Part shown: one piece after another, positions 1 through 64,000 of the stretch
Numbering within the stretch: position 1 is the stretch's first letter
Layout of the letters: the number at the start of each line of letters is the position of its first letter
Source: Sipunculus nudus
Lineage: Eukaryota; Annelida; Sipuncula; Golfingiida; Sipunculidae
Assembly: GCA_026874595.1 (NCBI GenBank)
Contig: CM049306.1
Span: 23,793,019 to 23,857,018, forward strand
DNA: 64,000 nucleotides
Direction of reading: 5' to 3'
The notes under the pieces: generated by a model
What the model was told of the DNA's origin: nothing
The model's database searches: none
Seen by the model: only the letters and a program-made list of their open reading frames with translations
Position numbers and translations under genes: made by a program

Positions 1-959
1 TATATATATATATATGTATATGTATGTATAACCACAGAGTAAACCAATAATATAAACTGTCCATGAATAACATCAATATTGAAAATTTCAAGCTACAGTA
101 ATATAAAACAGTCAATGATTAAACATAATGCTCATGAAATGAAAATTCGAAAACAGCAAGTAAAGAACTCTGGGGTATATTATTACTTCCGAAAATAGAT
201 TTTCGTGCCACCCCTTGGCACCATTGTGATTTATTTTCACACAAAGAGGTTTTCACACGGCATGCTATCCCCACTAAAAGTTTTACTAATACAATGTTAC
301 AATGACCCCATCCCAATATGCGATTTACTATATGAGCGGTAGATGGCGCTGTTAACTCTATTCACAGTGCTTTAACAAAGAAACCGATCAAGGTCTCATT
401 TTCCAGAATTAAAAATACCCCTCACAATCGCACGGTCAAACGTTCAGATGAATTTCATAGTCACTGAAACTGGTTTATAAAAAAAGAATCTTGCAAATGG
501 AAACCTGACCATGCAAGTCTTTAGTTAATATAGTTAATATACATCCGTCCACATTCTGAGTAGATTTCGTTGAGCGTCATGTCAAGTATATTCATGATAG
601 CAATGATTATCATAGGTTAAAGTTATATTTTTCCCTATTCTGCACAAACTCTAATGCCGGATCATTGATGAATAAGTTAGCATATATAAATATACAACAT
701 ACAGGTGAGAAAATATTCAGGTTAATGGGTTGTTTATTGAGGAAAATCCAAACCTTATATATATCTTGAAATCTCAGTTGAATAGATCGTCTCACACGTG
801 TACATGCTGGTATGTTTTCGGCTCAGACTTCTTTCGAGATAATTTTCGAGTTGAATTAAAACACAAGCTAATACTGGAAGACCATCTCTACCACAAACTT
901 TAACTTTAAAAGATCATTTTTTTTTATTTTGTATGTAGCTCCAAACAAACATCAGCACC
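1..959. other. AT-rich sequence upstream of the gene, no gene seen
   Basis: It begins with a short TA/TATG microsatellite (1-30). The rest is unremarkable AT-rich sequence. Short open frames here have no recognisable content or splice support. Confidence 0.4.
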
Positions 960-1383
960 ATTGCACTCTGGCGGACAACAGATACGGTGCGTGTCATTTT
1001 GACGAATGACGTGTTACCGGAAGCTGCCCCTAACACTCAAAGCCCACCAACCTGTCGATTTAAAGATAAAATAAATAGGTCTCCAGGAGTCGCCGCGCGG
1101 TTACATGATTAACAAAAGCCCGTAAATCTGACCTTTGTATCGGGCTTATCGTGTATTTCATCGAGCGGAATATTATCGCGAGACCAGGAACAGTTCGATA
1201 CTGAAACAATTATTATCAAGACCTTACATTGAACCTGGAACACTTCTCCTGTTATAATTGCTTGATTTTGTTCATCAAACGGATATATTAAGCTATTGTT
1301 GAAAGAAGCTTTTACACCTGATCAAGGCCAAGTGACCAGGAGTTAACAGACGAGTCAATTTGTGATTCATTTGATAACCAAAC
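960..1383 (+). promoter_or_regulatory. Candidate distal promoter and 5' UTR upstream of exon 1A
   Basis: This stretch is richer in CpG than its surroundings (GTCGCCGCGCGG near 1089, TCGCGAG near 1177). It holds a TGACGTG CRE-like site at 1007-1013, an ACCGGAAG ETS-type site at 1016-1023 and an AGATAA GATA-type site at 1064-1069. No clear TATA box is placed correctly. The sites are read by eye and short, so their function is inference. Confidence 0.3.
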
Positions 1384-1460
1384 ATGGAAAGGTTACGAAT
1401 TTCTTGGAGGATTATGATCTGCATATATCTGCTAACAGAATTCTGTCAAAATATATCCAG
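1384..1460 (+). CDS. Exon 1A: distal first coding exon, signal peptide
   Basis: The ATG at 1384 lies in an AAACATGG context, a good animal start. It encodes 25 codons plus two bases (AG) and stops at a CAG|GTATGT donor. The peptide has basic residues early (Arg at 3, 5 and 9), then a hydrophobic run around IMICIYLL, as a signal peptide has. The split codon AG|T or AG|C is Ser with either downstream acceptor. The NIS sequon spans the junction. The exon is too short to stand out as an open frame alone. The matching phase downstream is the main support. Confidence 0.65.
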
Positions 1461-2840
1461 GTATGTATCTTTCTTCATCATTCAATACAAGAGATGAATT
1501 TCACAGCAGTTATAAAGATTTATAAAATATATGATTGATAGATAACTTGCCATGATGTTCTAAGCCTGTCTACATGTATTCTGTGGCTTTCAATTGACTA
1601 ATAAAGAAATGTCGGCCAGCTTAATTCGGACACCTTCACTCATATGGTCATTGTTTGTGTGGAATTTGAAAATCGGCTCATAAGCAACAGAATTGACTAA
1701 GGGATTTTTGTTCCATCCTGGGGTCAGACATACCGCATGGCTTTAGTCAACCATTGTCTGACACACCGTCCTTGCCTGGCCACATGGCGCTCAGTGTCAT
1801 ACCCGCAGTGGTTGCCATATTGGAAACGTGGCCTCCCATCTCGCTGCTAATATATAGTGAATATAGAGATGTACACTTATATATATATATATACATGCCA
1901 TTCCTTCTGTTCGTCTTATATTTAAATACTAGCTGATAAACCCGGTATACCGGGCTTTTTACCGCGGTTTGGGAGATATATTTACTGAGATATTGAATGT
2001 TGGCTCATTTTTTTATTATAAAAGTTAAAAGAAAATATAGATTTTTAGTGGGATACTCTCGGAGTACGATATGTACAAATAATTTTTTACTGTTATTTTG
2101 TGGCGCTGTGCTCGTGACAAAAATCATATCCCGGTATGTTTACCTTAAAGACCTGGCCAGTGATGGTTTACATTGCGAACCGGAAAGTGTTTCGTTGATA
2201 TTTGACTGGTTTCTATCGTTTGACGTATAAAGAATAGGTTGATGTGAGGAACACATAAGATTAATTAAATGTACGTTGCAAGGAAACTGTTCCTGAAGAA
2301 GGAAACAGAAATATGCATACATCGTAAGTAGCAGAAGCGGACCCAGCGGGAATCCATGCAGTGGGTCCGTATCCCATTTTCAGACCCCCGACACCACCCT
2401 AGCCCTGTTCCTGAATTCGGGACCTTGAATTAGGTTTTGTCATTAATCCTCCTGGGTTGAACTCTCCATTTCATAAAGCGAGAAACATGTGGGTCATCCC
2501 TCATTGAAAGCAAGCGTTATTCATATGAACAATAGTCCTTAGTGTTAGAGGTTAAGTGACCACGATGCACGCATTCCGGTGATTGCCGATGGCAGTTCGG
2601 TTGTGCTCGGTAAAAAAACTGTAAAATCACTCAAAATTATATGTATATTATAAATTATTTATTTTCATATCGCCTATGTCACTGCGGGGATAATAACCTT
2701 TAAAATGATGAATGGCACAATATTGTACACAACGCGGTTTTAGAGAACACCGCGAACAAACGTGAACTGAATTCCTTTTATAAGTATTATATTAGATAAA
2801 GTCCATGGTCTTGTGTTATACTTGAAAATCACGTACATAC

Positions 2841-2882
<42 letters not shown>

Positions 2883-3817
2883 GCGGGGGTGGGGAGGAGG
2901 CTGGAAATGTACGAATGAATGGGGCACGTTACATTTACTGTTATGCAATAGAATAGGTACACTTTTAAAATATGCATGCCTGAGGATAGTTGCAACATAC
3001 TCCACCAGATGGCGGGGAAGGCCTGTTACAATCACAGGTGATAAAATGACTAAAAAGTAAAGTTTGTTTGCTTAATCAGATTCTGCAACACTAGGCAGCG
3101 TGAAATGTCTAAGGGAATGAATAAAGAAGTCAGTGTTTTTTTTGTTAACAAATAATTATAATTTATTCTTAAAGCAACCCTAACATTACAATACATTAAA
3201 TCAATATAATTACACAGTTTAATAAATAAAGTGTACAGTACCTGGATACCACCACTGTCACTGTGGTCCTAAAAAACGTATAATCCAGATGAACAGTTCA
3301 CATAAAACTCCTATGAGAATAATAGTCCAATTCAATCACAAAATCAATCTGTTGTAATCCAAAAGTAAAGTTCTTGTAATAATTCCGAAAGCAAACTGGA
3401 GACAGGCCGCACTAAATCTGCATAGAGTTCATAGAATCCCTGACACAACTGCAATTGGATAGGTCAAAACTGACTCACACTCTTCTGTGTCCGCTGAAAT
3501 ATTTCTCTTTCCCCTCGGCTCTTAAACACAGCCACTATAAATAACTTTTTATCCGAAAATTCTAGAAACTTCTATTTCACGAACAATCCCAAAGAATCCA
3601 TGCAACAATACAAAATACTCACGCCCAAAGAACATTAAATGACACGCGCTCATTGTGCGCGACCAGCCCAGAAAGGTTCATATTAGTATGAGCACTGTGT
3701 TTCTACACTCCGCCAGAGTTCAGCAGGTGCGGTTATTTATAGCAGCGCACAGGGTTTGCGCTTGACACGAAACTGAATGCCTACAGACACATGTACCACA
3801 ATTAAAGAGACACCTGT

Positions 3818-3861
<44 letters not shown>

Positions 3862-6800
3862 TTCTGATGCTGTTTATTTGCTGTGCTTAGTGGGACGTCT
3901 ACAGCCGGGCCGGATAGCACAAACACCACGTCTGCCAATACTACAACCAGTACCTCTCAAGCAAGTCAGTCAAGTGTGTCCACACTCGTCTCCAGAAACA
4001 CAGTATTAACCACCAACGTCATCCGTAACACAGGGACAGCTGACGTCACTAACCCCACAGGGACCACTGACACCGCCACCCAAGGTGTCACTTCAGGCGT
4101 GACGCCAAAACAGACAACCCAGTCATCACCATCAAGAAGGTACACGAAATGCATATATTACCAAAATAACATGATCACTGAAACTTGTTAACAGTGTTAC
4201 TAGCCTAGTAACACGAGTGTTTGGAATCGGTTTGTTTCATCATGTTCGATGACTTTAGCAAGCAACCGATTTATTATTATTAATCGATTTTCGGTTAACG
4301 CATCTGATCTAATTATTATCCTTTCAACGTTTAAAGGACCAATTCCTATGGTGCTGACACACGTTCTTGTACAAGCAACGAATGAATTAGGTCGGACAAA
4401 AATGTATTTTAAGAGTTCTAACCTGAAATGGATTAATAAATGTTTTAATGCTCACAAACTCCGCTCGAATAGACCTATGTATTTCAAATTACCATTTTCA
4501 GCTTAAATCCAAGGTGGCCGCCATTATAAGGGGTGAAATATTTAAATGGCAATCATTTTATAGCTAGGTGCCTTAGGAACACATTTGAGGTTTCGAAGTC
4601 CAATAGCAGGTACACACCAGTAAACGCAATCATAAGTCCTATAATGACTTGATAAATCATGTTGTCATGGTACTGAGAACTGTGATAATACTCGTCAGGA
4701 CTTGCTTGTGTCCAGCCTTCTTTACGTTTCTGACATGCAGGCTTAAGAGATTTTTCGTAAATACATTACTTCTCGCACGTTTTTACATAATCAGTAACGA
4801 TCGATTACATGAAAATACAACCAAATTGATCGATTATGCAGAGAAACCCGACCAATCATCGATATGATCGGTTAATCTGCAAAACACCATGAAATACCTT
4901 CCGCACACGTCACTGCATCGAACAGAGAAAAGAGTAAGACCACGCAGAGCGCATAATATGTGCCCTGTCTTTTGTACAATATACATTTCCTTATTTATTT
5001 GCCTTCTGTCGAAAACGGAATGCTCTTTTAGTCACCTTGTGCGCCTCTATCGTGTTAGATGAATATGCCCAGAGTCAGATGCAACTAAATAGGATCATGA
5101 ATAGTGAGTTCTGTCCAATTAAAGTACCCGCCCCGTTGCACTTTTGGGCATGTCGTAGTTCTTCAAACAAGAAGTTGAAGTGTCATAAACAACACGGTAT
5201 TACAATAAACAAAGTACAGTATAGGAAAAGAAGAAAACCCTAAAACTACTCAGGAAAAAATGTAAACTTAACATCTCTCTCTATCTATAAATATATAAAT
5301 ATTTATACTTACTGATATCATGCGAGAATTAAAAAGGGTTATCAAATTAGATCAGACGTTTCCTAGTAATTGTATTTTACTCCATGGCCCATTGTTATCT
5401 GAGACTAGAAAAAGGTGACCCGTTGGGTCCCGTTGCAGAAGAAGGGTATATTGCCAGATATGTGGCCAGACCCGTAAGGTAGCGAACTTCCCAGACCCGT
5501 AAGGTGACGACGTCTGGTGGTCGATACAGAACTAATCTATATACATCTTTGTGTAACTAGGCCAAGGTGAAGGATGTGACCTGAGATGTGATCATGCTGC
5601 CGGAAATTTAATTATGTGCAAGTCGAAGGGCCAAATTTGTGCGCATTCTGTAAGTTAGGGCATATGACTGACGCTGATAGCAAAACTGGCCATCCGTCAT
5701 GGCCCGTTTCTGCGAAAATTCATGGACAAAACAAACCAACATACAAACTGGGCAATTTTTGTAGTATAATGATAAGCAAGTCTTTGTTAATATAAGACAT
5801 GCATGACAAATCAACTTTTCACGTGCATTGGAGACACTTGTCATTAAAATTGATATGCCATATTTTCGGCTTCACCGCAAGGGATACACCCACTATGTTT
5901 TGCGATAGTCCTATGTTATCTCATTTTGACATTTGAGTTATCAACGGTTATTTGTCATCTGTTGAATTAAGATTCATGGAGGGACTGCGTACCAGAAGCC
6001 AATTCGATGTTTTTATTTTTATTAGCTCAGCTGCCCATAGATCATCTGAGCTATAGTGATCGTCCTTTGTCCGTCGTCCATTAACAAGGCACAAATTGCA
6101 ATCGCTTGGCCTAGATACTTCCTACTAAATATCTACGTAGGTCCTAGGTAAATCTACTAGAGTACCAAACATTAGGTCACTATTCTGCCAGTTGCGCGCT
6201 TTGTGTGTGTTTTTACACTTAGAAAATCAGACTTATTACAGTGTTCTGGTGTACAAAATAAAAATTTTGTTGTCAACCTGAAAAGAAACATTGTTTCTTC
6301 TGTATATATAACATTGTTCACATGTAAAAATGAAGAAAATCGGCCCCGGAAGTTCTTCAGAGGTTTTTCGCACACAATTGTAAAATTTTACATTTTGGCC
6401 GGTTGATGTATGAAATCCATACTATAGATAAAATATCTCAAAGATGATTGCTGGATCTTTCTGAAATTTAGTAAGCTATTTAATTATGGATGACCCTCTC
6501 AGCGGGGACTGGTTGCATAATCTACATTTTTTTTTATTTTTGCGCATTTTCCAGACTAAGAAATAAGGGTTGAAATGTAATATATTGTAATATAATGTAT
6601 TACGTTTGAAAGAACGTGCATCATTTACATATGTCTCTATCACCATGGGAAATTTGAAGAAATTTTTTTTAATGAGTTATTTACGGCTGCTGCGGAAACA
6701 ATTGCAAAATACAGATGTAGCATCTGATTTGTACCTAAACTGCATTTTTAATGAGATTTTCCAGTAATGGTTGCTTGGTATGTATTGAAATTTGGTAAGA

Positions 6801-9800
6801 TTGATCATAATATCCAAGGCCCATCATCTGTGCTTTCCTCTTTCATCTGGTGGCGCCATCTATATTTTCTCAGTTTTTGTGCATTTACTTCGAGTAACGC
6901 GCATTTTTGTGAGTTTTTAACACAAAGATCATGTTAGTATTATGTGATGCAAAACCAAAAGGTTGCACTCAGCATTAAAAATTTTAAGAAAATCCATTCT
7001 ATAAATTCATCACAACTACCACAGACACAATTACAAAAATACAAAAATGAGTGTCATATGAGTGTCAAAGATCAGCTGAGCATCATGACCCCTGGGTCAC
7101 TTGTTTCTATTACCAGTATAAATTATATGAGGTGTGTCATGCACTTCCTGGTTATCGGAAATTGGTCTTCGTTTGTTGACTTTTGAAGAATGGTTGTTTT
7201 TGTACTGATCTTGTCTTGAATGTTTGAATAGGTCATCAGCAGTTTTCGAATCTCAGCCTAGGCGGTGAGATATTTTACGATCGGCCCCACCCAGGGTGCA
7301 GGCTTAATGGGAAGGCCGAGCCATACGGCCGTGTTTCAATCAAAGAGGAATGCGCTTTGAGGGTTCCTCGGTGGTATGACCTAGCAATGGGAACTATTAC
7401 ACACCCAGGGCCCGCAGGTGCAGAAGTCACTGGGCCTGATTGACACCAGGATTTTAAATGAGAGAAAGCGTGTGATACTGGCCTGTCACGTAGTCGGAAA
7501 CCGGAATAGGATTCTGCAGATGTACATGCATATACTTAGATTTAAGCTAGCATTACAAAATGGAGGCGGTTACCTCTATCAATAAAAAATCTTGAAAAAT
7601 TATAATCCAGTTTATATGGATATTCAAACACGATAACACGACCATGAGCATACAGTATATTTTACCACACATACATGGTTGAGTTTCACTGTATGACATA
7701 CAAATACATACATGCATTAACAGCAATTAAATTTTTACTGTGAATCATTTTGAATAATCATGAAAAATAATGAGTTTAAAAAATAAGGTAAAAAATACGA
7801 ATATCTTTTCAAAAAGAGGGCACCAAATGTTTTTTTTTTATATAAAATAAAATTAAGAAAAAAAAATGAAGTCAGCGATATATTCGCCCCTCGATGACGG
7901 GTTAATCAACATACAGATCGCCTCAGAAACTTATAGCTTGTCTTCAGAGGGACGTTATTACCACTCACGACGCGCCCGTTATCTGAGCTGTCCGCACTTT
8001 GTCCGCGTCGCCTTCCATGTGCCATATTTCTCTCTATCTGTTGATAAGGAGCCTGACTGGGTCACTATTGTTTAATTTATAACAGATTTATGTCCCAGCG
8101 ACTTCAGACCGCGCACACCTGCTTTGGCATATTAAGGTTCGGTCAGGAATAGTCAAATATGGCCAAGTTATTTCTGTTTTGTTTGTTGTTTGCTGTTGTG
8201 ATAAGTTTAGCCAGGTGAGTGGAATTGTTATTTTATTGTTTCTTCAGTGATGACGTTGAAAGCAGAGAACTCTGGTGTTCGAAAATTTCTCTGGACATTA
8301 TGCGCTTTATGCGTGGAAGTTGGCATTTGAGTTTAGATTTAACTAAGGATAATATCCTTTTTTTATATTAAAATTAAATGTCAATTTAGGTTCAATCGGC
8401 AATCACTCCTTCCACTGCAGAACCCTGAACGCTAAACTACAAGTCTTAAATAATACTCCAGCTTACCAAAGAAGGCACGTTTATAAATGAATACAATATA
8501 TGTATATGTACCATGGCCAGTAAAATATGTAGTGGCACGAACCATCGAATTGTTTCCTTTAGAAGGGCATATATGAAGCTGAAATGGGATACATTCACAT
8601 GCATATTCATGTGTATATTGTATATACGGTGCATGTGAAGCTTTCAGTATAGATAACATGGCCACCTGAAGCAAATACATCTGTAACTAATGTTTTTACG
8701 CTTATGTTTAGAAAGAGAACAGGGATACTATAAATTCATCTACATTACATAAACAGACTGCCGAAACTTTGCTGCAGATGGAAAATAATATGACATATAA
8801 CATATATTGAGCGCAGTTATAAGTATAGATAATATTCTCGGGGATGCATCGGGGTAAGTTTACCTTTATATCATTATTATTTTTTTTCCCGCGCGGACTG
8901 TTACAAGCACAATGGAAGCCTGTGTTAACAAATGCTTTTTCCGCTCACTTATGGACGCCTGGGGAATATAACAATATATGGCCTTTCTCCCACACAGAAA
9001 ACTCACATATATTGCGACATAATAACAAATGTCTGGATTACGGCATAGGTTAAAGATGTTACAGTAGATAAGTGAAGCATACGGAATGTTCTGCCCCAGT
9101 AGTTCACCTCAATATGTAGTCAATATCCTCCAATCATTTATGGAAACGGGTTGCAGCATCCTGATATACTTTAATATTTCATATATACGATGTTACAAAT
9201 CACAATCCGTATCAGATGTACGTTTATTTCGGCATTTGGGTATGCACTAAAACAATTATGATATAAAACTCGATAATAATTTTATAAGATATGTGGTGTG
9301 GAATATGCTATGATAAAATATGTAAAATAAATTATAATATAAAGCAACATACAGAAGAACCTCGAATATCCGAATTTATTCGGATAACTGAGGTTACGGA
9401 TATGAGAGGTCAGACATTTTTCAGAAGTGTACTGTAAGTACATTGGCTAAATAATTTTCCATGTTTCATGTATATGTTAATACGTTATCTCATCAGACCA
9501 TTTTAAATCATCATTAATCCTTTTTTCTTTCTAAAGCAGAGAAACATTTAATTGTGATAAATTTTGGTTCCTAACTCTAAATTTTGGAAAAAATAATTTT
9601 AGGAAAAAAGAGATACGAAAATTTGAGGCAGTACTGTAATTACATATATTAATTTTTAGTATTATATATACTACACTGTACTACACTAAACTCTACTCTT
9701 CTATACTATACTATATTATACTATACTATACTATACTGTACTGTACTGTACTATATTATACTATAAATAGTATTATGATAAAATATAAAGTAATTATAAT

Positions 9801-12800
9801 ACAATATAAAATAAGAATTACAATAAAATAATTCATTTTTTTATTGCTTTATACAGTGTTTTTTTCTCTTATATTTGTTACAAAGAGCTGTTACAACTAT
9901 TGAATGAAACGTCCCCGCGCTCGATTACGCTCTGGCAGCGTGACTCGCTCCCTTGCTCTGGGTCAGGACCTTATCTTATCATCAGATCGTCCAAAGATCA
10001 AAGGAAGAATGGAAAATTTTATGTTAAATGATATTTATGTGATTAATATTGATTGTGTTAGAAACACCATGTAGTAGTCACTTATTAAGTATATAATGCC
10101 CGAGAATGATGATGATCGAACAAAAGTGGGATAACCTTTTTATAATATCAGAGATAAGGTGATAATTCTTTTTTAAATGTGTATTTATTAATTTACCCTA
10201 AATTATAAGAAACAGAATATGATGCTTTATTTAAATGTTTTTCACTTTTAGTGATCTACCTGCTCGTCACTATATTGCTTCAGAGTGAAGTTTCATTTTT
10301 ACCGGCATGCTTCAAAATGTAACATATCAAACATAACAAAAGACCGGCTTAGATATCCGACACAACAGACTAAACTGATTATCTGCAAACCCAAAAGATG
10401 TATATACATATACGGTCTATGTGTCACCAGCCTGCAAATAACAATATATAAATATGAAATAAATACCAAACAGTTTATAATTAGATGTGATATGTATGTA
10501 TCCCCTGTGTGCGATCTCCAATAATAATCAGTGCCAGTAGCTTTGGCACAAATCCGTTTTTAACACGATTTAACCAATTCTACATGACATAATTTATATG
10601 TAAAATTGATGCCTCCTCGGCGAAGGATTGCTGTCTTGTTTTTTTTTTTATTTATATAACTACTGTGCAAACTTTTAAGACAATAAACTTATGAGAGGCT
10701 TTGTCATTATCGTTAACATACTATCGACCCGGCAGTCAAACTGGTGAGACCAGAATTTGGTGCCGCATTCCTATTTATGTAGAATATAAAAGAAAAAAAA
10801 ACCCATTAAATCCAATGTCTTCAGATAAACAAAAAACATTAACTAACGTTTTACACATATTACAGAATACTTCATATTTAATCAGGATATATGATATCTC
10901 CTAGTTGGGTGTTCGGATAGTATTGACTTTACTGTACATGTGTGTGGAATACAGATACATAGCAGGGCGAAAGCACAAGTTTTTTTTTGGCATCACCCAG
11001 GTCCCGTATACCGCACCTGTAGGTACTGGGCGTGTAATCATCATCATTGCTTGGTTATAATACTATGGAACCACCGAAAGGCGCACTCGTATGTGAATGA
11101 GGCATGGGCGTGGGGCACATCCTTCCCCTTTAGCCTGCAGAGCACTCAACCCGGACCCCGGCCGACCGTGTGACATGTTATCGCTCACCGGCCGTGATTC
11201 CCAATCTTCTGCTCTGTCCATTTACCTCAGGAGCCGTTAAAAATTTATATATTTAATTCGTACCACCTGCACTCAGAGGTGTTTCTATGGTTGAATATTT
11301 ATGATACATCCTCCTCTGTGACAGATGGATTGAGGTCTAAGTTACAATGACTATTTATTTACAAGTGGATACCTGCTGTTTAACGGAATTGTTTTACAGG
11401 TGTGAGTTATTGTAGTGATAACCCAGGGTTATCACTACACCGCCCGTCACGGAGTGCTTTGTCTTGCCGGTCATGTCAAGTAGTGTGTCTAATCATTTAT
11501 AATTACGCTGGTGACCTGCAATACCATGATTCAATGTGACGACGACGCATGTAACGCTGGTGGTAACAGCTACAGCAGGATGCCACCCGGGATGGAAAAT
11601 TAAACCCACTAAATACAAATTTATTTGATAACAGTATAGCAACATTATATATCCAATAGTCATGATAATTCCTCAGCTCTATAATTATACCTGTTTTCCC
11701 TTGGTTCGTTGATTGGTTGGTTTGCCTGTAAGCAACTGTACACTTAAAGTTTTAGGGATTTTGATGCAATTGTGTGGAGGGTTGTGGTAACATCCAAAGA
11801 TAATCCATTAATTTTTTAGGTGAGCTGGGTCACCATGATATATTTTCCATTCAAAGGATAATATACAATTGTGACAGAGGAAGAAGCCTTCCCATTCATA
11901 GGTATTAGGGACAGCATTTGTTCGGAAACTGGGTATGTGAACCCGATCCTGAAGGGTTTCTAGGTGGTGGTGCGACTTCACACATCTAATAACACCGCCC
12001 CCCCCCCCCCCAACACACACACACACACACGAATGCGCGCTCTCTCTCCCTCCCCTCTTTCTCTCTCCTTTGTAGCAACTATGAAAAAAAAATGACTAAA
12101 GTAATTTGATGATACAATAAGTTGTTTTCAAAGGATTCTACACCAATGTTATATAGTGCAATTTCTTTGTCTCGGCCGTAAGTCGTTCGTCAGTTTGATG
12201 TTGGTTTGATGTTGGGGGTTTTATCATCGATATCAGGGGCTGGCTCACCTTTGAACCCGTGTTAGCAAACTGTAACACTGAGTATCGCCCATGAAAGTAT
12301 TATTAGGTAAACATGCAGGCACAGGCACAAACCCTGTTAGTCATGACAAATAAAATAGAAGTCTATAAATAAGAGTGCATTTCCGTTAAGAGAGGTCATA
12401 TGAAAATTACAAAGATTATCTTGCACAGTTCTCTCCCAAGATATGCTGATCAAGGGAACGTAATTAACATAATAAAATTGCACTATAGACATGGTTTAGT
12501 TTAACATTTTTTTTACAATATGAGAATAAATTTTTTTTTTAATTTCAACAAAAAAAAAATTCAAGAAATTACAACAAATTAACAAGCATGACAAGTTTGA
12601 TCTTTCATCCTCTTATTTTATATCTGACCTTTGTCCTTATTTTAAACACATTCTGCATGATACGTTGAATATTTCAGCGCAACGAACTCAACTCCGAGAC
12701 CTACCGGGCCTTCCGGTCTAGAGAGAACTGACATCATCATCATTGCGGTCACGTGTGCTCTGATGGGTGGCGTGTTGATAGGAGCAGTGGCGTTCGCCTG

Positions 12801-15800
12801 TAAAAAGAAACACCAGTAAGTCATTATATTTAAATATTTATGAACTTTTAGATAATAAATATTCCACATATTTGTTTTACAGTCAATATTTTGTCGCTTG
12901 TTAAATAAGGTTCCACAGACGTCAGCACCTGTCGTACCTTAAATATTTTCCATTGAAAAAAATATTATCTTGCATAAACAGCTGAATTAAACTCAGCTTT
13001 TCGATTTAGAGACGCAATTTTCTCCCCCCCCCCCCCCAAAAAAAAAAAAACACACACACACATTTTCATATATCTTAATTGTTTACAGGACTTGGGCCAG
13101 ATACCTCTACCTGTACCTTCATTAGGGTCATTTCAGTGTACCTGTTCCTCTCATGAGTAGTACAGGAGACTGGAGTATCAGATCCTGGTGTGTTGTACTC
13201 TATGTACAAGTATGAAGCTAGAAATCCTATGTTGAATTGCTTAAAGATAAAATGAATGCAATTATCATAAGGTCAAACTTTAAGTATCTGTATCTGTACT
13301 TTCTTCAGCACTGCGACCTTTACCTTACGCAATACGTGTAAATGTACTTGTATCTAACCGCCTCACAAATACCTGTACGTGTATCAAGGTACCCTCGCTA
13401 GAACCTGGCCCAAATCCTGTTACGCTCTCTACACAGCGCTTTCCCTATAGGCCTACTACCTATATCGTAAGCGCTGTTTGTTTTGACCTCGTATCCTGAA
13501 TCGCTACACCAGAGGGGAGCACTGTATTTTGGTCCAATCAGATGAGACCCTGTGCAGGAAGAAAAACGGTTTACCAGCCAAGCGAGGAATACAGGGGGCC
13601 AATGTTGTTCATTTCGTTTTGAGTGACTCCTAATCGCCACGGCAACCGTTTGAACAGGCCATAGGCTCAGAGAGAATGGCCCTATATACACGTGGTTTCT
13701 GGGCGGAGTCTGATGCCTGTCGAGTGTTGGTTGACTGGCATTTGGTTGGCTGCTAGTCACATCAGCAGTTTTGTCAGCAGACAGGCCCACCACCTGGTGT
13801 TTAAGTGCATCATAAACGGTCAAAGCAGGCAGCGGGAAAATCAGTAGGTTCTTTAGAAGCGCAAGATTTCCGCTGCCTCGGGAGCGTAAAATCCTGTTTG
13901 TGTACACAGAAAATGAAAAAAAATATGTGCATTATTGACGGACAGACAAACAGAAGGAAAAATAGGCATGTGGGATAATTTAAAGTTATCCTCAAAATCA
14001 TTATCCGTTAATCATGTATCCGTTTAGATTTCAAGAGACGTTATTTTACGAAGCGCATTAATATCCGGAAACTTGAAAGTCAGAGAGCTGAGATTAAAAT
14101 ATTTATGCATAAGTATTGTGTTATAATCAGCTATCACGTGTCGCCCGGTATATCAACTGCAATTTTATTGTACGACAAATCATAAATGGTAGGAATAAAT
14201 ACAATTTAAACAAACTCTGCTGAAATTTGGGTTAATTGAGTTACCTAAAGGGTAAACATTTTATATTAAAGCTAATTTTCCTGGTTTGCCTTTTTTTTTA
14301 AACGGTGAAATTTAAATAAATGTCATTTTATCCGTCTGTGATTGGTTGATGGTTTCATTTATCGTTCCAACACGTGATAGCACAGAAATTAATTTTAAAA
14401 TCATTAATTGATATCGCTGGCTGGGATTTCAGTGGAATTAAATTCAGTGGTATCAATTATGAAAATTAATTGACAAATAAGCCAGGTAACATCAATTTTC
14501 AGTTATAAATCACGGATTCAAATAAGTTTCAGTGGCTGCTTCAATCCACATAATCAGCAAATGAATCAACAACTAATGTGCTTATTAATTAGAAATTGGC
14601 GAATCGATGATGCCTGTCTTCTATTTGAAAAAAAAGTGTTTGAAGAGTTAACATAGGTGGGTTTTACCGACGATTCTTATATTTTATATTGTGGTTGTTC
14701 TACGAAGGGAGAACGGAATTCAAACAACCTAACCAGTGATGCCACTGGGTTTCATGAAGGTTGCATAATATGTTTTAATGACAAAAAAGAAATGATCAAA
14801 TGTCTAAAAGTAAGAAAAATTATATATAACAAATAGTCCAGCTTTACGTAACAAGCTTCATTAGGGCCGGACAGGGGTGTGAAACAAGCCCTGGTACTTT
14901 ACGTAAAAGCGACCCAGATTTGATACGCTCTTTCGTCAATATTTATTTCATACCATCGGCCCACAGGCATCAAGATATTATACACCTTTCTGCAAGAAGT
15001 CTTTTCTATGCGAACCGAATATCTTCCGTTTGGCCACTGTGGGACAGCCGGGCTGCTTGTCTCAAATGTCAAACTTTAAAATAAAAATTTGTTACATTTC
15101 ACGGAAACTCCTGTTTACATTCCACATGCGCATGCACGCTTACAAAATATTACCTATTCCGTAAAACCCTTACCATAAAAACACCCATGTTTGACTTGAA
15201 ACAATTATAATCAAACACCCTTCAACGGACTACGTTGTCCTCTTCACTACATTTCTACGTACGCCGCTGGTGTATTTAAAAGCGTTGTGAGGGTCAGATT
15301 TTGACCCCTAGCAATCCCTAAACAGCAAAGTCGTATTCTTGCGAGTCCGAGTCTGCGCAGTGTGGATAATAATTATTATATTGTTTTTTTTTATTTTAAA
15401 CTTTCCGGTAACCCATTGGGCCAGTCATCCCCTGAGCTCCAGATATGGTATCTGAAGTTAGTAGCGAATGGCACAATTACTCAATATTTTACACTTGTGT
15501 GACACATCGGCAGAGTATATCTGTCTCTCACCAGTTCTGAAATATGAGGGCACAATGTAAAATCACCTGTCAAAATGACGTAAATTTTAAACTGTGAAAA
15601 CGTGAGTGTGATTATGTAAAAAAATAGTATAAAAAAAATATGACACCTTAAAAAATGATAATATTCTTTGTAACAGTGCTTTAAACATATTTATACATAT
15701 ATAGCCCATCTTTATAAGGTTTGGATTTTATAATGTTAAAAGTAAATCCTCTGATTTTTTTTTCAGGAATAACAAGGAAAGAACTGAGATTTACAACGAA

Positions 15801-15923
15801 TACCTGAGTAGAGACCAGATGCACGGTATACCGCGTACTGCTAGTGGTACATTGTACGATAAGTACGCATCAACCGCCACCAAGGGTGAGGAAAACGCCG
15901 GCTATGTGTCAGAAAGACTTTAA
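1384..15923 (+). CDS. Single-pass type I membrane protein with mucin-like stalk, 4-exon form (206 aa)
   Basis: Joined exons 1384-1460, 3891-4139, 12678-12815 and 15767-15923 give 621 nt, that is 206 codons plus TAA. Every junction has GT/AG borders and falls in phase 2, so the exons join without a frame break. The order is: signal peptide (about residues 1-22), a Ser/Thr-rich stalk (about 26-126) with N-glycosylation sequons NIS, NTT twice and NST, a hydrophobic helix at about 128-149 bounded by Asp and by Lys-Lys-Lys, and a cytoplasmic tail at 150-206. The tail holds Tyr164, 167, 185, 188 and 201 in YNEY, YDKY and YVSE contexts and ends in SERL. I do not recognise the family. A heavily O-glycosylated surface protein with phosphorylatable tail tyrosines is an inference. 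Exon 2 (249 nt, multiple of 3) could be skipped, leaving a 123-aa product. Confidence 0.75.
2333..2480 (+). repeat. Dispersed GGATCC-type repeat, copy 1
   Basis: It shares the order GCGGACCCAG, a C-rich 'CAGACCCCC' stretch, then 'TCCTCCTGGGTTGAACTC' and a 'TTTC-TAAA' end with the blocks at 21340-21500 and 59605-59752. This looks like a short non-autonomous element; the other copies show GGATCCA-like inverted ends. The boundaries are approximate. Confidence 0.5.
2844..2897. repeat. (AG)n microsatellite followed by G-rich run
   Basis: About 14 AG dinucleotides run straight into a block of G interrupted by C and T. Simple-sequence DNA. Confidence 0.95.
3083..3818 (-). mobile_element. LTR-like element (solo-LTR candidate), uninterrupted copy
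   Basis: Read on the minus strand it starts TGTTACAGG and ends GTGTTGCA, the TG...CA ends of an LTR. On that strand it carries TATAAATA boxes (near 3532-3545 and 3731-3742 in window coordinates) and AATAAA-type signals toward the far end (near 3120 and 3160). A second copy, split by another element, lies at 51552-54975. No adjacent internal domain or clear target duplication is visible, so a solo LTR or a fragment is likely. An exact class (for example Ty3/gypsy) cannot be shown without the internal region. Confidence 0.6.
3822..3858. repeat. (TA)n microsatellite before exon 2
   Basis: About 18 TA units abut the end of the LTR-like element and lie 32 bases upstream of the exon 2 acceptor. 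The tract may vary in length between individuals. Confidence 0.95.
3891..4139 (+). CDS. Exon 2: Ser/Thr-rich mucin-like stalk, symmetric phase 2-2
   Basis: The acceptor is TGTGCTTAG at 3882-3890 and the donor is AAG|GTACAC at 4140. The exon is 249 nt (83 codons' worth) with phase 2 at both ends, so inclusion or skipping keeps the frame. It encodes a peptide dominated by Thr, Ser, Gly, Asn and Val, with two NTT sequons and no Cys, typical of an O-glycosylated stalk. The base composition is clearly richer in C and G than the flanking AT repeats. An LTR-like element and an AT microsatellite lie directly upstream in the intron, ending about 32 bases before the exon. Confidence 0.72.
4140..6021 (+). 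other. Intron 2, first section, no gene seen
   Basis: AT-rich non-coding sequence. A short direct repeat of CCAGACCCGTAAGGT occurs twice near 5468 and 5492. The open frames at 4249-4506 and 5037-5243 show no domain, no splice consistency and AT-driven composition. Confidence 0.45.
6022..7106 (-). mobile_element. HINE-like (Helentron-type) element, degraded copy 1
   Basis: On the minus strand it runs from AACAAGTGACCC (window 7106) to CAGCTGAGCTAA (window 6022). The subterminal inverted repeats GCTCAGCTG and CAGCTGAGC are both intact. The inner sequence contains TGGCGCCA-type units shared with the copies at 22601 and 51706, but no clean tandem array. The 3' hairpin is partly decayed. Helentron-associated elements are known for subterminal inverted repeats, a 3' hairpin and internal repeats; the assignment is by structure only. 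Confidence 0.55.
7219..7545 (+). mobile_element. tRNA-derived SINE, 5'-truncated copy
   Basis: It starts inside the tRNA-like head (TTTTCGAATCTCAGCC, a B-box match) and continues through the family body (ACCCAGGG, GGTTCCTCGGTGGTATGACC, GGGCCCGCAGGTGC) to the 3' end GAAACCGGAATAGGATTCTG. The same body is found at 10945, 31920, 32560, 34235 and 41325. The A box is missing here. Confidence 0.7.
7880..8158 (+). promoter_or_regulatory. Candidate internal promoter and 5' UTR upstream of exon 1B
   Basis: After a very AT-rich stretch, the sequence becomes CpG-bearing just before exon 1B (CACGACGCGCCCG near 7967, GTCCGCGTCGCC near 8001). GATA-type sites occur at 7979-7984 (reverse) and 8043-8048. This composition step and the signal-peptide exon that follows suggest an alternative promoter. 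No TATA box is evident. A 69-codon open frame from 7866 overlaps the block but has no coding signature. Confidence 0.3.
8159..8214 (+). CDS. Exon 1B: internal alternative first exon, signal peptide
   Basis: The ATG at 8159 begins MAKLFLFCLLFAVVISLA, followed by AG and a strong CAG|GTGAGT donor at 8215. This is a near-ideal signal peptide: one Lys, a long hydrophobic core, and a small-residue end suited to cleavage after Ala. The exon is 56 nt (18 codons plus two bases), phase 2, the same as exon 1A. Splicing to the acceptor at 12677 gives AG|C (Ser) and runs in frame through the membrane helix and tail. The product is 116 residues with only about 18 extracellular residues after cleavage. It lies inside the large intron of the longer form, so it probably has its own promoter. 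No transcript evidence is available here. Confidence 0.65.
8215..10944 (+). other. Intron section between exon 1B and the next SINE, mostly AT-rich
   Basis: Non-coding. It includes a 20-bp imperfect palindrome (TATCCGAA...TTCGGATA near 9367) and the pentanucleotide array at 9660-9770. No further signal-peptide-like exon ending in phase 2 was found by eye. Confidence 0.45.
9660..9770. repeat. (ACTAT)n/(ACTGT)n pentanucleotide array
   Basis: About 20 degenerate copies of ACTAT, with runs of ACTGT and ACTAC variants. The sub-runs of identical variants suggest slippage. Confidence 0.85.
10945..11205 (-). mobile_element. tRNA-derived SINE, partial copy
   Basis: The minus strand matches the SINE body, including the reverse of CCGCACCTGTAGG, GGTTATAATACTATGGAACC and TTTAGCCTGCAGAGC. 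The tRNA-like head is largely lost beyond 11205. Confidence 0.6.
11411..11439. repeat. Perfect 14-bp inverted repeat with 1-base centre
   Basis: TGTAGTGATAACCC, then A, then GGGTTATCACTACA. It lies in intron 2, outside any repeat family I can identify. Confidence 0.9.
11998..12062. repeat. C run, (CA)n and CT-rich simple sequence
   Basis: A run of C, then about nine CA units, then TC-rich sequence. Simple-sequence DNA in intron 2. Confidence 0.9.
12678..12815 (+). CDS. Exon 3: juxtamembrane segment and transmembrane helix
   Basis: The acceptor is AATATTTCAG ending at 12677 and the donor is CACCA|GTAAGTC. The exon is 138 nt, phase 2-2. It encodes a short Pro/Thr/Ser-rich segment with an NST sequon, then LERTD, then about 22 hydrophobic residues (IIIIAVTC, ALMGGVLIG, AVAFAC) and a KKKH stop-transfer motif. 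GG and GxxxA spacing within the helix could support helix packing, as in other single-pass receptors; this is inference. Both signal-peptide exons can splice to it in frame. Confidence 0.8.
12816..13411 (+). other. Intron 3, first section
   Basis: Non-coding, with a C/A/CA simple tract at 13024-13062. A region near 13090-13390 has several GTAC-containing words (CCTGTACC, TGTACTTG, CTGTACG) at irregular spacing, probably a degraded satellite. Confidence 0.4.
13421..13888. mobile_element. MITE with 9-bp target-site duplication, shorter copy
   Basis: The element starts TACGCTC and ends GAGCGTA. It is flanked by AAATCCTGT at 13412-13420 and 13889-13897, a perfect 9-bp direct repeat. The longer copy at 28052-28750 has the same ends but a different 9-bp duplication, which fixes the boundaries. 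Nine-base duplications are typical of Mutator-like elements. It lacks about 230 bp present in the other copy. An open frame of 169 codons on the minus strand covers nearly all of this element and is therefore not a host gene. Confidence 0.8.
13898..15766 (+). other. Intron 3, second section
   Basis: AT-rich non-coding sequence. The part at 14385-14620 has many TTAATT/ATTAAT words and could bind homeodomain factors. Nothing else is evident until the pyrimidine tract before exon 4. Confidence 0.4.
15767..15923 (+). CDS. Exon 4: cytoplasmic tail and stop codon
   Basis: The acceptor follows a long pyrimidine tract (T-rich, ending TTTCAG at 15766). The frame continues from CA|G (Gln) for 51 codons to TAA at 15921-15923. 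The tail is hydrophilic and charged, with five Tyr. Two are spaced as YNEY (residues 164-167) and two as YDKY (185-188), and one lies in GYVSERL near the end. None fits a strict ITIM or ITAM consensus. The last residues E-R-L resemble a class III PDZ ligand, which is weak evidence alone. Confidence 0.8.
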
Positions 15924-16090
15924 ATGATATGGGACATTCAATTTACCAGCAATATCCTATCTTGTGTTGTTCTGAAAACGCAGCACCTTGCTCTACCAGC
16001 AACACGTGTAATCTCAAATTTGTGGCATTGAAATCCGATTTTACATAGCGGAACCATGCATCTTAACTTAAATAAAACTTTTATTGCCTG
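15924..16090 (+). other. 3' untranslated region with polyadenylation signal
   Basis: The stop codon at 15921-15923 is followed by non-coding sequence with a canonical AATAAA at 16071-16076. Cleavage would be expected 10-30 bases beyond it. A second AATAAA occurs near 16333 and could serve a longer transcript. Confidence 0.55.
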
Positions 16091-16538
16091 TAATTTTCTA
16101 CATCACGTTGCTCTCAGAGACACTGTAATGCTCATCTGCCGCAAGACCGAGTAGATATGCACTTAATACTAGTATGGTATAGATAGGCACGTAGCCTTGT
16201 GGGTTTTCTGTTGGATTTCGGAGCTAAAAAAATTCCTCAAAGGAAAGATGGCGAAATCTCGATAGGACTTCAGAGACTTGTATCATAAGTCTTAGCTTTA
16301 TGTATGCGTTCTGAATTATTCCTTATCCTGTGAATAAATCGCCCGAAATCTTATAACATTCTGTCTATTCAACCTAATTAAACAGAGAGTGTCAACTCTA
16401 AAGGCCATGGGCATATTTATTTGTGAAAATAGAGACACAATGAAAAAGATCATTCTTTGATACATAACATATATACAAAGTTAAATTTCGAATATACAAC
16501 GAATTGGTTTGTGATAAACAGAATTGTGCTAAATGTAG

Positions 16539-16539
<1 letters not shown>

Positions 16540-16589
<50 letters not shown>
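16540..16589. repeat. (AT)n microsatellite
   Basis: About 25 uninterrupted AT units. Confidence 0.95.
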
Positions 16590-16591
<2 letters not shown>

Positions 16592-17274
16592 ATAATTGTT
16601 AAATTTCACATACATTATTGGATAGATTATTTGAATCGAATGAGTTCAGTGACTCAGTTTTGTTTATGCAACTGTTTGGCAAATATTTACTTGTTCATAA
16701 TACCATATCAGGATATGTGCCCATATCTAGGCGAGCCAACATGTCCTGAGTGACCTAGATAATGTTAACGTTACAGCGGTCAAAGGTGGCGTCCATATCA
16801 GACCGGATGCGTGTGGTGTAGCTATTTCGCATGCGCACTTGTGACGGGGTCACAGGTTCTGCAGTAGACTTGAGCACATGTCTGATGTGACCTCCCCTGC
16901 CCGCGTTGTATTGTGTACATATAAGATAAAAGTCACATTCGTCTTTATGGGTACTTGTCAGCTCCGACTCTGACGGGTGTATGGTTATATATCCATATCT
17001 ACCCTGACCTCATTATGGGTTTATGGTCTGGATATTTCTACAACATGTAATACGAATTTTACTATCTTAAAATATTGGGAAATTCAAATATGTTTGTGTG
17101 CGGATATATATACATATATTTTTCAACCTTACGAAGCCATGCAGTATTACAGGCTTCACAAATTAGGGATATTTGTTTACCATATATGTATTTAATTTAC
17201 TCATATATGATTTATGATGTACTGTATTTGTGTAAATATTAAATAATATATATTCATTTGGCAATTTTTTATTT

Positions 17275-17545
17275 AACGCTGTTAATGGCAAAAAGGAGTG
17301 TTTCTTAGGCATTTTTGCAGGGCTAGGCGTTTTTTAGGGTTTCGATAAAAAATCATAATATCAGGGGACACATTACCAGGGGATAGATAATAACAGAATT
17401 GCTCGGCTAAACAGGTAAAACAATCTTACGATGGTAAATTGATCAAAATTTCATTATTTTATTTTCTTGAAAGAGCGGTTGAAGCTCGAAATCGGTGGGG
17501 AGGGTTGGCGGTGGCACTTCAAAATTGGTTCTTGAAAACCCAACT
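17275..17545 (+). repeat. Diverged dispersed repeat, copy 1
   Basis: It shares the order ACAGAATT, ACAGGTAAAACAA and AAATTTCATTATTTTAT, followed by a G-rich TGGGGAGGGTTGG stretch, with 38400-38660. The similarity is moderate and the limits are uncertain. Confidence 0.35.
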
Positions 17546-18595
17546 CTTTTTGGCCTATATATTTATATTTATATCTGCAAGTTTACTAAAATATACCACA
17601 ATGTTTCAATCGTATCCACCAACTGACAGTGACTATAATTATTACGTACTCCAATTGCCAAATTACACCTTTCTCCCTTCCTTCAAGAAACAAACATCAT
17701 ATTGCAAGGCACAATGTACTTGAACAGATAATGGATATAAAATAACAGTACAGTGTTTTTTTAACTGATAAAATTTTATAACTTTATAAGGCTGAATATT
17801 ATCGTTGATGCCTTCGATATATTATCACATTGAAAATGTCAATGTTGATAATCAAAGCGAGACGCCAATGAAACTTTGGTGGGACTATTCATGAGCGCCG
17901 TCTGGTGGTCATGACTTTACATACAACCGATCATGTGGGTCGTTTACTTAATATTTAATCCGACATGGCGCTCTATCTGTTGCATCGTGCTCAATAAAAT
18001 GAAGTATGTCTAGAATCCAAGTCACCATTATTACAGATTGATCAGCTAATTAAGTCATATGGATCAGTTCCAAGGCCCGGCACGTGGGTCCCTTAGCATT
18101 TTATCCATGTGTCCTTTGCTTATTCCGTCTAAAGCGGGGTGTACATACATTGCTATGTTCACGATACGTCGGCGTTTCGTCTGCGATACGGTGAACATGT
18201 ATACGTATTAGAATATGTACTTAGCGTAATGCAGACTGACCGCAGATAGAAATGTGGGGATTGCCGACTCGCGTTCAAACGTACATTCAGCGAAATATCC
18301 TTTACACCTAACGTTACACGTGCGTTACGTATGGGTTACGTATCACAGATTTAGCGTTACATGTAACCCCCTGTTTTACCACAATCCCGTCCTTTTCGTG
18401 TTTTATTTCTTCACTTTGTTCCGTCCTGATCCAGCTGCGGTCCCAGCCCTTTTGTTTTTCATTCCTTCTACACTTTATCTGTATTCCCTTTTTACAAGCA
18501 CCTGAACCATTTCGTCCTATCATTTTTGTTATTCTTCTATTATTCCTTAAGTCCCGCCATCTTGCTTCTTCCAATGTTTATCGGGGTGATTTTAC

Positions 18596-18617
18596 AGAGA
18601 GAGAGAGAGAGAGAGAG

Positions 18618-18680
<63 letters not shown>

Positions 18681-18682
18681 GC
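18596..18682. repeat. (GA)n microsatellite
   Basis: About 40 GA units with one AAAA interruption and one GACA interruption. Confidence 0.95.
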
Positions 18683-19464
18683 GCTGAATTTGTCAGCTAA
18701 AACGAAACATGGTGTAATTTACTTTTGAATGTGCGATAGCATTATGACAGGCTTAATTGTTAGTAAGTGGAAGGTATATAATTTAAATATCCTGCCTTGT
18801 TCAGACCGATCGTCTCTTATCAGGTAGTTTTCAGGGCACACCCAAAACGAGCCACATCCATCACTCACCGGCTTAACCTGTCCACTTAAGTGCTTTGTCC
18901 GGCTGTTTAGAGGTCCACGTCACACTGTCTCTCCCTGTCCGATATGAATGGTGTCGTTACTGGCTGCAGGCTGTATTAACAGAGCTTTCTTACGGCGTCG
19001 CTAGACCAAGAAGCTACAGAACACGGGATTGTTCAAGACTAGGATATCGTCTAAATGTATAAATTTCCTCCATAAGGGATTTAAAGGTAAAACGTCAATC
19101 AATATTGATTCAATTCAATGTGACACACAGTTATAACTTCTTCCCACTATGGATATATTTTTCTACGCTCATCAAAGAATACTTCGTGGGTAAAAATAAA
19201 ACAAAAACAAAAAATAAGAATATTGCCAGACTATTCCTTCATTCTAACCACAAGGGCTTTTTTTCGGGAGAAATGTTTATATCGATCAGGGATTCTTTAT
19301 CGATAATTATAGGGCCGAGTATTGAAAGAAATATTAATATTGATTATCGGCACAAGATTATTGATAAGTTATCGTCGTGTTACAGACAATAGTCTGTAAA
19401 ACACATTTTAACTAGAAACCTGCATTCTTAGGAATATTGTGTGGATTCTGTGCTTGCATTCACT

Positions 19465-19680
19465 TGTACGGCATATATTCCAAAGTTCATTCATACAAAA
19501 GTGACTGTACATTTGTGAATATTACTTAATGACGACGATCCTGTATCCGGTTAAATCTGGATCCACACCAAAATCTAGTCAATACTTCATTTGCCCATTT
19601 AAGTAATGCCCCGAAAATTCATGAGACTCCGTTCACGCATACACACAAACACAAAAAATACTGGGATAAACGCATACCAT
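19465..19680. repeat. Dispersed ~220-bp repeat, copy 1
   Basis: It shares GTGACTGTACATTTGTGAAT, ATGACG, TGGATC, TTCATGAGA.TCCGTTC and GGGATAAACGCATAC with 20725-20945 in the same order and orientation. The family is not recognised. Confidence 0.6.
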
Positions 19681-20724
19681 CCAGGCGGAGGCGATAACCG
19701 TGATTAAAACATAATAGAACATTTATTACCACATTGTCCTGAGGAAGCCAACAAAAAGAGCTAAATAACACTTTATAATACCGATTTAGAATAAGCTCAG
19801 AGTAGGTTCGTTTTCCTGTACTAGTCTAGGACGACTGAATAATTTTAAACATGGCTCCTTTCTAGGGTCATCGATAATCGCATCACTTCTCAGAGCCGTC
19901 GAAAGTCGATCGGTTCTGTTCCATATCACGCCAGTCCTATTTACTGAAATATTTAGTAATTGGGTCAACTGCATTAATGCATTAGGTGTTTGGCAGGGAA
20001 GTCTTACCGTTTTTCTCAACCTCCTTCTCACCCCATGGTGTATTTGGAGTTCAACGTGCTGCTCTCTTTTAAGGCGCCGGGCCTAAATTGCTTTTGGGGT
20101 GATATTTCAAAGCTGTAACCATTAGCTGATGATAACGTAGCTCCTTTGTGAACCATAAGCATGACCCCGATTTTATTTCTGTCCTTGACCACCTGATGTC
20201 GAAAGGACAGAGTATTTGTGGGAAAACAATTATATGATGAGTTGCTTATGTATTATGAGAGTTATTAACTATGCTACAGTGTACGAGAATTTGTGTGATT
20301 TTTACAAAACAAATCAAATTAAAAGTCAAACGAATGGCACGTTTAGAACTCTGCAGTTATCATCAATAAGTAATATACTGGTCTATAAAAGAATCATAGG
20401 GACAATACATGTAATAACATTATGTACATACATACGTTATGTGAAACTGACAAAACAACATTCGATAAATGTATAAGTAGGTCTTAAGACTGTTTAAATT
20501 AGATTTAAACTAATAATACTGTTATTGCTTTATCAATACTTAATTTCTTCGGTTTCTCAGGAACTACAATCTTTTGATAATTTAGTTGATTTTTAATGTT
20601 CATGTTTGTGTTCTGACAATATTAGGTCTGAACTAATGTATAATTATATGCATTTACTGACGCACACGCACATTGTAGGTCCCTATGGTGGGCACCCCAA
20701 CCAATGTTTCCTTTCACTGATTCG
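19681..20724. other. Intergenic, no gene seen
   Basis: AT-rich. The minus-strand open frame at 19786-20031 and the plus-strand frame at 20216-20476 have no recognisable domains or splice context. Confidence 0.4.
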
Positions 20725-20945
20725 GCCCATATTCCCAGATTCATTCATAAGTGACTGTACATTTGTGAATATTCCTTGATGACGTTTCTGAATCTGGATC
20801 ATGTGCCAAATCTGTATCAAAATCGAAACGATTCTTCATTCCCCCATTACCTAAATGCCTTGAACATTTCATGAGAATCCGTTCTAAATTGCATGAGTTT
20901 TGCTGCGGAGAAACACACCTTACAAGTACGGGGATAAACACATAC
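20725..20945. repeat. Dispersed ~220-bp repeat, copy 2
   Basis: Same-order match to 19465-19680, about 1.26 kb downstream. The two copies differ by many substitutions and small indels, so the duplication is old or the insertions were independent. Confidence 0.6.
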
Positions 20946-22600
20946 ACTCATGATGATGAAACAGATTATACAAATATCACATTCTGTTAGATTCAACAAA
21001 CGAAAATTACATGTTTTCCACAGGTATGTTAATAAGCAACAGGACAGCTGATAAGTATAGCTGAACCGGCGGTTCCCTATCCGTCCTGGAATTTCAGATT
21101 TACTGCCAGGAGTTACTGTTTCCAGACCGGCCTGCCTCAGGTCAGAATTATGGGACTGGCAGGACTAACACTAAGCATGAACTGGGGATCACAGCAGTCA
21201 GGATAAATTGAGTCCGTTTCTGGCTGGCGAGTATCAGTGTAAACAATGCGGGGAAAATGTAAGCAGTTGTATACCTAAAGCTTTAAAATATGGGCGTTAA
21301 ACCTAGCATTTGTCAGGACAGAAGTGTATCCCCTGACCCCCCCCTCCTTTCAGCCGCCGCAACCTAATTTATGGGGGTCAATTTAAGCGGCCTAGACCCC
21401 CGCCCCAAATTTTTTTCTGCACCTTGGCCCTTATTTTTTTAGGTTTTATTATTATTCCTCCTAGGTTGGACCCCTTCTTTTCCTAAATCCTGGATTCGCC
21501 CGGCAGGTGGCTTACAGTGGAGACATAGATTGTTGGTCCTTACTTTATATAGAAACCAGACCGATTTTTTGTATTATTCTTCTATGTTGAATTAAGCCAA
21601 TAGTCTTAAGACTGCAGATTAAAGCTGATGGTGAATTAATATCGATGTTCTATACAAGTATTTTCCATACTGGAAAAATCCAAATATAGATGATGTTGGA
21701 TACATTGTACGTGTTTTAGAATAGCCCAATTACATTTGTATATGCCTTAGTACGATTGTATGTATATTCAAGAGTCCACAGAGATTATACCTAGAGTAAC
21801 AAGCTGTTAATTTAACTCATTTGCTTTTACCAATTATTGAAACGCGCTTTGTTATGGATGATTCATACTACTACCGCATGTCTGCCAAGACGACATAAAC
21901 ACAATTCCTAAGAAATGTTATTAATTATCTCCATTAAATTTGTGTTATTTATATGAATATTAAAGAAAAATTGGATTCGGACACTAAACTCCTGTAGGAT
22001 AACTAAATTAAATCTCCCGGGAATAAGAAAGAAAATTGTTGCAAACGAAAGGAAGCTTTAATAATTAAGACCGCCTGTTGAGCATATTATGGGTTGAGAT
22101 CATATAACTAAGAATTAAGCCACTAACACCTGTGCTAACTGGAGCAGACCTTGACGTTTTCAATATTATCACTAGAAAGAAATCACAGAGCGCATAACAC
22201 CTCCGCAAACATTCTGAATCAATATATGACAGGAATATTACCAGGATTCTTAGCAAACTTTGGTTTGTGCTACTTTAGCAAAGGAAATATATAAAGCTAA
22301 GGCAAACGTTTGTCACGGTTTACCATCTCGATAGTTGCATTTAAGGTCAGCTCTGCCCGCCAGAATAAAGGAGACCCCTATTTTGTCACATCTGTGCATG
22401 TACGCTGGGTGCATTTTAACCCCCATTCGTTTATAAAGCCTAAAGATTTTTCTAATCCCAGTGAATGACGTTTGCCTATCACTCGACTGGGAAGTACAAG
22501 TAGCCCTAACCCGTAATGGTAAACAACCCTTTAAACAAAGAAATATTGAGGTAACCCTGATCAATTCCAAATAAATTATTATAAAAGTGTAATTTAATAT
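20946..22600. other. Intergenic, includes dispersed repeat at 21340-21500
   Basis: The block 21340-21500 matches the GGATCC-type repeat (CCTCCTAGGTTGGACCCC, then CCTAAATCCTGGATTCG). The rest is AT-rich with no gene signal. Confidence 0.45.
21340..21500 (+). repeat. Dispersed GGATCC-type repeat, copy 2
   Basis: It has the C-rich core, the CCTCCTAGGTTGGACCCC box and the terminal TTCCTAAATCCTGGATTC box seen at 59605-59752. Confidence 0.5.
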
Positions 22601-24600
22601 AACAAGTGACCCATGGGTCATGACGCTCAGCTGTCTGGGAAGAGATTCGCAAAAGGAACTTTATCATCTGAATGAAAGTATATACCCATTCAACTGAAGC
22701 ATCAAACAGATTAACCAACAGGCCAAGATTGTATCTGTATTAATATATATAAAAAATAAAAAAAAATGCGTAAACTTAAAAAAAAATTCAGGTGGTTCCA
22801 CCAGTCTGCAGAAACTAATAAAAACACTTAATGGTCAATATCCATGCAAAGAATCATGGTGATCTCTGCATTAGTTGTTCAGATACTTCAGCTTTTGTAT
22901 AAAATTTTCCATTTTCTGAGGGATACTTTGGAGTCCTATAGCTTGAAGGATATGGGTAACAGAGACCTAATTTCAGGTTTCCACAGACACTTTTCATGGG
23001 CCCTCCTTGCATGACAAGAATGAAGATTCTAGGTCCGGTTGTTACAATTTTAGAACGTTAACAGATGACATCATCCTTAAAGGTTTCAATAATAGAGAAA
23101 AAAAATCGAAAAATTGAATAACATATAGGTTGCACCACCAGTCTGCAGAAACTAATGAAACACTCCATAATCATATCCATGCAAAGAATCATGGTGAATG
23201 CATTAGTTGTTCAGATACTTCAGCTTTTGTATCAAATTGTCCATTATTCTGAGGGATACTTCTGAGTCCTATAGCTTGAAGGATATGGGTAACAGAGACA
23301 TAATTTCAGGTTTCCACAGACACTTTTCATGGGCCTCCTTGCATGACAAGAATGAAGATTCTAGGTCCAGTTGTTACGATTTGTACCCTGTTGACAGAAA
23401 ACCACATCTTTAAAGGTCTCAAAAATAAAGAAAAAAATTCGTAAAAATCTGAAAAAAAATAGAGGTGGCGCACCCAGTCTGCAGAAACTGATGGAACACC
23501 TCATGATCAATATGTATGCCAAAAATCATGACCATCAGTGTTGTAGTTATTGAGATACTGCAGTTTTTGTATCACATTTTTCATTATTCTGGGGGGTATT
23601 TTGGAGCCATACAGCTTAAAGGTTATGGGTAACAGAGACATAATTTCAGGTTTCCACAGACACTTTTCATGGGCCTCCTTGCATGACAAGAATGAAGATT
23701 CTAGGTCCAGTTGTTACAATTTGTGCCACGTTAACAGATGACACCATCCTTAAAGTTTTCAAAAATAGAGAAAAAAAATTCGAAAAATTGAATAAAATAC
23801 AGGTGGCACCACCAGTCTGCAGAAAATGATGAAACACTCCATAATCAATATTCATGCATAGAATCATGGTGATCTCTGCGTTAGTTTTTCAGATACTTCA
23901 GCTTTTGTATTAAATTGTCCATTATTCTGAGGGATACTTCGGAGTCCTATAGCTTGAAGGATATGGGAAACAGAGACCTAATTTCAGGTTTCCACAGACA
24001 CTATTCATGGGCCCTCCTTGCATGACAAGAATGAAGATTCTAGGTCCAGTTGTCACGATTTGTACCCTGTTGACAGATAACCACATCTTTAAAGGTCTCA
24101 AAAATAGAGAAAAAGATTCGAAAAAAATCGTAAAATACAGGTGGCGCCACCAGTCTGCAGAAACTGATGAAACATCTCATGATCAATATGTATGCCAAAA
24201 ATCATGACCATCAGTGATGCAGTTAATGAGATATTGAAGTTTTTGTATGAAATTTTTGACCATTCTGGGGGATACTTTGGGGCCCCATAGCTCGAAGAAT
24301 ATGGGTAACAGAGACCTAATTTCCATGGAGACTTTTTATAGGTCTCTCAGTGTGTTAAGAATGAAGATTCTAGGTCCAGTCTTTACGATTTGTGCCCTGT
24401 TAACAGATGTTCATATTTTTAAAAGTCTCAAAAATAGAGAAAAAAAAATCGTAAAAAATCGAAAAATACAGGTGGCGCCACCAGTCTGCAGAAACTGATG
24501 AAACATCTCATGATCAATATGTATGCCAAAAATCATGACCATCAGTAATTAAAGAGTGATCGCTATAGCTCAGATGACTTACAGTCAGCTGAGCTAAAAA
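22601..24600 (+). mobile_element. HINE-like (Helentron-type) element with ~336-bp tandem array
   Basis: The 5' end AACAAGTGACCCATGGGTCA is followed by the subterminal repeat GCTCAGCTGTCTG (22625-22637), whose inverse CAGTCAGCTGAGC is near the 3' end. A hairpin at 24569-24593 has 11-bp arms with one mismatch and a 3-base loop, and is followed by CTAAAAA. The interior has about five tandem units, marked by GTCTGCAG at 22804, 23141, 23477, 23815, 24153 and 24484. Each contains an ACAGAGACCTAATTTC-type box and a GGTGGCGCCACC-type box. No replication or helicase coding sequence is present, so it is non-autonomous. Confidence 0.7.
22804..24483 (+). repeat. Tandem array of ~336-bp units inside the HINE-like element
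   Basis: Spacings between successive GTCTGCAG marks are 337, 336, 338, 338 and 331 bases. The units differ by scattered substitutions, and alternating features (AGATACTTCAGC versus AGATACTGCAGT) suggest a higher-order pattern. Open frames of 60-83 codons in the array are by-products of the repeat. Confidence 0.85.
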
Positions 24601-25731
24601 TCAATTTGAAAATTAAACCTTGAATACTGCCTTCACAATATTTCATCAAAATCATTTTAACAATTCTAACCATATACCCTCTGGATGAGATAAAGTTAAG
24701 CAGGATACAAATTTGGATTGTTGTGAGGTCCTTGAGGTCATGTTTCTACACGGTAATATGCAAACTCTGTTCCAAAGCATTTAGCTTCGTCGCTGTCCTA
24801 TACACAGCTGAAGTCTTGCATCTATTTTTTAAAGTCTTGTCGCACCAGACTCTATTAGCTGGGTGTCAGGCCCAACCTCAGACCCGCTGATGCGAATTAC
24901 GATAAGACATAACAAGTCTATTGTTTTCCTTTTATACATGACAAGAATCAAAGAGAGCCATTTAGGCGAGGCGCCTTCAGGGATTACACGATGAGACTGG
25001 CTGAGTCCATCCAAACTTTATAGTGTTTTGCTGCATCAGAGGCATGATTTGATAACGGAATGATAACGCCCATGTAAATATAAAATAAAGCCATTAATAA
25101 TAAAACAGTAAGGAGAACATGACGGCACTGATGTTTGTTACTTGCATAACACGATGTCAAAAGTTTAAACTCACTTTAACGCTCCACTTAATTAGAGAAT
25201 ATGTTCTGGTAAGATATATTTTTTTATACCAAACTTTATTGAAAACAATCCACAACAAATGTTAGTTTCACCTAATCAGTTCTAATACAGATTTTTAAAG
25301 CAAACTATTCATCTTCATTATGTGTAGTATTTATGCGATTTCTGGATTACTCTGCGGAAATATTAACGAACTATAGGTAATTCCTGCCATGAAAGGTTTT
25401 TTTACGTTTCTGGGAAGGATGTTTTAGCTTGTGTATCTACGAGATGTTAGAAAACGCGGTGCATGTGTCAATGTTAACAAACAAAAAGAACGTGTAACCG
25501 AAAGTGGTTGGTGGTATATATGCGGAAGTTGTAAGGTCATTTGTTTTAAAGGGAAATTTTATTATTTTATTATTATTTATTTTATTTATATATCGAAAGT
25601 ATCCTTTACAATAAAAGTTCAGCTGAACTGGACAAAAGACATTAAGTAAGATATACATTAAAATGAACATTACATTAGTAATAAAAATAATACTGTTAAA
25701 AATGCATAAAACCAGACATTATAATACTTTC
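24601..25731. other. Intergenic, no gene seen
   Basis: AT-rich non-coding sequence between the HINE-like element and the LINE fragment. The frame at 25431-25670 is open on both strands but has no recognisable content. Confidence 0.4.
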
Positions 25732-26166
25732 TTAACAATATGTTTTAAGAAGCCTTTTAAAACAATTAACAGAGTCACACAGACTAATCTCAATAGGAAG
25801 CGAATTCCAGAGACCAGGAACAGCATTTCTAAAACTTTGGCTCCATAGAAATTTTTTTCTGAACTTTGGCACCGTCAGTAAGCCTGTGTGAGTAGATCTA
25901 AATTGTCTAGATGGTGTATACACGGGCACAACATGTCCATGATATAACTAGGGTTCCTGATAATGTAAGGTTTTGAAGGTCATAAAGGCAACTTTATATT
26001 GAATGCGTGCCTTAATCGAAAGCCAATGAAGGGATTGTAACACAGGTGTAATATGACCTGATCTTGATCTCATTACAATCCTGACCGCGGTATTCTGCAC
26101 ATGTTGGAGTTTCCTGATTTTCCACTTAAGAGTGTTGATCAGATGGGCATTGCCATAATCGAAGCA
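25732..26166 (-). pseudogene. LINE (jockey/CR1-type) reverse-transcriptase C-terminal fragment
   Basis: The minus strand reads about 145 residues of the region after the reverse-transcriptase domain: KLQHVQNTAVRIV, then HITPVLQSLHWLSIKARIQY and KVAFMTFKTLH, then RQFRSTHTGLL and GLWNSLP. These follow the order typical of jockey-clade LINE ORF2 proteins. One in-frame TAG (25948-25950) interrupts it, and another stop lies just upstream at about 26170. The polymerase core and the 5' part are absent, as expected for a dead, 5'-truncated insertion. Confidence 0.8.
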
Positions 26167-26921
26167 AGCCTAATTACCAAAGTCTAATAGATTTACAAAA
26201 CTCTGGTTGATATGATTTGCCGTCAGATGTCCCCACATGTCATAAACAGCTAGATATATAATCAAAACGCACTGGCCTGTTGTTTAGGGATTATCTTTAG
26301 TCAATAGACGTCCAGTATCGGAATAGACCGTGTTAGTTTTCCCGTTTTCTCTCTCATGGTTCTACATATCTAATAGTTCCACTGACTCAGAAATAGGACG
26401 ATTTGAAAGTTATACTGAAGAAAAACAACCGTTGTGTCAATCTCAAAGATTAAACAGAATAATATTTCTTTCTGAAATAGGCAATCTATGACAATCTTTT
26501 AAAAAGTGAACTAAATCAACACAACCAAGAGGAGTGCTGGGGAAATTTGAAAATGAAATATATAAAAAGGGGCGCTCTTAAGAGGTGTCGTCGACTGACT
26601 CACTTTTCCTTTGAAAATATTAAAGTGTAGCTTGCAAATAAAAGCCAAACATACATTGTGTATTCTTCTACGATGGCCTGAGAAACAGAATTGAAAGAAT
26701 GTACAACTTTCATGAGAAATGCGGGATGCCGAGAGTGCAGTAAAAAACGTGACCGAGACCTTTGTTTTATTTGGTTAAACGTTATATGTTTCTGGCTTCC
26801 TTCTATTTTTTTCGTTTTAAAAATTGACGATCGTATGTAATATGATTGTTATCAACGGAACTGAAAGGATCATTCACTGACCTCTATCACAAGGTTCCGA
26901 ACTGAGCTCGTCAAGGGGTCA

Positions 26922-27005
26922 TCCCATGGGCCAGTCGTCAGCCCATTGGCCAGTCGTCACCCCCATTGGCCAGTCGTCAGCCAGCTCATTGACCAGTCGT
27001 CAGCC
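26922..27005 (+). repeat. Minisatellite, ~20-22-bp unit, four copies
   Basis: Four copies of a unit close to CCCATTGGCCAGTCGTCAG, varying in length and in one or two positions. Confidence 0.9.
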
Positions 27006-27829
27006 TTTTGCTTTCGGAATGCAGAGGACGACATTAAATACTCATTTAATTAGCCAGTTAGATGCCTTAATATGATTTTCATGAGCCACATTCCAATGGC
27101 TCTTATTTAAAAATGCAACTTCACACTATTTCCCAAAGCGTTGTACAGTCCCTCGATCTTCTGGAAATTTTTTTATAACTGCTTTGGTAGACCGGGGAAA
27201 GTACTCATTGACCAGTCCTTTTACCCGATATCCCGGAGTTCAAGCAGACCGAATGCGTAAAAATCATATTTATGCGCACATGGAACACAGCCTTAATCAA
27301 ACGACAAAAAATAACGCAGGTGGTATGTGAAAAGGACGTAGCATGGAATAACGTGTGTTCTGTGGTATCATCTGGGAAAACTTCCATTGTTTGAGAAGCG
27401 TGAGGCCACAGCTGGCTCTATACCCTTCATAATGGAAGGACACGCTACCGGTGGACTATGCCAGCCTATAAAGCTTAACTCTACACCACGACATGGATGT
27501 CTTATCTTATTTATGAAAGCCGTCACGTCATTGAGGCACTAAACATACTGCAAAGCAAATCCTAATACCCCATGCTAATACGTGGTATGCTAAATCCTTC
27601 CTTTTGGGAATTAAACACCAGGCAAATGTTTTTAGAAAATCCATTTTTAATCATAAAACAATAGCTTGAAGCAACCTACCATTACATATTAAATCAACAG
27701 TTACGGAAAGAGAATAAAATCATTATCAGGAGGATTAAAGCCGGGCTATTTTTTTAGAAAACTGGTCTCTCACTGAAATATTGTCATCTTTTATGTTTTC
27801 TATTGTTTAATTATTAACACGATGCGGGT

Positions 27830-28010
27830 TTTAGTGCTAATTGCATATTGGTATTATTTAAATAACATAATCACACAGATTGATGCATTGTGTCGCACCT
27901 GCATTTGTTCCCGATGAATCTAATTAATTAGAGTTAATTACAGAGAGTGCCATTGCGGTAATCAACGCTACTTCACTGGCCTCACGGAATTCTGGCGTTA
28001 CATGGACCCA
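27830..28010. promoter_or_regulatory. Candidate regulatory block with homeodomain palindrome
   Basis: It holds the 14-bp palindrome TCTAATTAATTAGA (27919-27932), immediately followed by GTTAATTAC, giving overlapping TAATTA cores. An octamer-like GCTAATTGCATATTGG lies upstream near 27838. The base mix is more balanced than its surroundings. Enhancer function is inference. Confidence 0.3.
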
Positions 28011-28051
28011 TGTGTAGCGATTTCCGATTACCCCCGATACAGAATACCCCC

Positions 28052-28750
28052 TACGCTCTTTACACCTTGCTTTACCTATAGGGCCACTACCTATATCGTA
28101 AGGCGCTGTTTGTTATGACCTCGTATCCTGAATTGCTACACCAGAGAGGAGCACTGTATTTTTGTCCAATCAGATGGGACCTTGTGCTGGAAGACAAAGC
28201 CAAGCGAGGAATAAACGGAGCCAATCATGTTTATTTCGTTTTGAGTGACAGCTCATCGCCCCGCGTAACCGTCTGAACAGGCCACAGGCTCAGAGAGAAT
28301 TGCCCCTGACGTGGTTTGCTTAGGGCCTTGGGCACATAGGATGCTCGGCCGGTGAGATGTCATTCAAACGAAACGTAACAACAAAGGCTGCGTGCACACC
28401 TCGCTGCCTTGTTTCAGTTCTGCAGACAACAGATACATGGCTACGCTAACACAGTCATAATGTCATAATCCAACCGGTCGATGATGCGAGAATGCAGAGG
28501 GAGCAATTTAAATTCGACCGGAAACTCATCAAGCAGCGCTTGAAGCGCAGCAATGGGCGGAGCCAGGATGCCTGTAGAGTGTTTGTTTATTGGCATCCGA
28601 TTGGCTGCTTGTCACATCGTACGCACGTTTATTTCAGCGGACAACGAACCGCCATCTGGTGTCTAAATATATCATAAACGGTCAAAGCTGGCAGCGTGAA
28701 AATCAGTTGCTTCTTTAGAAGGGCAAGATTTCCGCTGCCTCGGGAGCGTA
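28052..28750. mobile_element. MITE with 9-bp target-site duplication, longer copy
   Basis: The ends are TACGCTC and GAGCGTA, with flanking AATACCCCC at 28043-28051 and 28751-28759. It is collinear with 13421-13888 but carries about 230 extra bp (around 28322-28555). The 61-codon open frame at 28492-28677 lies inside it and is not a gene. Confidence 0.8.
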
Positions 28751-28759
28751 AATACCCCC

Positions 28760-31355
28760 GGAAACTTAAATCCCATTCAGATTAGCGTAAAGTGGGATGA
28801 CATCGGCTACAGATTAATTGCCCCATCATAAATCGGTTTAATTTTGCCCCTTGCGGGTTCAGATTAATCATAATAACAGTTGTTACTTACATGTTTATTT
28901 ACTTAAACTTAAATGTATTTTTTTTTCTACATTTCTTATATTATTTTGATGTATAGGCATATTTTGTTTTGGGTTCATGGCCTGCTGGTGGAACTGCCTG
29001 TGTAATGATAGCGCTATTTCGACCCTCCGACATTAGAGATTCTACGACCTGTCTTGCAGTCAGAGTGTCTTCACATCTAAACCATAGAATTCATTATTCG
29101 TAACCTAATGTTAACATTACATTATGGGCTATTTACAAGCTTACATGCAAGTCGCCAGGGATAACCAAGAAGTCATAACCTGTCATTAAAACATTTGAGC
29201 GAATCTCTCAGGTTCTATCGAGATTTTGACCTTTCGACCCACATACAAACGCCCTACCACTATTTAATACTTATGCGAAATGTCCCACGCGCTTTGGCGA
29301 AGTAGTTGAGTTTATATAAATAAAATTAACTATCCTATTAACATTTTGGATGATTTTTTAAGTATTTTAAAACAACATGTGACATAAGCATGGGAATTTA
29401 TCATTCATCTAAATCAGCCAGGGAGAGGGGTAGAGAATTAATCGGGGGGGGGGTACAAAGAAACCCGGGTAGTTTGATTTCCTTTTACACAGGGTAGAGC
29501 CAGAGGATTGGGTTACAGAAGCTGGACGGTTGGAAGGCCAATGATCCTCATGTGTGCTGTAATCTCCTCCATGATGGGATTGAGATGGCAGCGTCTGGTC
29601 CCGCTCCGTCGTTCTTTCTCATGTTAATTACCGGCTGTGTGTTGTTATGTCCGTCTGTATAGCGTTGGTGGATTTCTCGGAGGGGTAATGAGGCTCCTAA
29701 CGAGCCCGTGTGTGGCAGGTTTTCGTGCTAATGATTAAATGAGAACGCCCGGATGCTCCCTACATGACAACACAAGTTTCTCTTCCAATGTGTTGCCCCT
29801 TGTACCATGCATGTCCAATTTTTTCTGTAAAACCTTTTTTTACTCAAAATTTGTTACTCACGTTACCCATCAGTTTATGAAATAGTGCCCATATTTGAAA
29901 ATGTAAATACTTAACGATTATCGCTGTTGGCTTTGATGCATAACAGATTTACCTGTTGTTGTTGGTATACTGCGCATGCGCTTACAGTCTGTACGGAAAG
30001 ATACCCACATTCCTGCTAAAAATAATATGTTATCTTTCGCATTACATCCGCTTTTTGGCGGACTTTATATTTAAAAGCCTCTTCAGTAATATCAATAATT
30101 ACACTGCACGTTATGTAAAGGCTTAAATGGGCACTAGAAGATAAAAACCCTTCTGGTGCGCTAAACGGGAAAATGTGCGATGGGACGAAAGAAATAGACA
30201 CAGCCTTTCTTTTCTCAAGTAGTGACATTTCGTGCATGTAAAGTCTGCACCCATCATTTCTCATTAACCCTGATGATTCATCAGTAATACAAGTTTTTCA
30301 GCCTTGATTCAACCCCGACTCACTCTCCTAAGACCAATATCCATTTGTTTAAAAATCTTTCCAGATTCCAACGCAACACTTGACTTTTTCCGACTGGTAA
30401 AATACTTTCAATCTTCGACAATAAAGCACGACAAATACCCATGTATTCGGCTGGGTGTGTGCTTTTAAGATTTGCCTACCGTTCAGGAACAGTAATCTTC
30501 AATTCAGCTTCGAGTTTACGTTGGACATCATGAAATACCACACACAGTATTATTTTTTTTTTTCATCTCGCCGATAACTATGAAGATTCCCGACACCTTT
30601 TATCATGTAACCATATAATTAACAACCATTCTTTTTCCCCCAAACCCTTTTACACTCCTTAGGCTTACGTGGTGGTAATGTTCCATTCGTTATAACTTAT
30701 TACATTTATCCACTGTTGGAATAGGCCGTCTTTCCCATATATAACTGACAGGATCTCCCATTTATGGGAGCTGTGCCAAAATTTAAGCAATGTGACTTTG
30801 ACTGCGGCATACTTTTTTATGTAATCGTAAATTCCGCCAATGCTGCATAATGTTTATGAACAACTGTCGATTGGATTAACTATATACATTTGTGGTAAGG
30901 TTTGTGTGAAATAAACATTTAATAATTATTTAGTTAATTATAAATTCATGAGCCCTTTCATTCTCACGTAGGACAGGAAACCGATTTGGAGAATATGTGT
31001 ATCCGTTAGTTAGTGTGCCCTCTTGACCTAGCTGTAAAGACAAGGGACGGGACCGGTAACTGACAGAATCCTAGAAATCGGGGCAATGTTGATATATACA
31101 TTTATGTATCTCTGAAAATTCCCAGTCGTTAGATCAAACAAAACGCCGACAATCATGCTGGTGATGTATTCTCTGTAGGGGCCAATCGAGACTTGTGTTA
31201 GACAAAAATGGCAGTTACAAGCCCCGGTTGTATATATATTGTTGATCACCAATTGCATACGGATAGATGTCCTGGTATGTTACAATCATGCAACTGCTTT
31301 TTCCCCTTTTTGTGAACAAAAGCAAAATTATCTAGGGACAACGTTTTAACAGCCC
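28760..31355. other. Intergenic, includes a GC-richer island at 29480-29760
   Basis: No gene seen. The 29480-29760 block is GC-richer and complex (ATGATGGGATTGAGATGG, CGTCTGGTCCCGCTCCGTCG, GTTAATTACCGG), unlike the AT-rich surroundings, and could be a conserved non-coding element. The G run near 29443-29452 is simple sequence. Confidence 0.4.
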
Positions 31356-31877
31356 ATGTCTTCTCATTTTCAGAAACATAATATTTGTTATTTATCGTCT
31401 CTCCTTGAAATGCAAGATTTTATGGAATATATACTAGATAAACACAAAGTACAAAAAATGGGCGATATTGAATGTATAATAACATATGTCTATCTTTCCT
31501 TATTTCACAGTAATTCATGGTATTGCGGAGATATTCTTTTCGGCTCTTCACTGTTGTACATCCTATACTTTGTTATACTCTTTTCACGCTTACTGTATAG
31601 GATATATCGCAAAGAATATCTTGATACCGGCATTGTACAAATATTCTATTTGGAGTCCTACTGTTGGATTAATTCATCTTATAATTTAAAAAAAATTGTT
31701 CCTGCAATTTATGGACAATTTTGCTACGGACAAATAACCTCTTGCTACGGCTCAATAACCTCTTGCTACGGCCAAATAACCTCTCGCTACGGCCAAATAT
31801 TCTCTTGCTACGGCCAAATAACTTCTTGCTACGGCCAAATAACCAATGAATTCAGTGACTGGAAGATCATGTTATGA
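31356..31877 (+). CDS. Hypothetical 173-aa open frame with seven-residue repeats
   Basis: This is the longest uninterrupted frame in the window. It has a hydrophobic stretch at about residues 60-79 and then, from about residue 120, six tandem copies of a CYGQITS-like heptapeptide encoded by a 21-bp minisatellite. Because 21 is a multiple of three, the array cannot break the frame. The first half is AT-driven with no recognisable domain. No promoter or splice evidence supports it. It is probably chance plus a minisatellite, but a lineage-specific gene is not excluded. Confidence 0.18.
   Translation: MSSHFQKHNICYLSSLLEMQDFMEYILDKHKVQKMGDIECIITYVYLSLFHSNSWYCGDILFGSSLLYILYFVILFSRLLYRIYRKEYLDTGIVQIFYLESYCWINSSYNLKKIVPAIYGQFCYGQITSCYGSITSCYGQITSRYGQIFSCYGQITSCYGQITNEFSDWKIML
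31721..31844 (+). repeat. 21-bp minisatellite, six copies
   Basis: The unit is close to TTGCTACGGCCAAATAACCTC, starting at 31721, 31742, 31763, 31784, 31805 and 31826. The spacing is exactly 21 throughout. Confidence 0.95.
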
Positions 31878-31919
31878 GTAGAGGCCACGTCTTTTTATAT
31901 AATTAATAGAAATAGGGGG

Positions 31920-32225
31920 TTCGGAAGGAGGACACATGGCTCAAGCCGGGAGAATATCAGAGGGAATATAAGCGGTGGAATTTCACGGTCGGCACCAGCC
32001 CATGGCTAATGCTCTGCAGGTTTAAAGGTGGACTGTACCAAACATCCGTGTTTCCATCATTAGCGAGTGCACCTTTCGGGGGTTCCTCATTGTTACACAT
32101 TCAGGGCCCGCAACTGCGGGACACAGATCCTGGTTGACGCCAGGATAATCAAGTGTTTCCGCACTGCCACGTATATATGGTCCGAAACCGGAATGAAATT
32201 CTGCAGTACGTAATACATAGTACTT
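31920..32225 (+). mobile_element. tRNA-derived SINE, diverged copy
   Basis: It runs from a decayed head (ACATGGCTCAAGCCGGGAG) through TTTCGGGGGTTCCTC, CAGGGCCCGCAACTGCGGG and GGTTGACGCCAGGAT to GAAACCGGAATGAAATTCTG. It is more diverged than the other copies. Confidence 0.65.
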
Positions 32226-32559
32226 AGTTACACCAGTATTTAAAATTGAGCGGTCATCTCCACACTCAAAAATAAAAAGTTTATATACATATTTATTGTG
32301 TTAATGTTCAAAAAATTTTTTTATATGCCGAATATCGTATCGAATATATGAATCCAGCGATATATCATGACATGTATTGAGATGAATTTCGCTCAGATCA
32401 AGCACACTGTGATGACGAATACTTGTATATGCATGGTGGCCTTTCAATTTAATCTTAACCTTAATCTGATGGGCCGATTTTGTGACTTTATGACTCACGG
32501 GGTTACCAGTGGTTACTTGTATGAGTTACAGTGTAACCAGCAAATTGCAAGTCCCTAAA
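32226..32559. other. Spacer between two SINE copies, no gene seen
   Basis: AT-rich sequence of about 330 bp. Both strands are open for about 60 codons over part of it, without coding character. Confidence 0.4.
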
Positions 32560-32740
32560 AAACGAATGCGCTTTTCGGGGGTTCCTCGATGGTATGACCC
32601 AGCAATGGGACTGATACACCCAGGGCCGCAGGTGCATTAGGTCACCGGGTCTGGTTAACACAGGATATAAAATGAGAGGAAGCGTGTGCTACTGCCCTAT
32701 CGCGTTTTCCGAAACCGGAATGGAACATCGCAGACTGATA
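32560..32740 (+). mobile_element. tRNA-derived SINE, 5'-truncated copy
   Basis: It starts at the GAATGCGCTTTTCGGGGGTT box and continues to GAAACCGGAATGGAACATC. It has the same orientation as the copy 335 bp upstream. Confidence 0.7.
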
Positions 32741-34234
32741 TGATTTTTATGATAATGAGGCTCTGTGGCTGTGATTGATGTACTAGCCCAATGGAAACGT
32801 TTTATCCACCAGACTGACCATGACAACCATTTACCCTATGTTAACAAAATATCGTTTACATTAGTTTCAAGGCTGGATGTGTGTTTTATGGGTCGTGTTT
32901 TCGTTTCAAGATTTTTAGGCGCTGTTATTGCTGCCGGTGCCACCTGGCAACAAACACCAGCCAGGAACGTGAGAGGACTGAGAGGCCTCGAGAAAGAATG
33001 ACTCCCGCCGGAGTCCTATCTCCCAGACTGAGACATTCATATCACACGTGGTTTAGTGTACTCTCAACCAGGGAGTCATCTTCACACCACGCACCCTTTG
33101 TTTAGGTACACCGGGACATATAGATCTGTCTGCCTCTGTCCTTCCTGCATTAAAGCCTCAAAGCCGTGAAGACACGAACGTGTAAGTCAAACGCCTAGAC
33201 TTTCACAGATGCATGCAAGTGTGTAAGAACAATACACAATCGCGCTACAAATACGTTCAAAGAAACAATCTATTAAAGAAACTCAAATTTAAGCTATAAA
33301 GAAAACACCAAAGATTAACGAAATACACGTCTGAAAGAGAAACACACATCTGTGTTTCAAACAACACGATGAAAAAGGTCAATGCTAGCTACAGGAATAC
33401 ACGTGATACGGTAAGAGAAACACACGAAGATGAAGGAATACACGTGACACTGTATGAGAAATGGGCGGAGCTTAAAGGATACACGTGGGACTGTTAAGGA
33501 AACCAACGAAGAAAATTGATACATCAGTCACTGTAGGAGAAACGCACAAAGCTGAAGGGATATACTTAACACTGTAAGAGAAACGCACGAAGATGACGGG
33601 ATATACGTAACACTGTAAGAAAAACGCGCGAAGCTGAAGAGATACACGGGAAATAGCAATAACGAGAGTTAATACACAGGTACAGGAAGAATATAAACGA
33701 GAGAATTAGAGGAAACCGACAGGTCTGTAAGGGAAAGACACCTTGTTGTAAATTAATATGTCGTTTCCTGATTAATTTTTACACGTACAGTACTCAGTGT
33801 CTGATCATCAAAGGGTTGTGGGGGTGAGCATTTGAAGACAGCTGGGAAGCCAATTATGGTAATGATTTGTCAGCTGAGTTTGTTAATTGGTTTCCGTTTT
33901 AACTGAGAGGGCTGTAATGCAAATGTTGACTCTGCTGGATATAGAAAAACTGTGTTATGCTTCGGGAAATAAACTAGTTAATACATATAAACACGGCAGC
34001 TGGAGGAGATTCATGATTAGAAACAAGTCGGTCTTAACAACAGGACATGTACTTTTACCTGAAAACCTAAGTAAAACAGAATCTAATATCTGGATAATCC
34101 GCCTGAAATTGATTTAGAAACTGCATGGTAAACATGGAAATCATTCCCTGATGTGACAAAGGCTTTCTTTCTTTTTTTTCTTTTTTTTTTTTTTTCTTTT
34201 TTTTTATTCTCACTTAACTAATTCTTAACTAAGT
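32741..34234. other. Intergenic with a ~41-bp minisatellite
   Basis: No gene seen. The block 33380-33660 is a degenerate tandem array. The region 33770-33900 has mixed composition with TAAT cores. A T/C-rich tract at 34160-34206 precedes the next SINE. Confidence 0.4.
33380..33660 (+). repeat. Minisatellite, ~41-bp degenerate unit, about seven copies
   Basis: The unit is GATACACGTAACACTGTAAG followed by AGAAACGCACGAAGCTGAAG, recurring about every 41 bases with substitutions and small indels. Confidence 0.85.
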
Positions 34235-34589
34235 ATGTACATCTGCAGAGTTTCCTTTCGGTTTGGAACTACATGACAGGGCGGTAGCACTCGCTTCCTA
34301 TCATTTATTTTTTATATCCTGGTGTCAACTAGGCCCGGTGTCTACCGCACCTGCGGGTCCTGGATGTGTAATAATCTCCATTGCTGGGTCATAACACCGA
34401 GGAACCCCCCAAAGACGCACTCATATGTGAGTGATACACGGCTGTAGGGCACAGCCTTCCCATTAAGCCTGCAGAGCGCTCACCCTGGGTGGGGGCCGAC
34501 CGTGAAAAACCTCACCGCCTCGGCTGAGATTCGAACCCACGATCTCCCGGCTTTGAGTTCTGCGCTCTACCCCTGAGCCACAGAAGCCA
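34235..34589 (-). mobile_element. tRNA-derived SINE, near full-length copy
   Basis: On the minus strand the head has an A box TGGCTCAGGGGTAGAGCGC (34562-34580) and a B box GGTTCGAATCTC (34526-34537) at tRNA spacing. The shared body follows and ends near CTGCAGATGTACATAC. This is an RNA polymerase III promoter-type SINE. The tRNA of origin cannot be named with confidence. Confidence 0.85.
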
Positions 34590-37500
34590 GTTTTTCAAGG
34601 CTTTTTCAAAGGCTTTTCAAGAAATGCGAAGACTGCCAGCGACCATCAGTGAGAAGAGTTTAAACTTGATTGTTATATTGATGTACGACCGAAACAGCAA
34701 CGAATGTGAAGTGAATACAGTCAGGATACATCTTTTCACACAGATGTGCCGAACACTCGAACACATCCTACTAACTAAAGCTGCACTGTCGGAACATATC
34801 TAGCGCGCTTGCTTACAGGCATATTGTTGGGACAAAGCACTTGTCACTGACCCTCCGTTGCCATCACCTTCTGATTTGGGTTGGCTGAAGGCTGTTGATG
34901 ATAGGGTCCTGCTATGAGCTCATCCAATCATTGTTACTGCATAAAAAACATGCACTGGATGATGCAGTTGCTTCAAAGCAGCGTTAAAATGCACTACCCT
35001 GTTTGCTTGTTCTGGAGATTGGACAATCACGTATATAGAGTTTGGTCGGAAAATTAAAGAAAAGTATTAAGCCCAGACAATAATATTAACACAAGGGCAT
35101 ATAATACAGATTTGAACTATAAACCATCTAAGAGACAAAGATATACGCAACAGGAGTTTCAAGGGTAATCAGCAGCTGTGACAAAAGTAGACAGCAGATT
35201 AATCGGATCGGCCAGTCTTGCAGGAACGCTGATGAACTACTCTCACTGAAACATGTTCATAGAATAAACAGCCCCGGTAAGCATGCTTTACCGATGCTTC
35301 TCTTGATAACAAATACCTGTATGTCACAGGCTCCCCATATAAATATTTGCATAAATTATGCAAATGTAAAAGCCAAAATCGTAGTTTTAACGGAACCGTA
35401 AATAAAACTGTCAATGAAGTATAATCGAATAAGAGTCAAATTCCACTACTATGTATGCTTTTCATTCAAATTATGCTAATTTATGTAAATTATGCAAATT
35501 AACTCATTAAATGCTAAAACCAAAAATGTACGTCCCATATTTAAATTCTGCAGGGAATAATTGCTTAGGACCACGTGAGACAAATTAAATCACAGTGTTC
35601 CATTGCTCCCTGAAAAAAATTCCTCATGTGCTTATATATAACGCCTTTTTAACAGGATTCCATATCACTCGAGGTTACTGACTTGTAGCATAAGGGATTT
35701 GTTTTTTTACATTTATTAAACATATTTGTTTTTACATTTAATAAACATAACCGTATAATTTACATCAAACATTTTACATTGTCTAACAATTTTATAAAAA
35801 TGAACATATGTGACAATATGACCATGTATTTTGTGGAATCATCCTTGTTTCAGACCCCAATTACTGCAATATTTAGATTGTCTAGGGGTCAAAGGTCATG
35901 AGAGATCAAATTTTTATATGCATCTATAACCTATATATAAAATAAATGTATTTTATGACATAAATATTCTGTACATATCACCTCATGTCGAAAAAATCCA
36001 TTAATTTGTCAATCTTAAATATGTCATATATTGAAAATGTCATTGCGCATGCTCATTGGCCTTTCAAGGTAAATCAGGTTCATTTCTAAAATGCCTCCCT
36101 ATCTATGAAAGGATATTAGGGAATGACCTTTTAATTCTGAAGAATTCATGCTTTTATCATGCAATTCCCAATTTCGCCAATATTTGAGCTTAAGCAATCT
36201 ACCTAGTGACTGAAGTGTTATAAATAACATTTGTACGCTTTCTAGGCAACGCATGCCGAGTGTGGGTGTTGAGGCCCTGTATACAATATATGTCTATCGG
36301 CAAGGATATATCCAACGTCTGGTTTGACAAATTTTAATGTGATAAAGGTGGCATTCCCTGATCATCACACCTGGCTACAAACAAGCTGACATAACCTTGT
36401 CTGTGCTGACATTTAATATGACCTCGAACAAGCTGTACTGCGAACTCCGTACAAGGAGCTTCCCGCCAAAACAAAACCTCTTCCCGTGCTGGACCGTGGA
36501 ATCGCCTGGACTACACGACTGTCAACTTACAAACTTAAAATTGTTTGTATATAATGTAAACTAAAAAAAACGTGGAAATGAGGATACTCGAAACTATTCA
36601 TTAGTAATGTTATGTTGTCATTAAATATGCATTCAACTCGTATTATTAGTTCTATTGCCCTTACCGCTTTTCTACTTTTTATTGCAATAACCGGCAAGGA
36701 ACCATATACCTCTAGCTGGAGCAAGTGGAGTGCCGTTATGAACCATCGAGAGCCATTTTATCAGAGTGTATATAAACCTTTTTATTGCGCTGAATCGGAT
36801 GATCTAATGGAAAATATAATTTAATTAGACGTAATTGTATCTATTGTCATGACCGGAACTGCTCTTTTTTGAACCCAAGATATGAACTGATTAATGATTA
36901 CAGTTTGGAATTAATATGATTAAAAAGGCATATTGACTTACTTAGAGACGAATTCGCAATCTGGCTTCAGAGAGAAATAAAATACAATCAGTCCTTTAAA
37001 ATGAGTGCCGGGATCAGATCAATAAATATGTATGGAAATTAGGCTGTTCTGGCTCATAAAAAAACAATATTTAGTATTTTGCTAATCAGATAATTTCATT
37101 GCTCAAAGGAACGAGAACGCATACCAATTAATGAACATGCCCCGGATTGTGTTTGTTTGGTCTTTGGCCGGAAATTGTAACCAAACTCAAACTGATTGAA
37201 TCAGGGGTCATGCAGATGATCTATTTTTGGCTCTTCGCTATATCATAGCTATATTAGGAAACACTGTATTAGAAGTCAGGAACAACTCCGGGGTTTGGAC
37301 GATATGCCGGAGCTGAAGGGCAGGTCAGATCCCCGCTATCGTCCGTTCCACCTCACCTGTCCATCTACTTTTTTGCGATTATCTCCAGGTAAGATAAACT
37401 ATCCAATCAAAATATGCACCAATTGCAGAAAGGGGAGAATACATAATTTTTGGTACCATATATCTGCTTATGATAAACATATTATTAACTTCATGGCGGC

Positions 37501-37789
37501 ATGGTTCTTGACGTCAATAACAAGGGACCATTGTTTATACTAGAGATATGGATATGAAATAATGGGACATAACAATGAAGCGCGTGCACAAGGACAATAC
37601 AAGTCTCACTGTTAACAGGGGTTTGCAGTTCTTGATTATTAGTCCCGTGAATATGGAAGCCTCTTTTGACGTCATCACTGTTCCTTGCCATGCTCATTTC
37701 ATAGAATGGTGATAAGACGTTCCTTCGGAATAGCTAGTTTCTCATAAAATGGTTTTTTTATGTTGTTTACAGGAAAATGGCATTAAGGT
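34590..37789. other. Intergenic, no gene seen
   Basis: Mostly AT-rich. A mixed-composition block near 37100-37230 could be a conserved element. An ATG at 37304 opens a frame to a CAGGTAAGA donor-like site at 37389, but no partner exon is visible. Confidence 0.4.
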
Positions 37790-38108
37790 AGGCTATAATT
37801 TCCAAAATGGTTAATTTTCCTCTTTCTGCCCTAGGGGCAAAAAGATTTGGCGTTCTTTGACTTGCAAACAGATGGAGAGGGTTAATGGAACATACTTTAG
37901 TGTACCCAGGGCTAATTTGAGAAATACGAATAGAATGACAGAGGTTTTGTGTGAAGTCTAACATTTTGCATAATGTGGAGAGATGATGGATAGCCATGCT
38001 GGTTGATTTTATAGAGATAGAACATGAATAAAAAGTCGGTTCACTCCGTATGTGAATCGAACTCATAACCTTCCGGTCGTTTGCGCTACCACTAAGCTTA
38101 AGGAGATT
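37790..38108 (-). mobile_element. Second tRNA-related SINE-like element
   Basis: The minus strand shows an A box-like TAGTGGTAGCGC (38083-38094) and a B box GAGTTCGATTC (38053-38063). The downstream body differs from the other SINE family. A degenerate relative follows at 38165-38345 (shared AAAAAGTCGGTTCxCTC box). The 121-codon minus-strand frame here is a by-product. Confidence 0.5.
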
Positions 38109-38164
38109 ACCAACCCCTCTGTTTATTAGCACACGTTTACTGGTACCAGCGAAGTAACTTCACA

Positions 38165-38345
38165 AGTCAGAGTACTTGCCTACTACAGGTGTCGAAACAA
38201 CGACTTTGCATGTAGCAGGGAGAACTGAAGGCCTTTTATGGTGTGCGGCACATATAATGTAGAGAGAGTTATGAATATCAATGCTGGTCAATTGTAAAGT
38301 GAAAGAACATGAAAACACAAAAAAGTCGGTTCCCTCAGTATGGCC
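38165..38345 (-). repeat. Degenerate copy of the second SINE-like body
   Basis: It shares ATGCTGGT, AGAACATGAA and AAAAAAGTCGGTTC boxes in order with 37960-38060. No A or B box survives. Confidence 0.4.
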
Positions 38346-41324
38346 ATTATTAATTTGCATTACTACTACAGACTGACATCTCGATTAAAAAAAAGTAACT
38401 TGCAGCCAAAAGGTGTGTCAGGTACTTTTTTTCAGAAATCGGTGCTGGCGGGCGATTTATAAAATATTTATAACAAAATAGAATTAAAAAAAAAAAAACA
38501 GGCGAAACAACATAACAATGGGAAATTGAATCGAAATTTCATTATTTTATCGTTTAAACTTAAAGTCTGAGCGAAAGAGGCTGAAAATGGGCGAATTTCT
38601 TCTGAAAATTCGAGTTCAAAAATGGTGCGTGGATGGGTGGGTTGGTTGTGGGTTTCTCAAGATTGATTCAGTTGGTGCCTGAATAACTAAACGTTTAGTC
38701 TCATAAAGTTTTTTTTTTCATGTGCGCGCATATGCGTCTATGAAAAATCAATTTTTGTATCTCGGGTGTTACCATGTGTCCATAAGCTTATGTATGTGTG
38801 TATATGCGTGAAAATCGCCACAGGAGCGATCTCCATCCAAAGGGATTCCTCTTTAAATGACTTCACTCCAGCATCCTTTTTGGAAGACCTGTTACAAACC
38901 ACCGTACAACTGAATAGCTTTATTAGTTCACGCATATACGTATATACACGTATACGCATATACTGCTTATAATCATAATCAAACGTTTTCATCTTCATCC
39001 TATAGACAGCTACAATTATTCAATCCTTAAAAATAATGTTCTAATAACATTAACTTTAAGACCTTTATGTAACAGCATATTTTCCGTAAGGGTATTCAAA
39101 TGTGGTGTTATCTGAATATGTCGTGGCGACATCAGACAACAAACCTTCATTTGATTAAAGGCGCAGAGAGACAAAAGGATTACTTAATTCTTAAGTATGG
39201 CCGTGCAAATCGAAAAAATGCATAACGTCCGACACAATAGTCTTCATGACTTCAAACTTAAGAAATGTCCACACGTACCTCCCTGCAAGATGATAACTCC
39301 ACCAAGATGGGCTTCATGAAGAAACACAACACTTAGTACATGCTTTGATTATAAAGTAATATTATACTACCTCTGGCTTCGGTCTACTACCTTATTTGTA
39401 ATTTGTTCAGACAAAGTAGATACAGAGATAAAAAGAAAAAAAACCCCAGAAATTCATCAATTTTTCATACAAAATCTGAACACGGCACATAATACAATTG
39501 CATAACAAGTGAATTATTTAACACAGTGATTATGTTTGTTGTATTCTTTTGAATTTAAACATACAAATGGCGAAAAGCTTCCAGTGTGAAAATATTCTGG
39601 ATCTTGGACGAATTAGGTAGAAATGTTTCTGTCACCAAGGGAACAGGCTATAATGTAAGACTGTACCTCCATCTCACACGACTATGCAGCTAAATCTATA
39701 TATCGATACTATTCTCTCTTATAGCATTTGGAGCTTTACAGGTTTTTATATCTAGGTGTATTATATAATACATATACAAAGCATTAGCATATTTTGGCAT
39801 TTCTTTAGAGAAAAAAAATGACGTAGATTGCGTTCTTTTAAAAACATACTTTAGTCATGGTTAAGGATATCTGTTACAATTTTCATATTGACATTGCTTT
39901 AGCATAATCATTCGAAAATATCAGCCTCCGCTGCAATCTGAATTTCTTCTGATCCAAAATGCAAATCATTCTGCGTATGGTTTATTTAAATGCATATATG
40001 GATACTGCCATGAGCGCTTTTTGGATACGTTTTTACTATGTGATAGCTTTTAGACTTGCGGTATTAGTTGGTTTCCTGAATAAACGGAAACATTAGCCAG
40101 CTGGCGTTCCCGCTCGGCATCATGTCAATAATTTCTTTCAATGGGCGGGCCGGGAGGGTTCTTTGAAGAACACTACACTTCTCATTAAACCAAGCCTTTC
40201 TGACAAAAAGGTATATACCAGCTGCGGTGCCGTAATGCATTATGCATAATCCCCCGGTGACGGTACGACCCATTCTATTATCGCGAGGAACTGGTAGCTA
40301 ACACTATTGCTGAAATCGTAGATTTTAGTGTTTGTAAGGTTAGCGGTTACGAGGGTTGCCTGGTAGGGGACGGGGATTCCGGGATCCTTTGGAGACATTA
40401 CATTCTGTCACTTTTGGATATTTTATCAGTTACTGATCCATTATCAGTACTTATGAAAGACATATACTGTAAAGACACAGAATATTTATAAACCTTCATC
40501 AGTGAATTGTAGTTAAGCTTTCTGCAAAGGAACCAGACCCCGCTTCACCATCAGTCGTTGTATTGAATCAAGTTCTTGCTTTGAAAATAAGAAATTAACA
40601 TGAATATTCAAGGGAATATAAAACATATATAAATACAAAATCTTACCTTTTCTGCTAAAATAAATGCATGAAATAATCTTCGTCGGCATTCGGATTTAAA
40701 CATATCTAGGTTTAACGATACAGAAGAAGTCTTTTATTCGATGGTGTTTAAGGAAATTTTACCGATTTATCCTCGATTACTGAATGTGTTCATGTGTATT
40801 TCTTTCACCCGCCGTACCACGATTGGGTGGGTGCCTGTTTGCCAGATCTAGAAACTGAAGATATGACTCATAAGAGTAAACAAATTAATTTTCTTAATTA
40901 TAGAGAAGCATCCGACTTCAAGGAGCCAAAAGTCTTGCAACAGACACGCACTCGTGCCTTTCACTCAAAATATCAAAATTTCTTCAATAGAAGCTTAGGA
41001 TCTATTTACTTCTTGTTATGATATCCGACTTATTTCTTCTGATGACGTATAAAACTCAAATAAAAAAATATTGAATTAATAATTACATGGCATTTTGTTG
41101 TCTTGAATACAACAGGCACCTACAGGGCATGCATCTAGCATTAAAAATCAACCAGGACACAGAAGAAATTCAGGAACCCTGTGCTGAAAAAACATGGAAG
41201 CTACACGTTTCAGCTGTTCGTATTTTTTCTTGACTCGATGGAATATCTGTTTTTATATATATATATATATATCTTTTTGTTGTTGCAGGTAACCGTATCC
41301 ATTTTTTATGCTAGCTTAAAAAAG
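38346..41324. other. Intergenic, no gene seen
   Basis: It includes the diverged repeat at 38400-38660 (see 17275-17545), a 13-bp inverted repeat pair at 38800-38812 and 38927-38939, and a short AT tract near 41254-41274. Nothing supports a gene. Confidence 0.4.
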
Positions 41325-41669
41325 TTTATTTACATCTGCAGAATTCCATTCCCGTTTCGGACTCCGTGACAGAGCAGTATCACACGATTACTCTCATTAA
41401 ATATCCTGGTGTTTACCAAGCCCGGTGACTACTGCACCTGCGGGCCCTGGGTGTGTAATCACCCCCATTGATTGGTCATACTATCAAGGTACCCCCGAAA
41501 GGCGGATTCGTTTGTGAGTGAAACACGGCCGTTGGGCCTCCCCATTTAGCCTGCAGAGCGCTCGCCCTGGGTGGGGCCGACCGTAAAAAATCTCAACGCC
41601 TCGGCTGAAATTCGAACTCACCATCTCCCGGCTTTGAGTCCTGTGCTCTATCACTGAGCCACACAAGCC
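41325..41669 (-). mobile_element. tRNA-derived SINE, near full-length copy
   Basis: The A box TGGCTCAGTGATAGAGCAC lies at 41643-41661 on the minus strand, with a B box-like AGTTCGAATTTC. The body and 3' end (GAATTCTGCAGATGTAAAT) match the 34235 copy. The 116-codon minus-strand frame overlapping it is not a gene. Confidence 0.82.
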
Positions 41670-44600
41670 GTTTTGTGAAAATATCTGTTGGTTGAAATGT
41701 TTCCGTGAAAACAGTTTAAGAATAATTTTAAAACTTTTCCCTTTGTTTTTACAATGATTCTTATCAGAGTCATTCATAATCGTGTCGAATCTTTTCACAA
41801 CAACCAATAATCGCATAAGTCTTGTCGTAGCCATAGGTAATCATATTGGTTAACTTGCGTTGCTTGCTGTACCAGTATATAAATACCGCAACCCCTAGTC
41901 TAATTATCTGGAACTAAATCAGCCCTGCGACTCAAGCTGTGTAATAAGCGTATCAACGTCAGGCGTTTTATCGTTATATCTGAAGTGAGGTTAACAGAAC
42001 AGTGCACACATTTAAAAAAAAAACATAGAACTAGACTGAAGTCAGAGACTGCATACATACCTGCGCCAGAGTCCTGATCCAACTGTGCGTCACGGTTCAT
42101 CTAAGGTTGCATCACAGGTCAGCTCTAACCGCTGGGTCAAAGGCGGTTCCAAACATTGTTAATGGCGCTCACCCTCAGCCGGGATAAACAACTGCTTTCT
42201 CTTGCAATGGCAGTTAATTTTTAACCTAAAATATATTACGGTTATCAAAATCATCCCCGAAAGTTAATGGACTGTTTTAATCATCCACGAAAAACATCAG
42301 AACCCGTTCATATTTCTTTACCGAAGTTGCTGACAGGAGCACAAATCAACCTGACAATCAGTCATACAAACACGTAACCAACCAGCCAACAGAAAAATTA
42401 TACTTCGAGGATGAGGTATATTTACGGAAACTACCGACGAATTAGTCTATAGCATGGATCAAGTGCGAATTTAACGATTTAGTTTAATTCAACTACACGC
42501 CTTATTCATATGGCTAACTAGACTTGACATCTACGACAACACCCTGGGTGGTATTGAATTTGCTACAAGCGAGTGTCGCCCAAATTTCCTACCGAGAGGG
42601 AATTTAATCAGTGAGAAAGGACGGAGAAACCTTCATATAATCATGTACTTGTCATTATTCTCAGGTGGTTTGATAAGACACACGATTTTCTATCTCTGGG
42701 CACGCTTAGCTACCTCGCGATTTTTTTTATATAAATGGCCTGCAAACTAAATACTAAATGCATGTTTGACTGTTATATAGGTCGTGGTCGTTTTCTATTG
42801 TAGCTATACGTATGGACCTGGCAAAACACGTTTAGATGTAAACATTGCTACAACAACCTTAACCACAATTTAAATTCAATGTGTGTCATTATTGAAAACT
42901 CTTTCCGTGCGGAAAACAAGACAAAGTGATAAATTAATTGTTTTACATTTGGTACGTATTCCGAGTTAAATCTAAGCCATAGACATACAGGGCAGTTACA
43001 AAACACTTAAATAGACCACTGACATAAATTTATTAGGGGTAAACCTTTTGGCATATACCGAGGGAACTCCATATTAGGGACTTTATTATAGCTAGCACGA
43101 GCCAACAGGATAAATTTAACATATCCGAACCAGACACTTATCCAAATATAGAATTGCAAGATAAATAAAAGCCATTTGTGTCCTGTCCGAGCCATCTATT
43201 TTTTCTACAGCCTGGCGAGTGAAAATAAATGCAGGGAGTTCTCTGGAAACATCCTGGTCAGTTAGGTGACATGCTGATTGGTCGGTTTCTGGGTCAGTTG
43301 TGTGTGAGTGAAGATCCGAGGTGTTTAACCCGAGCCAGACAAGTGTAAGCAAGTAAACTGTTTCCTGGGGCTGGATGGCCAGGGAGCCTGGGAAATGACA
43401 TGTGTTTATGTGACAGCTAACTGGTGTTCAATAACGTCTACAAGAGGTGATCTGCCTTCCGCTTTCATTACACAAATGTCGACGGCACCGACAGGGCAGA
43501 AAATTTACATGTCTTGCTCACGCAAAGAACCAGCCAAAGCCGAGAGCTGCCACTTGAGACGGACTCGATAAAAACAAGTGTTGATGTTGTTTCGTTATTT
43601 AGTTGGGCGCTGATGTCCCACGCACCTTCTGTCGTCTGCTGAGCACCTGCGATCGCTTCAGTTCGTACAGGTAACAAAAACGGCACATCATACGGAATAC
43701 AGGCGCGGACAGACTTGGTGTTTGGAGGGGTTATCGATCAAAATACTAAAACACACTTTTTACTATACTCTGTTTTGTAAATGCTAGAAGCATACCCCAG
43801 CCTAATACCTATGAAATATGTTGCTTGTTCAAGGGTCCAACACCATTACGTGCCAATGCTACATTTGCATAGTTGTCATTTAAAGTAATAGTTATGGTAC
43901 CATTATCTCATGAGATAATTACTTGGTATGTATTGATGGTATCTACTGACTTGGTATCTACAATAAAAAGTGGAAAAAATGGTTGATTGAAGAATGGATA
44001 CTGGCACCTTCATTTTGTAAATATAAACATTTTTTATAAAACCTTTTACAAAATAAGTTACCCATTTTTAAAAGTTAAATTTTGTTCAAAGAGATGTCAG
44101 GGTTATTACTGCTCAGTCTGATACTGTGAAGCTGCCTTCCAGTTGAGTCCCAATTAAAAATCCGGGAAATGTCCCTGGAATACCACACCCGTTCAGCAGA
44201 CAATCATTTGGAAACACAGCATTAACCACTCGTATTTTAATACAGCTCAGCACAGGGTGGGTTATGGGGAGTATACTGTATATTTATCATAAAATCGAAG
44301 TCGTTACTGCCGCTCAGGGACCCGTCTTTGTAATTAATATACTATATATTTTCTTCCGCAGTGTTGGAGAGATATGAAAGGAAGGAATTTCACCTGAAGA
44401 AACATAGTGGTTGTTCTTACAGACTCATCTGTGTCGTTATTCACCGGGTAATCAGTGTTATCAACCATTACTGAGAAACCGCAATCGTTATTGTCCGCGG
44501 AGATCAAATTAAGTACCAGGGAAAAATTAATTTATGGAATCAAATAAAAAAACACATAAAAATATCGTATATTTTCGTTGGCTCACCATGGCATCTGGTT

Positions 44601-44772
44601 CTGTCATGTTTTATATGCCTTGCTTAGATGTTAACACGCCTATAGTGGAAATGTAAAATATCTCCTTTTTCCTGGGGAAAATTGATTGATGACGCAATAA
44701 TTTGCTTCATTCACGGCAAAGTGCATGCAATTTTACACATCGTATAATCGTATAAATACTCGAATCATTACA
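41670..44772. other. Intergenic, no gene seen
   Basis: AT-rich to moderate composition. The open frames at 43116-43352 and 43468-43686 on the minus strand have more balanced base use but no recognisable domain and no convincing splice chain. Confidence 0.4.
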
Positions 44773-44839
44773 ATATATATATATATATATATATACATAT
44801 GTTTATGTATATATATATGTTTATGTATATATATGTATG

Positions 44840-44877
<38 letters not shown>
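44773..44877. repeat. (AT)n microsatellite with TATG variants
   Basis: Two long TA runs separated by GTTTATGTATATATATGT-type variants. Confidence 0.95.
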
Positions 44878-44879
<2 letters not shown>

Positions 44880-44988
44880 CTGCTTGTTCATAATATGTTG
44901 AAAATGTTTTTAAATTTATTACACTGCTCGAAGTCGATCTATGTATTATTCAAAGGCAATTATCATACGTGATCATGGAATTGGTGTT

Positions 44989-46155
44989 TTGTTGTTTATT
45001 GTACGTTTATGTACATGTATTGAAACATGCATTAAACATGCGTATAGGAGGTGCAATGTTGTTACTTGCCGTTAGTTGGTTGGGTAGAAGATCGTATGGT
45101 TTATCGATCTGTTAATTTACTGAAACCATATATGAAAGAACTTTGGTGAAATAATGTGGAGTTTGGATAACACCGGAGGAACAGTCATTTACATTTTGGG
45201 GGTATCTTGATTATCATAATATGATTTGTTCTTTACCATTCAAAATAGGACAACCCAGTTCGTCGTCATTCATGTGTATATGTAAGGTGAACTTAAAGTG
45301 TAAATTAACGAGTTGAGTGTATAAAAGCCACATCATCGGAGCATAACTTATTCAAGTCGGCAGAACTGACCAGTGATGCAACCATCGAGTTGGTGAAATA
45401 TGACATCCCTTTCTCTTGACTTTCATTAACTTATCCGGCACTTGCGTAACACACATTTTATCAGGCTCCATGTAGTATTCCGCTCAAGCTATTCCAGGAT
45501 GTTGGCGGAGGCATATATGTCACTTACTGCTCTCTGGTACTGACAAACGAAGTATTACATCCGTGTGAAGTTGTTGTTTATTGTACGTTTATGTACATGT
45601 ATTGAAACATGCATTAAACATGCGTATAGGAGGTGCAATGTTGTTACTTGCCGTTAGTTGGTTGGGTAGAAGATCGTATGGTTTATCGATCTGTTAATTT
45701 ACTGAAACCATATATGAAAGAACTTTGGTGAAATAATGTGGAGTTTGGATAACACCGGAGGAACAGTCATTTACATTTTGGGGGTATCTTGATTATCATA
45801 ATATGATTTGTTCTTTACCATTCAAAATAGGACAACCCAGTTCGTCGTCATTCATGTGTATATGTAAGGTGAACTTAAAGTGTAAATTAACGAGTTGAGT
45901 GTATAAAAGCCACATCATCGGAGCATAACTTATTCAAGTCGGCAGAACTGACCAGTGATGCAACCATCGAGTTGGTGAAATATGACATCCCTTTCTCTTG
46001 ACTTTCATTAACTTATCCGGCACTTGCGTAACACACATTTTATCAGGCTCCATGTAGTATTCCGCTCAAGCTATTCCAGGATGTTGGCGGAGGCATATAT
46101 GTCACTTACTGCTCTCTGGTACTGACAAACGAAGTATTACATCCGTGTGAAGTTG
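44989..46155 (+). repeat. Perfect 582-bp head-to-tail tandem duplication
   Basis: The segments 44989-45573 and 45571-46155 match base for base by eye, offset by 582, sharing a 3-bp TTG at the junction. Each copy carries a TATAAAAG motif (near 45320 and 45902), but no long open frame. The lack of differences means the duplication is very recent or is an assembly or haplotype artefact. Confidence 0.93.
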
Positions 46156-47967
46156 AGCGAAACATCAGTGTGGCAATACATATAACTTTTTGAATACATA
46201 TTTCCTTAATATCTGGAAACTCACGTATTGCAGAAAAATATTATTCATACATAAATGAGCAATAATCATTATTATATCCTATTTATATACCGTTTAAAAG
46301 CGCTTAACAATGTACATTTCGTATATAATAATAAACATAAACCATATATAAGTAATTGTCAAAATATAAATGTTGGTAAAATGCATATACAGCATATTCG
46401 TTTTAACTTGAATATCATAAATTAACTATAGGAAATGATAGTTTAGCATCGTTTGTCATATCAAAGACAAAGTTTTCCATTATGGCCTGTGCAATGAACA
46501 TTAGTTGCTTTAATGCAATCCAAGCTTACAAAAGACTATTGGCTTATTGGTGGAATTTAAAATTCTGGCGCCCCCCTTCCTGATAAATCACTGAGTGTCT
46601 GAGCCCCAATAGTGTAAACGACGTGGGATTTTTGTCAATTGGAGACCGTTCTTGTAACATCAGGATGTGAGGGTACTCCTAATGCCGTCAGGTTATCGTG
46701 GAAATGAGTAGTAAGGCTGCCATTTCTTTCAGCACATATAACTGTTTATAGAACAAATAAAATAATATGACGCAATAAACTCGCTGGTGGGGACATTAAA
46801 AGAGGACTAGTTATTGAAATAGAAGATATCAATTAAGTCCAACGTTAATGTTTCATTATCACATTCACTGGAGGGTATTAATTGCCCTCCCAAACGTTGA
46901 TGCTTTTATTTAATAAGCAGGAGTTAACGTGAGTTGAGCTATTATCTGAAATAGGCAGCACATTTATCTATACCGATTATTCTCATATGTTGCCATGGCA
47001 ACCATCGGTTTCATCTGTCGTCTGCTCACCGGGAGTGTCATGTTTGGAAGTGTTTGAACAATAGCAGTCTAACGGGACCGTCTTGTGCAATGGTAAGGAA
47101 TCCTTCCCAAATATAAGATATACATCTTTTTTTTACCAGAGAATCTTTGCGACGATTCTCTTGATCTTAAACAGATCATAACAGAGACATCAAAGGAGTA
47201 GGATCCAATTTATCACATGGTATCTAAATCGCCAACTCAGTCTATCCAGACACCATGAAAGACAAAGGGGTCTATCTGTTTCCATCAGCTGTATCAGCTG
47301 ATACCCCGCTCGTGTTTGTATATAAAACGCTGGCGGCATTTTGTACCCTTATCGCTGTGTTATAAATCATCGTCACTTTATATTTCAAAACGCTGGATTC
47401 AAAACTTCAAAAACCGTTATAACACTTGAATTCTCTCCATATCCCTGGACACCTAATAAATCTGCCTACCAGCGAAAATTCACTTTGAACATAGCTCTAT
47501 ACCTTCTTTGCCAGAGGCATTTACAAACAAAGCAGATTTGCGCGGATATCCAATTAGCTTAAGCTGTTTGTTCAACTATTCAAAAGCTTTACGTGATATA
47601 AAGAACAATGTCAACAGATTGACAAAGTTACATCATACTACTTCTATAGAAAATCTCTAAAATTTTTTTTTACCAAGAAACCAGAAATTTTGATGCTTCG
47701 TAAATCCGTCATTACGTCGTGAACTATATTTACTGATTGTTATATGTACTTACAAACATGTATATTAGCATTCGGTAAAATCTGTTGTTATTTTACAGAG
47801 CAGGTTTTTGGAGGCTCATATTTACCTGAAATATATTTCTAAATAAGTCTGATTCAATTTGTAATAGATAATTTATCAGTTAAATGCCATGTATCTACAA
47901 CGAACTATTCTACGCAGATCCAGAGTAATTTCCTTTATGGATCTTTATGGTTATGGATCTGAATAAT

Positions 47968-48012
<45 letters not shown>

Positions 48013-51000
48013 TTAATCTATAAATGAATCTATAAATGAATTTATAAATGTATATTACTTGATTATACATTTTCTTTACTTTGTATAAATATTTTGACAT
48101 AGAAGACGATTTTTATTTGTGATTCATTATAAACCTTAAAAATCAACACTAATACAAATACTATTACAAGACTTAACCCAGGTACCTAAATAAACAGCTC
48201 CCATTAACGTCATGTGTTATTGCCTCGTCCATAATGCTGTTTTTCCTCCAGAATTAGTACTTGAAACGGGACCGTGAATCACCCGACTGCAATATGGCGT
48301 TCATAAAACCCTCATATGTGAAATTAATTTTGAAATGTCGCCACTGCGGTTGCCATGTCAACAGAGATACGTCAATCCCAGAGACTGGCATTTTCATTAT
48401 GTCTGACCTGTAGTTATTTCAAAAGGAATGAAAGATCAGAAAAATATTACAAAAAACACGCTTATTATCATAACATATAATATTTATCTTTCCCATGGAA
48501 AAGCAAATCAAAATGAAAATGAAAATTCTTAAATGAAAGGGAACAAAACCTGTAACTGTATATGGAGTCTGAAATGAAACGTGTGCACCATATTTTCCTT
48601 TTTCTTTTGAACTTGCATCTGACGGTAATGAGCATTTTTTTTTTTACAAATTCTCGATGTGAATGATAAAAACGGTTTTTTTGTTAGTAAGTCAGTAAGT
48701 TAGTAAGTTAATTAGATCCTCCCTTTACAATTTTGTGTCTGTGTATGTCGATTGTGGAGATCATCCAGATGGTTTAGAGGTTCAGTTTATAGGGAACCTT
48801 TCTATCTGGAATATTATTTTATACCGATCTGATTCAAAATGTAATAAATTTCTTTTTCCATGTAATGATTTAATATTTTAACGCTGGTCCGGAGCAGATT
48901 CCTGAGAAGAAGTATTTATTCTACGCATCAGCCCCCTCGGTATTTCGTGTGTTTACTGTTTATTGATCTTTATGGTTATGGAAATCTATAAGATTTCAAT
49001 GGCCAGGACCTGTCTCGATTAAAGGTTCTAAGTCCATGAGAATACGAGTTATGCCTTTTTAACCGTTTCATGACCGACATAGTTAGGCTATTCCTTATGC
49101 TTAAATGGCTCAGAGTCAGCTGTACTAAAAGTCAATAAATAAAACGTACTTTGCGGAAAAAAAAACAGAAACAGTTCTATAGTAATGGGTTCCTACAGAT
49201 TCACATCACAAAATATAAGATCTTTTAAAAGTAAATGTCAAACTTCCCTGATAAAACTTCATTTTTATATAAAAAAAAGTTTAACAAATACAATTTTGAA
49301 AAAAATATACTTGAATCTTCTTCCACCACTTTTGTCATCATGTTTGTAAATTCATCAAATATTGTACGAAATACCCATATACCCTATAGCTAGTATCAGC
49401 AATACATGGATACGTGTAATACATCAGTACACACAAAACTGTCACATAGATATGTGAAATATGATAACAAACTAACCACTAAAGCCTTCTTTCAAGACTC
49501 AGTGACAAAGTTCTATTAATAAATGTGGTAATGTAATTTATATTATTTAATAAATCTTATATGGGAGGAACTACCAACGATAAATCCTGACACCAACAGT
49601 AAACTGATACGTGTCATACATAATAATACATAGATAAAACAGTCGCTTGGGCAAAGTAAACAAGAAAGACAGTCAAACATTTGACCTTTACGATAATAAT
49701 TTAGCTCTTTACAATGGATGGAGGAAATGATAAAAATATAATATATGAGAAGCTGATATAATTTACACTCATGTTTGGTCACGGAAATAAACCGCAATTT
49801 TTTTATAATTTCTCACTAAGGGACATACATTTCATATGAACTACATGATCTTTACTGTTTTTGTGACAGAGTGTTCAGCCGTGTTCCCTTACAGAAAATC
49901 GAATTCACATTTATGTCGGAAAGCATCTCGCGAGGCATGGTGAGGATAAAATAAAATTCACCTAATTAGGTTAGAGGAAGCTGAGACGTATTGAACTCAT
50001 GCCAAGGAAGCTGTCATCAAAATTGAAGTTCAAATTTCAAGCAATTACCAATGATTTCCTGTTGAGTCCACCTGAGGACCAGGGTTAATTGCATTATGAT
50101 AATGATTCCTGTAACTTCAATCATCCTATTATGTAACACTCACGTTTCTGTTCACGTTTCTTACAGGACCCAGTGGAAGACTTTTAATGATGATTACATT
50201 CCTATTAAGAGAGCAAATTATCAAATCAACGTTGTTAGGAAGAACAAATGCTATGAATTTCTAATGTTAATATCCCAAAACAGGAATTACTTTAATGATT
50301 ATCAAATTACTGTGTTCGTTCGTCTTCCAGTCTGGCTTTGCCTCGGCAATCGTCTCATTCCTGCTATTTGAGATAGTAGCTGACAGATTTCTACTGTAGT
50401 TATGGCGTGGTTAAAAAAGCGGTATTCCGTACAAAACTACACGTGCACTTCCCACCAAACTCTCTCCGCAGTTGGATTCTCGTCTGGCCGCTGCTCCGGG
50501 GGTAATTCCGTGTCGCATCCCCGCTCCTTTATCGAACCCTGACAGGTTCATTTCTCCCATTTTCTTGAAACCGATCATAGGAACTGTAGATATTCTGAGT
50601 ATACTACAGGTAAACATAACACCTTAAATTATCTAAAATAAAACATTTAAAATATTCAAAACTATTGTGAAGAACATTCGTTTAGTGTGTACAGCTCATC
50701 CTGCCATTAGCAGGTACCTGCATGTTATAATACGAAAGCAGCATAAAATTTATTTCAAGTACTTAGATTTTAGTACACAAAAAATATGTACTTGTTTCGC
50801 TGAAACCATGGGGACAGTGGTGCTTTGAAGTATTACCACAGTAACCTTTAACGTTTGCAAATACCTCCTGTGAGCCATAATTCAAGGAAGCACCGATTTA
50901 AAGAGATGGCCTCAACCATGGTTATTATAGCTTTTGATAAACTGTAAATATAAAAAGACAGAAAGGAAACATCATCATGATACTGGGAGACATCAGGATG

Positions 51001-51551
51001 AGCCAAAGCCAGTCGCAGCAGACCGTATGCTTATATATATATAAATATCCCAGCAAATTCACAGACATCCCCTTTCTCGAAGAAATGGCAGGTACGAGTA
51101 ACAAGCATAACAAATAGTATGTACAAAGAGAATGTCCCAAATTATATGTGATTTATCAGACGTTTAATGTGCGTGTGTCGACCCTTAGACCTAATATTTT
51201 GTATTTATATGGCATGTGGATTGATCTGGGCTGCTTCATCGAAGGCTCTGGTGAGTCCATAATGGGCAGTATCGGCCAATAACCTATCTGTAATGCAACT
51301 TTCAGGACAGATCTATGGTTTGTTGCCGACCGTAATCCACAGACGTCGTCCAGTGTTACTTGTGGGAGACATGGAAGATCTGTGGCAACTTTGTGAGTAA
51401 AACATCTTGCGAAGCAAACTAATGCAGATAACATTGCATTTTTGCATTTACTGATATACAATATAAGTGATTATGTTGTTATATAACCTAATAATAACAG
51501 ATCACGATATCATGACGAGCACAAACTCTTGTTTCGGAGGCAAAAAAAATT
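46156..51551. other. Intergenic with AT microsatellite and candidate X-boxes
   Basis: No gene can be called. It includes a (TA)n tract at 47970-48010, the X-box motif at 46989-47002, and mixed-composition blocks near 48220-48400 and 49970-50110 that may be conserved elements. The minus-strand frames at 50411-50617 and 51156-51461 have balanced composition but no recognisable content. Confidence 0.4.
46989..47002. promoter_or_regulatory. Perfect palindromic RFX X-box
   Basis: GTTGCCATGGCAAC fits the RFX X-box consensus (GTHNYY-AT-RRNAAC) at every position and is a full palindrome. About 90 bases downstream there is an ATG directly followed by a GTAAGG donor-like site (47090-47098). A close match, GTTGCCATGTCAAC, lies at 48349-48362. 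Confidence 0.45.
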
Positions 51552-54500
51552 AATTCCGCAACACTAGGCAGCGTGAAATGTCTAGGGGTATAAAGAAGTC
51601 AGTGGTTTTTTATTAACAAATAATTATAATTTAGTCTTTGAACAATCCTAACATTACAATACACTAAATCAATACAATTTCACAGTATTAAAGCATAGCA
51701 ATAATAACAAGTGACCCATGGGTCATGACGCTCAGCCGACTGACATGTTGACAATATGCCCTTGGACAGGAAACTAATTCAGATAATATAGGTGGCATCA
51801 TCATTCATACATATTAGCTTAAGTTCATCAAGACCCATTAGCTCCAACCAGCCTTTCCTGAGGAACCTGGCAATTTGTAAGTATTTTTCATCACTTCTAA
51901 GATGCACAAACCTACCCCAAAACTCTGAAAATATAGGTCACAGTGACCCAGTTTCAGGTTTTGAGGGGAGAACTTTTGAGGAATTCTCAGGATGCCAAGT
52001 GAGAAGATTCTTGGTCCAATGGTTATCATTTGTGCTCTACTTTGGTATCAAATATTCTGGAGTGTGCTTATAAGCCCCATTGCTAAAAGATTATGGGTAA
52101 CAGAGACCTAATTTCAGATTTCCAAGGATATTTGTATCCGCCAAGACGACGTTACCATTTTTGCTCAGCGTCCGTCTGTTTGTCTGCCCTGGGCTAAAAT
52201 CACTCATATCTCTGTAGTGGTTTGACTTTTCTGCCTAAAATTTTGCGTGTTTATACATCTTGGAAATGCTTTCTCGGCTTTTTGGCAGGTGGCGCCATCT
52301 ACATTTATGTTAACGCTGCAGACATTCAGGCTTATATCCAAGGACTGGTTGGACATATCCCCCTGAAAATTTGCATGTGTATAGATCTCACATAGCTCTT
52401 AATCATACACAAAATTGGCGGCGCCACCTGCCACCATTTTTGTACAAGTCCTTCTGTTTGTCTGCTGAGGGATAAAATTACTCATATACATGTAGTGGTT
52501 TGACTTTTCTGCCTAAAATGTTGCATATGTATACAAATTGGACAGCTTTCTGGATTTTGTGGTAGGTGGCGCAACCTACATACACATTTCGGCTGCAGAC
52601 ATCCATGCTAATATGCAACACACCTCATTCTATTTCCCCTTGCCACTCAATCCATGCCTCACTTCACCCGTTCCACTCTGATTTTGGCGGATACACGTAG
52701 TCGCTTGTTGACTACCCGTATTCTAGTTTTCATTTACCTCCCTGCCCTGATAATAGACGGTCGCATCTTCGAAGGTCTCAAAAATAGAGAGAAAATGCAT
52801 AAAAATTGGAAAAAAATCAAGGTGACACCACCAGTCTGCAAGGACTGATGAAACACTCCATGATGAAATGCATGCAAAGAATCATGGCAATCAATGCACA
52901 ATTTGTTGCATACTAGAGCTTTTGTATCAAATTCTTTGGGGTCTTCTGAGTTATTCTTTGGGGTCTTCTGAGCCCAATAACTCAGAGGATATGGGTAACA
53001 GAGACCTTATTTAAGGTTTCCACGGAGATATTTTTATTGACCTTCCAGCATGTCAAAATAGAAGATTCTTGGTCCAGTGGTTACGATTTGTGCCCTGTTA
53101 ACAGATGACCACAGCTTTTAAGGTCTCAAAAATAGAGAGAAAAAAATCATAAAGAAATTGAATAAATACAGGTGGCGCCACCAGTCAGCAGGAATTGATG
53201 AACATTCTATGATAAATATGCATGCAAAGAATCATAGCAATCAATGAACTCGTTGTTGAGATACAAGAGCTTTTGTATAAAATTTTGAGTTGTTCTTGGG
53301 TGTACTTCAAAGCCCTAGAGCTCAGAGGTCATGGGTAACAGAGACCTAATTCAAGGTTTCCAAAGAGACTATTGAATTAATATGCATTCAAAGAATCATG
53401 GCAATCAATGGACTATTTGTTGAGATACTTGAGCTATTGTATCAAATTTTCCATTATTCTGGGGGGTAGTTCGGAGCCCCATAGCTCAAAGAATATGGGT
53501 AACAGAGACATTATTCCAGGTTTCAACTGAGACTTTTCATGGGCCTCCCTGCATGACAAGAGAGAAGATTCAATGCCTAGTCCTTAGGATTTGTGCCCTG
53601 TTAACAGATGACCGCATCTTAAGAGGTCTCAAATATAGAGAAAAAAATTCGTAAAAAATAAAAAAAAATACAGGTGGCACCACCAGTCTGCAGAAAGTGA
53701 TTAAACATTCCATGACCAATATCCATGGAAAAATCATGGTTATCAACGCATTAGTTGTTCAGAAACTTGAACTATAGTATCAAATTTTCTATTATTCTTG
53801 GGGGTATTTCGGAGCTCCATAGCTCAAAGAATACAAGTAAGAGAGACCTAATTTCAGGTTTCAACAGAGACTTTTCATGGACCTCCCTGCATATTAAGAG
53901 AGAAGATTCTAGGTTCAGTCCTTAGGATTTGTGCCCTGTTTACAGATGACCGCATCTTTTAAGGTCTCAAAAATAGAGAAAAAAATCATAAAAATAAAAA
54001 ATACGGGTGGCGCCTCCAGTCTGCAGAAAATGATGAAACATTCCATGACCGATATCCATGCAAAAAATCATGGTTATCAATGCATTAGTTGTTCAGATAC
54101 TGGAGCTTTTGTATCAAATTTTCTATTATTCTGGGGAGTACTTCGGAGCTCCATAGCTCGAAGAATATGGATAACAGAGACCTAATTTTATGGTTTCCAC
54201 AGAGACTTTTCATGGACCTCCCTTGATGTCAAGTTAGATGATCCCAGGTCCAGGGGTTACGATTTGTGCCCTGTTAACGGACAGACAGCATGATGGCCGG
54301 ACGGCCGACTGGCCGGACGGACGACGGACAAAGGGTGATCGCTATAGTTCAGATGACTTACAGTCAGCTGAGCTAAAAATGTACATCACCAGAGTCCGGA
54401 TCCTAGGCTTTGTTTCCTGGATACCACAACTGTCACAGTCCAACAAGAGTCTTATAGCACAAATAATCCACGTGAACAGCTCAAGTAAATCTTCCAGGTG

Positions 54501-54975
54501 AATAGTCCAATTAAATCTCGAAGACTTATCTATTGTAATTCAGAAGTGAAGTTCAGGTAAAATCCCAAAGGCAAACTTAAGACAGTCTATATAAAATCTG
54601 TATAAAGTCTGTATCAAGTCCATGGAATATCTGTAACTATGCAATTATCGGAGTAGGTCCCAAGACTGACGAGAAAGTCGCACCCTTTAGTGCCCGCTGG
54701 TATTTCCTTTCTCCCGGCTCCAAACACAACCCCTATTTATAGCTTTTCCCCCGAAGTCCAGAAGCTTCTAGTCCGGAGCATTCCAAAGAGCAAACTCGTA
54801 CCTTTTAGACTACAACGAACACGCTATCTTTACACTCGCAGAGTAAGCCAGAGTTCAACATGTGCGGTTCTCATAGCAAAGCCTGGGCTTGCGCCTAACA
54901 CGAATCAGAAGGCGAAGCACATGTCAAGCCATGCAATTCCTGCGCATAATAAACAGATACATGTAACAATGTAAA
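51552..54975 (-). mobile_element. LTR-like element split by a HINE-like insertion
   Basis: The left part at 51552-51700 (GCAACACTAGGCAGCGTGAAA...) and the right part at 54385-54975 are collinear with 3083-3818. On the minus strand the right part has a clear TATA box in GCTATAAATAGGGG (near 54732-54745). The 51706-54380 element separates them. The two parts would be about 740 bp without the insertion, matching the uninterrupted copy. Confidence 0.7.
51706..54380 (+). mobile_element. HINE-like (Helentron-type) element nested in an LTR-like element
   Basis: The 5' end AACAAGTGACCCATGGGTCA, a subterminal GCTCAGCCGACTG, and a 3' CAGTCAGCTGAGC with a hairpin at 54348-54372 followed by CTAAAAAT match the 22601 copy. 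The interior has two kinds of tandem unit: a ~290-bp unit twice at about 52150-52610 (TAGTGGTTTGACTTTTCTGC box) and ~335-bp units from 52800 to 54240 like those in the 22601 copy. A short GGCCGGACGG array lies at 54290-54320. No coding sequence for replication proteins is present. Confidence 0.7.
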
Positions 54976-56493
54976 GAGAATAAACATGTTAGGTCCCTTT
55001 GTGCCACATTTGTTTCTTTGATGCATGTATCTCCGTTTCAATCTTAACTAATAAGTATTATAGGCTTGAAAATGTTGAGATATGATCATGGTTGAAGTAG
55101 GTTTCATTACCACCATCCACCTGCTTAATTTGTCTTTAAAATTCGCGAGAAATCAATATTTAATTAGTAAATATTAACCTGAATTAATAACGTTTGTCAT
55201 AAGCATAATCAGATTAAATTTGTATATCTTAAGTACGTTGAGGCTATTTATTATAATTGATGGATTCTTTTATGTAATATTACCTAAACATTATGCCGTT
55301 TATACTATTCCCATGCAATAACCCATATGCCAAAGCTTTGGAAACCAAAATCCGCATATCTGAATAGTGCGTTCAATTAACAACCCTTTTATAAATCATC
55401 CTGAAAAATTAAAAGACTTAATTAAAAGCGAAATTATTTCTTTACAATAACTGTTGCTGTATTTATAAATTATTATCCCAGTTACAACCCCGTAGAAGGC
55501 GCGAGCAAGATTTCACTCAAACGAAAGCATTGTTATAACGTTAGGCATGATCAGCGGTTATAACAAAGAATTAATTGTACATTCATACTCGGAGAATAAG
55601 TCAAAATATATTGGAGTTAAGCTGTTATTGGAATAATAAGCAGATTTAGGATGTGTGATTGTATTCTCGTAAAGGATTCACGCAGTTATTGAACAAGACA
55701 TAAAAACTAATGACTTACGGTCTGTTCCAGTAAAATGCCAATTAAAAATGGGGTAAAATACTTTACTTTATTAGTGCAGACAGAGGGACAATCAGGGGCA
55801 AACCGCCTCAGGAGCGAAAGATGTAGGCTATCCGTGACGCTGGTCCGTCTGGCCGCAACACTTTCATATTCAGGCTGATGAAGAAATGTTTGTTTTCCGC
55901 ATGTCTGGTCTAGCCAGATACCGGATCCTGAGTCAGTCTGATACCTCAGACCTTGAGATCAATGTTCTGATATGGATACATCTAAACCAAAGCCAGGCGA
56001 TACAGTGCAAACTTCTAAACCCACGCCAAACCACACTTAAACTATTGTTTCTAGGAATAGCCGCTACTGTTTTGCGTGGTTCATTTTGTTTAGTGCGGTT
56101 AATGAGTACCAAGTCCTTGAAATTGAAGTTTGCTAGTTTTACCCTAATCTCTCAAACGAAACTGATAATTCACTATGTTGGTAAATGCACCTTCGAAAAT
56201 GGATTAAACTTTGTGTTGTTCACGATGCGAAATGTCAAGAAATAAAGCACATTTTTATTCTTCCCGCCAGTTGGCAAAACCTATAGCTAAATTTTTCAAT
56301 TAAACAATTAAACAATAAAACTAACCTAATGCTCTATATTTTGTTGTTTATATTTTGTTCTGTGTACTTGCTGTGGAGACAGGGTATTTACGTGTACATC
56401 AATTTCCTTTCAATTAACATCCATTGATTATAGATATATACTGATGCAAATATGACGGACTCATGAGTGAGCCTACGCCTCAGACCACTTTGA
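54976..56493. other. Intergenic, no gene seen
   Basis: AT-rich. The 119-codon open frame at 55886-56245 (+) has no recognisable domain and no splice partner. Confidence 0.4.
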
Positions 56494-57330
56494 CCTCAGC
56501 TGACTGACAGTCATCTGAGCTATAGCAGCTATGTCCGTCCGGTGGTCTGGTCGTCCGTTAACAGGGCACAATTCGTAACCGGTGGACCCAGAAACGTTTA
56601 ACGTTATATTTTGGGAGGTAAGTAATAAATCTTCTTGAGATGTATTCTCCGGCTTATTTGAATACCCCAGAATAATTATTTTTATATGAAAGCTCCAGTA
56701 TCTCAAAAATTATTGTCCGGATTACCATGAAATTTTCTTTTCATGTAGACTGGTGGCAAGTTTTACGATTTTTATCTCTAATTTTTAGACCATCAAATTA
56801 TTGGAATCATATCAGTTAATCAGCTGTGGTTTCTTCTGATGTCCTGAAACAGTTTTTTATATCATGGCTATTTTTTTTAGGTTCTGAAGACTGTTGGTGC
56901 CACCTGTTTTTTTTGTGTCCATTTTTCAGCAATTTTCCTCAATTTTCAGACTGAAGATTCCAGCACTTTCTCACCTGTGGTTTCATTTTATGTCCTGAAA
57001 CCTGGTGTGCTTATCGTTCATAATTTGGTTTAACAGTTCCTGAGGACTTGTGGTTTTACATGTAATTTTCCATTTATCAGGCTTTTTTTATCTCATCAAA
57101 TGACAGCAATCGTTGTTATTTCTATGATTTCTTGTTCCGAAACCATGTATGTACATTGATCATGGGGCTTATTTCATGCCTTTGCATATATGGTGTAAAA
57201 TTGTTACCTTCTATCTCAGGAACCATTGGACCACTTATTACCAAATTTGGCAAACATGTTCGATCAATTGACTGCTATTTGAGTTTTGCCTGTGGATGGC
57301 GCCATCTGTCATGGCTTCTCCTTTATAAGG
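56494..57330 (-). mobile_element. HINE-like element, partial copy 4
   Basis: The minus strand has the 3' hairpin (56495-56519, CTCAGATGACT and AGTCAGCTGAG arms) and the TTAACGGACGACC and TACGAATTGTGCCC boxes just inside. A GATGGCGCCATC box occurs near 57295. The 5' AAGTGACCC end was not found, so the far limit is a guess. Confidence 0.45.
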
Positions 57331-59604
57331 TGAAGAGCTATTTTCTACCTCTTTCTGAATTCAGAAAATATTTAAGCTTTCATATCATGTTTGACTTTAT
57401 CTTAGAACAACGGAAATTAAATAAGTGTGACTTAAATGCAAACCACGTGTGTGAGTGGTTTATTTTTCAAGTGGCTTCTTCATGCAATTACAAATGTTAT
57501 AGTCACAAAATGTTACGATCTGAGATGTTTCCATACTTCATGTGAAATCTAGTTCAAGATTTCACTTCTACAGCAGGATCTGTTAGCTTAAAATGTAACA
57601 GGCACATTCCTTTACTAGAACCATGACAGACACCTATTTTGAATGACAGGTGTACTAGTATTTTCAGGTTTACTGTTTCTTTTGTGTCATGTACAATATT
57701 TGAAAAAATATAAGACGTTACCCTTGAGACAGATTACTTCCCCTGTAACTCTAGTACTAAGTTAAAATCAGTGTTTTCCAGAAGCCTAAACAGTCAATCA
57801 GACATTTAAAATCTAATTTGTATTAAATATAAAAAAATATGCACGTATACTTTCCTTGCGAAATATATGAGAACTGTTTTCCAAATAATTTTATTAAATA
57901 TATTAATATTAATAATTAATACTATTTTACAGTATATAAGTCTATGATATCCTGATGCGTAGATACTTCATTTAATTGTGTGTTGTTTAACTTGTCATAT
58001 TTTCAAGACTATATGCCTTCAAGAGTAAGGGGTTCCAGTATAGGGACATACGGGTCAGTTGTCACCAGTAATATACATGCATGGCTCATTTTAATAAGTG
58101 TGCAACGTCCAATGTGTATTCAAAACACAGGTAGTTTTCTGGATCTTTGAAGTGGGATTTATTCAATGAAATAATTAATCAATGGTAAATCTGAACTGTC
58201 GAAATGTTTCAGGCCAGTGTCCGTAAGTAGACAATATGAATAACTGAAAACTTTAACTGCATAAGAATTTTCGTTTTCAGATTATGCCATTGCCTTTTTG
58301 ATATCCTTAGTTTCACGTGCATGGTTCGACAGCACTGCGTTTGCTTGTTCACTTTTCACCATTTTAACTTTTATGAATTAAACCTTTACCCGTTAGGGAG
58401 GGAGGCTGAAGGATTTAATTATTTTATTCCGATATTAATAAAATTTTACTGAATATTGGGGGGAGGGGGTTGATGGGGTCGGGCTACTAGAAACGGCTGG
58501 ACTTCTTCAGTCATAGTTATGTTCACAGGTGACAAATTCGCACCTGATATTTAATTTTGACCCAGACCTTATTTTCAAGGTTAAGATTATATGCAACATA
58601 TCCTACTGTGTTGTTTTAATCATATTTCATAATAATATTGATAAATAAAATCAGAGAACGAATCATTTATACCATCATCTTCACTCTGGAACCATCACCA
58701 GAATTAACTTTGAAATAAACACTTCCGGTCATTCATTTTGCAAATCAGTTTTACTGAGAAGAGACGGGGATGAGATGAACCCATTCCCTAAATTGGAAAA
58801 TTGCTATCATGTTCATGCAAATCATGCAAGCGATGGGATCACCAATTAAAGAGATATTAATCTAAATATATTTGAAAGTAAGCACAGTCCGATTTTTCTT
58901 ATGAATGCGCACCATATTTTCAGCTAGGGCCCCATTAATAATCGGTTTATAGTTAAAAAAGTTAATAATAAAGCCTTTATCACTTATTCATGCCGCAAGA
59001 AACTGATATATTTTCACAGCAAGAAAACAGAAACCGACGAGTGAGTGATGGTGATCAATGAGTGCCGGTGATGATACAAAAACGACAGAGAATGATTCAT
59101 GGTTTTCATTTTATGAGAAAGAAATCAATTTCTGTCCTCTTTATTATATCTTTCCGTACTGTATTCAAGTATATCATGACACTGATTCATTGTATTCTTG
59201 ATCGGAACAGAAAATAAACCTTAATAAGCAATATGGTGAACCTTGATTTCAACATTAAATAATTTATAATTTTACTAGAGGCAGGTTGCAGGATCCTTGA
59301 AATAATGCCTTGATTCTCTCATCAATTTTAGACTTAATTTGGGAAGCAACAGTCTCTTTACTGGCATCCCTACAGAGCGACAGACAATAACAAAATATAA
59401 CATGTAGACAAGTCATCAGTAATAATATCCTGTTTTATAATAAAGCTAGCATTGTGGGTGTTATTTGTTAGATGTCAACCTGATTATTCCTATTATTATA
59501 TCCCACTTGTACAAAAATACAATATTATTTAACTGAAGAGGTGTTTTTTTTTTATTTTACATTATAAATACTTGACAGTTCAATTACAAAAAAAGTATGC
59601 CAAA
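57331..59604. other. Intergenic, no gene seen
   Basis: AT-rich. The 137-codon frame at 57132-57545 begins inside the HINE-like remnant and shows no domain. Confidence 0.4.
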
Positions 59605-59752
59605 AGAGGATCCAGAGGGGATGAGACCAATTTGTGTGGCCTGGACAGACCCCCCTCCCCCCCCCCCCCCCCCCCATTTTTTTTCCTGACCTGATGCCTT
59701 TTTTGGTCCTCCTGGGTTGGACTCCTTATTTCCTAAATCGTGGATCCGCTCC
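59605..59752 (+). repeat. Dispersed GGATCC-type repeat, copy 3, with poly-C tract
   Basis: GAGGATCCAGAGG at one end and CGTGGATCCGCTCC at the other look like imperfect inverted ends. The core has a long C run (59650-59680) and the box CCTCCTGGGTTGGACTCC shared with copies 1 and 2. Confidence 0.55.
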
Positions 59753-60669
59753 TGCATGCAGCATTAAAAGCACCGAATACATACATCAATTGAGCTGCGT
59801 CTGATTGGTCGTTTATTGTTTTTTTTTTTAATATTCTAAAAGGGTAGCCATCTAAGAGGTTGTCGGCACCACTCGCCCCGTCAGAAAACAAAAACATCCC
59901 ATAAGGTTGCAAACTCTTAATGTTGGTTCATGACCTGAACGTTTTCGTCCCATGTAAGACCTTTAGGCCTTCTTTCATATTATCATCTTATAGTGTAAAG
60001 AAATATTTGAATGGTCTCAAAATTTCAAATGGCATCAAAGAGCCAGATGTGTCAATTACATTTTGATTTATGTATTTCCTTTCGTGTAATGGGGGACTGG
60101 TATTCAGCGTTAAATGTAGACTGCAAGTCTTTGTGTGGAAACATTTGACTCTCTAACGAGTATAGCTTAAAATCTTCTTATGGCTGGGGTCAACAGGCTT
60201 GGGCGATATTTTTTCGTGTTTTTCATGAAATTTTATAAACAGGAAGAGCTAAATTGATAATGGATGTTAGGTAATTTATTACATTTTTTAAAACCGCAAC
60301 CTTATCTTCATCTTTAGGTTGAACTTCCTGTAACTTCTATTTTGTGTGCCCGTGGTATTTCCTTTCTAAGCTTTCGCACAGCAAAATCGATATCTGGCAT
60401 TCACGTGTTTTAGATAAGTTCATCTGATAGAGGCCGGCGGCTGAAACACGTCCTATTGGAAATACAAACACCATACACTGGGCAGGTCATGTTTGTTGAT
60501 GTCTCGACAGAATACTGCTTTCGATTTAAATCCCAAGGCAGCACTATGGGTAAACGATTTTTTTATTGGTCTGCTTGCACAGCTGTGCGAGCTTTGTGCT
60601 ATAGCTTGAGTTAGCTTGTTATGAGCTTACAATGCTATACAACATAGGAAACAGCACTAGATGCAGCAC
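59753..60669. other. Intergenic, no gene seen
   Basis: AT-rich, with a T run near 59819-59829. No coding or RNA feature recognised. Confidence 0.4.
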
Positions 60670-61620
60670 GGGAACAAAACATCACGCTAAGATCTGATCT
60701 TTATCGAGTTTAGTGGGAGCAGAACGCGTTCTCGATATGAACGCTTCGACGATGGCAAGGAAGGCGCTGTCTGCTGCATAGGGCAGCACTGAAACAGTTT
60801 TAGAAGCCAGCCAGGGGTAGTTACTGTCGAGAACAATGAGCAGACGGTGACTGCTGCTACAGCAGAGGCTTTGCCGGTCTGTAGCCCGGACAGACTGGTA
60901 TCTTATTGAGAGAAGTGGCTTGTTTACCACAATCCGGAATAACACCAGATGGAAAGTCAACTTTAGCCCTGCATGAGGAGACCCTTCGGCATCTGTGAAT
61001 TGCCAGTACGTACTAACACTGAGCGTTGTGTGTATACTACCTAACAACCCCCATGGCGGGGGAGACCGTATAACTGGCCGCCATTTAACATAGACAGCAT
61101 CTGCCACATGAATATTTCTCCTCTGACAGAGCCGGGAGGACTGTGTATCCAAGACCTTTGCTTAATCTCTTCAGGATACAGATCCTTTAGGCCTGACTGG
61201 GGCCCATGTTGGGTAAAGCTAAGGTGGTGGAACTGGTGGGTGTAAGCTGCGCCTTTTTATTTAAGTCTTTGAATATTGAAGGGTCGCATCGAGGAAATGG
61301 AGCCTTGTACTGTGGCTGGTGACTCCAAGTGACAAGCGAATGCTTCCAGTGCAGTGAGAACGCTGTGTTCAATAATACCACACGTGGCTCCGGTAGCTCG
61401 CCATTGGTTCAGAATGCTCGAATCAATCACGACGTCCAAACATACTCGCCGGCGGCAGCACTCTCCATTGTAAAGCAAGACGCTGCAAGGACTAGAATAT
61501 TTAGGCTGCCAACTCCAAGGCGGAAATTTAATTTGGTGCTGGCACACAAAGTCTGAAAGCATTTCTCTTCCTGAGCAGGATGAGCTAGCCCTGTATGTAA
61601 GAAGGTAAGTCTCCATGAAG
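60670..61620 (-). other. GC-richer block with overlapping open frames, unrecognised
   Basis: Minus-strand frames of 156 codons (60682-61152) and 119 codons (61257-61616) sit in a block that is visibly GC-richer and less repetitive than its surroundings. The plus strand is also open over 61329-61556. The peptides show no family I recognise and no obvious splice chain joins the frames. It could be a decayed gene, an old transposon fragment, or a CpG-rich regulatory region. Confidence 0.25.
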
Positions 61621-64000
61621 TAAAACGTGTTTCACGGATGGCTGCGATAATATGAAGCGCAGGTGTATATTCAATTAAAGGCTAGGTCGTTAGGATTCAT
61701 GTATGTCACAGTATATGGTATAGAATAGGTACACAGGTAAGTAGTCAGACAGCGTTCATAATTTAAATAAACGTTAAAGGATTATTATTCACTTTTCCTC
61801 ATGTTTCATATAGTTTTATTTATAAATTACATAAGTTATACCTATTTATTACTCGTAGTTGATTACTATGGGCACCTAAATACCTTTTTCCGGTATCACT
61901 GTATAACTGCAAAAGAATTTTACCAAAGTATATCACATTATATCGGATGCCTTCATGATATATCTCCTCCATCGAGGATTTGGATTTATTAAAATATATA
62001 ATCGTATTAAAATATATGGTTCATATTAAGATATCTAATGAATTAGAAGGCACTGAGATGATGATGGCTGTGAATGTCTATCATTTATGAGGTCTATTAC
62101 ATCCCTTGGATATTGCCACGCTCGTATTACAAAGGTTATTAGTAAAGGTATATTACGATTATCGGGATCTCTTGGTCGGCACATGATTAAACAAATTATA
62201 AAAAGTACTGTATGACCATGCTCTCACCATGATTTCCAGATTCAGTATTCTCAAATCCAAGTTTTTTTTCTCAAGCAACATTGATTTACAGACATGGTTT
62301 CGGAAGTGAGGAAGGTTACCCGACGGTCATACGTAGAGTCTTCGGCCATTTGGGAACTCTTTTGGGAAGTCTGGACTCGGAAGGCGTCACCTATTGACGT
62401 CACCCATGCCTACAATGGCGTCTGGTTTGGGCGAGCTGCTTGACACGAATGGCATTTGATGTAAAGGTCATTATCGGCTTCAGCGTCCTAGCAAGCAGTC
62501 GTAGCCCCCGCCGTTTTCACTTAAGTCAAACCAGCTAGCCCCTCAATAATTAGCCAGAGCCACAGCTGTGGAGCCTAATTGTACACAAGGACAAGTGCTT
62601 GTTCACGCTGGTCCGGTCCCATGTGGCGTGATGAGGAGTCATATCTGTAAAGGGCGCTTTAAGGGTCACTCTTAGATAATAGACATTATTTCATTATTTC
62701 ATCACCTCAGCTGACGTAGGCTTGGCCGAAAATGTTAATATGCACCTTAATATCGCAACACATCTTCACTCGTACCCTTTGTAATATAAACGTGGAAATA
62801 TCCAAGGGAAGAAACAGACCTCATTAATAATAGACATTCACATCATTCATCCTCTCATTGCCTTCTGATTCAGTAGATTTGTTAATATTCGCCATACATT
62901 TTTAATTCATTCTCCTCCTCTGTGATGATGAACGTGATATTAACAATGGTCAATTGAAATGACAAAGATATCCTGTAATTCAACACAGCAGACATCTACC
63001 GAAATTGTCGTCATGCGGACAATATGTGGTGGATTATTATCGTAGTAATTGCTACTTAAAAGCAACATCCCAGCGCGTAAGCCAGCTGTTGTGACACGAA
63101 ACACGAGCTACATAAATATTATATGTGTCGGCAGCAGCGGGTGCCAGTGTTATATACCGCTTATATACAACTTGAACGAAAGCGTTGCCAAGCAACGGTT
63201 TCTTCGACTAAGGAAGGTTTCGGTTCATTTTTGGTTGCATGCCTAATTTACGTGAATGCTCGAACTGTTTTCCGGTAACATTTACACACCGTTAGCACGA
63301 ACGTTTCTAAAGCTTAATACTTAAAATGATGAAATTATACTCTTTTTATTTTAATCTCTATTCAAATGTCTAGCCAAATGATCTCAAACCTTGATTTTAA
63401 AAACTTTACCTGGTGAAAGCGGCAACCTTAATCATAACAATAGAAACTTGAATACATACAAGTATATAACCAGATCCGGGTCAGGGTTAAGGTTACTTGC
63501 TGTTTAAAGTCATACAGAAACCTTTCCGTCAAACGTGTATACTTAAGTGAGTAAACGATTAATACAGTTATATTGAATTGCAGTTACATTGAATTTCTTC
63601 CACACAGCTATTAGTTACCATATATATTAGTATTAAGAATAATTTAAGAAACAACAATACATGTCATTTCTTATGACGTCACCATGTTAACGACGTAACT
63701 ATGACGACGTCATTTCCTAATTAGCCGATAACAATTTAAATGTGTCTTGTTTTTTCTTTTAAAAATATATATTTAAACATGTTCTCAGTGTATTTGATCT
63801 GTGGGGATAGTGATTTATAGGAAGAGGTGGTTATATTTTGGAGTAGATCTATATAATGAAAATGATGTATATACGGCAAACCAAAGAGGATAACAGACAA
63901 TCAGGGGGGGGGGGGGCAATTTGGCGTGTTCGAGAACCCGATACGCATTTTTATTTTACTGATTTTATAGTTCTTCATCAAAATTCACTAAGAACCACGC
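61621..64000. other. Intergenic, GC-richer island at 62330-62690
   Basis: No gene seen. The island contains many balanced-composition words (CCCCCGCCGTTTTCAC, GCCACAGCTGTGGAGCC palindrome near 62562) and may be a regulatory element. A G run at 63904-63918 is simple sequence. Confidence 0.4.

Follow-up and report, generated by a model that had tools for sequence, protein, structure and literature searches.

The long and short forms of the neurexins have their helix and tail in common, and in the case of short-form Ron/Stk an internal promoter gives rise to a protein that has lost nearly all of its ectodomain but retains the intracellular part, which includes a kinase domain. In one account of the neurexins, independent promoters of a single gene produce the long and short membrane proteins, a third promoter of NRXN1 being responsible for the shortest, gamma form (PMC12665717). 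The short gamma form of C. elegans nrx-1 is described as having a behavioural role of its own (PMC11304965), and the ectodomain of the family is described as being composed of LNS and EGF domains (PMC3084293). An internal promoter is also reported for the yeast signalling mucin HKR1, where it yields a truncated form that still confers resistance to killer toxin (PMC11581313), and BAI1/ADGRB1 is reported to have an intronic alternative promoter, in intron 17, with alternative exons (PMC11711277).

The locus of Sipunculus nudus described here resembles the neurexins in that one gene appears to have promoters for a long and a short membrane protein. It differs from them in its removable ectodomain, which is a mucin-like stalk, and membership of the neurexin family was rejected on a domain test, since neither the 206-aa nor the 116-aa model of the protein gave an LNS or EGF match above the Pfam cut-off. 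HKR1 is intronless and its internal promoter is exonic, whereas the present gene would use a separate first exon with its own signal peptide. BAI1/ADGRB1 is a G-protein-coupled receptor whereas the protein predicted here is single-pass, and in contrast to Ron/Stk with its kinase domain, the two models have no Pfam match of any kind above the cut-off. At most, the gene works like the neurexins, HKR1 and BAI1 in principle; we liken it to them by arrangement and do not file it in their families.

Results

Exons, phases and reading frames

The window, i.e. the whole 64,000 nt stretch of DNA that was analysed, corresponds to positions 23793019-23857018 of contig C1 in a genome of 1.43 Gb and 153 contigs; five of these contigs measure between 81 and 111 Mb, which suggests a chromosome-scale assembly. 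Five exons on the + strand were re-checked; their GT/AG borders, phases and coordinates agree with those given in an earlier note on this DNA, and all models built from them are open. Exon 1A (1384-1460, 77 nt) and exon 1B (8159-8214, 56 nt) each consist, as the note had described, of a start methionine followed by a hydrophobic stretch and end in phase 2, at CAG/gtatgt and CAG/gtgagt, respectively. The stalk exon (3891-4139, 249 nt) and the TM exon (12678-12815, 138 nt) are indeed both of phase 2-2, and the tail exon (15767-15923) ends with a TAA stop codon at 15921-15923. Joined in silico, 1A, stalk, TM and tail give a protein of 206 aa, 1B, TM and tail one of 116 aa, and 1A, TM and tail, with the stalk skipped, one of 123 aa; the stalked and the near-bare protein proposed earlier are both open when spliced in this way. 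At the level of the sequence, either first exon can be joined to the common downstream exons without a change of frame. A possible polyadenylation signal AATAAA, at 16071-16076 on the + strand and about 150 nt 3′ of the stop codon, fits the last exon; it was taken from a listing of AATAAA and ATTAAA hexamers, which are common in the AT-rich DNA here. The window has no Rfam and no tRNA match, and a sigma-70 promoter scan of it was set aside, as the model does not apply to animals.

The two first exons

An in-frame stop codon lies 9 nt upstream of each ATG (TAA at 1375 for 1A, TAG at 8150 for 1B) and there is no AG acceptor between stop and ATG in either case, so that 1A and 1B can only be start exons in their frames. 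The same TAG and the same lack of an AG acceptor before the ATG exclude 1B as an in-frame cassette following 1A. Exon 1B encodes MAKLFLFCLLFAVVISLA, in which a charged start is followed by a hydrophobic core without interruption and then, just ahead of the junction, by small residues; judged by hydropathy and by eye it strongly resembles a textbook signal peptide. By the same means MERLRISWRIMICIYLLTEFCQNIS, encoded by exon 1A, is a fair signal peptide with a shorter core than that of 1B. The signal-like character attributed to both exons therefore holds strongly for 1B but only fairly for 1A.

Donors, acceptors and hydropathy were scored with generic splice weight matrices and a hydropathy scale. 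The donor of 1B (score 13.24) is matched by 0.014% of the GTs in the window, both strands included, and that of 1A by 0.46% of window GTs; the hydropathy of 1B (3.38) is the highest among the 32 first-exon candidates listed for the window. As background we used 200 kb in 20 stretches, two of them the upstream neighbours of the window, on both strands. With a donor score of at least 10 and a hydropathy of at least 3.0, the window contains a single candidate, 1B, and the background none. Lowering the thresholds to at least 9.8 and 2.6 gave three candidates in the window (1A, 1B and one other) and one in the background, as well as two ATG/donor pairs with one donor between them in a fresh 80 kb, while at 8 and 2.5 or above there were six first-exon-like candidates in the window and seven in the background. 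No other first-exon candidate in the window is as strong as 1B, which also stands out against the background; 1A is set apart from that background only moderately.

Candidate core promoters

Both first exons are preceded by core-promoter-like sequence, at the level of motifs and by criteria chosen post hoc. Candidate core promoter A (1284-1318, + strand) combines the TATA-like box TATATTAA (1284-1291) with the initiator TTACACC, whose A+1 is at 1314; box and initiator are 30 nt apart and the predicted 5′ UTR is 70 nt long. In candidate core promoter B (8078-8110, + strand) the box TATAACAG (8078-8085) is separated by 28 nt from the initiator TCAGACC (A+1 at 8106), with a predicted 5′ UTR of 53 nt. 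Both 5′ UTRs are free of ATG, and each octamer agrees at 7 of 8 positions with TATAWAAR, which together with YYANWYY for the initiator was the consensus used in the test.

The criteria of this test were fixed only after both sites had been seen. Of the 11,345 ATGs in 264 kb of DNA that includes the window, 1.5% satisfy them, as do 37 of 3,152 ATGs (~1.2%) in the 80 kb added later. When the 190 nt preceding the ATG were subjected to dinucleotide shuffling, the pair arose in 9 out of 3000 cases for 1A and in 8 out of 3000 for 1B. When only ATG/donor pairs of hydrophobic first exons are considered, the motif pair accompanies 2 of the 112 found in 264 kb, and these two are 1A and 1B; none of 15 has it in the fresh 80 kb. 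Since the criteria are post hoc and about 1.7 of the 112 would be expected to carry the motifs by chance at the background rate, the weight rests on which two pairs pass and not on their number.

Over the 300 bp that precede the ATG, the CpG observed/expected ratio is 1.19 for 1A and 1.18 for 1B, the mean of the window being 0.79; over the 300 bp that begin with the ATG it is 0.48 and 0.68, respectively. With 18 CpG, the upstream region of 1B surpasses 98% of the 300-bp bins of the window; that of 1A, with 14, surpasses 91% of bins, which is a weak signal. The CpG-richest bin of the window, with 25 CpG at 18101, is without any recognised start. The possibility that promoter B is a copy of promoter A was rejected: a comparison of 300 bp upstream plus exon from each locus yielded 4 shared eight-mers on the same strand versus a null mean of 5.5. 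One nine-mer is common to the two stretches on opposite strands, and their alignment contains no homology convincing by eye.

It might be argued that only the upstream promoter is real, producing the 206-aa protein and perhaps the 123-aa form with the stalk skipped, and that 1B is a chance open frame next to a good donor. Exon 1B does sit in a large intron, and at loose cut-offs first-exon-like candidates turn up at a density of 16-20 per 100 kb of strand. However, judged on donor and hydropathy together, 1B is the best candidate that the scans of window and background gave, and it has, in addition, the TATA/initiator pair and a CpG-rich upstream region, which makes this explanation unlikely. 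The two-promoter reading put forward in the earlier note is supported in part, by the frame logic, by the non-cassette nature of the start exons and, at the level of motifs, by the core-promoter-like sequence before each of them.

The mucin-like stalk

Transmembrane mucin-like glycoproteins are defined by a signal peptide, a Ser/Thr-rich ectodomain, a single helix and a basic juxtamembrane tail. This is the layout of the 206-aa model, the signal peptide having been assessed from hydropathy and by eye. Its ectodomain, from residue 26 to the helix, comprises 102 residues, among them 18 S, 29 T, 7 P, 7 N and no Cys, S or T accounting for 47 of the 102. Sequons are present at residues 23, 37, 42 and 112 of the model, the first of which falls in exon 1A. 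The stalk exon itself is rich in Ser/Thr codons over its 249 nt, contains two N-x-T sequons and is not a simple repeat; the stalk is probably O-glycosylated. A scan for internal exons rich in Ser, Thr, Pro and Asn gave a value of 0.60 for the stalk and at most 0.43 for the other window candidates listed, in a listing with 10 entries on the + strand, 7 of which are variants of the stalk itself, and 8 on the − strand. Over 264 kb, the only 82-residue stretches of comparable Ser/Thr content are two ACT-repeat arrays outside the window.

Both splice sites of the stalk exon are weak, the acceptor (5.3) being matched by 9.6% of window AGs and the donor (4.1) by 9.7% of window GTs. Together with the weaker signal peptide of 1A, this would suit a situation where the gene functions solely or mainly as 1B-TM-tail, and 1A and the stalk are part of an upstream unit that has decayed or is spliced differently. 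We regard this as very unlikely given that the stalk frame is open throughout, with a strong Ser/Thr bias of a non-repetitive kind, and joins the TM exon in frame, and that 1A comes with a good donor as well as the TATA and initiator motifs.

The shared exons and competing candidates

The TM exon encodes a short juxtamembrane stretch with the sequon NST, the helix and then KKK. Its acceptor (3.6) is weak, with 18.7% of window AGs matching it, and its donor is matched by 2.2% of window GTs; the acceptor of the tail exon (13.6) is excellent, being matched by 0.015% of window AGs. The cytoplasmic tail starts with the KKK after the helix, has about 56 residues in all and ends in ...ENAGYVSERL. There is a strong donor at 15886 within the tail exon, by means of which another isoform could swap the last dozen residues, making the exact C-terminus uncertain.

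A scan of 1461-20000 for stop-free exons with a phase-2 acceptor returned 25 candidates. Four of them have a helix-like stretch, and among these four the TM exon is the only one of phase 2-2. In a simple score ranking of the 25, the stalk exon comes fifth and the TM exon seventh; both are preceded by 9857-9961 in fourth place, a helix-free phase 2-2 candidate with an acceptor of 10.0 and a donor of 5.0. Inserted before TM, it would keep the frame whether preceded by 1B or by the stalk, and since this better-scoring candidate lies between 1B and TM, the two may not be joined directly.

Alternatively, 1B could open a gene of its own that lies within the intron and whose further exons went unrecognised. 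It reads as a complete first exon that does not require the TM exon, and other candidates with a phase-2 acceptor are present in 8215-12678, the best being 10284-10506 and again 9857-9961. Nevertheless, between 8215 and 15767 the TM exon is the only phase-2-acceptor candidate that has a helix in phase 2-2. Furthermore, none of the 24 candidates downstream on the + strand (acceptor and donor of at least 5, GC of at least 0.43) resembled a known coding exon convincingly by eye, in a type of scan that can miss short or terminal exons. A nested gene is in our opinion decidedly unlikely.

Copy number and relatives

In searches of the animal's own 1.43-Gb genome, which score best candidates only, the TM and tail exons gave one significant match each, the stalk exon one match, and the 77-base exon 1A was located in one place; no second copy of the TM, tail or stalk exons was found in that genome. 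A C8 match (E 3.1) was rejected as a paralog, appearing by eye to be due to chance, and so were two frames rich in Ser and Thr that lie upstream of the window, at distances of about 4 and 12 kb, and are ACT-repeat arrays. The Pfam C-terminal domains of TMEM132 and AJAP1/PANP reached 14 and 13.2 bits, below their cut-offs of 27. Viral contigs scanned with the TM+tail protein produced 30 pattern matches and no relative, and among solved structures there were 7 matches (best E 0.046) and no usable relative.

Discussion

We give a little better than an even chance to the explanation that the five exons belong to one gene with two promoters, encoding a small type I membrane protein in a stalked 206-aa and a near-bare 116-aa form. 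Transcription from the upstream promoter, starting near 1314, would lead to a 1A-stalk-TM-tail mRNA and to the 206-aa protein with its Ser/Thr-rich stalk. The intronic promoter, with a start near 8106, would provide 1B-TM-tail and hence the 116-aa protein, whose signal peptide is the better one; with the cleavage site placed by eye, its ectodomain would comprise about 19 residues, and it shares helix and tail with the 206-aa form. The most likely role of promoter choice would then be to set how much of the stalked versus the bare protein, both with the same tail, a cell carries.

From these models we infer that both forms may be transcribed, spliced, glycosylated and delivered to the surface. 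The 'toggle' between them suggested in the earlier note might be a regulated one. It is possible that the short form competes for partners of the tail, as was also suggested, or that it stands in for the long form; the support for competition is no stronger than that for a role of its own, of the kind reported for gamma-neurexin in C. elegans (PMC11304965). A more far-reaching proposal, which we think rather unlikely, is that the gene has two unrelated promoters, each supplying a separate signal-peptide exon, and that the use of one or the other determines if the protein with its single tail is mucin-stalked or bare, so that a mucin-type gene would have arrived independently at a scheme like that of gamma-neurexin, with the bare form acting as a regulated competitor or a constitutive version of the stalked one.

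The principle is already known from the neurexins, BAI1 and yeast HKR1, and the present gene leaves it unchanged. If both promoters are used, the one-gene, two-promoter arrangement would be a clean case where the presence of the stalk on a surface protein depends on nothing but the choice of promoter, and with only five short exons and one common tail, the effect of the stalk would be separable from that of the tail.

Between the putative alternative first exon 1B (8159-8214) and the transmembrane exon (12678-12815), the window contains a candidate exon of 105 nt at 9857-9961, of phase 2-2 and without a helix, with splice scores of 10.0 for the acceptor and 5.0 for the donor. It would fit in-frame if inserted between these two exons. 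The intron that separates 1B from the transmembrane exon also holds an inverted repeat at 11411-11439, whose 14-nt arms (TGTAGTGATAACCC and GGGTTATCACTACA) pair perfectly around a loop of 1 nt. Further downstream, the tail exon (15767-15923) contains at 15886 a site that resembles a strong splice donor, with a score of 10.3 and phase 1; its use could possibly give rise to an alternative C-terminus.

Upstream of the window, at distances of about 4 and 12 kb, the stretches L002 and L003 carry on their minus strand near-identical copies of a sequence several hundred bases long. It includes an ACT-repeat array together with a reverse-oriented tRNA-like sequence; both calls were made by eye and not by ARAGORN.

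Within the window, two groups of hypothetical peptides recur, their likeness likewise assessed by eye: ILGPV.TIC.LLTD-like peptides at 24031, 24361 and 54254 (plus strand), and a GGEIFY.RPHPG-like frame at 7257-7417 (plus strand), 34493-34582 and 41484-41840 (both minus strand). Both groups are probably pieces of dispersed repeats.
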